Part shown: positions 1 through 64,000 of the stretch, one piece after another
How positions within the stretch are numbered: the first letter of the stretch is position 1
Layout of the letters: each line of letters begins with the position of its first letter
Assembly (NCBI RefSeq): GCF_002019635.1
Contig: NZ_KV917372.1
Coordinates: 1,736,001-1,800,000, forward strand
Direction: 5' to 3'
From: Metabacillus halosaccharovorans
GTDB lineage: Bacteria > Bacillota > Bacilli > Bacillales > Bacillaceae
Length of the DNA: 64,000 bases
The notes under the pieces: generated by a model
The model's database searches: none
Told to the model about the DNA's origin: nothing
What the model saw: only the letters and a program-made list of their open reading frames with translations
Translations under genes and position numbers: made by a program

Positions 1-376
1 AGTCGACAACTTGCTTTGTCATTTGAATATTTTGATCAATAGAGAAGTGTGATCCGTCTATCATAACGGATGTAAAGCCGGCATCAATCGCTTGTTTACA
101 TCTCTTGACAGACATTCCGTGATCAAGGTGTAACGCTACAGGAACTGTAATGTTCATTTCTTCCATTAGAGCTTTTACCATCGCAGATATGGTTTTAAAT
201 CCTCCTAAGTCATCCACCAGCCGGTCCGAGGCTGCTACAATGACCGGCGATTGTTCCTCTTCAGCAGCCTGAAGGATTGCTTGAGCCCATTGTAAACTAT
301 TTATATTAAATTGACCGACAGCATACTTCCCTTCTTTTGCCTTTAGAAGCATTTCTTTCATCGGGACTAAAGTCAC
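1..376 (-). CDS. iolJ: Class II aldolase IolJ (partial, 3' end outside window)
   Basis: IolJ cleaves 2-deoxy-5-keto-gluconate 6-phosphate to dihydroxyacetone phosphate and malonate semialdehyde, the last carbon-splitting step of inositol catabolism. The visible N-terminal 125 residues match class II fructose-bisphosphate aldolases. They include the HLDHG motif near residues 83-87, holding the catalytic Asp and a zinc-binding His, and a later MIDGSH strand. I chose the GTG at 376 because it lies nine bases after a GGAGG site and gives the N-terminus expected for Bacillus IolJ; an in-frame ATG at 382 is only three bases from that site. It is the last visible gene of the iol operon, 34 bases after iolI. 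Confidence 0.9.
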   Translation of the reverse strand, partial: MTLVPMKEMLLKAKEGKYAVGQFNINSLQWAQAILQAAEEEQSPVIVAASDRLVDDLGGFKTISAMVKALMEEMNITVPVALHLDHGMSVKRCKQAIDAGFTSVMIDGSHFSIDQNIQMTKQVVD

Positions 377-410
377 TAGCATACACCTCCTTAGCTATGT
401 TTAAAATTCC

Positions 411-1262
411 TTACTTAGAGGCAATTTCAACATTATAGTAGTTAGAAATAACTTCTAATGTTGTTTCTTTCGCTGTTTTGATTGCTTCTTCTGCATCTAA
501 TTGATAGTACTCCGGTCTAAAGATTTCTACTGATGCCGGACCTGAGTAACCTTTATCTTTTAAAATGTTCAACATACTTTCTAAATCAATTGTACCTAAT
601 CCCGGCCACACACGATCTTCATCTGTTAAGAAACCGATTGGAAAATCCTCTGTATCATCAATATGGAAGATAAATATTTTAGAACCATCAGCATTTTTAA
701 GGTCTTCCAGATCTGATCCCATCGCATGGAAGTGGAACGCATCTAAGACTAAGCCAACATTTTCACGATCAACCGCTTCCACAATATCATAGGCTTGACC
801 GAATGTATTCACTGTACATTGAGGATGACCGACAAATTCCAGTGCAATGTTAACACCATACGGTTCTGCTAGTTCTGATAATTCTTTTAGCACTTCTACA
901 CAACTATCTTTAATATCTGTTTTCAAGATTTTCTCTTGTGTTACAAGTGGAACAGCTACGATATATTGAGCACCAATTTCTCCTGCTACTTCCAGCATGT
1001 TTTTAAATTCAGCAATTGTTTCCTTAAGCCCAGCTTCATCGCGATTGTTAAAGAAAACAAGTGCATTTAGCGCCAGTGGCTTGATGTGGTTTGATTTAAA
1101 GAAATGAGCTAAATCATTAATCGAATGGTTTTGAAGATATTCTGGTAATTTATCCATTGTGCGAATCTCAATAAAATCATAACCATGTTTTTCACAATAC
1201 TCTAAGTCTTTTACAAGGTTTGAATTTTCTAATGTTGTTGCCTGATTAAAACATAGTTTCAT
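411..1262 (-). CDS. iolI: Inosose isomerase IolI
   Basis: IolI is a TIM-barrel sugar isomerase (AP endonuclease 2 / xylose isomerase-like family) that interconverts 2-keto-myo-inositol and 1-keto-D-chiro-inositol, letting D-chiro-inositol enter the pathway. The 283-residue protein matches Bacillus IolI along its full length. All four metal ligands of that family can be placed: Glu142, Asp174, His200 and Glu246. An AAGGAGAG site precedes the ATG at 1262. It lies between iolG (20-base gap) and iolJ in the same operon. The assignment as IolI rather than IolH rests on the start MKLCFNQATT and the conserved barrel residues. Confidence 0.93.
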   Translation of the reverse strand: MKLCFNQATTLENSNLVKDLEYCEKHGYDFIEIRTMDKLPEYLQNHSINDLAHFFKSNHIKPLALNALVFFNNRDEAGLKETIAEFKNMLEVAGEIGAQYIVAVPLVTQEKILKTDIKDSCVEVLKELSELAEPYGVNIALEFVGHPQCTVNTFGQAYDIVEAVDRENVGLVLDAFHFHAMGSDLEDLKNADGSKIFIFHIDDTEDFPIGFLTDEDRVWPGLGTIDLESMLNILKDKGYSGPASVEIFRPEYYQLDAEEAIKTAKETTLEVISNYYNVEIASK

Positions 1263-1282
1263 AGCTCATCTCTCCTTAAAAA

Positions 1283-2323
<1,041 letters not shown>

Positions 2324-2345
2324 CTATTCCTCCCAAACATTTTAT

Positions 2346-2362
2346 TTAACCTACTAGGTTAA
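2346..2362. promoter_or_regulatory. Perfect 17-bp palindrome between iolE and iolG
   Basis: The sequence TTAACCTA-C-TAGGTTAA is a perfect inverted repeat in the 112-base gap between iolE and iolG. It has no T-run after it, so it is not an ordinary terminator. It could be a protein binding site for an internal promoter or an mRNA processing hairpin. I do not recognise the motif. Confidence 0.4.
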
Positions 2363-2432
2363 TGCTTTCATACCAATATAGGCAGTAGAGTCATGTAACC
2401 TCTAAGTCCCTAAAAATTACCTTTTCATAAAG

Positions 2433-3344
2433 TTAGTTTTTAACGATTTCATCCTTTGTTTTTAGGAGCTTTTTATCAATATATTTTCTTGTAAGTAAAG
2501 CATATTCTAAAGGGTGAGCTATGGCTGGATCTTGTTCTGCTTCAATGACGATCCATCCTTTATAATTGTGATCAAGTAAGAATTGATAGACCTCTGTGAA
2601 ATCAATACATCCATCTCCAGGAACAGTAAACATTCCATTTAAAAATGACTGTAAAAATGATCTCCCGATTTCTTTACATTGATTTAGTACTTCTTGTCGT
2701 GAATCCTTAAAATGAACGTGTTTGATACGATCAATATGCTTAAGCAAAAGCGACATATAATCCCCATCTGAAACGTATATATGACCGGTATCATAAAGTA
2801 AATGAACATGATTAGGGTCTGTGTTCTCCATAAGACGATTAATTTCTTCTAAAGTTTGCACACCTGTACCCATATGGTGATGGAAAACGAGTTTAAGATT
2901 ATACTGTTCTGCTATTTTTCCAAGCTCATTTAACCCTACGCATAAAACATCCCACTCTTCATCAGTAAAGTATGGCTTTTCTCCAAACACATTCTTTTCA
3001 GTTCCTTGAATACTGTATGTCTGTTCTGACACTACAGCCACACTGGCATTCACTTCTTGAAGATATGCACAATGCTGATGAAATTCTTTTGCAGCTTCTT
3101 CAAGACCGTCTCGAATAATAAAGCTACTAAACCATTTACCGGCAATTTTTAAATTTCGTAGATTAAGCTCTTTATTTAAAATTTTTGGCTCCGGGAAAAA
3201 TCCGCCAACCTCTGTTCCTTGAAAACCTGCAACAACAATATCACTTAACAAATGTGATAACGTATTTTCCTTCCCAATTTCCGGTATATCATCATTTCTC
3301 CAACCAATGGGAGCAATTCCCCAAAGAATATCTTGATTATTCAT
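2433..3344 (-). CDS. iolE: Inosose dehydratase IolE
   Basis: IolE dehydrates 2-keto-myo-inositol (scyllo-inosose) to 3D-(3,5/4)-trihydroxycyclohexane-1,2-dione, step two of inositol catabolism. The reading frame stays open upstream into iolD, but the real start is the ATG at 3344 (protein [15 protein letters not shown]...). It has an AGAGGTG site just before it and yields 303 residues, the usual length. The protein is a sugar phosphate isomerase/epimerase-type TIM barrel. Visible family blocks are TEVGGFFP near the N-terminus, VFHHHMGT, and LLYDTGH in the second half. It begins 13 bases after the iolD stop codon. Confidence 0.93.
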
Positions 3345-3357
3345 GAGCTCACCTCTA

Positions 3358-5271
3358 TTAATATTGCTTTGCATTTTGTAGTTTTTGTTGTTTTGTCTCG
3401 TATGACTTTTGAACACCTTCTTGAGGCGAAACTTCTGGTACACCCAAATTCCACCAGCTGCCATCATACCCATCTGTCATCGTTTTTGGCAGCACTTTCA
3501 TTTCAATTAAAGTTGATCTGTCTTGATTTTTAGCATCCTCAAGAGCTGATTTTAATTCCTCAACTGTATTTGCGCGGTATGCCTTTGCTCCATATCCTTC
3601 AGCAACTTTTGCATAATCAATGTTCATAATTTGGTTGTCATCTGTTCTGAATTCACAGAAATAGCTACCATTTCCGAAATCCATTTGTAAGTTGTTAATA
3701 CATCCGTAACCTGAGTTATCAAACAGGAGAATATTAATTTTCTTATTGTATTGAAGAGCAGTAATAAATTCAGAATGTAGCATAAGGAAACTTCCATCTC
3801 CAACAATTGCGTATACTTCCTTATCCGGCTCAGCCAGTTTCAAACCTAATGTACCGGAAACCTCATATCCCATACAAGAATAACCATACTCGAGGTGATA
3901 CGTATTTGGTACCTCAGCATGCCATAGTCGTTGAAGATCACCAGGTAATGACCCTGCAGCACAGATAATAATACTGTCCGGATCAATTGTTTCATTGATT
4001 GTAAGCAATGCAGTTGTCTGCGGTAATTCAGTATTTAATGCATCTGCATATTCATTGAATAATTCTTGAGAGAAATGGTTTTTTATTTCCGGATCAAAAT
4101 TTTCTCTAGTAAATGTCACCTTACTTAATCTATCACGTTCAACTAACCATTCTTCTTGCAACTCATCAATAAGAGTACCGAATTCACTCTTATATCCTTC
4201 CAACATAGGAACTAAGGCTTCAGTTGTAGACTTAGCATCTGCCACCACTGGAAAGGCATCTAATTTGTATGCTTGCATACGACTAACATTTATGTTTAAG
4301 AATTTAGTTTTTTCAAAGTTAAAGATTGTCTTAGAGGATGTGGCGAAATCTGTAAATCTTGTACCGACACCAATAATGAGATCAGCTTGTTGTGCCGCTT
4401 TATTCGCTGCAGAAGTTCCGGTAATACCTAGTCCTCCAAGGTTGTTTTTAAATGAAGATTCAACAGCTGATTTACCAGCCTGTGTTTCAACTAATGGAAT
4501 ATCATATCTTTCCGAAATTTCGATGAGAGCTTCTCTTGCTTCTGAATACTTTGCTCCTCCACCAACAACAATCACAGGTTTTTTACTTGCTTTAATTAGC
4601 TCGGCAGCTCCATCTAATTCACGCTGGTTAGGGAGACGGCGGTCGATATAATGCACTCGTTTTTCAAAGAACTTCACATCATAATCAAATGCTTCCCCTT
4701 CTATATCCTGGGAAATACAGATGGTAGCCGGACCTGCCTTTGCTGGATCTGTCATCACTTCAAATGCACGAATTAAGCTTGACATTAACTGTTCAGGACG
4801 TGTGATTCGATCCCAATATCGGGATAATGGCTGAAGAGCATCATTTGTTGTTATCGCAATACTATGTTCCTGCTCTACCTGTTGTAAAACCGGATCAGGC
4901 TGGCGCGTTGCATAAGTGTCTGCAGGAAGTAAAAGAATCGGAATATTATTCGCAAGTGCTGTACCTGCAGCCGTAACTAAGTTTGCAGAACCTGGACCAC
5001 TTGAAGTTGTAACCGCATAAATTTTCTTTCTTAGCATTTGTTTACTGTAAGCAATAGCCGCATGTGCCATCCCCTGCTCGTTTTTACCTTGTATTATTTT
5101 TAAGTTTCCGGGATTTTGTTCAAGTGCCTCTCCAAAACCTAATACATTGCCATGTCCAAAGATGTTAAAGATTCCTTCAACAAAAGGCTGTTCTTCACCA
5201 TCAATTGAAACATATTGCTGCTGTATAAATTTAACCAAAGCTTGCGCTGTTGTTAATCGAATTGTTTCCAT
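3358..5271 (-). CDS. iolD: Trihydroxycyclohexane-1,2-dione acylhydrolase IolD
   Basis: IolD is a thiamine-diphosphate enzyme that hydrolytically opens the cyclic dione to 5-deoxy-glucuronate. Over 637 residues it shows the three-domain arrangement of this superfamily. The N-terminal pyrimidine-binding domain carries Glu65, which activates the cofactor. A central NAD/FAD-like domain covers about 215-365. The C-terminal pyrophosphate domain has the GDG...NN metal-binding motif at 491-527. A GAGGTG site precedes the ATG. It lies 15 bases after iolC, consistent with one transcript. Confidence 0.93.
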
Positions 5272-5286
5272 CCTTTTTCACCTCTA

Positions 5287-6285
5287 TCAAACAGATATTG
5301 TTTCATTTTTATCAATTAATGCCTCAATTTCTTCTACTGTCGGCATTGCTTCTGATGAGCTATGTTTACTTACAACGATGGATGCTGATGCACTTCCATA
5401 CTTTAATGCTGTTTCAATATCTTTCCCTGAAATTAGTGCGAAAAGAAAAGCTGAAGCATAGGAATCTCCGGCACCAAATGTTTTTAAAACCTTTGTTTTG
5501 TATGCTTTTCCTCTAAAAGTTTCACCTGACTTGGTATACGCATAAGACCCTTCAACACCATGCTTAATAACGACTAATTCAGGAGAATGCATAAATAAGT
5601 AGTTAACAGTATCCTCGTTTTTACCTTCTGTTGTTCGGTTTTCAAGGGCATCATATTCATCACGAGTTCCAATAACAACATCTGATTGCTCGGCAACCAA
5701 GGAGTAATATACAGCTGTTTCCTCTTGGTTTTCCCATGAATATGGACGGTAGTCTAATTCAAAAATGACTTTAACATCATTCTTTTTAGCCAAACTAACT
5801 GCCTTAATGACAGCTTCACGGGACGGACTCTTAGAGAGTGCAGTACCTGATACAAGTAAAACTTTTGACCTTTTAATGTAGTCCTCATTCACTTCTGCCG
5901 GAGTTAAATAAAGATCTGCAACATCCTGACGGTACATAAGGATGCTGCATTCTTCAGGGCTTTTAATTTCTGTAAACGCCAATCCGGTTTTATGGCCTTC
6001 TTGATCGACAACAAAATTCGTTGTATCAATCCCCGCTTCTCTCATATATTTTTCAATAAAACGACCGTGCTGGTCATCAGCAAGCTTTCCAATAAAACCT
6101 GCTTTCAAGCCCAGTTTTGCACTACCAATTGCTATGTTTGCAGGAGATCCACCAACATACTTTGAGAATGTCATTGTCTCTTCCATTGGGCGGTTATACT
6201 CAACAGCATTTAAATCAATACACGCACGGCCAATTGCGATAATATCAAACTCTTTATCTGTATTAAAATTCACTTTCATGTCCAT
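5287..6285 (-). CDS. iolC: 5-Dehydro-2-deoxygluconokinase IolC
   Basis: IolC phosphorylates 2-deoxy-5-keto-gluconate to the 6-phosphate, which is also the inducer that releases IolR from DNA. It is a PfkB-family kinase: GGSPANIAIG near the N-terminus binds substrate, and GAGDSYASAF near the C-terminus holds the catalytic Asp and anion hole. The frame remains open to 6318, but two methionines downstream fit better. The ATG at 6285 is five bases after AAAGGAG; the ATG at 6279 is closest to the N-terminus of Bacillus IolC. I annotate the first and cannot exclude the second. The family length of about 330 residues fits both. Confidence 0.9.
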   Translation of the reverse strand: MDMKVNFNTDKEFDIIAIGRACIDLNAVEYNRPMEETMTFSKYVGGSPANIAIGSAKLGLKAGFIGKLADDQHGRFIEKYMREAGIDTTNFVVDQEGHKTGLAFTEIKSPEECSILMYRQDVADLYLTPAEVNEDYIKRSKVLLVSGTALSKSPSREAVIKAVSLAKKNDVKVIFELDYRPYSWENQEETAVYYSLVAEQSDVVIGTRDEYDALENRTTEGKNEDTVNYLFMHSPELVVIKHGVEGSYAYTKSGETFRGKAYKTKVLKTFGAGDSYASAFLFALISGKDIETALKYGSASASIVVSKHSSSEAMPTVEEIEALIDKNETISV

Positions 6286-6299
6286 CACATCTCCTTTTG

Positions 6300-7115
6300 T
6301 TATCGTTTTAAAATCCATTCATGGTCAGGATCATTATGAAACTTCCAAACTCGTGTAGGACCTGCCATTACATTTAAATAGTAAGACGTATATCCTTCAG
6401 GAACTCCAACTGGATGATAACCAACAGGTACAATGACCATGTCACTATTTTCGACTGTCATTGTTTCATCTATTGAGCGATCATCTGTGTAAACTCGCTG
6501 GAACACAAAGCCCTGCGGTGGATCCATTTCATGGTAATATGTTTCTTCCAAAAATGATTCCTCAGGCAAATTATCCTGATCATGCTTATGAGGAGGATAA
6601 CTGGACCAGTTACCACTTTCTGTAAAGACCTCTACAACTAGTAAACTATTAGCTGAAGGATCAGAATCAGGCAGAATATTTTGAACCATACGTTTATTAT
6701 TACCTGTGCCTCTATACTCCACACCATTATCTGCAGCACTGATGAGTTTTGTTGGTAATTGTTTATTTGAAGGTGAATAACATAAAGCAACTCTCGCCTG
6801 ACTAACTGCCTCAATTTCAAAGGTTTTATCATTTGAAACATAAACACTGTCAGTTGGTTTCTTTTCAAAAACTGATTCACGCGTTCCGATTCGATCAAAT
6901 AATACTTCCTGATCACTTACATTGATTTGTCCTATTACAGCAACGATACAACATTCTTGTTTTTCTAACGTTTCTGTATATCGTGCTCCAGGTACAAGAT
7001 CGATCATTTTAAAGCCAACATACTCCAAAGTTGAATTTTCAGATGTTACATCATGTACAAGAGTAACACCCTTTGCCAATTCCTTTTGCACTGGTTTGCG
7101 TAGTAATCTACTCAT
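6300..7115 (-). CDS. iolB: 5-Deoxy-glucuronate isomerase IolB
   Basis: IolB converts 5-deoxy-glucuronate to 2-deoxy-5-keto-gluconate. The 271-residue protein is a bicupin. The second cupin contains the metal-binding cluster seen as YPPHKHD around residue 160, followed by a downstream Glu in the EETYYHE segment. It is the first visible gene of the operon, with an AAGGAGG site seven bases before the ATG. Its leader is about 300 bases long and contains two cre boxes downstream of the predicted promoter. In B. subtilis iolA comes first; here it does not precede iolB and must lie elsewhere if present. Confidence 0.92.
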   Translation of the reverse strand: MSRLLRKPVQKELAKGVTLVHDVTSENSTLEYVGFKMIDLVPGARYTETLEKQECCIVAVIGQINVSDQEVLFDRIGTRESVFEKKPTDSVYVSNDKTFEIEAVSQARVALCYSPSNKQLPTKLISAADNGVEYRGTGNNKRMVQNILPDSDPSANSLLVVEVFTESGNWSSYPPHKHDQDNLPEESFLEETYYHEMDPPQGFVFQRVYTDDRSIDETMTVENSDMVIVPVGYHPVGVPEGYTSYYLNVMAGPTRVWKFHNDPDHEWILKR

Positions 7116-7177
7116 TCATGATCCTCCTTATTTAATGATGTTTTTATGAATATTTTTTATTTATATCCCACTCTCAC

Positions 7178-7191
7178 TGAAATCGATTTCA
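7178..7191. promoter_or_regulatory. cre box in iolB leader (perfect)
   Basis: TGAAATCGATTTCA is fully palindromic and matches every position of the CcpA box TGWAANCGNTNWCA. It lies 63 bases before the iolB start, inside the predicted leader, where bound CcpA would act as a roadblock to transcription of the inositol genes. Confidence 0.75.
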
Positions 7192-7221
7192 TTTATTACT
7201 ATAAAACAATGGAAAAATCAC

Positions 7222-7234
7222 CTAGGGTACCTAG
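7222..7234. repeat. 13-bp palindrome CTAGG-gta-CCTAG in iolB leader
   Basis: A short perfect inverted repeat lies between the two leader cre boxes. It may be an operator or a small leader hairpin; on the minus strand it is followed by GTGATTTTT. I do not recognise it. Confidence 0.35.
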
Positions 7235-7346
7235 TTTATTTCACTTATTGTTCCAAAAAGGTCATATTCAAGCGTTTTTGTGATTGAATTTTTACCTTTC
7301 TTGAACTTTTTAGTCCTTCAATATTTTCATAAGACAAGCTTATCAC

Positions 7347-7360
7347 TGCAATCGATTTCA
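7347..7360. promoter_or_regulatory. Second cre box in iolB leader
   Basis: TGCAATCGATTTCA matches the CcpA consensus with one deviation at position three. It lies about 65 bases downstream of the predicted operon start point. Confidence 0.6.
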
Positions 7361-7422
7361 TTTATATGTTTTATCAGGTTTCAATATTCTTGTTGTGTTA
7401 GAAATACTAAATTTATAATTTA

Positions 7423-7451
7423 ATAGTACCACTTACATAAAGCGCTTTCAA
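7423..7451 (-). promoter_or_regulatory. Predicted iol operon promoter overlapping a cre-like box
   Basis: On the minus strand TTGAAA (7446-7451) and TACTAT (7423-7428) are separated by exactly 17 bases, a SigA-type promoter firing toward iolB. A cre-like sequence (TGAAAGCGCTTTAT, 7437-7450) overlaps the -35 box, the same arrangement as at iolT. No clear tandem 11-mer IolR operator could be found here by eye. Confidence 0.55.
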
Positions 7452-7483
7452 GTTTTGTTTGAAATTTAATAAGTTTCGATACT

Positions 7484-7517
7484 ATCCCGGAACAGGTCTA
7501 TCTCAAAGGTCCGGGAT
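7484..7517 (-). terminator. Hairpin after the tautomerase gene
   Basis: ATCCCGGA and TCCGGGAT form an 8-bp G+C-rich stem about 25 bases after the tautomerase stop codon. There is no strong T-run, so it is a weak terminator or an mRNA 3' stabiliser separating this gene from the iol operon promoter. Confidence 0.45.
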
Positions 7518-7542
7518 TACTCCCGCTGAATCCGATGGATAC

Positions 7543-7932
7543 TTAAAGCTTACCTGTTAAAAATTGTGCTTCCCCTAGTCCAAAGCTCCAATCCGCATCA
7601 CTATTTTCTGTAATAGATACCATAAGATCTTCAGGTGAAACACCACACTCTGTTTTCAGTCTATCAGCTAATAACGCATATAACTTTTCTTTCTGACTTG
7701 TTGTACGTTTTTTACTTACAACACTTATAAGAACCAAGTCCTTTGTTCTTGTAAACCCTAACCCTGTATCTTGAATGATCAATTCATTTGGAGCATGCTG
7801 ATGAACAATTTGATAACGATCACGTTGAGGCACTTGAAAGGCATCCACCATCGCTTGATGAGCTGTATCAAGCAACGTTCTTAATGTTTCTTCATCTCGA
7901 CCTTCTACTAAATCAAAACGTAATAATGGCAT
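7543..7932 (-). CDS. Tautomerase family protein (4-oxalocrotonate tautomerase superfamily)
   Basis: The 129-residue protein begins [12 protein letters not shown], with the proline that becomes the N-terminal catalytic base after methionine removal. It is double the size of classical 4-oxalocrotonate tautomerases and resembles the B. subtilis YrdN/YusQ group; the block DADWSFG near the C-terminus is typical of that group. Its substrate is unknown. It lies 29 bases downstream of iolR in the same direction and probably shares its transcript, so it may be expressed with inositol metabolism. An AAGGGGG site precedes the ATG. Confidence 0.8.
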
Positions 7933-7961
7933 AAATCTAAATCCCCCTTAAATAATTTCTT

Positions 7962-8717
7962 TTATCGTGAAATGATTAATTCAATACCATGTTTCTTTGT
8001 AAAAAGCTGATACTCTTCTCCCGGAGATTTGTTTGTAATAATACAATCAACATCTTCGAGATCACAATACGTCATTAAAGCATATCGACCAAATTTAATA
8101 TGATCAACAAGTAAGTAAATTTCAGCACTTTTTTGAACAACAGCTTGCTTAATTTCACTTTCATGTGGAGATGAATGTGTGACCCCATTCTCTAGTGTAA
8201 TTCCAGTGGACGCCATAAAAGCTTTATTAATGTTGTAGGATCTTAAAAGATCCATATTTTTCAAGCTAACAAATGACTTAGTCTTACGATCAAAGACACC
8301 ACCGGTTGAGATGACATTTAAATTCTCATATGGAAAAGAATTGAAAATAAAATCTAAATTATTTGTAATAATTGTCACTTGTTTATCTTTTATAAACTCC
8401 ACCATTTCAAGTGTTGTTGTTCCTGAATCAACATAAATAATGTCTCCATCCTGAATTAAATCAGCTGCAGCTTTAGCAATAGATATCTTTTCTAACTGAT
8501 TCTTTGTCTGTCTTTCATTAAATGATTTAAGAGTTGCATGATTAACCGCTACTCCCCCATAAACCTTTTTAATCTTGCCTCTTTCCACTAATTGCTGGAT
8601 ATCTCTTCTTATTGTGTTCTTTGAAACTTCAAATACCTCGACAAGTTCATCTAAAGAAACTGTTTGTTGCTGAAAAATATAATCTTGAATTTGTTCAATT
8701 CTTTCCGTTTTTATCAT
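7962..8717 (-). CDS. iolR: DeoR-family repressor of inositol catabolism IolR
   Basis: IolR represses the iol operon and iolT until it binds the IolC product. Residues 1-60 form the DeoR winged helix-turn-helix (SLDELVEVFEVSKNTIRRDI); the rest is a DeoR effector domain with the DSGTTT phosphosugar-binding motif. The frame is open to 8738, but the ATG at 8717, six bases after an AGAGGG site, gives a normal 251-residue DeoR protein starting MIKTERIEQ. It is divergent from iolT and shares a 420-base regulatory region with it. The assignment as IolR rests on similarity and on location between iolB and iolT. Confidence 0.85.
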   Translation of the reverse strand: MIKTERIEQIQDYIFQQQTVSLDELVEVFEVSKNTIRRDIQQLVERGKIKKVYGGVAVNHATLKSFNERQTKNQLEKISIAKAAADLIQDGDIIYVDSGTTTLEMVEFIKDKQVTIITNNLDFIFNSFPYENLNVISTGGVFDRKTKSFVSLKNMDLLRSYNINKAFMASTGITLENGVTHSSPHESEIKQAVVQKSAEIYLLVDHIKFGRYALMTYCDLEDVDCIITNKSPGEEYQLFTKKHGIELIISR

Positions 8718-8785
8718 GACAATCCCTCTTGTTCTCATTTGGCAGTGCTGTCGTAATGATTATGCCATTAACACTAAATGATTCA

Positions 8786-8799
8786 TGTAAACCATTTCA
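8786..8799. promoter_or_regulatory. cre-like box downstream of the iolR promoter
   Basis: TGTAAACCATTTCA matches the CcpA consensus except for the central CG, which is CC. It lies just after the predicted iolR start point, in a roadblock position. Confidence 0.5.
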
Positions 8800-8813
8800 T
8801 CTCTCTTAAATCA

Positions 8814-8842
8814 ACTATAAATGTTTCTAACTATTTTTTCAA
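8814..8842 (-). promoter_or_regulatory. Predicted iolR promoter
   Basis: Minus-strand TTGAAA (8837-8842) and TATAGT (8814-8819) are 17 bases apart, a good SigA promoter directed at iolR. Confidence 0.6.
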
Positions 8843-8845
8843 CAC

Positions 8846-8877
8846 TTAACCAAAAAATAATCATAATAAATCAAAAA
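8846..8877 (+). promoter_or_regulatory. Candidate IolR half-sites next to the iolR promoter
   Basis: Three consecutive A-rich blocks, TTAACCAAAAA, ATAATCATAA and TAAATCAAAAA, resemble the 11-bp repeats in front of iolT. They abut the iolR -35 box. Because they are simple in composition the match could be accidental. Confidence 0.35.
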
Positions 8878-9041
8878 CTTACCCATCCACACTACATCTT
8901 TTTAAAAATTCACAAGGTGAAAGAGTAATAAAAATGCAAGTTTCTATAATTTTCTATTTTTAAAATGTACTGAACCCTTAGTTTATAAAGGTTCGTTTTA
9001 ATAAAAAGATACAAACTTATGAAGTTTCTCAAAAATTCTCA

Positions 9042-9070
9042 TTGACTGAAAGCGCTTTTAATATTATGAT
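9042..9070 (+). promoter_or_regulatory. iolT promoter with embedded cre box
   Basis: TTGACT (9042-9047) and TATGAT (9065-9070) are separated by exactly 17 bases. A cre box, TGAAAGCGCTTTTA (9047-9060), fills the spacer, so CcpA binding would block RNA polymerase. Confidence 0.75.
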
Positions 9071-9083
9071 CAAACCAGAATAA

Positions 9084-9116
9084 ATTACCAAAATATAATC
9101 AACATATTACCAACAT
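9084..9116 (+). promoter_or_regulatory. Tandem 11-bp repeats, probable IolR operator of iolT
   Basis: ATTACCAAAAT, ATAATCAACAT and ATTACCAACAT are three contiguous direct 11-mers with no gap, just downstream of the iolT start point. The B. subtilis IolR operator is known to be a tandem direct repeat of an 11-mer with a central AYCAA core; each unit here has that core. Confidence 0.7.
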
Positions 9117-9137
9117 GTTGCAAAGGAGAGAATTTAT

Positions 9138-10547
9138 ATGGAACAATCCCAAAAGTCTTTTCTATTTAAAGTCATCTTTGTATCAACATTTGGTGGGCTA
9201 CTATTCGGTTACGACACTGGTGTAATCAATGGCGCCTTACCATTTATGTCTGAAGCACTTGGCCTTACGTCATTTACTGAAGGGCTTGTTGCAAGCTCAT
9301 TGCTTTTTGGTGCAGCTCTTGGTGCAGTTTTCGGTGGTAGATTATCAGATTACAGTGGACGCCGGAACAATATCCTTTTATTAGCTGTTATTTTCTTTGT
9401 CGCTACAGTTGGATGTACGTTGGCACCAAATGTAACGGCTATGGTGTTCTTTCGCTTCCTACTTGGATTAGCAGTTGGAGGAGCATCAGTAACAGTACCT
9501 AGTTATCTAGCAGAAATGTCTCCAGCGGAGAGTAGAGGAAGAATGGTTACCCAAAACGAACTAATGATTGTATCCGGTCAACTCTTAGCTTTTGTTATTA
9601 ATGCTATTCTAGGTAACACAATGGGCCACCATGATCATGTATGGCGTTATATGTTAATTATTGCCGCACTTCCTGCGATCTTTTTATTCTTTGGAATGCT
9701 TAAGCTTCCAGAAAGTCCCCGTTGGCTCGTTTCTAGGCAAAAAAATACTGAAGCTCTACAAGTTTTAAATAAAATCAGAGCAGAAAAGCAAGCAAAATCA
9801 GAACTAAATGAAATTAAATCAATCTTCGAAAAAGAGGCTCAAACTAATAAAGCAACGATGAAAGACATGGCTGTTCCTTGGGTACGACGTATTCTTTTCA
9901 TCGGAATTGGTATTGCAGTTGTTCAACAAGTTACAGGTGTTAACTCTATTATGTATTATGGGACTGAGATTCTGAAAGACGCCGGCTTTGATACAGGTGC
10001 AGCACTAATTGGTAACATTGCAAATGGTCTTATTTCTGTACTCGCTACTTTCGTCGGAATTTGGCTGCTCGGAAAAGTAGGTCGCAGACCAATGCTTTTA
10101 ACAGGTTTATTAGGCACAACATCAGCCCTTCTTCTTATTGGTATACTCTCAATTACACTTGAAGGAACCGCTGCTCTTCCGTATGTTGTTCTTTCGTTAA
10201 CAGTTTTATTTCTTGCTTTCCAGCAAGGTGCTATCTCACCAGTTACCTGGTTAATGTTGTCAGAAATATTCCCCACTCGTTTAAGAGGCCTTGGTATGGG
10301 TGTTAGTGTATTCTGTTTATGGATTGTTAATTTCTTAATAGGTTTATTATTCCCAATGCTTTTAGCATCAGTAGGTCTATCAACTACATTCTTTGTTTTC
10401 GTTGGACTCGGAATTATTGCTATGACATTTGTCGTTAAATTCTTACCGGAAACTAAAGGTCTGTCTCTTGAGCAATTGGAGGAGTACTTCCGTAATTATG
10501 GTAAGAATTATCCTACAGATGAGCCGTTAGACAAAATAGCTAAATGA
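9138..10547 (+). CDS. iolT: myo-Inositol/proton symporter IolT (MFS sugar porter)
   Basis: IolT is the major inositol importer, a 12-helix sugar porter of the major facilitator superfamily. The 469-residue protein shows the family signatures in order: GGLLFGYDTGVINGA in helix 1, GGRLSDYSGRR in loop 2-3, PESPRWL before the central loop, QQVTGVNSIMYY in helix 7, and PETKGLSLEQLE at the C-terminus. An AAAGGAGAG site precedes the ATG. It is divergent from iolR, with a cre-containing promoter and tandem 11-mers upstream, which supports an inositol rather than a glucose role. A strong terminator follows. Confidence 0.88.
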   Translation: MEQSQKSFLFKVIFVSTFGGLLFGYDTGVINGALPFMSEALGLTSFTEGLVASSLLFGAALGAVFGGRLSDYSGRRNNILLLAVIFFVATVGCTLAPNVTAMVFFRFLLGLAVGGASVTVPSYLAEMSPAESRGRMVTQNELMIVSGQLLAFVINAILGNTMGHHDHVWRYMLIIAALPAIFLFFGMLKLPESPRWLVSRQKNTEALQVLNKIRAEKQAKSELNEIKSIFEKEAQTNKATMKDMAVPWVRRILFIGIGIAVVQQVTGVNSIMYYGTEILKDAGFDTGAALIGNIANGLISVLATFVGIWLLGKVGRRPMLLTGLLGTTSALLLIGILSITLEGTAALPYVVLSLTVLFLAFQQGAISPVTWLMLSEIFPTRLRGLGMGVSVFCLWIVNFLIGLLFPMLLASVGLSTTFFVFVGLGIIAMTFVVKFLPETKGLSLEQLEEYFRNYGKNYPTDEPLDKIAK

Positions 10548-10555
10548 ATAAAATG

Positions 10556-10586
10556 AAGGCGCTTTATTCAAAGCGCCTTTTTATTT
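10556..10586 (+). terminator. Rho-independent terminator of iolT
   Basis: AAGGCGCTTT-attc-AAAGCGCCTT is a perfect 10-bp stem followed by a T-rich run. Confidence 0.9.
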
Positions 10587-10644
10587 AAAAGATTATGATT
10601 AGTATTCTCCATTTACGGACTAAATCAGAATGCAAATAGATATA

Positions 10645-12201
10645 CTAATTGTTCAATAATTTTCTAAACTGTTTTTTATACTCAGCAGGAGTATATCCGG
10701 TAAATTTTTTAAAACAAATACCAAAATATTGAGGGTTGTTATAGCCAGCTTTTTCACATACTTCATACGTTTTGATATCAGGGTTTCGCAATTCTTCCAT
10801 TGCTTTTTTCATCCGGATTTCCACCAAATAATCCCCAAAATTAAACCCTTTTTCCAGTTTAAACAAATTGCTCAAATACGGTGTACTAACATGAATAAAT
10901 TCCGCTACCTTTTTAAGTGTTAAGGTACTATCGTGATAATGCTCATTCATATACTTTATTGCTTGATCAACATGGCTGAAGTGATTTTTATCATGCTTTT
11001 TATACATTTCTTCACACCATTGCAAAATAAGTCCATTTAAAATCTCCATCATTTCTGAAAGGGTTTCCATTTTTATGATCTCTTTATAAAAATCAGATGA
11101 ATTAAAACTCTCCCCTACTTCTTTTCTCCATTTTTCAACTTCGAAAAATAGCATGGTACTAAACTTAAGTGTGAGGATTTTTAACTCAGTTAATGGAACC
11201 GACTTTTGATCAACAATTGTTTTATTTAATTGTTTAAGAGTACTACTCACCTTTTCAGGTATCCCTAACTTAATATTACTTTCTAATTCTATTTCTAGTT
11301 CTTTTAAGCGATTTTCTGTTTGTTCTCTACTTGAAACAGTATCTTCAAATGAAAAAAACCTGCATGTTCCCATTATATGTTTCATATCCATCGCTAAACG
11401 AGATTCAATCAATGATTTTCCAAGTTCAAATAAATTGGGATATGTTCTGCCAAACGTGATTGTAGGAGAATGATCAGTAAAGGAATCAAATAATTGTTGT
11501 GCCAGTTGGCATTTTCGGTTGTCGTCTTCATCATCAAGCGATAAAATAATTGCATTTTCATGTGGATCAATATTGATGACAATAAAGTTTCCTTGTAAAA
11601 AAAGAGATGAGGTGATCTCAACTATCTTTATGTTAGATTCTTCACTAAAACCTGCTGGAGAATGAACTAGAAGCGCGGCATAACTTGGTCCTTCCAATTC
11701 TACTCCTAGTTCAGCTAATTCTTTCTCCACATCCATTCGCTGATCGCCTTCTCTTATCAACTGCTGAAAGAATTTTTGTTGAAGATAGTGCAGGGATTCT
11801 TTCATTCTCATTTCCTTTTTTGTTTCATCTTCCCAATCTGCTGCTGCTTCTTGTACTTTGGAAAGCATTAGCTCTGAATCAACAGGCTTTAATAAGTAAT
11901 CAAAGGCTTTAAGTTTTAACGCTTGGTGAGCATATTTAAAATCTTCATACCCTGTTAAAAAAATAATTCTCGTTCCCGGACTAATCTCTTTAATCTTTTT
12001 CCCCATTTCCAATCCATTCATAAAAGGCATATTAATATCTGATATGACGACCTGCGGCTTGACTTTCTCAATTAGCTCTAGTGCCACCTCACCGTCTCCT
12101 GCTTGACCCGCGATGGTAAAACCGTGCTCCTCCCACTGGATTGACTGACAAATCCCTCGACGAATAATCCGATCATCTTCAACAACAATCACCTTATACA
12201 T
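10645..12201 (-). CDS. AraC-type response regulator (YesN-like)
   Basis: This 518-residue regulator has an N-terminal receiver domain (about 1-120, acidic pocket ED at 8-10, predicted phosphorylated Asp55, Lys in LLKPVDS). A long linker follows, and the C-terminus carries a double helix-turn-helix AraC DNA-binding domain (about 415-515, ending GYTPAEYKKQFRK). Its ATG overlaps the end of the histidine kinase gene by eight bases, so the two are translationally coupled. It probably controls the adjacent carbohydrate genes; the mirrored repeats at 18636-18752 are candidate targets. The sugar sensed is not known. Confidence 0.88.
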   Translation of the reverse strand: MYKVIVVEDDRIIRRGICQSIQWEEHGFTIAGQAGDGEVALELIEKVKPQVVISDINMPFMNGLEMGKKIKEISPGTRIIFLTGYEDFKYAHQALKLKAFDYLLKPVDSELMLSKVQEAAADWEDETKKEMRMKESLHYLQQKFFQQLIREGDQRMDVEKELAELGVELEGPSYAALLVHSPAGFSEESNIKIVEITSSLFLQGNFIVINIDPHENAIILSLDDEDDNRKCQLAQQLFDSFTDHSPTITFGRTYPNLFELGKSLIESRLAMDMKHIMGTCRFFSFEDTVSSREQTENRLKELEIELESNIKLGIPEKVSSTLKQLNKTIVDQKSVPLTELKILTLKFSTMLFFEVEKWRKEVGESFNSSDFYKEIIKMETLSEMMEILNGLILQWCEEMYKKHDKNHFSHVDQAIKYMNEHYHDSTLTLKKVAEFIHVSTPYLSNLFKLEKGFNFGDYLVEIRMKKAMEELRNPDIKTYEVCEKAGYNNPQYFGICFKKFTGYTPAEYKKQFRKLLNN

Positions 12202-13987
12202 CTCCGTTAATCTCCCCCTTTGTTTTAGGAATCATAATGCTCACCACTGTTCCCTGACCAGGTTTACTGGATATAACTAATCCATATTCTTTTCCAAAGT
12301 GGATGTTAATTCGTTCGTTTACACTTTTTAATCCAATCCCAATAAATCCTCTTTTCTCCTGAAAGGATTCTCCCAGTTCTCTCTTTATTTCTATTAATTT
12401 ATCTTGTTCGATCCCATTCCCATTATCAGCCACCTCTAAGTGAATGGACCCTTCCTTCTCAAATCCTCTTATTGAAATTTTTCCAAGACCTCTTTTCTGT
12501 TTTACACCATGGTATATCGCATTTTCTATAAGCGGTTGTAGAGAAAGTTTGATTATGTTATAGGAAAGAATCTCTTGTTCAATGTTAATTTCGTAAGTAA
12601 AGTCATCTCCATACCGCATTTCCTGAATAAATAAGTAATGCTCAATATGCTCGATCTCATCCTTTATGGAGATAATCTCTTTTCCTTTACTAATTCCGAT
12701 TCGAAAAAAGCTTGAGAGAGCGCTTACCATTTGACTTGCATCCTTATTAAGACCCATGTCACAGAGCCCTTTTATTGAATAAAGCGTATTATAAAGAAAG
12801 TGTGGATTTATTTGTGCATGCATAATAGCAAATTCTAATTGCCGCTTTTCCTCCTGGTCCAACCGAATCTGGTCCATCAATGTTTGAATTCGGAAGAATA
12901 ATTCTTTAAAACCGTTATGAAGGATTTTCATTTCTTCAGGACCGGATGTTTCATCATAAAAATCAAGGCTTTGGTTATTCATTGTGCGCATTTGTTCAGC
13001 CATTTTTTCAAATGGTTTTGAAATATATTTTCCTACAATATTGGTGATAAATATTGCACTGACAATCATCATGATAATGAAAAAAACAGTCACATGTTTT
13101 ATGTAATTTACTTTGTTTAATATCTCATTTTCAGGGACTATGGCTGCCAGTTTCCATTTATTTGCCTGGATTGTATCATAAATCACAATCATCTCTTCAC
13201 CCGCAGCGCTTTCATAGGAGAACTGTCCACTCTCTTTTTTCATACTTTGAAGGGAATGAAGCGTTTTATGATCAAGTTTATATTCCTCTTTCACATCTTT
13301 GGATTCATATTTTCCGTCAGGACTGATCAGGGTAAGGTAACCATTTTTACCGATTAATGATTTGTTCAATACCTGTTCAAAAAAATCATCACGAAGATTA
13401 AAAAGTACAATTCCTTTATCTGAATTCTCGATCACTCTAAACACTGACATAACCTGATCGTTTGTCTTAAAAATTTGATCTTGATGGATATTCCTCCAAT
13501 AAAACCCCTCTTTATTTCCTTTATATTGGTTAAAATAATGATCATATGGAACAGAGGGATTAGATGTATAATCACTATGGTAAAGCAAAAACTCACCCTG
13601 ATTAAGATCAATTAAAACGGATTCAATGATGACATTATACCGGGAATAAACAAGCTGTAAACTTTTATCAATCTCCACATAATATTCAGGTTTAATGTCA
13701 GATTCTTTCGTTCCGACTAAGTTTAAAACCCTCGGATCATTCGATACCGCTACAAGTTGCTGAAAAACATCCGAAAGCATATAGTCTAAATAATTTATTG
13801 ACTGGAAGATCGTATCATTTACATTTTTATATGCATTTTCTTCAATTTGTGCAGTCGCAAGCATAGAGGATACCCATCCAGAAACGGATATAAAAATAAT
13901 AATGATAGACAAATAGAGTGTATTTATTGTAGATTTAATCGAGTACAGAAAATACTTTCGAATGAATTTCTTTATCTTCGTCACCAT
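12194..13987 (-). CDS. Sensor histidine kinase (YesM-like)
   Basis: A 597-residue membrane kinase of the LytS/YesM class. It has a transmembrane helix near residues 22-44, an extracellular sensor region of about 250 residues (Cache-like by position), a second helix near 300-320, a HAMP linker, a His_kinase domain with the phosphorylated His in INPHFLYNTLYS (about residue 395), and an HATPase_c domain with DNGNGI and GIGLKSVNER. An AGGAGAA site precedes the ATG. It forms an operon with the response regulator. A cre-like sequence lies about 70 bases upstream but is off register by one base. Confidence 0.88.
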   Translation of the reverse strand: MVTKIKKFIRKYFLYSIKSTINTLYLSIIIIFISVSGWVSSMLATAQIEENAYKNVNDTIFQSINYLDYMLSDVFQQLVAVSNDPRVLNLVGTKESDIKPEYYVEIDKSLQLVYSRYNVIIESVLIDLNQGEFLLYHSDYTSNPSVPYDHYFNQYKGNKEGFYWRNIHQDQIFKTNDQVMSVFRVIENSDKGIVLFNLRDDFFEQVLNKSLIGKNGYLTLISPDGKYESKDVKEEYKLDHKTLHSLQSMKKESGQFSYESAAGEEMIVIYDTIQANKWKLAAIVPENEILNKVNYIKHVTVFFIIMMIVSAIFITNIVGKYISKPFEKMAEQMRTMNNQSLDFYDETSGPEEMKILHNGFKELFFRIQTLMDQIRLDQEEKRQLEFAIMHAQINPHFLYNTLYSIKGLCDMGLNKDASQMVSALSSFFRIGISKGKEIISIKDEIEHIEHYLFIQEMRYGDDFTYEINIEQEILSYNIIKLSLQPLIENAIYHGVKQKRGLGKISIRGFEKEGSIHLEVADNGNGIEQDKLIEIKRELGESFQEKRGFIGIGLKSVNERINIHFGKEYGLVISSKPGQGTVVSIMIPKTKGEINGDV

Positions 13988-14124
13988 CTTTTAAATTCTC
14001 CTGTAGTAACAAAATAGAAGACAAACTCTCCTACTAAAAACAATAACTGATTAAATGAAAGCGGTAAACAAAATTCTCCCGCAAATTCCAGAACTTTTTG
14101 ATACATCTTTAAAGAATACATAGA

Positions 14125-14162
14125 AACCTTTCCTTACACTCAAAAAAAGTATAAGAAAAGGT
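14125..14162 (-). terminator. Long imperfect hairpin between the GH105 and kinase genes
   Basis: AACCTTTCCTTACACT pairs with AGTATAAGAAAAGGTT across a 6-7 base loop (16-bp stem with a few mismatches). The minus-strand T-run is weak. It probably marks the end of the ABC-GH105 transcript or partly attenuates reading into the kinase gene. Confidence 0.5.
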
Positions 14163-14195
14163 TCATGTCTTTGTATTACGTACAATATTGTTAAA

Positions 14196-15323
14196 CTAAT
14201 CTAAGTTGTTACCTGATTCCTTAATAAGATCATAATAAGCCATGCTTCCTAAAATAAATGCACCCATACCATGCAAATCATTTTCTGATGTAGGGCGTTC
14301 CACATAATAGTCATACACTCCAGCTGAAGTTCCAATACAAATCCCGCTTAAGTTGAGTGCTGCTTCCTTTTCTTCCACCATGTGTTTTAACAACCCTTTA
14401 TATCCCTTATCAACTACTTTACGGTAAGAGGTATCCACATAGCCAAGTTGGATTCCTTTCGCGATAAAGTAAATAAATAGTGCAGAACAAGATGATTCTA
14501 ACCAGTTGTCTTCAAGGTCACCTTTATCTACTATTTGATACCATAATCCCGTTTTTTCATCTTGAAACTTTACAATAGCGGGGATAAAGCTTTGAAGCGA
14601 TGAAATCAATTCCTCCTGTCCACGCTGTCTGTCTCCTAATAGCTCCAATAAATCAATTAATGCTGTGCCATACCAGCCGACAGAACGACCCCAGAATTCT
14701 TGTGAACAACCTGTTTCAGGATTTGCCCATGGCTGAACCTTTTTCTCATCCCAGGCGTGATAAAGTAGTCCCGTTTTCTCATCTGTCATATGTTTTCTCA
14801 TCAGCTTTTCTTGTAAAAGAACAGTTTGAATTAATTCTTCTTCATGGAAGTGCCGGCTATAAAGAAGCATGAACGGTCCACCCATAAAGAGGCCATCTAA
14901 CCACATTTGATAAGGGTATTTTTCTTTATGCCAAAAACCATTTTCGCTTGTTCTGTTAATTGTTTCTAAAGCACTTCTTAGTCTCTTTGCCGCAATCATA
15001 TATCTTGGGTCTTTTGTCTCTTCGTATAATGGAAACAATAAAATTCCCGCCATCGTGGAATCAAGCTCATCTCTTGCAAAACAGACATTACCAAACTCAT
15101 CAATTAAATGATCAAAATAAGCTTTTATATACTCAAAATATTCTTTTTTCCCGGTAGCTTGATAAACTCTGTACATACCATACAGGAACACTCCTTGATG
15201 GTAATGAAAATGATTAACAGGGGGCAATTCCTCTGCTCGGAATGTTTGCATCAAAGCCTGACATGCCTTTTCCGCCATCACCAAAGGAGTTCCGATTGCC
15301 ATTTTTTCTGTTGTATTTTCCAT
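14196..15323 (-). CDS. GH105 family unsaturated uronyl hydrolase (YteR/YesR-like)
   Basis: The 375-residue protein is an (alpha/alpha)6-barrel hydrolase of family GH105/GH88. These enzymes hydrate the 4,5-unsaturated uronic acid at the non-reducing end of oligosaccharides made by lyases. The motif WLDGLFMGGPF, with its catalytic Asp near residue 145, and FWGRSVGWYGTALIDLL are family hallmarks. No signal peptide is visible, so it acts inside the cell on an imported disaccharide or oligosaccharide. It is the last gene of the ABC importer operon. A rhamnogalacturonan-type substrate is likely from the family, but a glucuronyl or other acidic sugar cannot be excluded. Confidence 0.82.
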   Translation of the reverse strand: MENTTEKMAIGTPLVMAEKACQALMQTFRAEELPPVNHFHYHQGVFLYGMYRVYQATGKKEYFEYIKAYFDHLIDEFGNVCFARDELDSTMAGILLFPLYEETKDPRYMIAAKRLRSALETINRTSENGFWHKEKYPYQMWLDGLFMGGPFMLLYSRHFHEEELIQTVLLQEKLMRKHMTDEKTGLLYHAWDEKKVQPWANPETGCSQEFWGRSVGWYGTALIDLLELLGDRQRGQEELISSLQSFIPAIVKFQDEKTGLWYQIVDKGDLEDNWLESSCSALFIYFIAKGIQLGYVDTSYRKVVDKGYKGLLKHMVEEKEAALNLSGICIGTSAGVYDYYVERPTSENDLHGMGAFILGSMAYYDLIKESGNNLD

Positions 15324-15416
15324 TATCTATTCTCCTTTTCTCGAAAGTATCAAAGAATGTATTCAGTGGTGGAAACAATCCATTCCATTTCCCACTGAAT
15401 GTAATGTAACATCTTA

Positions 15417-16760
15417 TTATTTATTAAACGTTTCATCATATTTTGCTTTTGAATCTTCAATTGCTTTTGCCCATTCGTCAAGGAATTCCTGAGCTGTTTT
15501 TTCACCGCTCATTACTTGCTGAATTCCAGGGTCTACAATGTTATCAAGGATTGAACGGTAATCCGGTAAGTAGAACGGTGGTTCATAAAGTTTCGTTTCA
15601 GGGTTTTCATATACATCAAATGCTACTTTAATATGCTGGGCATTCTGTACCCACTCATCATCCAACACTTCGGAATTTGTTGGGATTTGACCAGTTGCTT
15701 CATTCCACAAGCTTTGTGCCTCTACAGAGTTAACAAACTCAACAAATTTCCATGCAGCATCAGGATTTTCTGAATTTTTAAAGATCGCTACATTGACAGC
15801 GTTTCCACCCTCAGCAACGTATTTTCCATCCTCAGTTTTAGGAAGTGGAATAGTCTTAAATGTTCCTTCTTCTAATGACTTCTTATGCTCACCATAAGAA
15901 CCAACATTGTGGTGCACCATGGCAACGACACCAGTATCAAAGCCTGCAATCATTTCCTTATACCCGTTCGTGATATCACTCTTCGGTGTGAATTTTTCAT
16001 AATATGACAGATATTTTTCAACGAACTCCACATGTTTAGGATCATTGATATTTACTTTTCCATCTTCACTAAAGTAATCTAAACCACTATAAGCAAACAT
16101 TAAACGCTGTAGCTGGAAGGATCCGCCAGCACCTCCTCGAATTGTATATCCATAGCGTCCATTCTCTTTATCTGTCATTTTTTCAATGGCTGTAAAGAAC
16201 TCATCAAATGTTTCTGGTTCTTTTACCCCTGCTTCTTCAAACCAGTCTGTACGAATCCAGATTGTGTCAAGGTTTTGAGCATATGGAATCCCGTAAAGTT
16301 TTCCATCTTGTGTAATTTTCTTATTAAAGTCGATAGCACCTGAGTTCATTTTATCCTTTAATTCAGAACCCTCGAAATACTCATCGATAGGAAGTAATGC
16401 CTCACGAATGGCAAACTCAGGAAGCCATGTTGTTTGAACAGATCCAACGTCTGGAGTATCATTTGCTGCAATTGCTGCATCATATTTAGATTTAGCCGAT
16501 TTATTTGGAATACCGACATACTCAACATCAATGCTCGGATTTGCTTCCTCAAACTGTTTAATGACTTCTTCCCATAAAGGTGTCCGTTCAGGACTTGCAT
16601 TCTCATCCCAGAATGTAATCTTTACAGGTTCATCTGAACTGCCTCCGGATTTTGGAGTCGAAGACGTTTCATCACCGCCACTGCATCCAGCAAGCAGCAA
16701 TCCAGAAACAATTGAAAGGGTTAATAAAGATTTCGTCCATTTTTTCTTATTTACTAACAT
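15417..16760 (-). CDS. ABC sugar-binding lipoprotein (family 1)
   Basis: A 447-residue extracellular solute-binding protein with a lipoprotein signal peptide ending LLLAGC-S around residue 26. The mature protein has the family 1 (MalE-like) arrangement. The block ITFWDENASPERTPLWEEV follows the lipobox, and NSVEAQSLWNEATGQIP lies near the C-terminus. It is the third gene of the importer operon, after two permeases. It is closely similar along its whole length to the second binding protein at 20050-21372, so the two are paralogues. The operon carries no ATPase gene; a shared MsmX-type ATPase is presumably used. Confidence 0.88.
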   Translation of the reverse strand: MLVNKKKWTKSLLTLSIVSGLLLAGCSGGDETSSTPKSGGSSDEPVKITFWDENASPERTPLWEEVIKQFEEANPSIDVEYVGIPNKSAKSKYDAAIAANDTPDVGSVQTTWLPEFAIREALLPIDEYFEGSELKDKMNSGAIDFNKKITQDGKLYGIPYAQNLDTIWIRTDWFEEAGVKEPETFDEFFTAIEKMTDKENGRYGYTIRGGAGGSFQLQRLMFAYSGLDYFSEDGKVNINDPKHVEFVEKYLSYYEKFTPKSDITNGYKEMIAGFDTGVVAMVHHNVGSYGEHKKSLEEGTFKTIPLPKTEDGKYVAEGGNAVNVAIFKNSENPDAAWKFVEFVNSVEAQSLWNEATGQIPTNSEVLDDEWVQNAQHIKVAFDVYENPETKLYEPPFYLPDYRSILDNIVDPGIQQVMSGEKTAQEFLDEWAKAIEDSKAKYDETFNK

Positions 16761-16790
16761 GATAGTACCCCCTTAGATTTTTATAAATAA

Positions 16791-17627
16791 TTAGCCTTTG
16801 ACAGCCCCACCCATACCATTGACAAGATGTTTCTGTGCATAGGCAAATAATATAACTGCAGGAATTAAAGCAATGACACTACCAGCTGCTAATGCTCCAT
16901 AGTTAACATTAAATTCTCCCATCATTGAACTTAATCCGACTGGAAGTGTGAACTTTGATTGCTGATTGGTCAGCATTAAAGCTAGTAAAAATTCGTTCCA
17001 GGTATAGATGAATGTAAATACCCCTGTTGCTACAATCCCCGGCAGCAGTAATGGAAAAACAACATGACGCAAGGATTGCATCTTTGAACAACCATCAATC
17101 ATAGCTGCTTCTTCCAATTCTTTTGGTACATTTGAAATAAACCCTGCCATGAGAATCGTCGTAAATGGAATTTCAACTGCTGTATACGTAATAATCAGTG
17201 AAAGCGGATGACTAATTAATCCTAAATTCTTAAAGATGATAAACAATGGAATGATCATCATTGCTCGCGGGATAAACTGAGTACATAGCAGCATCAGCAT
17301 AAAACTTCTCTTCCCTTTAAATTGATATCTGGACAGAGCATAACCAGATAATGTAGAACAGATAAGAACGATAATAACAGTAAAAAATCCAACGATTAAA
17401 CTGTTCTTAAAGAATGTTGCAAAGCCAATATTCGTCCAGGCATAGACAAAATTTTCAACTGTAGGATTTGCCGGTAAGTATTGCAAAGGACGCTTGATGA
17501 TATCTCCTTCCGGTTTTATGGCAGTATTAATTGTCCAGTAGATTGGAAACATCGTAAAACTAAGCATTAACGCCAAAGGTAGATAAAGAGTTAATAGTTT
17601 GTCTATTTTTTTATTTTTGGATAACAT
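16791..17627 (-). CDS. ABC sugar permease, MalG type
   Basis: A 278-residue inner-membrane component with about six hydrophobic segments. The EAA loop needed for ATPase contact is readable as EEAAMIDGCSKMQSLRHVVFP near residue 190. The second permease of the operon, it is separated from the first by eight bases. Its ribosome binding site AGAAGGAG overlaps the upstream stop codon, indicating coupled translation. Confidence 0.88.
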   Translation of the reverse strand: MLSKNKKIDKLLTLYLPLALMLSFTMFPIYWTINTAIKPEGDIIKRPLQYLPANPTVENFVYAWTNIGFATFFKNSLIVGFFTVIIVLICSTLSGYALSRYQFKGKRSFMLMLLCTQFIPRAMMIIPLFIIFKNLGLISHPLSLIITYTAVEIPFTTILMAGFISNVPKELEEAAMIDGCSKMQSLRHVVFPLLLPGIVATGVFTFIYTWNEFLLALMLTNQQSKFTLPVGLSSMMGEFNVNYGALAAGSVIALIPAVILFAYAQKHLVNGMGGAVKG

Positions 17628-17635
17628 CCTTCAAA

Positions 17636-18577
17636 TCACTCCTTCTCATATCTGGATAGTTTTAAATAAAGGATGGCAAAGATTAATAGAATCCCAAATG
17701 AAACAACTGTTAATGCTGAGCCATAGCCGAAATTACTTCCATGTACAGCTAAATCAGCGATATACATCGTAAGCGTTGTTGTGGAGTGTGCAGGCCCGCC
17801 ACCTGTTAAATTGAATATGAGATCCACGTTATTAAACTCCCAAACGACCCTTAGTAAGGTTGTTAAGATAATTGTGTTTTTTAGTTGTGGTAGCGTGACA
17901 TAGAAAAATGTTTTCCTTCTACTCGCCCCATCCACTTTTGCTGCCTCATATAATTCGCTTGGAATACTTTGTAAGGAAGCTAATAGAGTAATGGCAAAGA
18001 AAGGAATCCCCCTCCATAATTCAGCAATGACCACTGCCCAAAAAGCTGTTGAAGTGCTTGCTAGAAAGGCCATCGGTTCATTAATTATGCCTATTTTCAT
18101 TAGCATGTCATTGATAACACCCATGTGCTCATTGAACATCATCGACCACATTACTGACGCAAGCACACCAGATATTGCCCATGGAATAAAGGCCACTGCT
18201 CGAGCCAGCCCTCTAAATTTAAAGGTTTGGTTTAGTAATAAAGCTAAAATCATCCCAAACGTTAATTGAAGGCCCACTTCTGATACAACCCATTTCAAAC
18301 TATTAAGTAAACTTGGAACAAACATTTCATCCTGAGTAAAAATTTTGACAAAATTATCCAGTCCTGCAAATCCATTGTAGTAAGGTGCAGATACGTCATA
18401 GTTTTGAAGACTATAGTAAAATACAGTTGCTATCGGATAAAACAGAAAACCTACAATTATGAGGAATGATGGCAAAATAAAAAGATACGGAATCCACTTT
18501 TCTTTGTTTATTTTCTTTTTATGAACCACCTTGTTACTGTTAATAGTTGTTTTCGGTAATCCTTGAGAATAACTCAT
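17636..18577 (-). CDS. ABC sugar permease, MalF type
   Basis: A 313-residue membrane component with an N-terminal cytoplasmic stretch of about 28 residues, six hydrophobic segments and an EAA loop (ELYEAAKVDGASRRKTFFYVTLP). It is the first gene of the importer operon. A strong AAAGGAGGAAACG site precedes the ATG. The predicted promoter with a cre box and paired repeats lies directly upstream. Confidence 0.88.
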   Translation of the reverse strand: MSYSQGLPKTTINSNKVVHKKKINKEKWIPYLFILPSFLIIVGFLFYPIATVFYYSLQNYDVSAPYYNGFAGLDNFVKIFTQDEMFVPSLLNSLKWVVSEVGLQLTFGMILALLLNQTFKFRGLARAVAFIPWAISGVLASVMWSMMFNEHMGVINDMLMKIGIINEPMAFLASTSTAFWAVVIAELWRGIPFFAITLLASLQSIPSELYEAAKVDGASRRKTFFYVTLPQLKNTIILTTLLRVVWEFNNVDLIFNLTGGGPAHSTTTLTMYIADLAVHGSNFGYGSALTVVSFGILLIFAILYLKLSRYEKE

Positions 18578-18601
18578 ATCGTTTCCTCCTTTCTGGGTTT
18601 A

Positions 18602-18630
18602 ATTGTAAATGTAAACGGTTTCTTTTGTAA
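18602..18630 (-). promoter_or_regulatory. Promoter of the ABC importer operon with cre box in the spacer
   Basis: On the minus strand TTACAA (18625-18630), a 17-base spacer and TACAAT (18602-18607) form a promoter with a poor -35 box, as expected for an activator-dependent gene. The spacer holds a cre box, TGTAAACGGTTTCT (18610-18623), matching 13 of 14 consensus positions. Confidence 0.6.
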
Positions 18631-18635
18631 TTAAA

Positions 18636-18667
18636 GATTTTAAGATGATTGATTAAAATTTTAAGAT
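18636..18667 (-). promoter_or_regulatory. Activator-type operator pair facing the ABC operon
   Basis: Read toward the ABC operon, ATCTTAAAATT (18657-18667) and ATCTTAAAATC (18636-18646) are direct repeats whose starts are 21 bp apart, two helical turns. The proximal copy ends five bases before the -35 box. This is the arrangement used by AraC-type activators. Confidence 0.6.
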
Positions 18668-18720
18668 ATTTTAGAAAATTCATTTTTCCCTTTTTCCCCT
18701 ACTCGTCTTTCAATCTACTT

Positions 18721-18752
18721 ATCTTAAAATTTTACTAATTGGTCTTAAAATC
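18721..18752 (+). promoter_or_regulatory. Activator-type operator pair facing the isomerase gene
   Basis: ATCTTAAAATT (18721-18731) and GTCTTAAAATC (18742-18752) are direct repeats spaced 21 bp. They mirror the pair at 18636-18667, with distal and proximal copy types in the same order relative to transcription. Confidence 0.6.
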
Positions 18753-18757
18753 TTTTA

Positions 18758-18786
18758 TTATCTACGAAAGCGCATTCATTTAAAAT
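18758..18786 (+). promoter_or_regulatory. Promoter of the isomerase-like gene with cre-like spacer
   Basis: TTATCT (18758-18763), 17 bases and TAAAAT (18781-18786). The spacer contains CGAAAGCGCATTCA, a cre-like sequence with two deviations. The geometry equals that of the opposite promoter base for base. Confidence 0.55.
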
Positions 18787-18832
18787 AAAGACAAGTCATA
18801 TCTATAAATCTGTTTAAGGAGGGTGTACGATA

Positions 18833-19945
18833 TTGAATAATAACGTATTAAATGTAGATGGATCGAAGCCTGTTAAATTATCGCCTGCCCGCTCATGGCG
18901 GACCTATTTAGGAGGAAAACTAATAGAAGAATTTTACGGAAGCAAGGATCCAAAGGATAGTCACTTTCCTGAAGAATGGATCATATCCATTGTTTCTAGT
19001 CGAACGGTTGGCCGCGAAACTGACGGATTAAATAAACTGGCTTTATCTAATATGGATGTTACCTTAAAAGAAATTGTTGATGAAAAACCCGGAGTATTTT
19101 TAGGTGAAAAGCATGTAGAAAAATTTGGAGAACAGACTGGTGTACTCGTTAAGTTGATTGATTCAGCAGAACGTTTAATTATACAAACCCACCCTGACAA
19201 GGAGAAAGCGAAAGAATTATTTGATTCCGCATACGGAAAAACAGAATGCTGGTATTTTATCGGGGGAAGAGAGATTAATGGCGAACCTCCATATGTATAT
19301 CTTGGCTTTAAACCCGAAGTGACAAAAGAACATTGGAAAAAATTATTTAAAGAACAAAATATACAAGGTATGTTAGATTGTATGCACAAATATGATGTCC
19401 ATCCCGGAGACACGTTTCTAATCGAAGCAGGCACTCCCCATGCCATAGGATCAGGTTGTTTATTAGTTGAAATTCAGGAACCTACCGACTTTACAATTCG
19501 TTTAGAAAAAACATCTCCATCTGGTTTACAATTGGAAGATTACTTACTTCATCAGGGATTAGGTTTCGAGAAAATGTTTGATGTTTTTAATTACCAGACT
19601 TACACAAGGAAAGAAACCTTAAGAAAATGGAAAGTAGCTCCTACAGTACTTGATACAACTTCGAGTCATAAAGAAACTGAACTTATTGGATATCAGCAAA
19701 CACCTTGCTTTAGAATGACGCTTATCGAAGTAACAGCTGAGTTCGACATTCGAGGTGATGGAGTATTTTCCGGATTATACATTCTTTCCGGAACTGCAAT
19801 TGTTACAACCGGGGATGATCGTCAAGCTGTTAAAAAAGGTGACCAACTTTTTATCCCTGCACAAGTTTCAAGCTTTTCAATTATAAATGACTCGGATCAA
19901 CCTGTTAAAGCCTTAAGGTTATTTGGTCCTTCCTTAAATGATTAG
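18833..19945 (+). CDS. Class I mannose-6-phosphate isomerase-like protein
   Basis: The 370-residue protein belongs to the zinc-dependent type I phosphomannose isomerase family, which interconverts mannose 6-phosphate and fructose 6-phosphate. The metal-site motifs are visible: LIIQTHPDKEKA (Gln and His ligands) near residue 118, KTECWYFI (Glu ligand) and IEAGTPHAIGSGCLLVEIQE (His ligand) near 200. The start is a TTG about nine bases after AAGGAGG; no ATG is well placed. It is transcribed away from the ABC importer, with a mirror-image promoter, so it is probably induced with it. The real substrate could be another phospho-sugar released from the imported glycan. Confidence 0.82.
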   Translation: MNNNVLNVDGSKPVKLSPARSWRTYLGGKLIEEFYGSKDPKDSHFPEEWIISIVSSRTVGRETDGLNKLALSNMDVTLKEIVDEKPGVFLGEKHVEKFGEQTGVLVKLIDSAERLIIQTHPDKEKAKELFDSAYGKTECWYFIGGREINGEPPYVYLGFKPEVTKEHWKKLFKEQNIQGMLDCMHKYDVHPGDTFLIEAGTPHAIGSGCLLVEIQEPTDFTIRLEKTSPSGLQLEDYLLHQGLGFEKMFDVFNYQTYTRKETLRKWKVAPTVLDTTSSHKETELIGYQQTPCFRMTLIEVTAEFDIRGDGVFSGLYILSGTAIVTTGDDRQAVKKGDQLFIPAQVSSFSIINDSDQPVKALRLFGPSLND

Positions 19946-19988
19946 GTATTTTCTGAACAAGGGAATGAGAAAATTATATAAATTGGAT

Positions 19989-20030
19989 AAAAAGGTACAT
20001 ACCTATCTTGACTTGGTATGTACCTTTTTA
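19989..20030. terminator. Bidirectional terminator between the isomerase and second binding-protein genes
   Basis: AAAAGGTACATACC pairs with GGTATGTACCTTTT, followed by T-runs in both directions. It lies between convergent genes. Confidence 0.85.
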
Positions 20031-20049
20031 TCTTTTTATGAAAAAGCAA

Positions 20050-21372
20050 CTAGTTTTCAAAGCCATCCTCGTAATGCTTTTGAGCTGTTTCCATCGCATT
20101 TGCCCACATATCGAGAAAATCCTCTACCGTCATTTGCCCACTTAAAACCTCTTGGATACCCGGATCTACAATAGTGTTGAGAATCGTTCGGTATTCAGGA
20201 AGATAAAAAGGAGGTTCATACAGAATTGTCTCTTTATCATCATAAACTTGTCTGGATATCTTAATTTGAGAAAATTCATTTACCCAATCTTCTTTTAAAA
20301 CATCTTCATGAGTCGGAATTTGACCTGCGGTTTTATTCCATAGCTGTTGCGCTTCTTTTGAACTTAAGAACTGAACAAATTTCCAAGCCTCATCAGGATG
20401 TTTCGTTCCTTTAAAGATGCTTATCCCGATTGTATTTCCATCTTCAACTACGTATTGACCATTAATTGACTTCGGCAACGGAAAAGCCTGAAATTGATTA
20501 GGATTTAATGCTTTGCTATGCTCAGCATAGGAACCTATATTATGCTGAATCATTGCAGCGACCCCTGTATCAAAATTTGCTAACATGGCTTTATAATCAT
20601 TCGTAATATCACTTTTAGGGGTATACTTTTGGTACAAACCAAAATATTTTTCCAAAAAATCAACATGTTTTGAATCATTAATGGTGCTTTCACCATCTTG
20701 GAAATAATTCTGAATTCCTGAATAGGCATACATCATCCTTTGTAATTGAAATGCCCCACCAGCACCTCCACGTAATGAGTAACCATATCTCTCATTTGAT
20801 TTATCAGTAAGTGTTTCAACCGCACTGAAGAATTCATCCCAAGTTTCAGGAGCTTCTACTTTTGCCTCTTTAAACAAATCTGTACGGACCCAAAGGATAT
20901 CGAAGTTTTGAGTATATGGAATTCCATATAACTTTTGATCTTCTACAATTCTCCTGCTAAATTCAATCGCTTTTTTGTTTATTTTGTCTTTTTCAGACCA
21001 ATTTTCAAAATAGGAATCAAGAGGTAATAGTGCTTCACGATGTGAAAATTCAGGCAGCCAGCTTGTATAAACACTGGCAACATCAGGCATATCATCAGAG
21101 GCAATCGCAGCATCAAACTTTGACTTTGCATAATCTTTAGGCAGCCCAATATACTCTACATCAATTGTAGGATTTCCTCGTTCAAACGTTTGAATTAACT
21201 CATCCCATATGGGTGTCCGCTGCGGCCCAGCGTTATCATCCCAAAAGGTAATTTTCACTTTCATATTTTGTTCAGCTAAATTATCGGATTGTGATTCCAC
21301 ACCCATACAACCTGTTAAAAGTAACATCATGAATGTTAGAACAGGAATTATTAATAAGCGCCACCTATACAT
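20050..21372 (-). CDS. Second ABC sugar-binding lipoprotein (paralogue)
   Basis: A 440-residue family 1 solute-binding protein with a lipoprotein signal ending LLLLTGC-M at about residue 22. The mature sequence parallels the 15417-16760 protein throughout (for example ITFWDDNAGPQRTPIWDEL and WNKTAGQIPTHEDVL). It has no permease or ATPase neighbours of its own in the same orientation, so it probably serves the permeases at 16791-18577 with altered substrate preference. A AAGGAGAC site precedes the ATG. The mirrored ATCTTAAAAT operator motif is absent upstream, so its regulation may differ from the operon. Confidence 0.86.
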   Translation of the reverse strand: MYRWRLLIIPVLTFMMLLLTGCMGVESQSDNLAEQNMKVKITFWDDNAGPQRTPIWDELIQTFERGNPTIDVEYIGLPKDYAKSKFDAAIASDDMPDVASVYTSWLPEFSHREALLPLDSYFENWSEKDKINKKAIEFSRRIVEDQKLYGIPYTQNFDILWVRTDLFKEAKVEAPETWDEFFSAVETLTDKSNERYGYSLRGGAGGAFQLQRMMYAYSGIQNYFQDGESTINDSKHVDFLEKYFGLYQKYTPKSDITNDYKAMLANFDTGVAAMIQHNIGSYAEHSKALNPNQFQAFPLPKSINGQYVVEDGNTIGISIFKGTKHPDEAWKFVQFLSSKEAQQLWNKTAGQIPTHEDVLKEDWVNEFSQIKISRQVYDDKETILYEPPFYLPEYRTILNTIVDPGIQEVLSGQMTVEDFLDMWANAMETAQKHYEDGFEN

Positions 21373-21588
21373 CCCTTTGTCTCCTTCATATTTACGTATA
21401 GTAATCTAATAGTAAGTAAATGATCTCACTAGTTCAATAAAAAACAATATTTATCATAGATGGTACTATTATTAGAAACAAGATATCTTTGACTTCTTAT
21501 AAAAAAATTGAGATAGTAATCAATGGATTTTCATTGTTAAATAGGATAATCTAATAAACATAACCTTATAGGAAATGGATGGAAATAA

Positions 21589-22335
<747 letters not shown>

Positions 22336-22357
22336 TTACTGTTTAGGATTAAGCACG

Positions 22358-22391
22358 AAAACCACCCTTATCAATATAAAGGTGGTTTTTT
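22358..22391. terminator. Terminator between map and the BCCT gene
   Basis: AAAACCACC and GGTGGTTTTTT pair around a 14-base loop. It serves the convergent genes on both sides. Confidence 0.85.
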
Positions 22392-22398
22392 CATCCCC

Positions 22399-23937
22399 TT
22401 AACTTATTATCGGACTTTTTGGTTGTTGTTTTTTCTTCATTTCTTTTACTTTTTTCTTTTTTTCAATTTCGTTATTGACTGCTTTATAAAACGAGGCACC
22501 CATTAGTATCATGACGAAGGAAAATGGAAGGGCAGCAATGATCAGCATATTCTGCAGCCCCTGTGTACCACCAAAATAAACAATAATAGCGGCCATCGCA
22601 GACATGGCAAGACCCCATGTAATTTTAACGGGATTTGCAGGATTTATAGATCCCCATGTACTCAACATCCCTAGAACGAATGTGGCTGAATCGGCCGAAG
22701 TGATAAAAAAGATTGCGATAACAACAATCGTTAACAATGCCATAAAATCTCCAAGCGGATAATGTTGGAGAACTCCAAATGTAGTGGTTTCAAGTGAATA
22801 GTTGGAAATAGCATCAATTCCATTTTGCTCAATATTCAAGGCGGAAACACCAAATACTGCAAAAAAGATAAAGCAAACGATAGCAGGGACAATTAGTACA
22901 CCAAGTAAGAATTCCTTGACAGTCCGTCCCTTTGATACTCGAGCGATAAAGATACCAACAAATGGTGCCCAAGAAACCCACCATGCCCAATAAAAAATGG
23001 TCCAGTTATCTATCCAAGTACGACCTTCTTCATTTAATGGAGACAGGCGGAAACTCATATCAAAGAAATTCGTAATATAACCACCGAGTGTTGTTGTAAA
23101 CATATTCAAAATATAGAGTGTGGGTCCAACAATGAAAAGGATTAATAGAAGGGCAAATCCAAGACCCATATTAATATTACTTAAATACTTTATCCCTTTT
23201 CCAATTCCGGACCATGCTGATAAGGTAAATAGTATGGTTGAAATGGCGAGAATTAATAACTGCATCCCATAATTGTTTGGCGTATTAAAAAGGTAAGACA
23301 ATCCACCATTAATTTGCGCTGAACCAAATCCAAGAGTGGAAGCGACACCTACAACTGTAGCAAAGATCGCCAGAGTATCAATTAACTTACCCGGCATGGC
23401 TCGCATACTTTTTTCGCCAAATATAGGTATTAGTGTTGCACTTATTAATCCAGGATATCCTTTGCGGAACTTGAAATAAGCTAAAACCAGAGCGACAATG
23501 CCATATACTGCCCATGCGTGAACTCCCCAATGAAAAAAGGAATATTGGAGCGATTGTTTTATCGCCTCGTCGGATCCCGGTTCAAATCCCGGCGTACTTT
23601 TATACGCATGGGAGATAGGTTCTGCGGTTGTCCAAAATACCAATCCCATTCCCATTCCTGCACTAAATAACATCGCAAACCAGGTAGGTGTACTAAAATC
23701 AGGTTTATCATCTTCTTTACCCAATTTGATTTTTCCAAACCTAGAAAACATTAAATAGATACAGAATGCGAGCAATAGCATGATAAGTAATAAATAGTAC
23801 CATCCAAATGCTTCTGATATGTACGACGTTAGATTTGCCGTCAACGTCTGTAAATGTTCTGGAGCAACTGCTCCCCAAACAACCAGTACTACACAAATAG
23901 CAAGTGAGTACCAAAAAACTGAACTAACTTTGTTCAC
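22399..23937 (-). CDS. BCCT-family glycine betaine transporter (OpuD-like)
   Basis: A 512-residue, 12-helix secondary transporter of the betaine/choline/carnitine family, driven by sodium and used for osmotic protection. The glycine-rich stretch AGMGMGLVFWTTAEP and the signature FYWAWWVSWAPFVGIFIARVS (about residues 311-331) are clear. The C-terminus is lysine-rich, a typical osmosensing tail. The start is GTG, close to a GGGGTG site. A SigA promoter (23972-24000) and a perfect 17-bp inverted repeat (23951-23967) lie upstream. The substrate could be choline or carnitine instead of betaine. Confidence 0.86.
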   Translation of the reverse strand: MNKVSSVFWYSLAICVVLVVWGAVAPEHLQTLTANLTSYISEAFGWYYLLLIMLLLAFCIYLMFSRFGKIKLGKEDDKPDFSTPTWFAMLFSAGMGMGLVFWTTAEPISHAYKSTPGFEPGSDEAIKQSLQYSFFHWGVHAWAVYGIVALVLAYFKFRKGYPGLISATLIPIFGEKSMRAMPGKLIDTLAIFATVVGVASTLGFGSAQINGGLSYLFNTPNNYGMQLLILAISTILFTLSAWSGIGKGIKYLSNINMGLGFALLLILFIVGPTLYILNMFTTTLGGYITNFFDMSFRLSPLNEEGRTWIDNWTIFYWAWWVSWAPFVGIFIARVSKGRTVKEFLLGVLIVPAIVCFIFFAVFGVSALNIEQNGIDAISNYSLETTTFGVLQHYPLGDFMALLTIVVIAIFFITSADSATFVLGMLSTWGSINPANPVKITWGLAMSAMAAIIVYFGGTQGLQNMLIIAALPFSFVMILMGASFYKAVNNEIEKKKKVKEMKKKQQPKSPIIS

Positions 23938-23950
23938 AAATTTTCACCCC

Positions 23951-23967
23951 AAATGAAAGATTCATTT
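23951..23967. promoter_or_regulatory. Inverted repeat between promoter and start of the BCCT gene
   Basis: AAATGAA-aga-TTCATTT is a perfect 7-3-7 inverted repeat right after the predicted start point, an operator position. MarR-type regulators such as GbsR or OpcR control osmolyte transporter genes in Bacillus, but I cannot say that one binds here. Confidence 0.45.
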
Positions 23968-23971
23968 ATTT

Positions 23972-24000
23972 ATTATGTCGTAGCTTCTTTTATATCGCAA
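23972..24000 (-). promoter_or_regulatory. Predicted BCCT gene promoter
   Basis: Minus-strand TTGCGA (23995-24000) and CATAAT (23972-23977) with a 17-base spacer. The remaining 220 bases to the neighbouring terminator hold no gene that I can see. Confidence 0.55.
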
Positions 24001-24220
24001 ATATTTGATGTTAAGAATTTTTATTAATTTCCATCTCATTGTATATTCAATCATTTTCAGGGGTGGAATTTTGACTTTTATTGGTTCGCAAGCCTACTAT
24101 CACGCATAATTTTTGCATATTAATAAAATTGCAATAAAATTCTAATCATCATTCACAAGAACACACTGTGTGCTCCCCTGAATTTTTCCTTCCTTCTTTT
24201 CTAATTTTAATATGTAACAT

Positions 24221-24270
24221 AATAAAGGAATAACAGACCTTACATGCAGTCTGTCATTCCTTTATTTTTT
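24221..24270 (-). terminator. Terminator of the mechanosensitive channel gene
   Basis: AATAAAGGAATaACAGAC and GTCTGTcATTCCTTTATT form a long stem just after the stop codon. Confidence 0.85.
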
Positions 24271-24276
24271 AGAATA

Positions 24277-25938
24277 TTACATATCTTGTTTCGGATTGTT
24301 ATTATTGTTCATATTTCTGTTTTGAAACAAATTTGTATGACTTGTAGGTATGTTCGTTTGCTCTGGTTGTCTCTTCCATTCTTTCGGATCTGGACTTTGA
24401 ATTGTAGTTTGCTCCATTTTATTACCTACTTTATTTAGAGTACGACTGGCCGCTTCTCTCCCACCTAATCCGAAAGCCAATCCAAATGCAAGAGTGAATC
24501 CGCCCAGGATTAAGATGAATGCAGCATTTACAATCGTACTTGCAACTCCTAGTTGATTAAGTGCCATAAAGAAAGCTAGTGTAATAATAGTATATTTGGC
24601 AATATTACCAAGCATCTTACCTTCTGTTTCTTGTCTCACCATGCTTTTCACAATACGTTTAACAAGATCTCCCGCATAAAATCCAATTCCAAGAATGAGA
24701 ACAGCCGTTAACACCATCGGAATATATGCCAATACAACCGTTAAGATAGAAACCAAGCTTTCAAGATTAACAATCTGCAATGCTTCTATTGTAAATAGCA
24801 GAACAACGACAATCTGTGCTGCCAATCCTACTAGCTCAGAGAGGGTTAAAGTTTGTGTGCTCTTTCTCAGTGACCCTAGTCCCATTTTAGAAAGAATGCT
24901 GTTAAATCCAACTCGCTCCAACAAAGAAGTGATAGCTGTCTTAACCCATTTACCGACCCATAAACCTGCTGCCACAAGGAGAATGGCAATAATAATATTT
25001 GGAATCATGTCCATGATTTGACCAAGCATTCCAACAGCCGGTTCGGAAATACCATCAATATCCAATGTTTCAAGTGCCGAAATGACAACCGGGATTAAAA
25101 TAAATACATATACAATTGTTCCTATTAACTGAGAAATCGAATGGTTATCAAGTGCCTTTTCAGCACCCAATTTAGCTGCAAGACGATCTGTTCCAATACT
25201 GCTTAGAAACTTCACAAGAATTTCCTTTACAACCTTTGCTACTAACCATCCAATAAACAGAATGACCGCAGCACCAATAAGTTTAGGAATAAAAGCAAAG
25301 AATCCATTTAACATGCCTTCAAGAGGTTCTGAAATGGCTTCAATTCCGAGAGCTGCTAGAACCGCAGGTAAGAATAGCAGCAGTGTTAAATAAAAGACTG
25401 CTTTAGAAGCAGAGAGTACTGCATTATTTGCTTGATTTCTGTCACCTGTTAGCTTCCATCTTGATAAAAATCCTTGAACATGTTGACTATTTCCTGCCTT
25501 TTTAACTAAAATTGACAATCCTGATGCGATCAACCAGGCAACAACGGCAATAAGAGCTGCTTTTAATAGACTTGGTATTGCCGCTGCGATAACACCCAAT
25601 GCTTGTGAAATTGGCTGTGCAACATATGGCAGACTCAGCATATTTAAAAATACAACAAATGCTATAGCCATAATAATCCAAAATACAACCTTACTAATAA
25701 TACTTTCAGAAGAATAGTTGAAAGGCTTTGATGCATCTCGGTTTCTATTAGAATCCGGTCTCATCCATCGTGCCATTTTGTTATCAAAGTCTGTACGATG
25801 TAAGGCAGCCTTTACCGCCTTTGCAATAATAGTTGCAACAATCCATCCTATCAAAAGGACAAGTAGGGCAAGTACTAAATCTGGTAATCTCCCTAAATAA
25901 GCCATCCAAGAATCTGTTACTCCGTTGTAATCTATCAT
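24277..25938 (-). CDS. Mechanosensitive channel-like membrane protein with TM-helix repeats
   Basis: A 553-residue membrane protein with about ten hydrophobic segments arranged as repeated units of the MscS_TM/TM_helix type. Each unit begins with an AIPSLLKAAL-, FIPKLIGAAV-, MIPNIIIAIL- or YIPMVLTAVL-like helix followed by a K(A/W)VK segment. This is the CmpX-like relative of MscS channels, expected to respond to membrane tension. The last 50 residues are polar and Asn/Gln-rich with no clear fold. Its upstream region has a SigB-type promoter (25992-26017), which fits a role in osmotic stress. It is monocistronic. Confidence 0.8.
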   Translation of the reverse strand: MIDYNGVTDSWMAYLGRLPDLVLALLVLLIGWIVATIIAKAVKAALHRTDFDNKMARWMRPDSNRNRDASKPFNYSSESIISKVVFWIIMAIAFVVFLNMLSLPYVAQPISQALGVIAAAIPSLLKAALIAVVAWLIASGLSILVKKAGNSQHVQGFLSRWKLTGDRNQANNAVLSASKAVFYLTLLLFLPAVLAALGIEAISEPLEGMLNGFFAFIPKLIGAAVILFIGWLVAKVVKEILVKFLSSIGTDRLAAKLGAEKALDNHSISQLIGTIVYVFILIPVVISALETLDIDGISEPAVGMLGQIMDMIPNIIIAILLVAAGLWVGKWVKTAITSLLERVGFNSILSKMGLGSLRKSTQTLTLSELVGLAAQIVVVLLFTIEALQIVNLESLVSILTVVLAYIPMVLTAVLILGIGFYAGDLVKRIVKSMVRQETEGKMLGNIAKYTIITLAFFMALNQLGVASTIVNAAFILILGGFTLAFGLAFGLGGREAASRTLNKVGNKMEQTTIQSPDPKEWKRQPEQTNIPTSHTNLFQNRNMNNNNNPKQDM

Positions 25939-25991
25939 GTTCTGCCTCCTTTAAAAATACAATTATGTGATGTGATTGGTTCATAGGTTAA

Positions 25992-26017
25992 ATTCCCAAT
26001 GAATCATGTGGTTAAAC
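25992..26017 (-). promoter_or_regulatory. SigB-type promoter of the channel gene
   Basis: Minus-strand GTTTAA-N14-GGGAAT, against the SigB consensus GTTTAA-N12-15-GGGTAT. Confidence 0.55.
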
Positions 26018-26141
26018 AGAAAAAAACTTATAAAATTATCTAAAATTTAAGTTTCAAAAAAATATATTAGGGTTCAGCCAGTTAATCAATCTATTTAGTA
26101 GATAAGAGATGTTCTCAGCTTTTACTAGACATAAACATTGT

Positions 26142-26166
26142 GTTTACAAAAGATTAGGAAGGGTAT
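26142..26166 (+). promoter_or_regulatory. SigB-type promoter of the CBS gene
   Basis: GTTTAC-N13-GGGTAT, an almost perfect SigB promoter about 40 bases before the start codon. Confidence 0.7.
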
Positions 26167-26208
26167 GCAAATAAACGAAGGACCATAAATCATGAAGGAG
26201 GAATAGAC

Positions 26209-26634
26209 ATGAATATTACCGAAGTCATGACAACCGATGTTGAAAGTTGTACAGTGAAAAGTTCTTGCAGTGAAATTGCTTTAAAAATGAAAGAGCTTGA
26301 AGTAGGCTCTATTCCAATTTGTGAAGATGAAAGATTAGTAGGAATCGTAACCGATCGCGATATTGTCATAAAAGGGATAGCAAACAATCTATCAGGTGAA
26401 ACATCCATTTCAAAGCTAATGACGGAAGACGTTATAAAAGGAACACCGGATATGTCAGTTGAGCAAGCGGCAGAGATCATGTCACAGCATCAAATTCGCC
26501 GTCTTCCTATTGTCGAGGGTGAGAAATTGGTTGGAATGGTTTCGCTTGGAGACATAGCAGTCCACAATGAATCAAAGAAAAAAGCTGGAAAAGCCCTTGA
26601 GGACATTTCCGTACCCGCTGAACCTAATCACTAA
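26209..26634 (+). CDS. CBS-domain protein (general stress type)
   Basis: The 141-residue protein consists of a pair of CBS domains (about 1-60 and 70-125). The repeating motif is visible as VGIVTDRDIVIKG in the first and LVGMVSLGDIAVHN in the second. Such proteins sense adenosyl ligands and often belong to the SigB regulon (YhcV/YtoI type in B. subtilis). A GAAGGAGGAA site precedes the ATG and a strong SigB promoter lies upstream. It is followed after 35 bases by a thiamine-binding protein gene, probably on the same transcript. Confidence 0.85.
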   Translation: MNITEVMTTDVESCTVKSSCSEIALKMKELEVGSIPICEDERLVGIVTDRDIVIKGIANNLSGETSISKLMTEDVIKGTPDMSVEQAAEIMSQHQIRRLPIVEGEKLVGMVSLGDIAVHNESKKKAGKALEDISVPAEPNH

Positions 26635-26669
26635 TAATTAACTCAAAAACAATTAAAGGAGTGATAAAA

Positions 26670-26969
26670 GTGCCATTGTTGGAAATAAGTATTATTCCCA
26701 TTGGAACAAATTCTACCAGCTTTAGCTCAGAGGTCACCAACGTTGTCAAAAAAATTGAAGAAAAAGGATTAACCTATAAGCTGACTCCCACCTCAACTGT
26801 CATTGAAGGAGAAATTGATCAGCTATGGGACATCGCCAGAGACATGCATCAGAAGGCATTTTCAGTAGGTCCCGACCGAATTGTAACCAACATAAGTATT
26901 GACCATCGTACTGATAAACAAATGGATATGAACCATCAGGTAGATACAGTTGAGAAGGATTTAGAATAA
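26670..26969 (+). CDS. Thiamine-binding protein, MTH1187/YqgV family
   Basis: The 99-residue protein starts at the GTG at 26670, eight bases after AAAGGAG, giving MPLLEISIIPIGT. An earlier in-frame GTG at 26661 lies inside the ribosome binding site and is rejected. The family (PF01910) forms small ferredoxin-like tetramers that bind thiamine; B. subtilis YqgV is a member. It sits downstream of the SigB-controlled CBS gene and ahead of a terminator. Confidence 0.82.
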   Translation: MPLLEISIIPIGTNSTSFSSEVTNVVKKIEEKGLTYKLTPTSTVIEGEIDQLWDIARDMHQKAFSVGPDRIVTNISIDHRTDKQMDMNHQVDTVEKDLE

Positions 26970-26988
26970 GAAATTAAGTCAAAAAGAG

Positions 26989-27027
26989 AACACCCCCATA
27001 CTTTGTGATGTATGGGGGTATTTTTAC
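26989..27027. terminator. Terminator between yqgV-like gene and mrp operon
   Basis: ACCCCCATAC and GTATGGGGGT form a strong stem followed by ATTTTT. It serves convergent genes. Confidence 0.88.
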
Positions 27028-27052
27028 ATATCATAAATTTTCAAAATCTCAA

Positions 27053-27412
27053 TTATCCATTTTCTCTTTCAAAAACTTCCTTTAAATCATCCTGAATACT
27101 TTCATCCGCAAGTTTTAAATTTGATCGATATGCTGCTCTACACATAAGATGTGCTGCAACAGGGGTTGTAAGAAACACAAAGAAAATCCCCAAAATTAAT
27201 CGAATACTGAAATAACCCTCAGATATCCAAAAATAACACAGTGTCCCCAATAATGTACAAAGAACACCGAGTGTTGAACTTTTTGAAGCTGCATGTGAAC
27301 GTGTATATAAATCAGGAAATCGTACTAAACCTACAGCACTAAGAAAAGTGAAGATCGTTCCTACCAAAATTAGTAATGCCGGGATCAGTTCACTTATTTC
27401 GTTTGCGAACAA
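27053..27412 (-). CDS. mrpG: Mrp antiporter subunit MrpG
   Basis: MrpG is a small membrane subunit (PhaG/MnhG family) of the sodium-proton antiporter. Three hydrophobic helices are followed by the hallmark VRFPDLYTRSHAASKSSTLG. The frame is open to a TTG at 27448, but the TTG at 27412, eight bases after AAAGAGG, gives the normal length (119 residues) and N-terminus. It overlaps the end of mrpF by 23 bases. It is the last gene of the operon and ends before a bidirectional terminator. Confidence 0.88.
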   Translation of the reverse strand: MFANEISELIPALLILVGTIFTFLSAVGLVRFPDLYTRSHAASKSSTLGVLCTLLGTLCYFWISEGYFSIRLILGIFFVFLTTPVAAHLMCRAAYRSNLKLADESIQDDLKEVFERENG

Positions 27413-27674
27413 TAACAACACCTCTTTCAATAAATCTGGCAAAGGCAATGGTACCTACAAATGATAAAATGCCAATTAACAGGATGATCTCCAATATGGC
27501 ATGACTGTCTAATAAAACAGAGTAAATGGCTACACCGGCAATAATCGTTATACTGATTGTATCTAAAGCTTGCACTCTGTCAGCAGTTGATGGACCTTTT
27601 ATGACACGATATAGTGCCGCCAAAATTGAAAGAACCAATAAGAATAACGCTATGTTTAAAATAATTTCGGTCAT
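27390..27674 (-). CDS. mrpF: Mrp antiporter subunit MrpF
   Basis: A 94-residue subunit of three helices (PhaF/MnhF family). It has the conserved GPSTADRVQALDT loop between the first two helices. Its ATG overlaps the mrpE stop as ATGA, so the two are translationally coupled. Confidence 0.9.
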   Translation of the reverse strand: MTEIILNIALFLLVLSILAALYRVIKGPSTADRVQALDTISITIIAGVAIYSVLLDSHAILEIILLIGILSFVGTIAFARFIERGVVIVRKRNK

Positions 27675-28150
27675 TTCCTTGTCACATCCTTAATTGCCTT
27701 CTCAAAGATTTTACTCGCTTTTCTCACAGATTCTCCTGCTTTTGGTAGATCTAAGGCATGAATATAAAAGACTTTAGAGTCTGATGAGACTTCAATAACC
27801 ACTGAACCTGGAGTAAGATTTAGCAACAACGAAAATATGGTTACTTCTAAATCTCCTTCTAAATCTGTTTCTACTGTGATAATTCCAGGTGTTAAGTTAA
27901 CTTTAGGTCTTATTACATGTCCTACAACAAAAATGCTCGATGTGATCAATTCCCTTATAAAAACCAAAAACAGCTTTAAAATGGATCCCAATTTACTCAA
28001 ATAAAATTCTTGTTTATAGAACCGTCTTAGGATGAAAAGGACTACGATTCCTACCAAATAGCCGCTAAAAAAGGCTAGAAAGCTCCATTCATCTTGGAGA
28101 AACATCCACAAGAATGCAATAAATAGGTTGATTAATACCTGTAAAGGCAA
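27671..28150 (-). CDS. mrpE: Mrp antiporter subunit MrpE
   Basis: A 159-residue subunit (PhaE/MnhE family) with two N-terminal hydrophobic segments and a cytoplasmic domain holding LLNLTPGSVVIEV, the family signature. The start is a TTG preceded by AGAGGTGG; no ATG is suitably placed. It lies 39 bases after mrpD. Confidence 0.9.
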   Translation of the reverse strand: MPLQVLINLFIAFLWMFLQDEWSFLAFFSGYLVGIVVLFILRRFYKQEFYLSKLGSILKLFLVFIRELITSSIFVVGHVIRPKVNLTPGIITVETDLEGDLEVTIFSLLLNLTPGSVVIEVSSDSKVFYIHALDLPKAGESVRKASKIFEKAIKDVTRK

Positions 28151-28189
28151 TCAAACCACCTCTTTTCATAATTTCAAGAACTAGAGACT

Positions 28190-29680
28190 TTAAGGAATCT
28201 GTTTCCCTTGAAATACCGCCTCAATATATGCAGTTGGATTCATCAGATTTTCAGCAGCAAGGTTAATATAGTTATATATTCCTTCAGCCCCGACACCTAA
28301 TAGTATGGTCAGGATTGTTAGTATACCTATTGGCAACATAATCCCCTTAGTTGTTCCTTTTTCCATTTCCTTACTTAGATATCCTTCTCCCCAAAAGCCA
28401 TTCATAAAAATCTTCATGACCGAATACAGAACCATTAGACTAGTAAATAGTCCTATACCGCCAATCCAATAATAACCTGCCTCAAAGGTACCTCGTGTTA
28501 TAAATACTTTCCCTATAAACCCGCTTAATGGAGGAATACCGGCTATCGATAAGGAAGTGATAAAGAACATCCAACCTAAGTAAGGATGTGTCCGAATCAG
28601 ACCACTTATCTCTTTTAGCTTACTAGTACCGGTCAAATAGATAATTGTCCCCCCGATCAGAAACAAAAGGGCTTTAATAATAATGTCATGAATAAGGTAA
28701 TAAATGGAACCTCTAAACCCCTCTACTGTGTAGGAAGCAAGTCCAGTGATAATAAAACCGACACCGACGATAACATTATAGGTTAAGATTTTCTTGATAT
28801 CCCAATATGCTATTGCTCCAATCGCTCCCAAAATCATTGTTAAAACCCCTAATATCCCTATAAATAAATGAGTAATTTGAGGCTCATGATAAAAGACGAG
28901 TGTAAACATACGAAATAATGAGTAGATACCGACCTTTGTAAGTAATGCAGCGAAAATCGCGGCAATTGCAGTTGGTGGAGCACTATATGAACCTGGTAAC
29001 CAAAAGAAAAGAAATAACGCTGCTTTCATACTAAATACAATAATGAAAAGAATGGCAACAGTAGTAATCAGCCCTCCTTGTCCTACTTCTGCAATACGTG
29101 TTGAAAGGTGTGCTAAGTTTAATGTTCCTGTGATTGCGTATAAATAAGCAATAGCAAGAAGAAACAAGAAGGAAGATACAATATTAACTAATATATATTT
29201 TAGAGACTCCCGTAATTGAAGCTTTGTACCACCCAATGAGATTAAGACGTAAGAGGCAATCAACATCACTTCAAAACAAACATATAGATTAAATAAATCT
29301 CCTGTTAAAAAGGAGCCATTTACTCCTGTTAAAAGAAATAATGTTAATGGATAAAAGTAAAATTCTTCTCTATCTTTACCGATTGTTTTAAAGGCAAATA
29401 ACATACAACATAATGCTACAATGCTTGAAGTTAATAGTAGTAATACAGAAAACATATCAGCCACAATGCTAACACCAAAAGGCGCTTCCCAGCCACCTAA
29501 TTGAAGTGTTTGAATTCCTTTAGCTTCAATTTGTCTGATCATCAAAAATGTAACAATACTAATCAATAAAATTGAAAGAACACTTACTATTCTTTGAAAT
29601 AAGATATTTTTCCGAAAAACAATCATAATCATTCCTGCAATAAGAGGTATGATTATCGGCAGTATAATAAGATTATTCAT
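28190..29680 (-). CDS. mrpD: Mrp antiporter subunit MrpD
   Basis: A roughly 496-residue, 14-helix subunit homologous to complex I subunits NuoL/M/N and one of the two proton or sodium translocating subunits. The conserved Glu of the family lies in CFEVMLIASYVLIS (helix 5), and the Lys in FSMKAALFLFFWLPGSYSAPP (helix 7). The ATG at 29680 is eight bases after AAGGGG and is preferred over the one at 29686, which is only two bases away. It overlaps mrpC by eight bases. Confidence 0.92.
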   Translation of the reverse strand: MNNLIILPIIIPLIAGMIMIVFRKNILFQRIVSVLSILLISIVTFLMIRQIEAKGIQTLQLGGWEAPFGVSIVADMFSVLLLLTSSIVALCCMLFAFKTIGKDREEFYFYPLTLFLLTGVNGSFLTGDLFNLYVCFEVMLIASYVLISLGGTKLQLRESLKYILVNIVSSFLFLLAIAYLYAITGTLNLAHLSTRIAEVGQGGLITTVAILFIIVFSMKAALFLFFWLPGSYSAPPTAIAAIFAALLTKVGIYSLFRMFTLVFYHEPQITHLFIGILGVLTMILGAIGAIAYWDIKKILTYNVIVGVGFIITGLASYTVEGFRGSIYYLIHDIIIKALLFLIGGTIIYLTGTSKLKEISGLIRTHPYLGWMFFITSLSIAGIPPLSGFIGKVFITRGTFEAGYYWIGGIGLFTSLMVLYSVMKIFMNGFWGEGYLSKEMEKGTTKGIMLPIGILTILTILLGVGAEGIYNYINLAAENLMNPTAYIEAVFQGKQIP

Positions 29681-30011
29681 GTTCATTACCCCTTATTTGA
29701 TCTATATCAACAGTTCCTAACACTTTATTCGCCCGATAGCTTAACACTAAAAAAAGCGCTGTAACTGCAAAGTTTATAACAATTGCAGTCAGAATCAGTG
29801 CCTGGGGCAGGGCATCTGTATACGTAACATTTTTTTCACCTATGAGTGGCAGTCCCCCTGTTTTTAAACCACCCATCGTAAGAATCAGCAGATTAATCCC
29901 ATGACTAATGATGGATGACCCAAGGATGATTCTTAATAAATTCCTAGACAAGATCAAATAGGTACCGATCATAAAAAACAGGCCAACAAGGATAGATAGT
30001 AATGTCTCCAT
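29673..30011 (-). CDS. mrpC: Mrp antiporter subunit MrpC
   Basis: A 112-residue NuoK-like subunit with three helices and the conserved DALPQALILTAIVI stretch. The ATG at 30011 (METLLSIL) follows GAGG by nine bases and starts one base after the mrpB stop; a non-ATG extension upstream is unlikely. B. subtilis MrpC has the same N-terminus length. Confidence 0.9.
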   Translation of the reverse strand: METLLSILVGLFFMIGTYLILSRNLLRIILGSSIISHGINLLILTMGGLKTGGLPLIGEKNVTYTDALPQALILTAIVINFAVTALFLVLSYRANKVLGTVDIDQIRGNEHE

Positions 30012-30012
30012 T

Positions 30013-30447
30013 TTATCGATCCTCACTTATTGTCATAATAATTGTTACAGCTGTACCAATAACAGCCAAGGCTACTCCAATATCAAAAAGCACTGCAGTT
30101 GCAAGTTCGGTTTTTCCGAAAATAGGAAGATTAAAATAGTCAAATGCTTGAAATAAGAATGGTTGGTTAAACAACATTCCCCCTATTCCAACAAATACTG
30201 CAATTAATACGCCTACGGCAGCAAGCTTTGTAAAATCAACAGGTAAATTCGCTTGAACACTTTCTATATCAAAGGAAATAAATAAAAGAGTCAGTGCTGC
30301 TGCCATACTAAGGCCTCCGATAAATCCTCCTCCGGGATTATGATGACCAGCAAAGAACAGATCAATGGAAAAAGTGAGAATAATAACGACAGCAATCTTT
30401 GTAACAGAATGAAGAATAACGTCATTTGGACTAGTAGAATGTTTCAT
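30013..30447 (-). CDS. mrpB: Mrp antiporter subunit MrpB
   Basis: A 144-residue subunit (MnhB/PhaB family) with four helices. HHNPGGGFIGGLSMAAAL is its diagnostic motif. Its ATG overlaps the mrpA stop as TAATG, giving tight coupling. Confidence 0.92.
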   Translation of the reverse strand: MKHSTSPNDVILHSVTKIAVVIILTFSIDLFFAGHHNPGGGFIGGLSMAAALTLLFISFDIESVQANLPVDFTKLAAVGVLIAVFVGIGGMLFNQPFLFQAFDYFNLPIFGKTELATAVLFDIGVALAVIGTAVTIIMTISEDR

Positions 30448-32849
30448 TATTTTTCACTCCCTTTTAATCGTAGTTTAATTAACGTGAATACTCCCAAGCC
30501 TGCAATACATACGACTGAAATTTCCAGTAACGTATCAATGCCCCTAAAATCAACCAGAATGGCATTAACGATATTTTTGGCCCCTGCAAGTTCGTAGGAA
30601 TCCTCGAAATAAATTGAAATAGGTTCAAACAGACGTGTTCCATTTGCCGACAGAGCCATAATCGTAACAGTTAAACCAACACCAAACGATACAATGAAAT
30701 TTGTTAATTTAAATCTTACTCTCCCGATATTTTTCCCAAGCTCCGGTAAATGGTAGAAACAAAGTAAAAATAATGCTGTTGTGATCGTTTCTACAACCAA
30801 CTGAGTAAGAGCTAAATCCGGTGCACGGAAGATGACAAATAACATCGACACAAGAAAACCAAGTACACCAATTAATACTAATGATGTCATTCTCGACTTC
30901 ACAAAAAGTACCGCACCTGCAGTTAGTAACATGGCCACTAATAGTCCCATCTCGAACAGTGTGACAGGTGCATCTTTTGAAGAGTCAAATGAAATTCCAT
31001 TGAAAAAGAAAAGAGAACCACCCAGCATCAAGATCATAAATAGGAAAATATAAATCAAATACTGACGGATAGACCCAGTCATATATTTTTCAGTAAGAAG
31101 ACGTGATGCTTGTTCAGATTTCTCAATTCCAAGATTATACAAGTTATTTAGTTTCAGACTCTCAGGATATATTGCATACACTTTTTGCCACTTCTTTAGG
31201 AGAAGATATAAAACTCCTCCAACTAATACAACACCTATCGTCATAAATAATTCTGTGTTCCACCCATGCCAAGCACTTATTTTCACCTCAAATACACCGC
31301 TCTGCGCTACATTTGGTAAAACAGCATGTAAAGCAGGTTTCAACAGGTATTTTGCAAGGACATTTGGGAAAAAGAAAATGACAATCACAAGCGAAGCTAA
31401 AATAATTGGTGATAGTAACATGCCAAGTGGTGCTTCATGTGCTTTTTTCCCTAATTTTTCCGGCTTATATTCACCGGTAAATGTCTTAAATAAAAGAATC
31501 ATGCAGTAGATAAATGTAAAAACACTCGCAATCCATGCAATAACAGGAATCATCCATCCGAGGGTTTCCATATTAAAACCGCTCATCTCTGATGCTTGTA
31601 ACACACTTGTGAAAAACATTTCTTTACTTAAAAATCCATTAAACGGAGGTAATCCGGCCATCGCAAAGCTTCCAATAAGTGTTAATGAAAATGAAATAGG
31701 CATGATATGAATTAATCCGCCTAATTTCCGAATGTCACGTGTCCCTGTTTCGTGGTCAATGATTCCCACAACCATAAACAGACTACCTTTAAATGTGGAA
31801 TGATTAATTAAGTGGAAAATGGCTGTAAGGATAGCCCCTGTATACAAAGCCCGCTCATCCCCAAACCCATAATATAATGAAATAGATCCAAGGCCGAAAA
31901 GACTCATAATCAACCCTAATTGACTGATAGTGGAATAGGCTAGCAACGCTTTAAGATCCGTCTGTTTTACAGCATTTAACGAACCATATAATAATGTAAT
32001 TAGTCCAATACTCGAAACGATCCAAAACCATTCAGCACTTCCGCCAAATATAGGAGTGAAACGTGCAACAAGATAAATTCCCGCTTTAACCATCGTTGCT
32101 GAATGCAAATAAGCACTAATTGGTGTAGGTGCTTCCATTGCATCAGGTAGCCATATACTGAACGGAAATTGAGCCGATTTTGTAAATGCTCCCAAAAGAA
32201 TGAGGATCATCGCTGGAATAAACAAGGCATGTTCCTTTACAGCAGAAAGCTGGGTCATCATTTCACGAATGCTGTACGTATCAGACATTATCGATAAAAG
32301 GATAAAACCTGCAAGCATAGCAAGCCCGCCGAATATGGTAATGAGCATTGACTTAAGAGCTCCATAGCGTGATCCTTTACGCTGATACCAGTAAGCAATT
32401 AATAAAAATGAAGAGATACTTGTTAATTCCCAGAAAACGTATAAAACTAGTATGTTATCAGAGAAAACAACACCAAACATTGCTCCCATGAATAACATGA
32501 GATAAACATAGAAATTATGAAGTGATTCACGTTCAGCTGATAAATAATAGATGGAGTAAAGAATAACCAGGGTACCTACTCCTGCTATGAGAAGTCCAAA
32601 AATAAGACTTAATCCATCTATATATGTTGTATAATTAATATTTGCAGAAGGCAGCCAAGGTACTGTTTTTAATATGACTTCTCCCTTGGCGACAACAGGG
32701 ATATACCTTAACAAATAAATAAAAATGATAAGAGGTACAAACAATACAAACCAACCAGTGTGAATTTTCGGGGAAAATCGTTTATATAAAAAGGGAACAA
32801 AAAAAGCAAATATAAATGGAATCAAAATCATGATATATAACACCGACAT
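30447..32849 (-). CDS. mrpA: Mrp antiporter subunit MrpA
   Basis: The largest subunit, 800 residues, with about 20 helices. The N-terminal two thirds are NuoL-like, with ELTSISSFLLIAYWYQ holding the conserved Glu and the Lys/Pro-rich FTKSAQFPFSIWLPDAM. The C-terminal part matches the MrpB/DUF4040-like extension typical of MrpA. AAAAGGAGGGG precedes the ATG. The complete seven-gene order A to G, with overlaps or short gaps, matches Bacillus sodium-proton antiporters needed for alkali and sodium resistance. A weak promoter candidate (TTGAGG, 17, TATTAA) lies at 32886-32914. Confidence 0.93.
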   Translation of the reverse strand: MSVLYIMILIPFIFAFFVPFLYKRFSPKIHTGWFVLFVPLIIFIYLLRYIPVVAKGEVILKTVPWLPSANINYTTYIDGLSLIFGLLIAGVGTLVILYSIYYLSAERESLHNFYVYLMLFMGAMFGVVFSDNILVLYVFWELTSISSFLLIAYWYQRKGSRYGALKSMLITIFGGLAMLAGFILLSIMSDTYSIREMMTQLSAVKEHALFIPAMILILLGAFTKSAQFPFSIWLPDAMEAPTPISAYLHSATMVKAGIYLVARFTPIFGGSAEWFWIVSSIGLITLLYGSLNAVKQTDLKALLAYSTISQLGLIMSLFGLGSISLYYGFGDERALYTGAILTAIFHLINHSTFKGSLFMVVGIIDHETGTRDIRKLGGLIHIMPISFSLTLIGSFAMAGLPPFNGFLSKEMFFTSVLQASEMSGFNMETLGWMIPVIAWIASVFTFIYCMILLFKTFTGEYKPEKLGKKAHEAPLGMLLSPIILASLVIVIFFFPNVLAKYLLKPALHAVLPNVAQSGVFEVKISAWHGWNTELFMTIGVVLVGGVLYLLLKKWQKVYAIYPESLKLNNLYNLGIEKSEQASRLLTEKYMTGSIRQYLIYIFLFMILMLGGSLFFFNGISFDSSKDAPVTLFEMGLLVAMLLTAGAVLFVKSRMTSLVLIGVLGFLVSMLFVIFRAPDLALTQLVVETITTALFLLCFYHLPELGKNIGRVRFKLTNFIVSFGVGLTVTIMALSANGTRLFEPISIYFEDSYELAGAKNIVNAILVDFRGIDTLLEISVVCIAGLGVFTLIKLRLKGSEK

Positions 32850-33059
32850 ATTGATCCCCTCCTTTTGTAAGTTTATTTACAAAGATTAATAGGTTTTATC
32901 ATAGTTATCCTCAATGTAATTTTTATAAATGTAGGCAAGATATATTTTCTAGAAAAATTAGTTTGACTCATGATTGTACAAGATGCTATATTCATACATA
33001 GTCTGACTTAAATAGTGGTAAATTATCCTATTAAATACACATACGAGGTGGACTTTAAA

Positions 33060-33758
33060 ATGAAAAAAATAAAAGGTCGCATGGATGAAAGTATTCTCGT
33101 GTGCGTTTATTATGGACCAAATGGAGAACGTCTCATCCAACGTGGTTGCAAAATTGCAAATATGCTTGATTGCCCACTTTATATTTTAACGATTGATCCA
33201 AAACCGTTTGATGATTTGGATGCTGAGAAATCTCTTTATATAGAAAGATGGAAACACTTAGCTAAACTTCATAATGCTGATGAATTCATTATAAAAGACA
33301 ATGAAAAACGTCCAGTTTCAAAAGTCATCGCTGATGTGGCAAGGGAGAAAAGCATTACTCAAATTATTCTTGGACAAACTGCCCAAAGCAGGTGGGAACA
33401 AATCGCCAAAGGTTCTGTCATCAATTCCTTATTACGAGATATACCATTTACAGATCTTCACATCATTTCTGTTTCACGTGCACTTAAGGATGAAGAGGGG
33501 CAATTTGAAAAAGGGGTTAGAGCCTATCTAGTGAAGGAAAACGAAAAGTATCGTTTATCCTTTACCCACACAAAAGATATTGAATATGAAGGAATCTTCT
33601 TTAAAGAACATGGAACCGATTTTAATAATGGAATCTTTAAGTTTATGAAAAGCAAAGAAACCTTACAAGTTCGAGTTACTGACGATGTAATTGAAGATTT
33701 CACAAATGTTTCCCGGACACTTGAAACCTATAGTGAAAATCCAGACGAAAACAGTTAA
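33060..33758 (+). CDS. UspA-like nucleotide-binding protein
   Basis: The 232-residue protein begins with an HUP-type fold related to universal stress proteins and the KdpD sensor Usp domain. ILVCVYYGPNGERLIQRGCKIA forms the first strand and helix, and TQIILGQTAQSRWEQIAKGSVINSLLR is the nucleotide loop (G-x2-x-S). The final 80 residues are a separate soluble domain I do not recognise. The ATG at 33060 follows GAGGTGG by eight bases; an upstream in-frame GTG is rejected. It is divergent from mrpA, with a candidate SigA promoter at 32963-32992 (TTGACT, 18, TATATT). A role in ion homeostasis is only inferred. Confidence 0.75.
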   Translation: MKKIKGRMDESILVCVYYGPNGERLIQRGCKIANMLDCPLYILTIDPKPFDDLDAEKSLYIERWKHLAKLHNADEFIIKDNEKRPVSKVIADVAREKSITQIILGQTAQSRWEQIAKGSVINSLLRDIPFTDLHIISVSRALKDEEGQFEKGVRAYLVKENEKYRLSFTHTKDIEYEGIFFKEHGTDFNNGIFKFMKSKETLQVRVTDDVIEDFTNVSRTLETYSENPDENS

Positions 33759-33779
33759 CTCTATATCTATATTTTTAGC

Positions 33780-33812
33780 CTCTGCTTTGTAATGAAGCGG
33801 AGGTTTTTTATA
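33780..33812 (+). terminator. Terminator of the UspA-like gene
   Basis: CCTCTGCTT and GAAGCGGAGG pair (one G-T pair), followed by six T. Confidence 0.85.
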
Positions 33813-33856
33813 TGACTTATTATGAGGTAACACATGATCTTACAACAAAACCAGCC

Positions 33857-34411
33857 TCATAAATTCACATCCACTTTAATTACTTGTTTTTCATCTTTGT
33901 CAATTCCTAGATATCGTAGTGTTTCTGCAGAAGAATGATGATGATAAATCGACATTAAAATGGAAATAGCTATTCCCTTCCGGTAAGCATGGTAGCCAAA
34001 AGTCTTTCTAAGTGTATGTGTTCCCACTTTGCCGATAACTCCTACCTCCTTAGCGGCATTGTTAATAATACGATATGCCTGCTGACGAGTAATTGGTTTA
34101 AGATCCTTTTTTGACTTAAATAAATAATCTTCCATTTTAAAATCATGTTGGGCAAAGTAATTTTCTATTTCATATTTCACTGCATTATTTATAAAGTAGC
34201 CCATTACATCATCTTCTTCGATATAAAGGAATTCTTTAACCTTTTCACCATCAAAAACATCCCTTACCTTCAAAGCAAGTAAATCACTAATTCTTACCCC
34301 TGTATTAATACCAAATACAAAAAGCAAAAGGTCTCTTTGTGATTGTTTCTTTAATTTCTCTTTTATTGCATTTATTTGTTCAATGTCTTTTATCGGATCG
34401 ACATATTCCAC
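33857..34411 (-). CDS. Orphan tyrosine recombinase, catalytic domain only
   Basis: The 184-residue protein has the catalytic residues of the phage integrase family: Arg in NTGVRISDLLAL, His-x-x-Arg in THTLRKTFGYH, His in YHHHSSAE, and the nucleophile Tyr in ETLRYLGI. It lacks the N-terminal core-binding (SAM-like) domain of full integrases, so it is either a minimal recombinase or a regulator derived from one. The start is GTG after a GGGGGAG site. No prophage or plasmid genes are near. Its promoter region contains an inverted pair of 11-bp repeats (34428-34466) and a third copy further on. Confidence 0.8.
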   Translation of the reverse strand: MEYVDPIKDIEQINAIKEKLKKQSQRDLLLFVFGINTGVRISDLLALKVRDVFDGEKVKEFLYIEEDDVMGYFINNAVKYEIENYFAQHDFKMEDYLFKSKKDLKPITRQQAYRIINNAAKEVGVIGKVGTHTLRKTFGYHAYRKGIAISILMSIYHHHSSAETLRYLGIDKDEKQVIKVDVNL

Positions 34412-34427
34412 AGGAAAGCTCCCCCTT

Positions 34428-34466
34428 ATGTTACATAACTACATCCTAACAAAAATTATGTAACAT
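34428..34466. repeat. Inverted 11-bp repeats upstream of the recombinase
   Basis: ATGTTACATAA (34428-34438) and TTATGTAACAT (34456-34466) are exact inverted copies separated by 17 bases, located in the presumed promoter of the recombinase gene. They may be its binding sites or an autoregulatory operator. Confidence 0.65.
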
Positions 34467-34620
34467 TACAATTATCTTGATCACTTCATAATCAATTTTC
34501 ATTATCATTTTACTGCTTTTTAAAGTCTGCCGGCATGTTTACTTATTATGCCCGCCCTTATAAAATCAATGTTTACATGTTAATTTTCACTAACGTTACT
34601 TATCCTTCACTATTACAAGA

Positions 34621-34631
34621 TTATGTAACAT
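34621..34631 (+). repeat. Third copy of the TTATGTAACAT repeat
   Basis: An exact third copy 155 bases beyond the second, between the recombinase and the yitT-like gene. The remaining gap 34467-34759 is AT-rich and holds no gene that I can see. Confidence 0.6.
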
Positions 34632-34759
34632 CAAATTTATATAGAACATGAAAGAGGAGTTCATAGTTACTGTGAATTTTTGTCCAAGGAGAAAGAATAA
34701 TGAAAAATAAAATTTTATGGTAGACTTAAATAGGAAAAAAATTTGAAAAGAGGAATTTT

Positions 34760-35632
34760 ATGAATGTAAGTGAAAAACATAAACCATTTAAATTAAGAAA
34801 GATTTTACAAGGATTAATGGTCATTATCGGTGGAATTGTCGCTGCATATGGACTGGAAACAGTATTAATTCCAAACAATGTCTCTGATGGAGGGGTAACA
34901 GGACTAAGTATCGTCGGCTCAAAACTATTTGACATACCATTAGGAGTTTTGATTGCCGGCATAAACATCCCATTTATTTGGCTTGGATATAAACAAATTG
35001 GCAAAACCTTCACGATATTATCGATTCTTGGAATAGCTTCACTTGCTTTAGGGACAGTGTTCATGCACCATATTCCTGCTATTATTGAAGGAGATACACT
35101 GTTAGTTACTGTTGTAGGTGGGATTATCCTCGGTTTTGGAATGGGATTAGCTTTACGTAATGGTGGTGCATTGGATGGGATTGATATGCTTGCCGTTTTA
35201 TTATCCCGGAAATTACCATTTGGGACAAGTGATCTCATCCTATTCTTAAACATCTTTGTGTTTATTTTCGTATCAACCGTATTTGGACTTCAAGGAGCTA
35301 TCCTTTCGGCGATCGCTTATTTTATTGCTTCTAAAGTCATTCATATTGTTGAAGTAGGGTTAAGCGGCTCTAAAACATTCCAAATTATTACAACAAAACC
35401 TGAAATAATGATCGAGACAATTCGCGATCGTTTAGGCAGAAGTGCGACATATAAAGAAGCTTACGGCGGCTTTTCGAATGAAAAGTTCAAAGAGATCACA
35501 TGTGTCATCAACCGCTTGGAAGAAACCAAACTTAAAGAAATCATAAATGAAATCGATGGAAGTGCCTTTGTTACCGTTTATGATGTTGCTGAGGTTAAGG
35601 GTGGTAATTTTAGAAAGCATAATATTCATTAA
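34760..35632 (+). CDS. YitT family membrane protein (DUF161/DUF2179)
   Basis: A 290-residue protein with five or six hydrophobic segments (about 15-200) of the YitT/DUF161 type, including the conserved NGGALDGIDMLAVLLSRK. A cytoplasmic C-terminal DUF2179 domain (about 215-280) contains GRSATYKEAYGGFSNEKFK. Function of the family is not established. AAAAGAGG precedes the ATG. It is monocistronic, followed by a bidirectional terminator. Confidence 0.82.
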   Translation: MNVSEKHKPFKLRKILQGLMVIIGGIVAAYGLETVLIPNNVSDGGVTGLSIVGSKLFDIPLGVLIAGINIPFIWLGYKQIGKTFTILSILGIASLALGTVFMHHIPAIIEGDTLLVTVVGGIILGFGMGLALRNGGALDGIDMLAVLLSRKLPFGTSDLILFLNIFVFIFVSTVFGLQGAILSAIAYFIASKVIHIVEVGLSGSKTFQIITTKPEIMIETIRDRLGRSATYKEAYGGFSNEKFKEITCVINRLEETKLKEIINEIDGSAFVTVYDVAEVKGGNFRKHNIH

Positions 35633-35668
35633 CAATGCCTTTATGGTGAAATAAAATATGTAAACTCG

Positions 35669-35700
35669 AAAAGGCGCAATTTAATAAGTTGCGCCTTTTT
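35669..35700. terminator. Bidirectional terminator yitT-like / DMT transporter
   Basis: AAAAGGCGCAA and TTGCGCCTTTTT pair around a 9-base loop between convergent genes. Confidence 0.9.
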
Positions 35701-35703
35701 GGT

Positions 35704-36564
35704 CTAAAAAATTAAGAAAACTGTTCCAATTGTAATAATTATCCCGCCAATAACCTTGCTTTTTGTTACTTTCTCCTTTAAAATCACAAAACTTAGAATC
35801 ATCGTGATAACAACACTAGCTTTATCAATAGGAGCTACCACGGAAACCTTTCCAATAGCTAAAGCAGCAAAATAGCAAAGCCATGATAAACCTGTCGCCA
35901 CACCTGATAGAATTAAAAAGAGATATCCTTTTGAGGAGATTGCTTTTATTTCTTTATGATTTCCTTTAAAAAACACGATTGCCCATGAAAAAAGTAAAAT
36001 CACGATCGTTCTTAAAAAGGTAGCAACATTTGAATCCACATCTTCAATTCCGATTTTTGCTAATATTGCCGTTAACGCTGCGAATACAGCCCCTAATATG
36101 GCATACACAATATAAATTTGAGAACCGGTAAAGCGTTTCTTTTCTTCATTTTTTCCAATCAACACAAAAGTACCAACAGCAATTAATGCTCCTCCAACCA
36201 TAATATGCGGGACAGCTTGCTCTCCCAAAACCACAATTGATAATATAATTGTCAATACAACACTTGATTTATCGATTGGTATTACCTTGGAAGCATCACC
36301 CATCGCTAGTGCTCTGAAGAAAAACAACCAGGAAATCCCAGTTGCTACCCCTGATAATAGGATAAATAGTAATGCTTTTGTTGAAATCATGGTGATGGAA
36401 TGAAGCTGATCTGTGATTAAAACAATGATAAAAGCCATGATTAATACAATAATCGTGCGGATAGCTGTTGCTAAATTAGAATTCACATTCTCCATTCCGA
36501 TTTTAGCCAAAATTCCTGTTATTGAAGCAAAAAAAGCTGCAAGTAATGCCAGTGTGACACTCAT
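35704..36564 (-). CDS. EamA/DMT family transporter
   Basis: A 286-residue ten-helix protein made of two EamA repeats of about 140 residues. The halves resemble each other visibly: LAKIGMENVNSNLATAIRTI in the first, LAKIGIEDVDSNVATFLRTI in the second; and VATGISWLFFFRALA versus VATGLSWLCYFAALA. The family exports metabolites such as amino acids or drugs; the substrate here is unknown. AGAAGGG precedes the ATG. It is monocistronic. Confidence 0.85.
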   Translation of the reverse strand: MSVTLALLAAFFASITGILAKIGMENVNSNLATAIRTIIVLIMAFIIVLITDQLHSITMISTKALLFILLSGVATGISWLFFFRALAMGDASKVIPIDKSSVVLTIILSIVVLGEQAVPHIMVGGALIAVGTFVLIGKNEEKKRFTGSQIYIVYAILGAVFAALTAILAKIGIEDVDSNVATFLRTIVILLFSWAIVFFKGNHKEIKAISSKGYLFLILSGVATGLSWLCYFAALAIGKVSVVAPIDKASVVITMILSFVILKEKVTKSKVIGGIIITIGTVFLIF

Positions 36565-36767
36565 CTTATACCCTTCTTTACTCTTAAATTTCTCCTATAA
36601 GAGTATTAAATCTGTTAAAACATTTAATTCTGTTATCTTTAGAAAAATAAGATTTCATACAATATGGGAGTTTCTAAAAACTAATTATTACGATAAATTT
36701 TAATCGATATATCCAAATAGTACAATGAAGTTTCCAAATTTTTTCATTGGAGCTCTACATATTTTGT

Positions 36768-38000
36768 TCAGTTTGTCCCCCACTTAGTCTTAACAGTTTC
36801 GTATTCTTCATTTGTTAAAGATAAAACAGAACCATGTCTTTTTATAGAAGATCCTAAAAAGTAAATCGTTTTTACCTTTTCAAACTCACAACTTGAAAGA
36901 TCTCTCGTGAGTAATGGTAGATATCCCTTCCCTGTCGCATATTGATCAACCAATAAACACCATTCTTTTTTGTCATGAAATTTAAAAATCAATGGACCTT
37001 CAATATCTTTTCCAGTTAATCCGGTTGAAGCTTCTAATGTTCCAATCTTTCTCCACAGACCTAGTATTTGCTCACTTTTTTCTATTGTGATTTGTCCATC
37101 TCCCGAATATCGATAATACATTTTATTATCTTTAATAATCGTTGTATCAATAATATGGGTATCATCTTGACGTTCGATAAACAGCTTTGGATTTGTAAAA
37201 CTATAGAAATCCCTAGTCTTTGCATAGTAAATATTATGGGTTCCAAATTCACCTTCATCCAAGACTCTTGAAGCCCAAAATACAATATATTCCCCTGTCT
37301 TTTCATCATATATTGCCTCAGGAGCCCACGCGTCCCCTGCATTTTGCGGGGCCACTTTAATCATCCTAGGAACTGACCAGTTTACTAAATCATTTGATTC
37401 CCAAACAATAATAGATTTACTTCCTGCAGTTTGTGCTGCATCCCAACCTCTTCCATTTGCTATCCGTAAATCTGTAGCGATTATGAAAAATCTATCTCCC
37501 TCTGCTGATCGTAAGACAAAAGGATCTCTTACTCCCTTTTCACCTATATCAGAGAGTAAAATTGGTTTTCCACTATTCAAATCACTCCAGTTCAAGCCAT
37601 CTGTGCTGCATGCAAAATAAATCTGTTCTCCTTTTTCATGCTCACCTGTAAAATGAACCATTAAATAAGCTTGAAAACTCATTTCTCCTGGTTTTGCCTT
37701 CACCGTAAGCAAAATTTGCTTCGTTTCACTTAGCTCACCAACAGTTATTGATGCAGTTAATTGTACTGGTGTATCTGTTTCAGGTCTGGATACAATACCT
37801 GCTGGAATTTCATCATACCCCTCAATCTTTTCGTTATTCACATTTACTATATCCGGTCTACTCGTTTCCCAAGATATTGTTGCTCCTTTAATAGATAACG
37901 GTAAAAAAATATTCCCCCTAATGTCATCCGCATGTGGAATTTCCAACTCTTTTTTTATTGATTCAATCAAATCCTTATCCGATAATCTTGTATCTCCCAT
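36768..38000 (-). CDS. GH43 glycosidase with N-terminal Ig-like domain
   Basis: A 410-residue protein. Residues 1-105 resemble the atrophied bacterial Ig-like module found ahead of GH43 arabinanases (ISWETSRPDIVNVNNEKI). Residues 110-400 form a five-bladed beta-propeller GH43 domain with VRDPFVLRS (Asp base), HIIDTTIIKDNKMYYRYS (second Asp) and DIEGPLIFKF (Glu acid). There is no signal peptide, so it acts in the cytoplasm or is released otherwise. Arabinofuranosidase or arabinan activity is likely, but xylosidase is possible. It stands alone, far from the xylan operon. GGGGAGGAA precedes the ATG. Confidence 0.8.
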   Translation of the reverse strand: MGDTRLSDKDLIESIKKELEIPHADDIRGNIFLPLSIKGATISWETSRPDIVNVNNEKIEGYDEIPAGIVSRPETDTPVQLTASITVGELSETKQILLTVKAKPGEMSFQAYLMVHFTGEHEKGEQIYFACSTDGLNWSDLNSGKPILLSDIGEKGVRDPFVLRSAEGDRFFIIATDLRIANGRGWDAAQTAGSKSIIVWESNDLVNWSVPRMIKVAPQNAGDAWAPEAIYDEKTGEYIVFWASRVLDEGEFGTHNIYYAKTRDFYSFTNPKLFIERQDDTHIIDTTIIKDNKMYYRYSGDGQITIEKSEQILGLWRKIGTLEASTGLTGKDIEGPLIFKFHDKKEWCLLVDQYATGKGYLPLLTRDLSSCEFEKVKTIYFLGSSIKRHGSVLSLTNEEYETVKTKWGTN

Positions 38001-38156
38001 TGAACATTCCTCCCCATTAAGTAACTTACACTTTTACAACTGTATGAAAAGCTACATATAAAATGTCACATAACTAGCTGTAAATCAATATAGATTTTAG
38101 ACTATACCTGATAAATATCAGTAGAGTTTCCGTGACCGTATGGCATGTAACTGGTT

Positions 38157-38182
38157 GTTTACCTACACAATTGTCAGGGTAT
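38157..38182 (+). promoter_or_regulatory. SigB-type promoter of the small hydrophilic gene
   Basis: GTTTAC-N14-GGGTAT, a near-consensus SigB promoter about 45 bases before the start codon. Confidence 0.65.
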
Positions 38183-38229
38183 TAAATATAGTAACCTTTT
38201 AACATTTCATATCATTAGGAGGGTATTAA

Positions 38230-38433
38230 ATGGACCGGGAAAAAGTGCAGCAAAAGAAAAAGAATAACCCTGATAGATTTAAAAAAGATAGGGAAAGTCA
38301 GCAGGAAGTTGACCAACTTGTTATGCCAATTGATGATCTACCACTAGAAGATATAAAAGAGGAAAAAAGAGAAGAACGAGACAAGCATGATACAAAAGAT
38401 CAATCTTCCAGCGAAAAAAAATATAAGCCCTAA
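38230..38433 (+). CDS. Small highly charged stress-type protein
   Basis: A 67-residue protein with no hydrophobic segment, very rich in Lys, Glu, Asp and Gln, expected to be disordered. I do not recognise a family. A good ribosome binding site (TAGGAGGG) and a SigB-type promoter upstream, plus its own terminator, indicate a real gene. A protective role in stress or dormancy is only inferred from the promoter and composition. Confidence 0.7.
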   Translation: MDREKVQQKKKNNPDRFKKDRESQQEVDQLVMPIDDLPLEDIKEEKREERDKHDTKDQSSSEKKYKP

Positions 38434-38435
38434 AT

Positions 38436-38479
38436 AGAAAATAGCAGTGCTAATCCCACTGCTATTCTCTATTTTGTTT
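38436..38479 (+). terminator. Terminator of the small hydrophilic gene
   Basis: AATAGCAGTG and CACTGCTATT pair, followed by CTCTATTTTG. Confidence 0.8.
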
Positions 38480-38488
38480 CATTTAAAT

Positions 38489-38498
38489 AAGGACGCCT
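38489..38498. terminator. Left half of a terminator split by an insertion sequence
   Basis: AAGGACGCCT here is the exact reverse complement of AGGCGTCCTT at 39798-39807 on the other side of the insertion. Joined at the ATG target duplication, the two arms make a 10-bp stem, extendable past one mismatch, with a short loop. It was probably the terminator of the YqcI/YcgG gene. Confidence 0.75.
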
Positions 38499-38590
38499 CT
38501 TAATGTAGAGTGACCCAAGTAAATGAGACAAGGAAAGAGCACCTCCTGAATCGTATTTATAAACTAAACGATTGCGGAGGTGTTTTTCTC

Positions 38591-38914
38591 ATGGGGAAAA
38601 TCGTTCATTACCCAGAAGAAATAAAGTGGGAAGCAGTTAATTTAAGGAAAAATGGTATGACCTATAAAATGATTCAAGAAAAGCTAGGAATAAAACATAA
38701 AAGACAAATACAAAACTGGGTGAAATGGTATGAAAACGGGGAGACTTATAGATTTTCTCAAGGAATAGGGAAACAATATTCGTATGGTAAAGGGTTAGAA
38801 GAGTTAAATGAAGTTGAACAGTTAAAAGCAAGAAATAAACAACTAAGTATTCAAGTAGAAATTCTAAAAAAGTACCAGGATATCGAAAGGGGTTGGTCCC
38901 AGAAATCGTTTTAG
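38591..38914 (+). CDS. IS3-family transposase OrfA
   Basis: A 107-residue helix-turn-helix protein (EEIKWEAVNLRKNGMTYKMI) with a leucine-zipper-like C-terminus (LEELNEVEQLKARNKQL). I start it at the ATG at 38591, about ten bases after GGAGG, although the frame is open back to the element end. OrfA binds the terminal repeats and supplies the N-terminus of the OrfAB transposase. Confidence 0.88.
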   Translation: MGKIVHYPEEIKWEAVNLRKNGMTYKMIQEKLGIKHKRQIQNWVKWYENGETYRFSQGIGKQYSYGKGLEELNEVEQLKARNKQLSIQVEILKKYQDIERGWSQKSF

Positions 38915-39753
38915 AGCTCGTAAAAGAATTGAAAGAAAAATATCCTGTCACATTAATATGTGAATGTTTAGGAATCCCTAGATCTAGCTATTATCGGTGG
39001 GTAAAGAAAGGTAATAAAAATATGACGGAATTGGAACTTAAGATTAAAGAGGTATGTACGAAACACAAGTATCGAATTGGCCACAGAACTGTGAAGGCTT
39101 GGCTCCTTAGAGAATATAAAATAAAAGTAAATAGAAAGACAGTCCAACGGATAATGCAGAAATACAATTGGCAGTGTAGAGTCAAACCAAAACGGAAGAT
39201 AAAGATATTAGGGGAAAGTAAGATTATTGTGCCCAATCACTTAAAACAAGACTTCAAAGCATCGAAACCTAATGAAAAGTGGGTTACGGATATAACGTAT
39301 CTTCCATTTGGACAATCGATGATGTACTTGTCTTGTATCATGGACCTTTACAATAATGAAATTATCGCTTTTCGAATAGGTTTAAGCCAAGAGGTATCGC
39401 TAGTTTTAGATACATTGAAAGATGAATTAGATAATCAGCCTGAAACTAAAGGGGTTATTCTTCATAGTGATCAAGGTTCACAATATACCTCTTACGCTTT
39501 TCAAAACTTAGCAAAGGAAAACGGCATTATCACAAGCATGTCTCGGAAAGGCAACTGCTTTGATAACGCCGTCATTGAATCCTTCCACTCTACCCTAAAG
39601 TCGGAAGAATTCTACTCTCAACCACAAGAACATCTTACAAACCCAATTGTAGTGGAAAAAGTAAGAAATTTCATCTATTATTACAATCAAATACGTCTTC
39701 AGGCAAAATTAAACTACCTATCCCCAAGAGAATTTAGGGAACAGGCAGCATAG
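38893..39753 (+). CDS. IS3-family transposase OrfB (expressed by -1 frameshift)
   Basis: Read in the -1 frame of OrfA. It contains an HTH_21 region and the rve integrase core with the DDE triad: WVTDITYL (Asp), ILHSDQGSQYTS (Asp) and NAVIESFHSTLKSEEF (Glu). The listed TTG start is formal: the frame continues upstream to the slippery site at 38866-38872, where ribosomes would shift from OrfA. Its stop codon lies at the inner edge of the right terminal repeat. Confidence 0.9.
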   Translation: MVPEIVLELVKELKEKYPVTLICECLGIPRSSYYRWVKKGNKNMTELELKIKEVCTKHKYRIGHRTVKAWLLREYKIKVNRKTVQRIMQKYNWQCRVKPKRKIKILGESKIIVPNHLKQDFKASKPNEKWVTDITYLPFGQSMMYLSCIMDLYNNEIIAFRIGLSQEVSLVLDTLKDELDNQPETKGVILHSDQGSQYTSYAFQNLAKENGIITSMSRKGNCFDNAVIESFHSTLKSEEFYSQPQEHLTNPIVVEKVRNFIYYYNQIRLQAKLNYLSPREFREQAA

Positions 39754-39797
39754 GTGTTCTTTTTGTGTCTCAAACCAGTGGGTCAGTTCAATGAAAA

Positions 39798-39807
39798 AGG
39801 CGTCCTT
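39798..39807. terminator. Right half of the split terminator
   Basis: AGGCGTCCTT, partner of 38489-38498. It begins three bases after the stop codon of the YqcI/YcgG gene on the minus strand. Confidence 0.75.
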
Positions 39808-39810
39808 TCG

Positions 39811-40548
39811 TTAATTTTTAGCAACTTCATGGAATGGACATTTTCCTGTCATTGGTTTTGCATCATCACCTATAAAGTACTGTTTCCATTCCCGGTGATC
39901 AGGATCACCATAATGACTTATGTTTGGATGCTTCGGAAGCTGATCCCATTTTTCCACACGTTCTCTCACTTTTTCTCTGGACATCGCTCCTCCTTTTGAT
40001 GTTCCTTCTAACCCTTCAAAAATACGGCGTGGCTGAAAACCTAAAATCAGGCTATTTCCTAAGTTTCTTGTTTTTCTTTGTTTGTAAGCAGGTGCATTTC
40101 CAAATACAAAAAAAGGTTCATTCGCAAACGAAAATGCCCATAAATGATGGTCTGGATCGTACGGAATATCCTTCGGCCACTCGTTTTCATCATGTTTATG
40201 TAAAAATTGCAAGATTCTCCAAAAATAATTTCGGTAATAGGAAATTGATTTTTCCGTCTCCTCAGGCTCTACGAAAAGAAATAATCCATGACGAACAAGC
40301 TTAGGTGCTTGAAATAAATCTATGAAGCTACTAATTGTATCAGGTAATTGTGACCAATTATCATGTGTAATGTATGAGTATCGAAGTTCCCCTTTATTCT
40401 CTGCACTCATCCCAAAATAGCACGGAAAAGTAGGATCTGTAACTGTTGAGTGAAACGTCTGATATTCTTTTAGTACCCAATCAGGAACGATTTGATCGTT
40501 TACCATGTCTTCCTTTGTTAACAATAAACTCTTCTTTTTTGTTTGCAT
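39811..40548 (-). CDS. YqcI/YcgG family protein
   Basis: A 245-residue soluble protein of the YqcI/YcgG family, whose function is not established. Recognisable blocks are FPCYFGMSAENKGELRYSYI, HHLWAFSFANEPFFVFGNAP and a C-terminal GKCPFHEV. The ATG at 40548 follows AGAAGGTG and is preferred over the upstream extension to 40602. Its own terminator has been split by the IS3-family element, so its transcripts may run into the element in antisense. Confidence 0.78.
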   Translation of the reverse strand: MQTKKKSLLLTKEDMVNDQIVPDWVLKEYQTFHSTVTDPTFPCYFGMSAENKGELRYSYITHDNWSQLPDTISSFIDLFQAPKLVRHGLFLFVEPEETEKSISYYRNYFWRILQFLHKHDENEWPKDIPYDPDHHLWAFSFANEPFFVFGNAPAYKQRKTRNLGNSLILGFQPRRIFEGLEGTSKGGAMSREKVRERVEKWDQLPKHPNISHYGDPDHREWKQYFIGDDAKPMTGKCPFHEVAKN

Positions 40549-40600
40549 TTCATCACCTTCTATAATTATTTTATCTATAAACAACTTTCTATTTTTAAAC

Positions 40601-40627
40601 AAAGAGACTGCGTTTAAGCAGCCTCTT
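40601..40627 (-). terminator. Terminator of the YeaQ/GlsB-like gene
   Basis: AAAGAGaCTGC and GCAGcCTCTTT pair around a short loop 17 bases after the stop codon. The minus-strand T-run (TTTGTTTAAAAAT) is moderate. Confidence 0.65.
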
Positions 40628-40643
40628 TCATAGGTTTTTCAGT

Positions 40644-40898
40644 TTAAGCATGTTTTCGCATACTCTTCATAACCAAACTAACAACAAATACCAGAACAAT
40701 AGCTCCTATTAAAGCTGGAATAATATAGAAGCCTCCTGCTTCCGGACCCCACTGCCCCAATAAAAGAGACCCTAACCATGCTCCAATAAATCCTGCAATG
40801 ATATTACCAATAATCCCGCCTGGAATATCTCTTCCTGCGATTAGACCTGCTAACCAACCAATAATTCCACCTATAATTAATGCCCAAAGAAATCCCAT
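40644..40898 (-). CDS. GlsB/YeaQ/YmgE family membrane protein
   Basis: An 84-residue protein with three helices and the glycine-rich pattern of the transglycosylase-associated protein family (IIGGIIGWLAGLIAGRD, GGIIGNIIAGFIGAWLG). These proteins are typically induced in general stress. AAAGGAGAG precedes the ATG, and a SigB-type promoter lies upstream on the minus strand. It is monocistronic. Confidence 0.85.
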   Translation of the reverse strand: MGFLWALIIGGIIGWLAGLIAGRDIPGGIIGNIIAGFIGAWLGSLLLGQWGPEAGGFYIIPALIGAIVLVFVVSLVMKSMRKHA

Positions 40899-40942
40899 TT
40901 TTCATCTCTCCTTTAAATTTTTTAAAATGTGTTTACTAGTAG

Positions 40943-40967
40943 ATACCCATTGTCCAAATTGATAAAC
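40943..40967 (-). promoter_or_regulatory. SigB-type promoter of the GlsB-like gene
   Basis: Minus-strand GTTTAT-N13-GGGTAT. Confidence 0.65.
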
Positions 40968-41030
40968 TTTCATTTGCATATTTTTTTAAAAACGTTGTTA
41001 CTCTTTTATACTTCTATCAAAAGATTAATC

Positions 41031-41057
41031 GTTTTAGGAACAAATTTTTTAGGGTAT
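41031..41057 (+). promoter_or_regulatory. SigB-type promoter of the glutamate dehydrogenase gene
   Basis: GTTTTA-N15-GGGTAT, about 50 bases before the start codon. Confidence 0.55.
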
Positions 41058-41109
41058 ATGATCATTAAGAAAAAAATAAGTAAAAGAAATTGAAAGGATG
41101 GATTTAATA

Positions 41110-42525
41110 ATGGGAAGTAAACCAAACCCCACGAAGGATTTTATCATGGAAGAAAAACCAAAGACGACAAATGAAGAATCTCTGGAAGGAACTAGGAATG
41201 ATCCTGTTGCAGAAATCAGATCGGAAATGCCATCCAAAGAACAACAAAACGGTGTCGATATTACCAATCCATATGAAATCGCAAAACGTTTAATCGAACG
41301 TGCAACAGAATCACTACACCTGCCAAAAGGAGTTTATGAGATTTTAAAAAAACCGACCAGAGTGATGAAAGTTTCGATTCCAATTCGTAAAGATAATGGT
41401 GAATATGTAAGCTATACCGGTATTCGTTCCCAACATATCGATATACTTGGCCCAACAAAAGGCGGAGTTCGATTCCATCAAAACGTTACCGAGGATGAAG
41501 TAATCGCCTTATCAATGTGGATGTCTTTAAAATCCGCCTTGATCGGTTTACCATTTGGAGGTGGTAAAGGCGGAATTATTGTCGATCCACATGAACTATC
41601 AAATCGGGAGCTTGAGGAATTGAGTCGAGGATATATTAGGGAATTAGAGCCTATTATTGGACCTGCAAAAGATGTCCCTGCTCCTGATGTCAATACAAAT
41701 CAACAAATCATGGGATGGATGCTGGACGAATTTGATCGATTATCAGGGCGTAGTGTTCCCGGCTTTATAACAGGCAAACCAATTGTGATAGGGGGGTCAG
41801 CCGGACGTATTGAGGCAACCGGGCGCGGGGTCGTCATCTCTATTATTGAGGCAGCCAAACGTTTGAATCTCAAACTCGACAATCTAACCGCAGTCATTCA
41901 AGGTTTTGGAAATGTTGGTTCCATTACTGCAAAACTATTACATCAACATGGAGTAAAAGTGATCGCTATTACGGATGCAAAAGGTGGAGCTTATTCACCA
42001 AATGGTTTAGATGTTATGAATTTAATAGATTATGTTAATGAAAATGGAACAGTAAAGGGTTTTGAAGATAGTATAAATATTACAAATAAGGAACTTTTTT
42101 CGCTGGATTGTGATATTCTCGTACCGGCAGCATTAGAGAACCAAATTACAAGTAAAACCGCCCCTACTATTAAAGCAAAGATCGTAGCAGAAGCTGCTAA
42201 TGGCCCAACTACACCGGAAGGAAATCATGTAATGGAGGAAAAAGGGATATTTGTCATTCCTGATATATTATGTAACGCCGGTGGTGTAACCGTATCCTAT
42301 TTTGAATGGGTTCAAAATTCTATGAATTATTTTTGGAAAGAAGATGAAATTAATGAAAAACTTCAAGAGAAATTAGTTCATGCATTTGAAAGTGTATATA
42401 TGATGAAAGAAGAGAAAAGGGTTAGTATGCGAGAATCAGCCTATCTGGTAGGAGTTGGAAGACTAGCAGAAGCCATGAAGGCCCGCGGTTGGATTAAAAA
42501 TTGGAAAATGCCGATTGATTGTTAA
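41110..42525 (+). CDS. Glu/Leu/Phe/Val dehydrogenase (glutamate dehydrogenase type)
   Basis: A 471-residue NAD-dependent dehydrogenase converting glutamate to 2-oxoglutarate and ammonia. It shows the catalytic Lys in LPFGGGKGGIIVDP, PAPDVNTNQQIMGWM, and the Rossmann motif QGFGNVGS. About 45 extra N-terminal residues, polar and not conserved, precede the core compared with RocG/GudB. The ATG at 41110 follows GAAAGGA; the one at 41098 is too close to it. Unusually for this enzyme, a SigB-type promoter lies upstream, and it stands among stress genes, which suggests a stress-related isozyme. Confidence 0.85.
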   Translation: MGSKPNPTKDFIMEEKPKTTNEESLEGTRNDPVAEIRSEMPSKEQQNGVDITNPYEIAKRLIERATESLHLPKGVYEILKKPTRVMKVSIPIRKDNGEYVSYTGIRSQHIDILGPTKGGVRFHQNVTEDEVIALSMWMSLKSALIGLPFGGGKGGIIVDPHELSNRELEELSRGYIRELEPIIGPAKDVPAPDVNTNQQIMGWMLDEFDRLSGRSVPGFITGKPIVIGGSAGRIEATGRGVVISIIEAAKRLNLKLDNLTAVIQGFGNVGSITAKLLHQHGVKVIAITDAKGGAYSPNGLDVMNLIDYVNENGTVKGFEDSINITNKELFSLDCDILVPAALENQITSKTAPTIKAKIVAEAANGPTTPEGNHVMEEKGIFVIPDILCNAGGVTVSYFEWVQNSMNYFWKEDEINEKLQEKLVHAFESVYMMKEEKRVSMRESAYLVGVGRLAEAMKARGWIKNWKMPIDC

Positions 42526-42575
42526 GAGATATAAATTATCTTTTAACACCCCTTTTTTAAAAAACTGCATAAGAC

Positions 42576-42608
42576 AACCAGCTTCATATTAATGAAGCTG
42601 GTTTAATA
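42576..42608 (-). terminator. Terminator overlapping the end of the 42589 gene
   Basis: AACCAGCTTCAT and ATGAAGCTGGTT pair around a four-base loop. The last codons of the gene form one arm and its stop codon lies at the loop. Confidence 0.75.
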
Positions 42609-42903
42609 TTTTTAAGGATCGAATATCCTGTTTTGTTTCAGCTGTTCCCAGCTGGTAAATTTTTTCATAGAGCTTTGTAAGTAAACGATGCTGCTCTTCT
42701 CGTGCTTCTATACCATTTTCTTCATTTAACGATGTGAGAATTGGTTTCGGATCATATTCCGTCATTTTGATCTCTTGTAAGATGCTCTCAATTTCCTCCA
42801 TTTGCTGCTTCGAAGCCTCTATTTCATAATAATGAAAGTGATCATCAAACGGTGAATCTTGAATATCCCCGACTTCGACGGATACATAGTATCTTTCTGC
42901 CAT
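42589..42903 (-). CDS. Hypothetical protein
   Basis: A 104-residue soluble protein with acidic, helix-rich character (EIEASKQQMEEIESILQEIK and LLTKLYEKIYQL). I do not recognise a family. AAGGAGGGA, seven bases before the ATG, and a terminator formed by its own 3' end support a real gene. The 235 bases upstream show no gene that I can support. Confidence 0.7.
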   Translation of the reverse strand: MAERYYVSVEVGDIQDSPFDDHFHYYEIEASKQQMEEIESILQEIKMTEYDPKPILTSLNEENGIEAREEQHRLLTKLYEKIYQLGTAETKQDIRSLKILNQLH

Positions 42904-43138
42904 TTTAATCCCTCCTTGACAACTTTTTTATTAGGCGCATGATTAGTAACAATTTGATGTAAAACTTGGGCATCTGGAAACGCTCTGTTTTTGATCTCTT
43001 TAATGACAGACATAACCAACTGAGTACCCCTGCAATACGTCTTTATCACACTAGAAGGACAAAACCAGCTTTACAGAACTGCATGATTTGCAACGTACTA
43101 TAATTCCCTGATTTTATCCTTCTAATGGAATTTCATAA

Positions 43139-43306
43139 TTATTCTGTTTCTGGATTCTTATTTTCGTTATCTACATCATCCTTTTGTTCTCCATCGCTAG
43201 GACCATTATCTTGATCAACTCCATCAGCACACCCAGCTAAGCCTCCAAAAGTTAATAACGCAGCCGTACCTCCAACAATTAATTTTTTCTTCCAACTATT
43301 ATCCAT
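43139..43306 (-). CDS. Small acidic lipoprotein
   Basis: A 55-residue protein: a lysine-containing N-terminus, a hydrophobic stretch and a lipobox LAGC around residues 23-26, then about 30 acidic and Asn-rich residues (DGVDQDNGPSDGEQKDD). AAAGGAGGAA precedes the ATG. It should be anchored to the outer face of the membrane after cleavage before Cys26. Function is unknown. A SigB-like promoter lies upstream. Such short lipoproteins are easily missed by annotation. Confidence 0.78.
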   Translation of the reverse strand: MDNSWKKKLIVGGTAALLTFGGLAGCADGVDQDNGPSDGEQKDDVDNENKNPETE

Positions 43307-43341
43307 TATTAATTCCTCCTTTTTACTTTGTTAGGAAGGTT

Positions 43342-43367
43342 TTACCCTTCTAGAAAAACACTCAAAC
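43342..43367 (-). promoter_or_regulatory. SigB-like promoter of the small lipoprotein gene
   Basis: Minus-strand GTTTGA-N14-GGGTAA, two deviations from consensus. Confidence 0.45.
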
Positions 43368-43464
43368 TTAAAATAGAGATTTAAATCTCTTATTATAAGT
43401 AACTATTCATTCAAACTTTTGTAACCATAAACTGGATTTCATCTTTGAGTGGGTTTGCATATAT

Positions 43465-43489
43465 GTTTTATAAAAAGGTGGACGGGTAT
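43465..43489 (+). promoter_or_regulatory. SigB-type promoter of the protease-like gene
   Basis: GTTTTA-N13-GGGTAT, about 45 bases before the start codon. Confidence 0.6.
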
Positions 43490-43531
43490 GAAACAGATTA
43501 AGAAAAAGTTAATAATATTGGGGGACTATTC

Positions 43532-44020
43532 ATGTTTGGATTTGAAGACATGGGAAAATTCTTTCTTTCCCTTTTCTTAGTACTTCCTGTCGTTACCATT
43601 ATTCATCAAAGCGGCCATTTATTTTTCGCAAAGCTTTTAGGATGTCATGTAGATATTCATATAGGTACAGGAAAAACGCTTTGCAAGGTAGGACCCTTTT
43701 GTATCCGTAAGGTCTATTTTGTCGATGGTTGGTGTGAATATAAGGAATTGCATCACAAGAAAAATGGGAAAGTAAAAAAGGTGTTAATATTTCTAGGTGG
43801 TTCTATCTTTAACATTTCAACCATTTTTCTTATTAACGGTTTAATTCTTCAAGGGACCCTGAACCCTAGTATTATACTCTATCAATTTGTTTACTTTTCT
43901 GTTTATTATGTGTTTTTTTCTCTATTTCCGGCCCAATTCGTAGATGGTTGTCCAAGTGATGGCAAAGCAGTCTTAAACATCATTTTTAATAAACCATTAG
44001 AAAAAGATCCTATCAATTAG
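43532..44020 (+). CDS. Site-2-protease-like membrane protein with altered active site
   Basis: A 162-residue protein with about four hydrophobic segments that resembles the M50 family of intramembrane metalloproteases. The zinc motif should read HExxH, but here it is HQSGH (residues 25-29), with the catalytic Glu replaced by Gln. The second motif survives as QFVDGCPSDGKAVL near the C-terminus. The protein is therefore probably proteolytically inactive but may still bind metal or membrane peptides. A SigB-type promoter lies upstream. It could also be a divergent family that merely looks like M50. Confidence 0.65.
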   Translation: MFGFEDMGKFFLSLFLVLPVVTIIHQSGHLFFAKLLGCHVDIHIGTGKTLCKVGPFCIRKVYFVDGWCEYKELHHKKNGKVKKVLIFLGGSIFNISTIFLINGLILQGTLNPSIILYQFVYFSVYYVFFSLFPAQFVDGCPSDGKAVLNIIFNKPLEKDPIN

Positions 44021-44055
44021 CATTAAAATATAAAGGTTCATTTGTATTCAAACAT

Positions 44056-44080
44056 GTTTAGCGTTTCTTATTTAGGGAAA
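44056..44080 (+). promoter_or_regulatory. SigB-like promoter of the FNT gene
   Basis: GTTTAG-N13-GGGAAA, a weak match located about 30 bases before the start. Confidence 0.35.
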
Positions 44081-44109
44081 CTGTTTAGAAAAAAACATTG
44101 GTGGTTGCT

Positions 44110-44976
44110 ATGAAAAATAAAAAACAAAACAAACCTAAAGATAGTCAATATCCTAACAGACAATATTATTTTCCTGAACAAATTATCGAGTCCTTTATTT
44201 TAAAAGGAAAAGATTCACTACAAATGACAAGGCGTGCACAATTTATTCTTTCAATTATGGCGGGAGCATTTATTTCATTCGGTGCCCTCGCTTCCGTATT
44301 ATTGTCCAGCAAGATTGAGATAGAGGGTTATTTTCATCTTTTATCAGGTATTGGTTTTGCTATTGGCTATGCCATGATTTTCTTATCAGGGTCCATTCTT
44401 TTTACAGAAGTTAATGTTTTACTGCCGAGTTACATATTGTATAGTCATTACTCACTAAGCAAAAAGGTTTTACAATTCTGGCTGGTTTGTTATATTGGGA
44501 ATTTTCTTGGGGCTCTTTTTGTCGGCTTTTTACTTAATCTTTCAGGTTCATTGGATAAGGAATTTTATGAAGGTCTCCTCGTTTTTATGGAGAAAAAAAT
44601 GCAGTTTACTGAGCGCGGAACATGGGGATGGTTTCAAGTTTTATTTTCAGGCATTCTAGCAAACTGGTTAATTGGAATTGCTGCGGTTTTAGGTACGGCT
44701 GCTAGAGATGTTTCAGGGAAAATATTGGGTATTTTTCTTCCTGTCATTATTTTTGAAGCTGGCAATTTCCAACACGCTGTAGCCAATATGGGGTATTTTA
44801 GCATTACTGTGCTAGAAGGCTTTGAGTATAATTGGTTTCAATTAATATTTTATAATATTATCCCCGCCTCTATAGGAAATTTAATTGGCGGAGGAATATT
44901 AGTTTCACTTTTATTATCGTTTGCTTTTAAAGAAGATATTGATGAAGAAGTACTTGAAGAGGAATCAAAAGCTTAA
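44110..44976 (+). CDS. Formate/nitrite transporter family channel
   Basis: A 288-residue protein with six predicted helices of the FNT family (YfdC-like branch), pentameric channels for small monovalent anions. Typical elements are the AGAFISFGALAS loop, the FLSGSILFTEVN segment and the helix around GNFQHAVANMGYF, which carries the conserved His region. An N-terminal polar stretch of about 40 residues and an acidic C-terminus flank the core. The ATG at 44110 follows GGTGG; the TTG at 44098 is less likely. The substrate is unknown. Confidence 0.78.
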   Translation: MKNKKQNKPKDSQYPNRQYYFPEQIIESFILKGKDSLQMTRRAQFILSIMAGAFISFGALASVLLSSKIEIEGYFHLLSGIGFAIGYAMIFLSGSILFTEVNVLLPSYILYSHYSLSKKVLQFWLVCYIGNFLGALFVGFLLNLSGSLDKEFYEGLLVFMEKKMQFTERGTWGWFQVLFSGILANWLIGIAAVLGTAARDVSGKILGIFLPVIIFEAGNFQHAVANMGYFSITVLEGFEYNWFQLIFYNIIPASIGNLIGGGILVSLLLSFAFKEDIDEEVLEEESKA

Positions 44977-44998
44977 ATAAACATTATTTACCTAGATA

Positions 44999-45033
44999 AA
45001 CCTTTCCCTTTTCGGAAAGGTTCTTTTTTATTT
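44999..45033 (+). terminator. Terminator of the FNT gene
   Basis: AACCTTTCC and GGAAAGGTT pair, followed by a T-run. Confidence 0.88.
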
Positions 45034-45256
45034 AAGATTTCAGTTTCTAGGTTCTAGATCGATAACTGCATAAGGTTGTATCATAAATTTAAAGCTCGCG
45101 AATAGGTATTTGCTCCCTTATCACTCCATTCTAAAAATGATGATTTTTTCTTATAATCTCCACTCTGTTTCGTTATAAAAGTTCTATACGTGCTATAATA
45201 AGAACATATATTAATAGATATATACTCTTATTTGGAAAGTATGTGGAGGTGAAAAT

Positions 45257-45691
45257 ATGAAATTTGGTGCAGTCAAGATCTTAGTGATCATTTTTTTGCT
45301 TGTTAGTTCTTTAGTTATTCCAACCTCAGCACTTGCAACTTATGGAAATACATACAATGATCAAAACTTTTTTGAATCCATTTTTAGTTTTATCTTTAAC
45401 GGGACAGGAGAAAAGAACTCCTGGGATAAAGATAAAGATGATTGGGATGATGACTGGAAAGACTGGGATAAGGGTAAGCATAACTGGGGTCATTGGGATG
45501 GGTGTAAAAAAGGTAAGGACAACCGGTGTATAGAATCCTATGATATATGGAAAGATTGGTACGGTGGCAAGAATAAAGACAAAAACGACGATCATGACTA
45601 TGGCTGGGACGATAAACACGGATGGTATGATAAGAAAGATTATAGTTGGGTTGATGATAACAAAATTAACTGGTTTAGCTGGATATGGTAA
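45257..45691 (+). CDS. Secreted Trp/Asp/Lys-rich repeat-like protein
   Basis: A 144-residue protein with a clear signal peptide (about residues 1-26, ending TSALA). The mature part is dominated by Trp, Asp, Lys, Gly and His in short blocks such as WDKDKDDWDDDWKDWDKG and HDYGWDDKHGWYDKKDYSW. There are two cysteines close together and a C-terminus ending NWFSWIW. I recognise no family. The strong composition bias suggests a cell-surface or matrix protein that binds metal, polymer or peptidoglycan, but this is a guess. A -10 box TATAAT lies at 45194-45199, and GGAGGTG precedes the ATG. Confidence 0.75.
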   Translation: MKFGAVKILVIIFLLVSSLVIPTSALATYGNTYNDQNFFESIFSFIFNGTGEKNSWDKDKDDWDDDWKDWDKGKHNWGHWDGCKKGKDNRCIESYDIWKDWYGGKNKDKNDDHDYGWDDKHGWYDKKDYSWVDDNKINWFSWIW

Positions 45692-45760
45692 AACATTATA
45701 GATAAACCATTTAGACTTAAATTGAAGGGTATTAATTAACTTCTTTAGAAGTAAGTCTTT

Positions 45761-45810
45761 AGCTTATAGACAATGTCTGATATTCAGGCAGGTCTATAAG
45801 CTATTTTTTT
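45761..45810 (+). terminator. Terminator of the secreted protein gene
   Basis: AGCTTATAGAC and GTCTATAAGCT pair around a loop of about 20 bases, followed by ATTTTTTT. Confidence 0.8.
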
Positions 45811-45939
45811 ACTCAATTTTTGAACTAAGAAAATGATAAAACTCAAAGTATCGTTTATATAATTATTTCTGTTTTTTTCCCACTAACGTATATATAATGA
45901 ATTCTATAAGTTATTATTAAACATTCCTAAATTACTTGA

Positions 45940-45955
45940 ATGACACTCTTGTCAT
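45940..45955. promoter_or_regulatory. Inverted repeat upstream of the HELGH gene
   Basis: ATGACA-ctct-TGTCAT is a perfect inverted repeat about 75 bases before the predicted start. It may be an operator; the rest of the 340-base gap has only the terminator at 45761. Confidence 0.4.
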
Positions 45956-46031
45956 AATCCTTTTGGAAAAAATCATAACCAATATATAGGTTACATATAC
46001 TTACTAAAAGAACTAAATGAGGGAAAATAAA

Positions 46032-46490
46032 GTGACAGAACAAAATAAAATTATGATCATTGTTGATGATCTATTAAAATTATCCGACCGTTTCGTAACA
46101 GTTAAAATAGAAGAAAGATGTCCTTTGAATCGAAATATAGGCGGGAAGTACAGCCTTCAAGAGCATGCCATTACATTATATGTAGATGAAATAAAAAAAC
46201 AGTGCGAGTTATTGTTCCCCGGCAAAAATGTATTCCTCGATTACACAGCTGTCATTCTTGCCCATGAACTTGGACACGCAACTGATCAATCTCTCTTAGC
46301 ATTGATTGAATTGCATGAGAAAACAGAGGAGCCGCTTCAAAGAAGACAAATAGACTTCCTTATTGAGTTTCAAGCTTGGAAAAAAGCCAAAAGATTAGTA
46401 CCGAATATACCACTCTCTTTTTTTAATTATATAAAACACCATTCTTTAGAGTACTATTATAGCGAGATTAACAAGCATTACGCAGTCTAA
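46032..46490 (+). CDS. Small HExxH metallopeptidase-like protein
   Basis: A 152-residue soluble protein with the zinc-binding motif HELGH (residues 78-82) at the end of a hydrophobic helix (DYTAVILA), and a possible third ligand Glu112 in LIEFQAWKKAK. That spacing and the E-x-x-x-W context resemble minimal ImmA/IrrE-type peptidases, but I cannot place it in a family. I start it at the GTG at 46032, eight bases after GAGGG; the ATG at 46017 has no ribosome binding site. No signal peptide is present. The substrate is unknown. Confidence 0.65.
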   Translation: MTEQNKIMIIVDDLLKLSDRFVTVKIEERCPLNRNIGGKYSLQEHAITLYVDEIKKQCELLFPGKNVFLDYTAVILAHELGHATDQSLLALIELHEKTEEPLQRRQIDFLIEFQAWKKAKRLVPNIPLSFFNYIKHHSLEYYYSEINKHYAV

Positions 46491-46519
46491 ATCATGATTG
46501 ACCAATTAAAACTCCTCAC

Positions 46520-46560
46520 AATAGAAGCCTGTACAAATTAAGTACAGGCTTCTATTAGTT
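46520..46560. terminator. Bidirectional terminator HELGH gene / KGG gene
   Basis: AATAGAAGCCTGTAC and GTACAGGCTTCTATT form a 15-bp stem between convergent genes. Confidence 0.85.
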
Positions 46561-46595
46561 TGTCTCTTTTGGTTTATTTGGACTCTTAAAGTAAT

Positions 46596-46865
46596 TTAAT
46601 CATTATCTCGTTGTTTACTACGTGCTTCTCCACCTTTTTCACCAATCTCTTGGTAAAACTCTTTATCGTGGTTTTCAGAAGTAGCTTCTCCGCCTTTTCG
46701 ACCAATTTCTTGATAGAATTCTTTATCATGGTTCTCTGAGGTAGCTTCTCCGCCTTTTCGACCGATCTCTTGATAAAATTCCTTATCGTGATTCTTTGAA
46801 GTGGCTTCTCCACCTTTTCTACCAGCTTCTTCTACCGTCATTTTTTTATCATCGTTTTTAGCCAT
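46596..46865 (-). CDS. KGG-repeat general stress protein (GsiB-like)
   Basis: An 89-residue, highly hydrophilic protein made of 20-residue units of the form GRKGGEATSENHDKEFYQEI, three full and one partial. This is the KGG/LEA-like pattern of B. subtilis GsiB, a strongly SigB-dependent protein thought to protect proteins or DNA. The DNA is correspondingly a 60-bp tandem repeat. The ATG at 46865 follows GAGGAGG by about eight bases. Repeat number may vary between strains. Confidence 0.85.
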   Translation of the reverse strand: MAKNDDKKMTVEEAGRKGGEATSKNHDKEFYQEIGRKGGEATSENHDKEFYQEIGRKGGEATSENHDKEFYQEIGEKGGEARSKQRDND

Positions 46866-46920
46866 TTTCAATTCCTCCTCGAATAAGTAAAATATGTTGT
46901 CCTTTCGGACTTAATGAACT

Positions 46921-46946
46921 ATAACCGCTTTGATAGGAAAGTAAAC
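46921..46946 (-). promoter_or_regulatory. SigB-like promoter of the KGG gene
   Basis: Minus-strand GTTTAC-N14-GGTTAT, one deviation from consensus in the -10 box. Confidence 0.55.
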
Positions 46947-47054
46947 CTCTATTATTAAATAAAGTTTAGAAATCTACTTCACATCTTTATAACTAGTTTC
47001 GTTCATTCTATAATGGGGAATTTAATAGATAATAACTCTAAGTAAGGTGATATA

Positions 47055-48005
47055 ATGCTAACAACCATTGGTCCTAATAACTGGAAATGGCATCAATTTG
47101 AGAAAAACGAGATTGACAAAATAAAACATGTTATCCATAAAGAATACTGTCCCTTTAATAAGGAATGGCTTGATCACGTTCAGGAAAATAAAACAAATTG
47201 CTTAAGAACATTCATATTAGAAAATGGAAAAAAAGTTGTAAAAGGCTCACTGATTTACGAACAAAACTTCGAGGATGAATTAGACCATAAAATCTGTCAT
47301 TTTTTTATGACAGATGATCTGTTGATTACAGTTAATCTTGATCTTACCTCTCTTAAACATATAAGCCAGGAATTATTATTTGGACAAATCGAAAAGACTG
47401 AAAACGCTGTTGATGGGTTTTTAATGATTCTTGGAGAATTAATGAATGAAATGTTATACGGTATTGATCTATTCGAAGAGAAGTTAAACGAACTGATTTG
47501 GAATGTGAGTAAGAAAAATAAAACAAGCATTCTCGATAAAATATATATGAGGAGACATGAACTTCTACTTTGGAAAAATTTATTCATTCCATTGAAGGAG
47601 CTGAAAATGGGAATAGAGGAAATCTATCTTGATGATGAAATAAATGACAAAATTATCTTCAATCGAACGGGCAAACGGATTGATAGAGCAATGGTTCTAA
47701 TTAACGAATATGAAACTGAAATTGATTCAATTATTAATTTAGAAGAAGTCATTTCTTCCCATCGCGGGAATGAAATTATGAAAACATTAACCGTTATCAC
47801 AACAATCTTTACTCCGGTAATGGCTTTAGGTGCATTATGGGGGATGAATTTCAAGCATATGCCTGAGCTCGAATGGAAATATGGCTATTTACTTTCATGT
47901 GTACTAATCATTGTTTCAACTCTAGCACTTTACGGATATTTAAAAATGAAAGGCTGGACTGGTGATCTTTTGAAAGCCAGAAAAAAAGGATCGTTTTTCA
48001 AGTGA
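47055..48005 (+). CDS. CorA-family divalent cation transporter
   Basis: A 316-residue protein with a long cytoplasmic N-terminal domain and two C-terminal helices. The pore signature GMN is present in ALGALWGMNFKHMPE between them. It belongs to the magnesium/cobalt/nickel channel family CorA. The N-terminal domain is less conserved, as usual. AAGGTG precedes the ATG. The MPEL after GMN is typical of the family's outer loop. It is monocistronic. Confidence 0.85.
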   Translation: MLTTIGPNNWKWHQFEKNEIDKIKHVIHKEYCPFNKEWLDHVQENKTNCLRTFILENGKKVVKGSLIYEQNFEDELDHKICHFFMTDDLLITVNLDLTSLKHISQELLFGQIEKTENAVDGFLMILGELMNEMLYGIDLFEEKLNELIWNVSKKNKTSILDKIYMRRHELLLWKNLFIPLKELKMGIEEIYLDDEINDKIIFNRTGKRIDRAMVLINEYETEIDSIINLEEVISSHRGNEIMKTLTVITTIFTPVMALGALWGMNFKHMPELEWKYGYLLSCVLIIVSTLALYGYLKMKGWTGDLLKARKKGSFFK

Positions 48006-48061
48006 TATGAATTCATTACATGTTGGTATTTCGGTATTCCAAATGTATACTTTTAACATCC

Positions 48062-48090
48062 TTGCCATTTACTTGTAATCCGTGTGTAAT
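48062..48090 (+). promoter_or_regulatory. SigA-type promoter of the small Cys/His protein gene
   Basis: TTGCCA, 17 bases, TGTAAT, about 50 bases before the start codon. Confidence 0.5.
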
Positions 48091-48141
48091 ATCATTATGC
48101 TAAAATCTTATTTAAGCCGATAAAAAAAAGGAGTTTCATCT

Positions 48142-48363
48142 ATGTCAAAATATTTCATAGATCATTCCAAATTAATTGTACATCGGACAGCTTTCATTAC
48201 CGATGGCTGTAACCATCATAAGATTTTACATAAACACTTAGAGGAATCTAATAGTGATGAACAAGTCTTACAGTTGATAAGTCATGATGATTATCAACAA
48301 TGTCCCCAGTGCTTTGAGTATTTCTCTTTAGAAAAGGATAAACATGACTTTGTTCGTTACTAG
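48142..48363 (+). CDS. Small Cys/His-rich hypothetical protein
   Basis: A 73-residue protein with two cysteine clusters, CNHH (around residue 23) and CPQC (around 54), spaced like a possible zinc-binding pair. I recognise no family. AAAGGAG precedes the ATG, a SigA promoter lies upstream and a hairpin downstream, which supports a real gene. Confidence 0.65.
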   Translation: MSKYFIDHSKLIVHRTAFITDGCNHHKILHKHLEESNSDEQVLQLISHDDYQQCPQCFEYFSLEKDKHDFVRY

Positions 48364-48426
48364 TAATAAGTTGCAAAGTAATAAATTCATTAACGTGAAT
48401 AATAGCCATATAAAGTGATATGAGTT

Positions 48427-48474
48427 GGGAGCTGGTCAGAAGGTACCTATATTCTGACCAGCTCCCTATTAATT
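48427..48474 (+). terminator. Long hairpin after the small Cys/His gene
   Basis: GGGAGCTGGTCAGAA and TTCTGACCAGCTCCC form a perfect 15-bp stem with a 10-base loop, followed by TATTAATT. A terminator is likely although the T-run is poor. From here to 48710 I see no gene. Confidence 0.65.
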
Positions 48475-48710
48475 ATGGCGAGACAGTTTATCTTTTGGAG
48501 ATTAAGAGAAAAAATATATAGTAAGTAAAGTTAGAGTAAGTATCTAAAAAAAATTTCAGTACTATTAAACGCTTTCCTAATTTATTAAAATAAATATAGG
48601 GAATCAAGTTTCAATAATGGGCAACGATGAAATTTATTAAGACTCCCTTATCACAATATGTAGCTGACGCTCAATCAGATGACCAATTATAAAATAAGGA
48701 GAATCCATTA

Positions 48711-49628
48711 ATGAAAACGATTAAACTCGGAAACAGCCTATTAGAAGTACCCGCCATCGCTGTCGGATGTATGCGGATTAATTCACTTGAAAAAAACGAA
48801 GCTGAACACTTTGTTCAAACTGCACTGGAATTAGGTGCTAATTTCTTCGACCATGCTGATATTTACGGTGGCGGAGAGTGTGAAGAAATCTTTGCAGATG
48901 CGATTCATATGAATGATGATATTCGTGAAAAAATCATTCTACAATCAAAGTGTGGTATACGAAAAGGAATGTTCGATTTTTCAAAAGAACATATTTTAGA
49001 ATCTGTTGACGGAATTCTAAAACGCTTAAATACTGATTACCTAGATGTTCTTCTTCTTCACCGTCCAGATACATTAGTTGAGCCAGAAGAAGTGGCAGAG
49101 GCTTTTGATACACTTGAAAATTCAGGTAAAGTGCGTTATTTCGGTGTATCCAACCAAAATCCAATGCAAATTGAACTCCTAAAAAAATCAGTCAAACAAT
49201 CGATTGTGGCAAATCAACTTCAATTAAGTATTACAAACGCAAACATGATCTCAAATGGTTTTAATGTGAACATGGAAAATGATTCTGCAATTAATAGAGA
49301 TGGCAGCATTCTTGATTACTGCAGACTAAACGATATCACAATTCAGCCTTGGTCTCCTTTTCAATATGGATTCTTTGAAGGCGTATTCCTTGGAAACGAC
49401 AAATTCCCGGAATTAAATCAAAAGATTAATGAAATCGCTGACAGATATGAAGTTAGCAATACGACGATTGCAATTGCTTGGTTATTACGCCATCCAGCAA
49501 ATATGCAACCAGTCATCGGTACGATGAACATAAACAGATTAACAGATTGCTGTAAGGCAAGCGAAGTTCATCTTTCGCGCGAAGAATGGTATGAAATTTT
49601 TAGGGCAGCAGGCAATGTTTTGCCATAA
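48711..49628 (+). CDS. Aldo/keto reductase (YdhF/YcsN-like)
   Basis: A 305-residue NADPH-dependent TIM-barrel reductase. The tetrad residues are visible: Asp in ANFFDHADIYGGG (with its Tyr), Lys in ILQSKCGIRKG and His in DVLLLHRPD. The C-terminal nucleotide-binding segment reads VIGTMNINRLTDC. The substrate is unknown. AAAATAAGGAG precedes the ATG. It is monocistronic, with a strong terminator shared with the convergent xylan operon. Confidence 0.87.
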   Translation: MKTIKLGNSLLEVPAIAVGCMRINSLEKNEAEHFVQTALELGANFFDHADIYGGGECEEIFADAIHMNDDIREKIILQSKCGIRKGMFDFSKEHILESVDGILKRLNTDYLDVLLLHRPDTLVEPEEVAEAFDTLENSGKVRYFGVSNQNPMQIELLKKSVKQSIVANQLQLSITNANMISNGFNVNMENDSAINRDGSILDYCRLNDITIQPWSPFQYGFFEGVFLGNDKFPELNQKINEIADRYEVSNTTIAIAWLLRHPANMQPVIGTMNINRLTDCCKASEVHLSREEWYEIFRAAGNVLP

Positions 49629-49638
49629 ATCTAAAAAC

Positions 49639-49684
49639 AAACAAAGCACCTCTTAATTCTTCATTAAGAGGTGCTTTGTTTTGA
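49639..49684. terminator. Bidirectional terminator AKR gene / xylan operon
   Basis: AACAAAGCACCTCTTAA and TTAAGAGGTGCTTTGTT pair perfectly. T-runs on both strands let it end both the reductase transcript and the long xylan operon. Confidence 0.9.
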
Positions 49685-49750
49685 TTATTCTATGTCGAGT
49701 ATGTATATGCTTCTAAACTACGTAACAACATGAAAAAATACGATATATCA

Positions 49751-50890
49751 TCACTCTTCAGGCATCCATATTTTAAAATTTCCGCTCAAGGCTAATAAAC
49801 TAAAAAAGTATAAACAATTGTCATAATAACGACGATTCCCAGTACGCACTGGTGTATTCCAAAATAATTCTACACATTTCCTAGCATTAGGACCTGTTGT
49901 AGATAGTGATGCCATTGCATTAGACGCTAGAAGCCCCACAGGATGAAGTGATTTTTCCTCAAAGGATTCCCCGGAAATTTTGTATCGTCGATAATCTGCA
50001 GGCTCTTTATCGGCAAAAAACTGCTGAATTCTTTCATTTATTTCTATCGGAGTTTGTTCATCTTTAAACCATTCATAATCCAATCCAATGTTGCAAGCTA
50101 CTCGGTAAGAATCACTGAAAAAATGTCCATAACCATTTTCATTATTTGGTGTTCCATCATAATATGCATACTCAGGAGCTAAGCCTGTAACAGGATGACA
50201 TGCAATTTTTAGATACTGTCTACTTGCAATAGCAGCATCTTTCCAGAACTGTCGATCTTCTGGATATGCCCATAATGAAAACAACTCATAAAAATGCGGT
50301 AAATGATAGGAAGGATCAGAAAATTCAACATTCGGAACAAACTTTATCAATTTATTCTCAGGGTTCCACATCGGAAAACCTTCTCCATCTTCTCCCTTAT
50401 GAAGACAGGTTCTTAGTAAATCCCTTGCTTGTTGTCCGTAGTTAAAGATTCCGTCGCTGTCACCCCAACGATGTGAAGCAAAAAATAAGGCCAAGGCAAA
50501 ATATTCCTCTCCATCTGGTGCCGGTCCATGAGAGCGCTTTGAACCATCAGTATGACAAGACCAAGCAAAATATCCTGCATTCTCTCCTTCTGACATATAC
50601 ATATTTCGATATGTCCACTTCCAAAGTCGGTCAAATGTATCTTTTTGATCCATTTGGACGGCCATCATCATTCCGTATGACATTCCTTCTGTACGGACAT
50701 CCAAATTTCCCGTGTCAAGCATGTATCCTTCATCATTTCCAACTTGATAATAAATTTGAGTTTCAGAATGCTGCTCTGAAAAAAGTTTATTCCATGTATC
50801 CTGTACTCTTTCATTAATCAATTCGTCAGAATATCCATATTCTCGAAAAACATTTCTATATGTTCTGTTATATAGAATTGCCGTGTTCAT
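49751..50890 (-). CDS. GH8 reducing-end xylose-releasing exo-oligoxylanase
   Basis: A 379-residue (alpha/alpha)6-barrel enzyme of family GH8, matching Rex-type enzymes that remove xylose from the reducing end of xylo-oligosaccharides. The acid is Glu68 in DVRTEGMSYGMM; the base Asp260 is in GHFFSDSYRVA; the HPVGLLASNAMASL block with its His is typical of the exo-acting group. No signal peptide, so it acts in the cytoplasm. It is the last gene of the xylan operon, 57 bases after a GH43 gene. GGGAGGAAATG precedes the start. Confidence 0.88.
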   Translation of the reverse strand: MNTAILYNRTYRNVFREYGYSDELINERVQDTWNKLFSEQHSETQIYYQVGNDEGYMLDTGNLDVRTEGMSYGMMMAVQMDQKDTFDRLWKWTYRNMYMSEGENAGYFAWSCHTDGSKRSHGPAPDGEEYFALALFFASHRWGDSDGIFNYGQQARDLLRTCLHKGEDGEGFPMWNPENKLIKFVPNVEFSDPSYHLPHFYELFSLWAYPEDRQFWKDAAIASRQYLKIACHPVTGLAPEYAYYDGTPNNENGYGHFFSDSYRVACNIGLDYEWFKDEQTPIEINERIQQFFADKEPADYRRYKISGESFEEKSLHPVGLLASNAMASLSTTGPNARKCVELFWNTPVRTGNRRYYDNCLYFFSLLALSGNFKIWMPEE

Positions 50891-50947
50891 CTATCATTTC
50901 CTCCCACCCATTGTTTGGTTATTACACAAACAAAGTTTTTAGAAATT

Positions 50948-52531
50948 TTATCCCTTTATTTCAAGTTTACGATCTATTAAACTAGTTACTTCATTTTCCC
51001 CTTTATAGTGAACCCAATTAAAGAATGCAGGTGTTCTACTTTCTTTTCCATTGCCTGTTGCATACACTCCAAGACAGACTCCGGTAAATACGCCTCCAAA
51101 TCCCCCATTTTCCTCTTTGGATAAGTAGGCCAGTGGAGATTTTCCAAGGTTCTTCCACTCTTCCCCTTCTTCTGCGTATTGAAAATGATAATCTTGATTA
51201 TCTGATTTTATCTTTAATTGAACTGTTGAGTTTCGAATCATACAACGTGCAATTTCTTCTGTATGTCCTTGAATTGTTTTGAATGCGACAACTACTTTTT
51301 CTCCATTTAATTGTTTAACAGCTATCTCATAATGTGCTTTTTCATTTAATCGAACTGACAAGCCGGCTTCTTCACCATTATTTTTTGGATCAAACTCTAG
51401 CAATGTACTAAATTCCATTTTACTATGTTTTTGTGGTTTACAAATAAATGTAGGAACTCCTTTTTCATCACTCAAATGATCAGGTCGACCAATCAGTGAC
51501 AACCAACTTTTTCGTTCAGATAAGGAATAGTTTTCCTCACTTTTAGCTCTAAGATAAAACCATGTCAAATCTAATACATCTTGTTCAAAATCATCATGAT
51601 CTAAAAAATTCTCCTTTAGAGTAGATTCTCCGGAAAGCTTCGTTGTTTCCATAACACCTGATACACTACCTTCATTATTATCAATCATTGGCCAGCCATC
51701 TTCGGTCCAAGTTATAGGTGCTAAAAACGTTTCTCTCCCCAAAATTGTATATTTTTGATTCACAGGTCGTGTTCCTAAAAACACAGCCCACCAGTTCCCA
51801 TTTTGATCTTCGACAAAGTCAGCATGCCCAATGTTTTGTATTGGATGATCATTCATTTGATTATGTGTTAAGATAGGTTTATTTAACATTTCAAAAGGTC
51901 CGTAAGGTTGGGTACTTTTTGAAATGATGGCTCTGTGATCTTCTCCTGTACCACCACATGCACATAGTAAATAATAGATTCCTCTTATTTTATATAGGTG
52001 CGGGGCTTCAGTCCATTGTCCTCCATCACCATGAGATATTACAACCGGTGAGGATAAGGCCTTGCCTGTATGAATATCGATTTCATATTGAATAATATGA
52101 GACTCGTATCCAGCTCCATTTTGAACGGTTACATAGACTTTTCCATCATCATCAAACATTAAGGAAGGATCAATATTTCCATATGGAATTTTAATTGGAT
52201 CTGACCAAGGACCTTTTGGATCAGTTGCTGTGACATAAAAATTACCAGTACCTGATACATCAGTCGAAATCATATAAAATGTTCCATCATGATATCGTAA
52301 CGTAGGTGCATATAAACCACCGGAGCTTCTACTATTTCTTAAGTTAACCTGACTGTCTCTCGTTAACACACTACCGATTTGTTTCCAATTAAGAAGATCA
52401 TTACTATGAAAAATTGGTATTGCAGGAAAATATTCAAAGGAGCTTGTTACTAAGTAAAAATCATCAACTCCTACTTTTACGATACTTGGATCTGGATAAA
52501 ATCCAGATATAACCGGATTTAGATACTTCAT
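50948..52531 (-). CDS. GH43 beta-xylosidase
   Basis: A 527-residue protein. Residues 1-310 are a five-bladed propeller with catalytic Asp14 (FYPDPSIV), Asp121 (GNIDPSLMFDD) and Glu175 (WTEAPHLYK). Residues 330-520 are a concanavalin-like domain typical of GH43 beta-xylosidases. It has no signal peptide, so it cleaves imported xylo-oligosaccharides in the cytoplasm. Arabinofuranosidase activity is common as a side activity in this group. AAGGAGATG precedes the ATG. It follows another GH43 gene after 42 bases. Confidence 0.88.
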   Translation of the reverse strand: MKYLNPVISGFYPDPSIVKVGVDDFYLVTSSFEYFPAIPIFHSNDLLNWKQIGSVLTRDSQVNLRNSRSSGGLYAPTLRYHDGTFYMISTDVSGTGNFYVTATDPKGPWSDPIKIPYGNIDPSLMFDDDGKVYVTVQNGAGYESHIIQYEIDIHTGKALSSPVVISHGDGGQWTEAPHLYKIRGIYYLLCACGGTGEDHRAIISKSTQPYGPFEMLNKPILTHNQMNDHPIQNIGHADFVEDQNGNWWAVFLGTRPVNQKYTILGRETFLAPITWTEDGWPMIDNNEGSVSGVMETTKLSGESTLKENFLDHDDFEQDVLDLTWFYLRAKSEENYSLSERKSWLSLIGRPDHLSDEKGVPTFICKPQKHSKMEFSTLLEFDPKNNGEEAGLSVRLNEKAHYEIAVKQLNGEKVVVAFKTIQGHTEEIARCMIRNSTVQLKIKSDNQDYHFQYAEEGEEWKNLGKSPLAYLSKEENGGFGGVFTGVCLGVYATGNGKESRTPAFFNWVHYKGENEVTSLIDRKLEIKG

Positions 52532-52573
52532 TTCTTCACATCTCCTTCTCTTCGAATTAAGAGTTAAGTAGGC

Positions 52574-54151
52574 CTATTCATCTAACCTAAAATAATCAAA
52601 GTCTACAAAACCACCAGGTATTTTTGTTGCATAGTTAAATAAAGCAAATCGATAGCCTACAAAATGATCTAATTTATATTTCATTTGAAGGATGTTACCT
52701 ATAGAATTCCACTTCTCCCCATCAAGACTATAGTAAAAATAAGCTTTATCTACTTGATCCCGGTAATCTACATAAATTTTAAAATACACTCTATCCTGGT
52801 TGACGGGAATACTTTCTATTTCTTTCCCATCTCCTAAACTATTATTGATCATAACAATAAAGTAAGTCTCTCCTGATTTTCTCACACCAACAAACCCATA
52901 GTCTTTTTGAAAGGCAGCAAAACCGGCAAGATCTCCATCCTTCATATTGGTTATTTCCAACGCTACCTTCGCTGAACATTCCGGACCCATTGTTCGTTGT
53001 GTAAGTGTATTCCTTGCTTCTTCTATATTTTTGCATGTGTTTCCTGTGGTAAGTCGCAAAAAACCAGGGCGGTCTGTGAGTGACCAAAAGCGATGATCGG
53101 GATTGTGATTCCACTGCCATACTACTTTTAGAAGCTTATGGCAGTCTCCATCAGAAAAACCTTTTGATGAAGATGTTGTCAGGTCGAATTCATCTGAATC
53201 CACCACATATTGTTTACCGCTCACGCGTCCATCTCGACTCATCACTTTTTTCAAACTGCTATCTTGTTCTCCGAAAATTGGCCATTCATTTTCCCATGTA
53301 ACAGGGATAAGATATGGTATCCGTCCAAGTGCACCGCTATCTTGAAACAATAAGCCATACCATTCTCCATTTATCGTGTCGATGATCCCGCCCTGGGCAA
53401 TCCCTTTATGGTTAAAAGCAACTCTGCCTTCATATTCTCCATCTATCTTTTCTGAACGGTGTACTAGTTGAGTTCGATTTCTATTTTTTGGCCATGTAAT
53501 AGTAAAGACATAGTACATTCCATTTATTTTTTGTATATGTGCTCCTTCTGCGGGTAAACCAACTTCCTCCTTTGGACACGCAACAAGACTCGCCTGAGGA
53601 ATGATTACTTTATTAAGTCCTCCTTCTTTGATAGCTGTAGCATCAGCGGTAAGTTCAATCACTTTGATATCATGATTACCATAAACCATATACACATGCC
53701 CATCATCATCAAATAATAAAGACATATCATGATAGTATTCATCTAGTACGGAAGATGTCCAATGACCTTTTTCAATATCATTTGTTTGATAGATATATGT
53801 TTTACCTGTTGCCAAGGAACCAAATGTTACATAAAAGGTGTTATGATGATAACGGATGCTACTTGCCCAGGAACCTTTGCCATATTCGTTTTTCCCACTA
53901 CTAAGTATTTGTTCTTCATTATCTGCCAGGATATCGTATACATAATTCACAATTTCCCAGTTTAATAGGTCATAGGATTTCATAATCGGAACACCGGGGT
54001 TATAATACATAGTCGTGCTTGTCATATAGTAAACATCATTTACCCTGATAACATCTGGGTCAGGTATATCTGTCCAGATAATCGGATTCTTAAAAATCCG
54101 CTCTTCTTGTTGAGTTGGTATTGTTCCATTAGAATGATTTTCTTTACACAC
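52574..54151 (-). CDS. GH43 glycosidase, second in the operon
   Basis: A 525-residue propeller plus concanavalin-like enzyme. The likely catalytic residues are Asp31 (DIPDPDVI), Asp142 (YHDMSLLFDDD) and Glu202 (LPAEGAHIQK). It differs clearly from the neighbouring GH43 protein and probably belongs to another subfamily, with beta-xylosidase or arabinofuranosidase activity. The start is GTG about ten bases after GAGGGG. No signal peptide. It lies 35 bases after the xylanase gene, so it is cotranscribed. Confidence 0.82.
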   Translation of the reverse strand: MCKENHSNGTIPTQQEERIFKNPIIWTDIPDPDVIRVNDVYYMTSTTMYYNPGVPIMKSYDLLNWEIVNYVYDILADNEEQILSSGKNEYGKGSWASSIRYHHNTFYVTFGSLATGKTYIYQTNDIEKGHWTSSVLDEYYHDMSLLFDDDGHVYMVYGNHDIKVIELTADATAIKEGGLNKVIIPQASLVACPKEEVGLPAEGAHIQKINGMYYVFTITWPKNRNRTQLVHRSEKIDGEYEGRVAFNHKGIAQGGIIDTINGEWYGLLFQDSGALGRIPYLIPVTWENEWPIFGEQDSSLKKVMSRDGRVSGKQYVVDSDEFDLTTSSSKGFSDGDCHKLLKVVWQWNHNPDHRFWSLTDRPGFLRLTTGNTCKNIEEARNTLTQRTMGPECSAKVALEITNMKDGDLAGFAAFQKDYGFVGVRKSGETYFIVMINNSLGDGKEIESIPVNQDRVYFKIYVDYRDQVDKAYFYYSLDGEKWNSIGNILQMKYKLDHFVGYRFALFNYATKIPGGFVDFDYFRLDE

Positions 54152-54186
54152 AATAACACATCCCCTCGACCTATACTTTTTACCTC

Positions 54187-55197
54187 TTATCTATTAATCA
54201 CCTTCCAAAAAGATTCCTTTGGTTGATGATGTTCATTAAATAATAATGGCCAATTCTTTCTTCCACGCACTGGAAAATTGTCGAGCCATGTATAATCATC
54301 CGCTGCTCCCCAAAAGGTAACGGATGTGATCACGTCAGAATACTCTCGTAATAGTTCAAAAAAACTGTTGTAGCGATCGGTCTGTTTAGCTACCATTTCT
54401 TCTGTAGGGACTTTTACATCAGTTCGTTTATCATCAGAACCAAATACAGAAACATCCATTTCTGTAATATGAATCTGTAATCCTAAAGAAGCATATCGCT
54501 CTATAGCAGTTCTAATATGATCCAAAGTAGGACTATATAAATTCCAATGTGCCTGTAAACCAATTCCGTGAATTGGCACTCCTCTTTCCACTAATCCCTT
54601 TGTCAACGAATATATTTTTTCTCTTTTTTCCGGATTTGACTCATTATAATCGTTATAAAACAGCGATGCATTTGGGTCTGCCAGGTGGGCATATTCAAAG
54701 GCTTTATCGATAAAATCCTCCCCAACAATGTCTTTCCATTTAGAATCTCTTAACAAGTTAGCTCCAGAATCAGAAACAGCTTCATTTACAACATCCCAAC
54801 TATAGATTTGTCCTTTGTATCTTTCCATTACAGTAGAAATATGTGTTTTCATTCGTTCTAAAAGGGTGTATCGATCAACAGAATTTCCATTTTTATTTGT
54901 AAAGACCCAATCAGGTGTTTGATTATGCCAAACAAGAGTATGTCCCCTTACTTTTTTTCCATAATCATTGGCAAACGATAGAAGCTGATCTGCTTGATCA
55001 AACGTAAAAGTTCCCTCTTCCGGTTGCAAGCTTTCAAACTTCAATTCGTTTTCTGCCGTAAGACTATTAAAATGTTTGATAATCAATTCTTTTTGGGATT
55101 TGATTGTTAAGGGATTTACGGCTGCTCCCATAAGAAAGTAATCTTCATATTCTTTATAAAGAGATGGGACTTCATTTTGAACTTTAGATGTTGTCAC
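54187..55197 (-). CDS. Intracellular GH10 endo-xylanase
   Basis: A 336-residue TIM-barrel endo-1,4-beta-xylanase. The acid/base Glu139 is in SWDVVNEAVSD and the nucleophile Glu246 in QIHITEMDVS, both in the expected spacing. It has no signal peptide or binding module, as in the intracellular xylanases of Geobacillus and Bacillus that shorten imported xylo-oligosaccharides. The start is GTG after AAGGAGCG. It follows the second permease gene after 61 bases. Confidence 0.9.
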   Translation of the reverse strand: MTTSKVQNEVPSLYKEYEDYFLMGAAVNPLTIKSQKELIIKHFNSLTAENELKFESLQPEEGTFTFDQADQLLSFANDYGKKVRGHTLVWHNQTPDWVFTNKNGNSVDRYTLLERMKTHISTVMERYKGQIYSWDVVNEAVSDSGANLLRDSKWKDIVGEDFIDKAFEYAHLADPNASLFYNDYNESNPEKREKIYSLTKGLVERGVPIHGIGLQAHWNLYSPTLDHIRTAIERYASLGLQIHITEMDVSVFGSDDKRTDVKVPTEEMVAKQTDRYNSFFELLREYSDVITSVTFWGAADDYTWLDNFPVRGRKNWPLLFNEHHQPKESFWKVINR

Positions 55198-55258
55198 CCG
55201 AATCGCTCCTTCAAATATAGTAGAAAACCAATTTATTATTCCAGAAACATGCCATGAT

Positions 55259-56173
55259 TTACTTAACAGCCCCTAATGTCATACCCTTAACAAAATATTT
55301 TTGTAAAAACGGGTACACACAAATAATAGGGAGACTTGCTACAATGGTCATAGTAGCCTGAATTGACTTAGGGGTGACAGCTTGGACAGCACGCTCACCA
55401 CTTGCTTGAGCAGTATTCCAATCTCCATTTGAAGTTGCTGTGTTTTGAAGGATCTTCATTAACTCATATTGCAAGGTCGTTAAATTCTCGTTACTTGAGT
55501 TATATAAAAATACGTCAAACCATTGGTTCCACTGGCCTACAGCAACAAATAATGCTACCGTAGCTAAAACCGGTAAGGACAGAGGCAGCACAATTTGAAA
55601 GAACACTCTAAAGTCCCCTGCACCGTCAATTCGCGCTTGTTCAAAAAGACTTTTAGGAAGACCTTCTATAAATGAGCGCATAATAATAAGATTGAATGCA
55701 CTTATTAATCCCGGTAAAATATACACCCAGAAAGTTCCAATTAAATGCAAATCTCTCATTAAAAGGTAACCTGGAATTAATCCCCCATTAAAATACATCG
55801 TCATAATAAATATGATGGTTACAGACTTTTTAAAAACAAATTTTTCTTGAGCGATCGCATAGGCCACCATAGCTGTACATAATAATCCAACCCCTGTACC
55901 CACAACTGTTCTAGCAACAGAAACAAAAATGGCCTGAATAATCGATGCTTGACTGAAAACATATTCATAGTTTCGCCAAGTAAATTCTCTTGGCCATAAG
56001 TAGATTCCACCTTTCACAGAATCTGTTGCGGCATTTAAAGAAAGGGCAATTTGGTTTATAAAAGGATACAGCATAATAACACTAAGTAAAATCATGAACA
56101 GTATATTAAACGTATCAAAAACTACATCTTCTCTCGTCCTCATCAAACTATTTCTTTTTCTAACTTTTAACAT
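55259..56173 (-). CDS. ABC oligosaccharide permease, LplC/YtcP type
   Basis: A 304-residue membrane protein with six hydrophobic segments and an EAA loop readable as LFEQARIDGAGDFRVFFQIVLP. The frame extends to 56182, but the ATG at 56173 is nine bases after AAGGAGG. It is the partner of the permease gene 14 bases upstream. It matches the LplC/YtcP/XynG branch that serves xylo-oligosaccharide and other glycan importers. Confidence 0.88.
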   Translation of the reverse strand: MLKVRKRNSLMRTREDVVFDTFNILFMILLSVIMLYPFINQIALSLNAATDSVKGGIYLWPREFTWRNYEYVFSQASIIQAIFVSVARTVVGTGVGLLCTAMVAYAIAQEKFVFKKSVTIIFIMTMYFNGGLIPGYLLMRDLHLIGTFWVYILPGLISAFNLIIMRSFIEGLPKSLFEQARIDGAGDFRVFFQIVLPLSLPVLATVALFVAVGQWNQWFDVFLYNSSNENLTTLQYELMKILQNTATSNGDWNTAQASGERAVQAVTPKSIQATMTIVASLPIICVYPFLQKYFVKGMTLGAVK

Positions 56174-56187
56174 TTTTATCACCCTCC

Positions 56188-57162
56188 TTAATATAAACCG
56201 CCTTGGCCCATTTTTTTCGAGAATGAGTTAGCTGCCATCAAGAATATCAAGCTAATTACTGTTTTAAACACTCCCGCTGCTGTTGCCAATGAAAAATTGA
56301 ACATAGAAATACCATAGTTAATAACAAATACATCAATATTCTCTGAGAACTCTATATTTTGACCATTACCTAATAAATATTGAGCTTCAAATCCCGCCTC
56401 AATGATATATCCAATATTCATAATCAAAAGGATGACAATGACTTGCTTCATTCCTGGAAGGGTAATATATCTAATCCTTTGTAAACGGGAAGCCCCATCA
56501 ATTTTTGCTGCTTCATATTGTTCTTGATCAATCATTGATATGGCTGCTAAATAAATGATCGTATTCCATCCTACATTTTTCCAAACCTCTGAGGCACCTA
56601 AAATCCCCCAGAAATATTCACCTTTCCCTAGCCAAAGAATTTCCTTGTCAATGATATTCAGTCCCATCAGTATTTCGTTAACGATTCCATCAATAGACAA
56701 GACAGAGGAAACAAGTGCTGCTGCTACAACCCAAGAGAGGAAGTGAGGTAAATAACTAATAGTCTGAACAACTTTTTTAAATTTTAGATTCGTTAATTCA
56801 TTGATTAATAGAGCTAACCCAATAGCTGTAACAAACCCTAAAACTAAATTAATAACACTTTGTGCCAATGTGTTTCTAAGAACACCTAAGAATCGATCAT
56901 CAGTAAATAGAAAAATGAAATGCTTAAAACCTACCCATTCTTGTTCTGAAAAAGGTCGAGCTGGTTTAAAATCCTGAAATGCCATTGACCATCCCCAAAC
57001 AGGGAAATATTTAAAAATAAATACCCAAATGACAAAAGGCAATGTCATTAATAATAATGCCTTTTGACTCCGACATTTTTTAATAAATGCTTTCATACCC
57101 TTTTCTTGATTTAGTTGCACAATTGGAGACGTATGTGATTTTACTTTTGTTTGTGCCTGCAT
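56188..57162 (-). CDS. ABC oligosaccharide permease, LplB/YteP type
   Basis: A 324-residue membrane protein. An approximately 40-residue charged N-terminus is followed by six hydrophobic segments, with an EAA loop in QYEAAKIDGASRLQRIRYITLP. It pairs with the permease just downstream (14-base gap). No ATPase gene is in the operon, as is usual for this importer class. A hairpin in the 92-base gap before it could reduce its expression relative to the binding protein. Confidence 0.88.
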   Translation of the reverse strand: MQAQTKVKSHTSPIVQLNQEKGMKAFIKKCRSQKALLLMTLPFVIWVFIFKYFPVWGWSMAFQDFKPARPFSEQEWVGFKHFIFLFTDDRFLGVLRNTLAQSVINLVLGFVTAIGLALLINELTNLKFKKVVQTISYLPHFLSWVVAAALVSSVLSIDGIVNEILMGLNIIDKEILWLGKGEYFWGILGASEVWKNVGWNTIIYLAAISMIDQEQYEAAKIDGASRLQRIRYITLPGMKQVIVILLIMNIGYIIEAGFEAQYLLGNGQNIEFSENIDVFVINYGISMFNFSLATAAGVFKTVISLIFLMAANSFSKKMGQGGLY

Positions 57163-57202
57163 GATAAGACCGCCCCTTCCTAATTGATCATGAACAATGA
57201 AG

Positions 57203-57237
57203 AAGGCTGAACTTCTCTCTATAGATCATTCAGCCTT
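57203..57237 (-). promoter_or_regulatory. Intercistronic hairpin between binding-protein and permease genes
   Basis: AAGGCTGAA and TTCAGCCTT form a 9-bp stem with a 17-base loop about 18 bases after the lipoprotein stop codon. Such hairpins often stabilise the upstream mRNA and reduce read-through. Confidence 0.6.
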
Positions 57238-57254
57238 TTCATTAAGATTCTTAT

Positions 57255-58901
57255 CTACTTGCCCATTAGTTCAGCTTCTTTTTTAACGGATGCTTCTATT
57301 ACATCTTCATAAGCTTTATACGGCAATTTATCAAATTCTCCCTTAAATTTATCCCACTCTGCATCAAATTTAGACGGATCTGCAAGTATGATATCAGGGT
57401 ATGACCGTTTGATAAGATCACGGGACTGTTGGTCATATAACTGTGCTTCAGAGCCAGTTTCGATCACTGCATCCCAGAACGGGAACCATGGTGCCGGATC
57501 CGGCTCAGTGAATAAATCCGTAAATGTTTCAATTTTATAGGCTTCTAAGAACTCTTTGTCCACTTCATCATAAGCAAGTTGGGCAACTTCAGGTTGAACA
57601 GCTGGATCAACAGAGTTACCATCATCAAATGTACCTCCCATAATTGGCCAGTACCAACCTAATGCTTTAAAGCCAAATTCATCTCTAAATTCTTCTTTGT
57701 TCACTAAATCAATTTGTTCCTGAGTTCGGTAATAACGACCTTCTTCATTTACTTCATACGTTTCTCCTTCAATTCCCCATGTAATTAACTTTTGAGAATC
57801 AAGCTTTGCCATATGATCTAAAAACTTAATAATTCTAATCTGATCTTCTTCAGAAGTACCTGACGTAAGTCCCATCCCCGGAGAAGTAACGTAAGATTCT
57901 GGATTTAAATACTGATCTTTGATTCCTTCCTCAAAAACAATCGGGAAGCCCATATAATCATTATAAGGATCATCATCCAGCTCAAGTGTGTCTAATGCTG
58001 TACCTGATTCCCAACGCGGTCCAAACCATCCAACAACTCGTCCTGAAGAAATCTTAGCCAGATATTCATCAAAGTTTTGTGTAAAGGCTTCTCTATCAAA
58101 TAGTCCTTTAGCATTTACTTCATTTAATATTTTGAGCCATCTCTTTGTAATATCCTGATTATGATGAACAGATACTTCCAATGTTTCATCATCAACCATT
58201 ATTCCTTCCTGTTCACCTGATAAGAATGCCGGCGGGTCAAAAAGCTGTCCAACATGCCAATCGTATTGTAATAATGTATAAGGAATGGTATCTGCTCCAT
58301 CTGTTTTAGGATGGGCTTTTGCATATGTTTCAACAATCTCAAAAAACTCATCTATTGTTTTTGGATGTGGATAACCTTGTTCTTTTAATGCTTCACGTTT
58401 AATCCAAAATGCACTTTGTCCAACATTTGGAGGCTTAATATAACCATTTGATACACCAGATGGAAGTATATAAATATTTCCATCCTCTTGTTTCATTTTC
58501 TCCCAAATTGGATCATACAATTTTCTAAGGTTTGGAGCATGCTCCTCAATAAGATCATTAAGTGGTACAAATCCTCCTGCATCAATAACATCATTTGTCG
58601 CGTTTTGAGCATTCAGTAATTCCGGGTATTCTCCACTAGCAATCATTGTCCCTATCTTTTGGTTACTATCTCCAACGATATGTTCAATGTCAAAGTTAAC
58701 TCCGGTTGCTTCTTCAAACATTTTTCCAATTTTGGTATCAGCTGTGTTAACGTCTTTACCAGTTGAAGATGCATTAAAGAATTTGTAAGTAAAGACTTCT
58801 CCTTCTTCTTGTCCAGCACTTTCTTTGTTTGTACATGCCGTTACGACGGACAGCACTAGCATAAGACATAAAAACAAAACTAGAGACTTTCTTTTTACCA
58901 C
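57255..58901 (-). CDS. ABC oligosaccharide-binding lipoprotein (LplA/XynE-like)
   Basis: A 548-residue extracellular binding protein with a lipoprotein signal (LVLSVVTAC around residue 23). The length is typical of the large binding proteins of the LplA group. Residues such as WIKREALKEQGYPHPKTIDEFFEI and WYWPIMGG are readable family blocks. It is the first gene of the xylan operon, so xylo-oligosaccharides are the likely ligand. The start is GTG after GGGGGAG. The promoter, operator candidate and cre box lie just upstream. Confidence 0.87.
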   Translation of the reverse strand: MVKRKSLVLFLCLMLVLSVVTACTNKESAGQEEGEVFTYKFFNASSTGKDVNTADTKIGKMFEEATGVNFDIEHIVGDSNQKIGTMIASGEYPELLNAQNATNDVIDAGGFVPLNDLIEEHAPNLRKLYDPIWEKMKQEDGNIYILPSGVSNGYIKPPNVGQSAFWIKREALKEQGYPHPKTIDEFFEIVETYAKAHPKTDGADTIPYTLLQYDWHVGQLFDPPAFLSGEQEGIMVDDETLEVSVHHNQDITKRWLKILNEVNAKGLFDREAFTQNFDEYLAKISSGRVVGWFGPRWESGTALDTLELDDDPYNDYMGFPIVFEEGIKDQYLNPESYVTSPGMGLTSGTSEEDQIRIIKFLDHMAKLDSQKLITWGIEGETYEVNEEGRYYRTQEQIDLVNKEEFRDEFGFKALGWYWPIMGGTFDDGNSVDPAVQPEVAQLAYDEVDKEFLEAYKIETFTDLFTEPDPAPWFPFWDAVIETGSEAQLYDQQSRDLIKRSYPDIILADPSKFDAEWDKFKGEFDKLPYKAYEDVIEASVKKEAELMGK

Positions 58902-58946
58902 TTTAACTCCCCCTTTTTAATGATTACTTATTGCTTCACACCAAGT

Positions 58947-59013
58947 TGTAAGCACTTTCATTATAACTTAGACACTATTTATTAGTGACCTGACAAAGTA
59001 TAGTTTTTACTTT
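58947..59013 (-). promoter_or_regulatory. Xylan operon promoter module (operator motif, TATAAT, cre)
   Basis: On the minus strand, from upstream: a 25-bp motif AAAGTAAAAACTATA-cTTTgTcaGG (58989-59013), a poor -35 (TCACTA, 58983-58988), 17 bases, TATAAT (58960-58965), then a cre box (58947-58960, one deviation) overlapping the -10 by one base. The geometry equals that at 63474-63541. The motif includes the inverted repeat ACAAAGTA-N7-TACTTTGT at 58993-59015. The rest of the 338-base gap holds the kinase terminator and no gene. Confidence 0.65.
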
Positions 59014-59159
59014 GTAAACTTTAGTGATGTTTGAAATGGTTGTTTTCTCACTTCGTTATTTTGGATTAAAATTAGTTCGTTCCATTGCGCTCCAGACACT
59101 ATACAGTTAAATAGTAGGTTTCAAAAGCAACAACCTTGCAAAAAAGCCATTTAAATAAG

Positions 59160-59203
59160 AAAACCAATGTACACCGAAAAAGAATTCGACACACATTGGT
59201 TTT
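59160..59203 (-). terminator. Terminator of the xylan two-component operon
   Basis: AAAACCAATGT and ACATTGGTTTT pair around a 22-base loop about 40 bases after the kinase stop codon, followed by TTTTCTTATTT on the minus strand. Confidence 0.75.
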
Positions 59204-59239
59204 GGTTTTTCTATTAATCTCTTGAAAGTAAGTAAAAAA

Positions 59240-60991
59240 TTAATTTTTGTATTCAAAAAACGGAAGAATAATTTTTACTGTTGTTCCTACACCTTTTGTG
59301 CTTATTATATTAAATTCAAACTGATTAGAGTAATGTAATTTTAAACGATAGTAAACATTTTTTATTCCAACATGTTCACCAATGTTTGCAACCTCATCTA
59401 ATGATTGCATGACCTGTTCATATTCCTCTGCTTCCATTCCCTGCCCATTATCATTTATCTCACATACTAGCTTTTCATCACTACGTTTGATTGAAATGGT
59501 GATCATCCCTTTTCCTTTTATCGGTTCAATACCATGAATACTGGCATTTTCAACAAATGGGATGAGTGACATGTTTGGGATTAGGCACTTAGCAGCTTTC
59601 GGATCTATATCAATATGGTATTGCATTTTATCATCGAATCTATAATGCTGTATTTCTAGAAAGCATTTAATTAAATAAATTTCTTCATCTACTGTAACCC
59701 AATCTTTTCCCCAAATAAATGATTTCCTAAGCATTTTAGCAATGTTTTCTATGATTTTTGCTGTTTCATCTTCTTTTTTTAATATGCTTCTCATACGAAT
59801 AGTTTCTAAAACATTAAATAAAAAGTGTGGATTGATTTGACTTTGCAAGGCACTTAACTGAGCCTGCTTTCGTTGTAATTCTAAATCCTTCTTTTGAATA
59901 TCTGCGACATACACTTCATTTATCAGTCTCTTAATTTTAGAAGCCATCCTGTTAAACGCATGTGTTAGTTCACCAATTTCGTCCTGATCATCTACTCCTT
60001 CTATCAGCTCAAAGTTTTGATCTTCTACCTTTCTCATATGTCTTAAAATACGTATTATTCGTAAATGAAGGGAGCTTGTTATATAAATAATAAAAAGGGA
60101 TGGGAAAATTAAATTAATAAGTGCTAAATAAAGGATAAAATTCCGTGACCCTTTAATATCCTCAAGTAAAACATGTTCTTGAGTAACAGCAACCACTTTC
60201 CAATTATTCAAATAAGGAAGATTATATGACTCTTCAAAAATAACTTTATCGTCAGGTAATGAAACGGATTTATACGGATATTTGCTTTCAGACCAATCGA
60301 TCTTTGAATTTGTCGTATATTCAATAGTACCCTCATCATTCAATAAATATAATTCTCCCGGAAACGTAACATCATGAAAAATACTATGCATTAATCCTGC
60401 TTCAAGATTTATCTCTAGTATTTTCTGCGTAGAATTCTTAGAAACAAAATAATCCATTTCTCTTATTAAACTAAACATATCATGTTTTCCTGAATCTCCA
60501 ACACTTCTTATTAAAACTGGGTAGGAGCTTCTAATTAATTCTGATTCTTTATACCACGTGGAACCTTTAACAAGTGTGTCAATTTTACTGATCCCACCTG
60601 CATATATGACAGTATCATTATCTGTGTATAGCTTAATAGAATGAACAGATGGATAAAGTGACACTTCTTTACTTATATCCCCGAAGTAATCGTGATAAGC
60701 ATGGATAAAATCTATCGATGAGTTATACTTCGTTTCTAAAAGATTGTATAGTTCATAGTCCGTGTAAATCATAGAGGAAATTCCGACAGCATCATCTATA
60801 GATGTTTGGAAATCGTTTGCTATCTGTTTCACAGAAAGAGACATATCATTCATTTTCTGTGTTCTAACATTATTGGTCGTAACATGATAATACGCGATAT
60901 GGGTTAATGTGATTGGAATAAATACAGTACAAATATATATGATGAGCAGTTTGTTTCTTAAATTTAGATTATTAAACTTATATATCCTCAT
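59240..60991 (-). CDS. Sensor histidine kinase (YesM/XynD-like)
   Basis: A 583-residue LytS/YesM-type kinase. An N-terminal helix (about 12-34) is followed by an extracellular region of about 250 residues, a second helix near 285-305, a HAMP domain, the His_kinase domain with INPHFLFNVLETIR and an HATPase_c domain with DNGQGM. It is coupled to the response regulator gene 26 bases upstream. By position it senses extracellular xylo-oligosaccharides, as the XynDC pair of Geobacillus does. The start is an ATG preceded by GGAG. Confidence 0.88.
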   Translation of the reverse strand: MRIYKFNNLNLRNKLLIIYICTVFIPITLTHIAYYHVTTNNVRTQKMNDMSLSVKQIANDFQTSIDDAVGISSMIYTDYELYNLLETKYNSSIDFIHAYHDYFGDISKEVSLYPSVHSIKLYTDNDTVIYAGGISKIDTLVKGSTWYKESELIRSSYPVLIRSVGDSGKHDMFSLIREMDYFVSKNSTQKILEINLEAGLMHSIFHDVTFPGELYLLNDEGTIEYTTNSKIDWSESKYPYKSVSLPDDKVIFEESYNLPYLNNWKVVAVTQEHVLLEDIKGSRNFILYLALINLIFPSLFIIYITSSLHLRIIRILRHMRKVEDQNFELIEGVDDQDEIGELTHAFNRMASKIKRLINEVYVADIQKKDLELQRKQAQLSALQSQINPHFLFNVLETIRMRSILKKEDETAKIIENIAKMLRKSFIWGKDWVTVDEEIYLIKCFLEIQHYRFDDKMQYHIDIDPKAAKCLIPNMSLIPFVENASIHGIEPIKGKGMITISIKRSDEKLVCEINDNGQGMEAEEYEQVMQSLDEVANIGEHVGIKNVYYRLKLHYSNQFEFNIISTKGVGTTVKIILPFFEYKN

Positions 60992-61017
60992 GGTAACTCC
61001 ATCTCGGTCATTTTCCC

Positions 61018-62565
61018 CTATAGTTTTTTTCGATATTGAGTCGGTGTCATACCAGTGGTTTTTTCAAATTGAGTGACAAAATAATCTGAATTGGAAAACC
61101 CCACATTTTCAGCTACCTGATAAATTCGCATATCCGTTTGTCTTAGCTTTTTCTTTGCTTCACTGATACGGACTTGTAAAAGATAATCTTTAAAGTATAA
61201 TCCATACGTTTTTTTAAACAACTGTCCCATATAGACTGGGTTCATAAAAAATTGATTAGCTATACTCTTTAATGTAAGGTCTTCTCTGTAATGTGTATCA
61301 ACATATTTTTTTATTCTACGTATATTTAGTTTTCCAGAATCTTTATTCAATTGATTTAAAAGTATGGCGGCTTCTAATATAAATTCCAAAAATATTTCTT
61401 TTATCTTTTGTAAAGTACGAGGCAGGTTATCCCAATTTAACATGGTTTGAAGGGAGGGGACATTTTTTTCATCCCCATCCATCGACTGGATGGTTTTAAC
61501 TACTTCATGAACTACCCGATTAATGGACGTTCTTACCGCATCTTTTGCAAACGCTTTTTCCTGAAATTGCTCAAACATTTTATCGATTGAATTTTTTATT
61601 TTAGAAATTTGATTTTCTTCTATATGCTCCATCAGTGTTTGGTATAAACCATGATCAAGCTCTATATAGTTCACAGCAGACACTTTTGTTTTGCCATAAT
61701 TAATGGGGTTTTCTACGGGTTCTAAGTACTTGAATTGTAAAGTCTTTACTGCCGTTTCATAGGTCTCCTTGATTTCATCGGGATCATTTACAATTTTCCC
61801 AACAAATATAGAAACATCCGTATTCAAACTGCCGATTAACTTAGTCTTTATTATTTTTGAGAATTGCACTATATTCCCATTGAATTGTTGAATCTCCTCA
61901 CTTTTGACTAGTATGCCAATACGATTATTGCCATGTTCACGAAATAAAGTAGTAGAATGAAGGTCTTCACCATGAATCGTTTTACTTATGACTTCACGTA
62001 TCTTTGTCGCATTAACCATAACATTGTTTATCTCAATAATCATATACGCCATTCCTGTTGTTTGGTTAATATTCAACTTTTTCATACAATCATGACGATG
62101 CTCTTCTTCTAATTCTCCAGTTATTAATTCATTAAATGCAGTAGTAGCAAGAATATTGTTTCTATTTCGGTCCACCTGTAATTTCTTCGTATGCTTCTCC
62201 GCAACCTTTTTAAGTGTCTCTTCTATCTCATCTTTATCAACTGGTTTTAAAATAAAATCATGGACACTATACTTAACAGCTCTTTGAGCATATTTAAAAT
62301 CACTATATCCAGTAATAATAATAAAGTTTGGAGGAGATTTCTTTGACTCTACTGTCTGCTTTATCAACTCGAGGCCGTCTAACACCGGCATCTTGATATC
62401 AGTAATGACCAGATCGGGATCATTCAACTGGATGTACTCTAAGGCATCTTCTCCATTATCAGCTTCTGCACAAACTTTAAAGCCACAGCTTTCCCAATCA
62501 ATGAGATTAATCAATCCTTTGCGAACAAATCGATCATCATCTACTAAGAATACTTTGTAAGCCAT
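61018..62565 (-). CDS. AraC-type response regulator (YesN/XynC-like)
   Basis: A 515-residue regulator with a receiver domain (Asp56 predicted as the phosphate acceptor, Lys in FILKPVDK), a central linker and an AraC double helix-turn-helix at the C-terminus (ending GMTPTQYRKKL). The frame is open to a TTG at 62580, but the ATG at 62565, seven bases after GGAGGG, is the better start. It probably activates both promoters with the shared 25-bp motif, including its own operon. Confidence 0.88.
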   Translation of the reverse strand: MAYKVFLVDDDRFVRKGLINLIDWESCGFKVCAEADNGEDALEYIQLNDPDLVITDIKMPVLDGLELIKQTVESKKSPPNFIIITGYSDFKYAQRAVKYSVHDFILKPVDKDEIEETLKKVAEKHTKKLQVDRNRNNILATTAFNELITGELEEEHRHDCMKKLNINQTTGMAYMIIEINNVMVNATKIREVISKTIHGEDLHSTTLFREHGNNRIGILVKSEEIQQFNGNIVQFSKIIKTKLIGSLNTDVSIFVGKIVNDPDEIKETYETAVKTLQFKYLEPVENPINYGKTKVSAVNYIELDHGLYQTLMEHIEENQISKIKNSIDKMFEQFQEKAFAKDAVRTSINRVVHEVVKTIQSMDGDEKNVPSLQTMLNWDNLPRTLQKIKEIFLEFILEAAILLNQLNKDSGKLNIRRIKKYVDTHYREDLTLKSIANQFFMNPVYMGQLFKKTYGLYFKDYLLQVRISEAKKKLRQTDMRIYQVAENVGFSNSDYFVTQFEKTTGMTPTQYRKKL

Positions 62566-62615
62566 AGCCATTCCCTCCAATCATATGGGCCCTTCGGCAT
62601 ATACCGCATACACAT

Positions 62616-62629
62616 ATATAACGCTTTCA
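62616..62629. promoter_or_regulatory. cre-like sequence upstream of the response regulator gene
   Basis: Minus-strand TGAAAGCGTTATAT fits the first ten positions of the cre consensus but not the end. It lies in the 91-base gap after the YesL-like gene. Confidence 0.35.
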
Positions 62630-62656
62630 TTTTATCATACTAAAAGTCAGATAGAC

Positions 62657-63298
62657 TCACAATGTTGACTTAACTGATTGCTGCTTATCTTCTAATCTAC
62701 GAAATCCGATTAATGCACAACCCATTATAATGAAAGCGAATGTGCTGGTCGTTATTAAAGGAATTAATCCCGGTATTAAAACTAGCAGAAAATAAAGGAG
62801 GGTTAATCCTATTACAATAAGCATGGTCGTGATAGGACTAAGAATACCGATTAAAAGAGCATGTCTAAAATATTGATTAAATTTCAAATCATAATGTACA
62901 TATACAGGTACAATATATAATAAAGAGATAAAATAGATGATACTAATAAAAATCAACCCTATTTGAAACAAATAATATGTTGCTCCAGTCATATTTTGAA
63001 TATATAAGAAATCAAGATATAGTAAATAACCAACTAATGAGAAAATTAATCCGATCAAATTAGACTTAAAAAATTCTTTCTTATAAGTTAAAGCAAAGGT
63101 CTTTAAAATTTGTTTTCCAGTAGTATCCTTTAGTAGCAAGTGACGAATAACCGTAAACATTGCAACTGTTGCCGGAAAAATACCAAATACAATAAACCCA
63201 ATCAGCACACTGCCGATCCACAACAAATTAATGTATGCCAACCACATGACCCATTCTAACAACAGATAAAACTTTGTTATATTGAGAACTTTCCCCAT
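62657..63298 (-). CDS. YesL-family (DUF624) membrane protein
   Basis: A 213-residue protein with five or six hydrophobic segments of the YesL/DUF624 family, which is regularly found next to YesMN two-component genes and glycan ABC importers. The typical N-terminal GIFPATVAMFTVIRHLL block is present. Its role is unknown; it may help sensing or export. It is the first gene of the two-component operon, with AAGGGAG before the ATG and a promoter module about 180 bases upstream. Confidence 0.8.
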   Translation of the reverse strand: MGKVLNITKFYLLLEWVMWLAYINLLWIGSVLIGFIVFGIFPATVAMFTVIRHLLLKDTTGKQILKTFALTYKKEFFKSNLIGLIFSLVGYLLYLDFLYIQNMTGATYYLFQIGLIFISIIYFISLLYIVPVYVHYDLKFNQYFRHALLIGILSPITTMLIVIGLTLLYFLLVLIPGLIPLITTSTFAFIIMGCALIGFRRLEDKQQSVKSTL

Positions 63299-63473
63299 TT
63301 TCTTTCTCCCTTCATCTTTATGATAAGCCCATAAATAACTGATTATATGGAAAATAAGAAGGCAGATAGCTCAAAATCAACCTTCTTACTTTATAGAATG
63401 CATATAGATCCTTTTTGACAAATACGAATTACTATTTTTCCATAGTTAGGAAATTCGAACACACTCAGAAATC

Positions 63474-63541
63474 TGTAAGCACTTACAATTATATCCTTTT
63501 CATCATTCTTCAATTACCCTATAAACTATAGATTTTACTTT
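63474..63541 (-). promoter_or_regulatory. YesL-kinase operon promoter module (operator motif, TATAAT, cre)
   Basis: From upstream on the minus strand: AAAGTAAAATCTATA-gTTTaTagGG (63517-63541), a poor -35 (TAATTG, 63511-63516), 17 bases, TATAAT (63488-63493), and the cre box TGTAAGTGCTTACA (63474-63487) immediately after. In both modules 23 bases separate the 25-bp motif from TATAAT. The 433-base gap 63299-63731 otherwise holds only the terminator at 63631. Confidence 0.65.
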
Positions 63542-63630
63542 AAAAAACTTAGACCGGTCCAACTTATTCTGCAATTATTTCCAAACTGTTTTTATTGTTC
63601 GATTCTCTCAAATCAACTTACACAAGCCCA

Positions 63631-63699
63631 AAAAACTCCTATACGTAAGATTTTGCTGTAAGAAATAAACAAGCAATACATCTTTAATAGGAGTTTTTT
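63631..63699 (-). terminator. Terminator of the partial GH43 gene
   Basis: AAAAACTCCTAT and ATAGGAGTTTTTT pair around an unusually long loop of about 44 bases. T-runs stand on both sides. Confidence 0.65.
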
Positions 63700-63731
63700 C
63701 TTTTAATTGAATAACAGTTTAAATTAAACAA

Positions 63732-64000
63732 TCAGTTTTGTGAAACTGCAAAATAATCTTTTCCATTGTTCTCGGAAAGGCTTAAATTCGTATAATCAAA
63801 ATATTTAAAGTACCCTGCTTTTCGTTGTCCACTTAAATCTTGTACACACATACCAATAAATGTTCCTGTAAAACGAATATAATCTGCATCGTCATCTGAA
63901 AGATGACTTATATCTACTTTTGGCCCGATTTCTTGCCACTCGCCATGAACTTCCTTATAGTAAAACTGCAACCACTGTTTATCGATTTTTGCTTTTAATT
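63732..64000 (-). CDS. GH43 glycosidase, C-terminal fragment (cut by window edge)
   Basis: The visible 89 codons are open to the right edge. They resemble the C-terminal concanavalin-like domain of GH43 beta-xylosidases (LQFYYKEVHGEWQEIGPKVD, FTGTFIGMCVQDLSGQRKAGYF). A third GH43 protein upstream of the two-component operon, with its own terminator, fits the xylan locus. I cannot give its N-terminus or full length. Confidence 0.72.
   Translation of the reverse strand, partial: LKAKIDKQWLQFYYKEVHGEWQEIGPKVDISHLSDDDADYIRFTGTFIGMCVQDLSGQRKAGYFKYFDYTNLSLSENNGKDYFAVSQN

Follow-up and report, generated by a model that had tools for sequence, protein, structure and literature searches.

Two divergent promoters at 18602-18786 of the window (the whole 64,000-nucleotide stretch of DNA analyzed here) each carry a pair of direct repeats set 21 bp apart, and this repeat pair is a conserved operator as judged by comparison across genera. 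The half-sites are very probably the binding sites of the linked YesN-like response regulator, predicted to act as a class II activator with CcpA repressing. The minus-strand promoter precedes permA, the first gene of an ABC importer operon, and the plus-strand promoter precedes a sugar isomerase gene (manA). With the operator defined at the sequence level, together with its spacing rule and a handful of targets, the system can be tested directly. The features are listed in Table 1.

Table 1. Genes of the importer cluster, elements of the two promoters, and reversed operators in related loci. Frequencies are mean frequencies of the commonest base in 16 permA promoters.
Feature	Position	Strand	Basis
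YesN-like AraC-type response regulator, predicted binder of the repeats	10645..12201	-	Receiver Asp55; HTH_18 at 433-511
YesM-like sensor histidine kinase, His396	12194..13987	-	His_kinase, HATPase; Cache match weak, below cut-off
YteR-like (GH88/GH105) unsaturated uronyl hydrolase	14196..15323	-	PF07470 408 bits; YteR 1nc5 483 bits
SBP1, sugar-binding lipoprotein	15417..16760	-	ORF list and domain search
permB, second ABC permease	16791..17627	-	ORF list and domain search
permA, ABC permease (BPD_transp_1), first gene of the operon	17636..18577	-	ORF list and domain search
-10 box TACAAT, permA promoter; graded fair	18602..18607	-	Sequence; frequency 0.83
17-nt spacer with cre-like AAGAAACCGTTTACA, permA promoter	18608..18624	-	Sequence; frequency 0.87
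-35 box TTACAA, permA promoter; poor match, poorly conserved	18625..18630	-	Sequence; frequency 0.70
Proximal half-site ATCTTAAAATC, permA operator, 21 bp from distal, 5 nt from -35	18636..18646	-	Frequency 0.97
Distal half-site ATCTTAAAATT, permA operator	18657..18667	-	Sequence; frequency 1.00
Distal half-site ATCTTAAAATT, isomerase promoter	18721..18731	+	Sequence; genome pattern search
Proximal half-site GTCTTAAAATC, isomerase promoter, 5-nt gap to -35	18742..18752	+	Sequence; genome pattern search
-35 box TTATCT, isomerase promoter; poor match	18758..18763	+	Sequence
17-nt spacer with cre-like ACGAAAGCGCATTCA, isomerase promoter	18764..18780	+	Sequence
-10 box TAAAAT, isomerase promoter; graded fair	18781..18786	+	Sequence
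Type I phosphomannose-isomerase-like sugar isomerase (manA)	18833..19945	+	Pfam PMI_typeI_cat 29.3, cut-off 22
SBP2, second sugar-binding protein	20050..21372	-	ORF list and domain search
Reversed operators past the regulator gene	L037 18501; L038 18814; L040 18424; L042 19142; L043 18105; L041 17976; L045 17963; L046 18187		

The half-site consensus is ATCTTAAAAT, and it occurs as a direct pair, 21 bp apart, 5 nucleotides upstream of a weak -35 box. On the minus strand a 10-nucleotide spacer separates the distal (18667-18657) from the proximal half-site (18646-18636). The proximal half-sites of both strands have the form RTCTTAAAATC, and 51 of 66 positions are identical between the permA and isomerase promoters. 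An earlier note on this DNA had drawn both promoters in this way, and on re-reading the sequence each element was found where it had been placed. Because the half-site is almost palindromic (ATCTTAAAAT / ATTTTAAGAT), its position can be assigned with more confidence than its direction. A generic promoter scan of 10400-21700 gave 38 promoter-like sites against a shuffle mean of 42.9, with no excess, and the -35 and -10 boxes therefore rest on position and conservation instead.

The regulator has domains above the cut-offs at residues 4-116 (PF00072) and 433-511 (PF12833), which is the YesN-type architecture of a receiver followed by a C-terminal double helix-turn-helix, and its gene is overlapped by 8 nucleotides by the kinase gene. 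A terminator-like hairpin lies at 14164-14124, between the hydrolase and kinase genes. Such hairpins are no commoner than in shuffled sequence (5 versus 7.2), so the kinase-regulator pair may or may not be transcribed separately. The isomerase passes its Pfam cut-off and misses that of the NCBIfam manA model (86.1 versus 116.2 bits). Near the SBP2 gene the half-site matrix described below found no operator match above 14 bits; that SBP2 is a sensor component is a guess. Elsewhere in the window, positions 411-8738 hold a probable myo-inositol cluster with a DeoR-type regulator (DeoR by domain search), which we take from its sequences to be an iol catabolic cluster.

The exact pattern RTCTTAAAATY-N10-RTCTTAAAATY has two matches in the 5.4-Mb genome, both within 18602-18786, and the reversed-pattern control has none. 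With up to three mismatches, three further places appear in the genome versus one for the control. Among 100 relative genomes, the pair with 0-1 mismatch is present in three (G000, G015, and G018; five places), and a regulator at least 70% identical is present in exactly the same three. G018 and locus L036 are probably the same organism, judging from an identical operator and regulator. With up to two mismatches there are 13 places in nine of these genomes versus six for the reversed control. Among 398 Bacilli genomes, the regulator is matched at E up to 1e-90 in four, which are this genome and others with 52%, 41%, and 39% identity; the exact-type pair is absent from those three.

A half-site matrix was trained on 16 permA sites and applied at a threshold of 14 bits, with a mononucleotide shuffle as control. 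It gives 28 matches across 22 cluster sequences, a figure that includes the 16 training sites, and none in 2,966,100 shuffled positions. A chance coincidence of AT-rich sequence is scarcely credible. The half-sites are AT-rich, matches with two or three mismatches occur elsewhere, and one unrelated-looking pair with one mismatch exists in G476, all of which would suit such a coincidence; it is refuted by the conservation in 16 promoters together with the empty shuffle control, and among the 398 Bacilli genomes the 0-1-mismatch pair occurs in just two, this genome and G476.

Several looser matches were rejected as operators. Those at L003 (a genome site with two to three mismatches), L116, and L117 sit within open frames. 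The match at L004 is not within a long open frame, and the same holds for the related sites L121 and L122. This ATCTTAATATC...ATCTTAACATT site is similar in all three, which represent three genomes, and by resemblance is perhaps a set of PhoP-type repeats.

A public-genome scan with the permA product returned at least 80 loci, of which 44 (L036-L079) were scanned for the repeat pair. Among the matches listed, the pair stands upstream of permA with 0-1 mismatches in 14 of the 14 closest loci (L036-L049), from Metabacillus, Ureibacillus, Lysinibacillus, Bacillus, Priestia, Neobacillus, and Mesobacillus, so that the repeats do recur at the same place in relatives. In the other 30 scanned loci, again among the matches listed, a pair with at most one mismatch is present in L053 (Enterococcus) only. 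A conservation profile was built from 16 permA promoters, including those of the window and G015. In addition to the values in Table 1, the commonest base has a mean frequency of 0.85 in the inter-site spacer, 0.95 in the gap before the -35 box, and 0.71 past the -10 box. The 40 nucleotides further upstream, which serve as an internal control, have a mean of 0.48.

The cre consensus is WTGNAANCGNWNNCW. Both cre-like boxes of the window have one mismatch to it, at the second position, and full matches exist in L052, L053, and L054. The cre-like sequence that the earlier note placed in the spacer holds a nearly constant phase to the operator across relatives. In the forward promoters the cre-like CG is 18 nucleotides past the proximal half-site, or 19 in L045, L047, and L048; in the printed sequences of L047 and L048 there is one base fewer before the -10 box, so the distance from operator to -10 is unchanged. 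The second-slot promoters (those in the position of the isomerase promoter) of L139, L039, L040, and L044 have the CG at the same phase, and the esterase promoter of L038 is without a cre-like CG.

Seven distant promoters (L050, L052, L053, L054, L055, L160, and L161) were anchored on their cre-like sequences, some of them having been viewed by eye beforehand, and the predicted operator offset ranks first (five promoters) or second (two promoters) of 131. The anchor in L055 was the cre-like match nearest the gene of three, and those in L160 and L161 were chosen by eye. The combined p of 1.3e-8 overstates the evidence, since L160 and L161 are nearly the same sequence and other promoters of the set are also related. 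L051, which has no cre-like anchor, was left out. L160 and L161, with a regulator 41% identical, have the half-sites TTCTAAAGATA and ATCGAAAGATT in the same register. The genome encodes one CcpA above the cut-off (521 versus 442 bits).

Homologues of the kinase and the AraC-type regulator are linked to the importer in 20 of 20 loci (L036-L055, among the matches listed), where the L052 regulator match is in two pieces and some others are cut by the locus end. Regulator identity drops to about 29% in L054. The proposal of an AraC-type activator, perhaps the regulator at 10645, is consistent with this linkage and with the 21-bp spacing beside the -35 box. The linkage fits the rest of the cluster as well as the regulator and cannot separate the two. 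Co-variation between the operator and the DNA-binding domain of the regulator, with permease divergence controlled, gave a partial r of 0.12 (permutation p 0.27) over 20 loci. These are 20 of 22 operators, L048 and L049 having been dropped (regulator cut by the locus end), with L044 and L051 outside the set. Co-variation was therefore discarded as support for binding, there being no signal beyond shared ancestry. In L053 the operator sequence is kept with a regulator that is 31% identical overall and 41% in the DNA-binding domain.

In an AraC-family class II site, a direct pair of half-sites with 21-bp spacing adjoins or overlaps the -35 box. The arrangement here is of this kind, with the pair adjoining the -35 box. 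A different and unlikely reading is that the linked regulator acts elsewhere and that the repeats are bound by a regulator encoded outside the cluster, such as a repressor that sits as a dimer on each of two near-palindromic TTAA sites. The near-palindromic half-site would suit such a protein, the response regulator does not stand out in the co-variation test, and the LacI-type ccpA family model has 37 matches in the genome. The site, however, lies upstream of the -35 box and not over it, which is the place of an activator, and by eye no other regulator is common to the window, L036, L037, L038, L040, L042, L043, L044, and L139. An additional HTH-type gene is present in L036, at 15003-15917. 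Tandem repeats of 21 bp also recur near some other AraC-type response regulators, as described below.

The linked regulator thus remains the preferred binder. The model that follows for binding, activation, phosphorylation, inducer, and CcpA repression is drawn from the sequence, its conservation, the linkage, and the spacing. The kinase, perhaps with SBP2, would sense unsaturated pectin-type oligosaccharides outside the cell. The phosphorylated regulator would bind the two half-sites as a tandem dimer, as AraC does on araI1-araI2, and would activate RNA polymerase from a class II position. The ABC importer, the YteR-like hydrolase, and the sugar isomerase would thereby be induced. In the presence of a preferred sugar, CcpA on the cre box within the -35/-10 spacer would block both promoters.

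The regulator at 10645 was considered as B. subtilis YesN itself and rejected, since this genome also has a yes-type cluster of its own at another place (L125), and the two regulators are about 30% identical. It is a YesN paralogue and not YesN, orthology here being judged by the context of the L125 cluster, with the B. subtilis YesN sequence outside the alignment.

The earlier note had also read the mirror layout as meaningful in itself, which finds no support. The two promoters are 1.5-1.7 kb apart in L038, L039, L040, L044, and L139, with an oxidoreductase-type gene between them. In L045, L047, and L048, manA and permA share direction. In L036, manA adjoins permA as in the window, yet the manA operator is eroded. 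The mirror could instead be a recent inverted duplication of one promoter with inherited distances, a quite improbable origin. The agreement of the two promoters at 51 of 66 positions speaks for duplication, but the isomerase promoter has more positions in common with the G015 esterase promoter (57 of 66). Over the 34 nucleotides downstream of the operator, second-slot promoters share a mean of 25.1 matches among themselves and 24.2 with permA promoters, while permA promoters share 30.1. Pairs from the same genome average 23.8 of 34, no closer than the 24.2 of all between-slot pairs. These counts disfavor a recent inverted copy; an old duplication, before the genera split, would suit second-slot promoters that are hardly closer to each other than to permA promoters. 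From gene order and promoter similarity, the two promoters of one regulon are therefore neighbors by happenstance, and the mirror arrangement is incidental.

A shared switch for import and isomerisation, also proposed earlier, holds on the permA side and is weaker on the isomerase side. Among 10 upstream stretches, the manA operator is strong (above 20 bits) in four (the window, L039, L044, and the manA remnant of L040), weak (4.5 to 12.2 bits) at a similar distance from the gene in four (L036, L045, L047, and L048), and absent (at most 0.7 bits) in two (L042 and L049), where manA sits elsewhere in the cluster. The L040 remnant, at 8036-8279, stands behind an intact operator and promoter.

In some relatives the second promoter may drive an esterase. 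An esterase gene with a similar promoter occupies the slot of the isomerase in L139 (6038-6826) and L038 (7173-7949), which suggests a promoter that stays while the gene behind it changes. The esterase operators score 31.2 bits in L038, 34.9 in L139, and 7.8 in L037.

Twelve sites above 14 bits were not used in training. In L037, L038, and L040 they lie past the regulator gene and ahead of a KDPG-aldolase/pfkB-kinase operon; the others are upstream of manA (window, L039, and L044), the manA remnant (L040), the esterase (L038 and L139), the TIM-barrel gene of L042, the PL22 oligogalacturonate lyase gene of L139, and the L053 permease gene. Assignments were tested with Pfam for the aldolase, kinase, esterase, and oxidoreductase of L038, the PL22 lyase of L139, the TIM-barrel protein and UxaC of L043, and the GH28 of L048; the counterparts in L037, L040, and L139 were named from resemblance of the listed sequences. 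The YteR-like hydrolase and these regulon genes point to unsaturated pectin-type oligosaccharides as the probable cargo of the importer.

In the stretch past the regulator gene of 10 loci, the operator is reversed in eight (Table 1), with reverse scores of 5.4 to 29.2 bits and forward scores of -9.9 to 8.5. The best score of shuffled stretches reached 5.4 in 0.1%. L039 has no operator in this stretch, and in L049 the examined stretch is inside the regulator gene. A TTGTAA -35 box lies 15 nucleotides from the reversed operator in seven of the eight (not L045), versus 5 nucleotides in forward promoters; according to where the half-site is taken to begin and end, the placement shifts by 9-10 bp. 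The reversed promoter precedes the KDPG-aldolase operon (L037, L038, and L040) or the TIM-barrel gene (L042 and L043, with UxaC next in L043). No reversed-operator promoter was found in the window with the half-site matrix.

A wider reading, for which belief and doubt weigh evenly, is that one regulator works through a single 21-bp tandem operator placed in either of two ways: forward at 5 nucleotides from the -35 box, before the importer, isomerase, and esterase genes, and reversed at 15, about one helical turn further, at a downstream uronate-catabolic operon. Together with a cre phase-locked from Bacillales to Lactobacillales, this would be an "inducer AND NOT glucose" module that outlasts the exchange of its genes.

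The regulon is new and its kind is already known. Within the titles and abstract openings searched, which lie outside supplements and most subscription journals, no report of this operator was found. On E. coli PBAD, AraC occupies araI1-araI2, a direct half-site pair with 21-bp spacing that adjoins the -35 box. The operator here shares the two direct half-sites, the 21-bp distance, and the position beside the -35 box. AraC, in contrast, senses arabinose itself, whereas the protein here is a phosphorelay response regulator with another half-site sequence. The B. subtilis YesMN/yes cluster has a similar kinase-regulator pair, ABC importer, and GH105-type hydrolase; the gene names used in this comparison are those of what we take to be its rhamnogalacturonan cluster. 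The yes-type system of this genome (L125) differs, with a regulator about 30% identical and the different repeats CTGTTTTTTG / CTGATTTTTG.

In Caldicellulosiruptor bescii, two-component regulators of the AraC family that control sugar importers are described as inferred activators, with tandem repeats located upstream of the promoters (PMC8579813). As here, there is an AraC-type response regulator, an adjoining importer operon, tandem repeats, and an inferred activator; unlike those systems, and as compared by description rather than site sequence, the repeat spacing here is fixed and the distances to the -10 box and the overlapping cre are nearly fixed across genera (PMC8579813). CuaDSR of Ruminiclostridium cellulolyticum is described as a three-component system and likewise has a second binding protein beside a kinase and a YesN/AraC-type importer regulator (PMC10384115), whereas a sensor role of SBP2 is a guess here. 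The same habit of two site orientations is described for RamA and MarA, with opposite orientations at two promoter positions (PMC8811837); here, by contrast, it is seen in the downstream promoters of relatives only, from sequence alone.

For the pneumococcal YesMN-like TCS07, the accessible portion of the report proposes a different motif for the regulator, and for YesN it describes a search in which no repeat stood out clearly (PMC11034029). In C. cellulolyticum, XydR binds to upstream regions, and no consensus site is identified in the part of the report available (PMC3572039). Two further reports, as far as their available portions go, add little on the operator (PMC10766802, PMC2453137). 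Few YesN-type regulators have a defined operator in the portions of the literature looked at, and the type is numerous in this genome, where 23 proteins match the regulator at 10645, receiver-only similarities included.

The 21-bp repeat is a lead to the operators of some of these paralogues. Repeat lags were ranked in the stretches upstream of permease or binding-protein genes that neighbor AraC-type regulators. Lag 21 comes first in five of nine groups (the window's own, A, F, H, and E), with A and E noticed by eye ahead of the lag test. Repeats of 21 bp are thus shown by four of the eight other groups of operons with AraC-type regulators, their sequences differing from this operator. Groups A, F, and H are orthologous yes-type clusters and one system; counted once, the fraction is 3/7, or 3/6 if K and P are one system. 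In G, K, P, and M other lags come first, and lag 21 has ranks of 6, 9, 4, and 9, respectively. Lag 22 is second in K, for which the orthologue comes from two of four loci only, and a 22-bp pair is readable by eye in P. Paralogue regions B (L135 and L136), C (L137), and D (L138) were left out of the lag test, C and D being from one genome each, and no clear repeat is seen by eye in region B.

Three further places with such repeats are worth recording. L125 (C2:1516000-1534000 of this genome), which from gene order we take to be a rhamnogalacturonan yes-type cluster, combines its 21-bp repeats with a cre-like box after the -10 box. In L055, at about 9601-9850 (Sporosarcina), tandem GGAAACGTT-type repeats lie upstream of an importer. 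In L132, upstream of 7253, AAAAAAGTAC is repeated at 21 bp ahead of an operon for a sugar-binding protein, which has a further AraC-type regulator as its neighbor.
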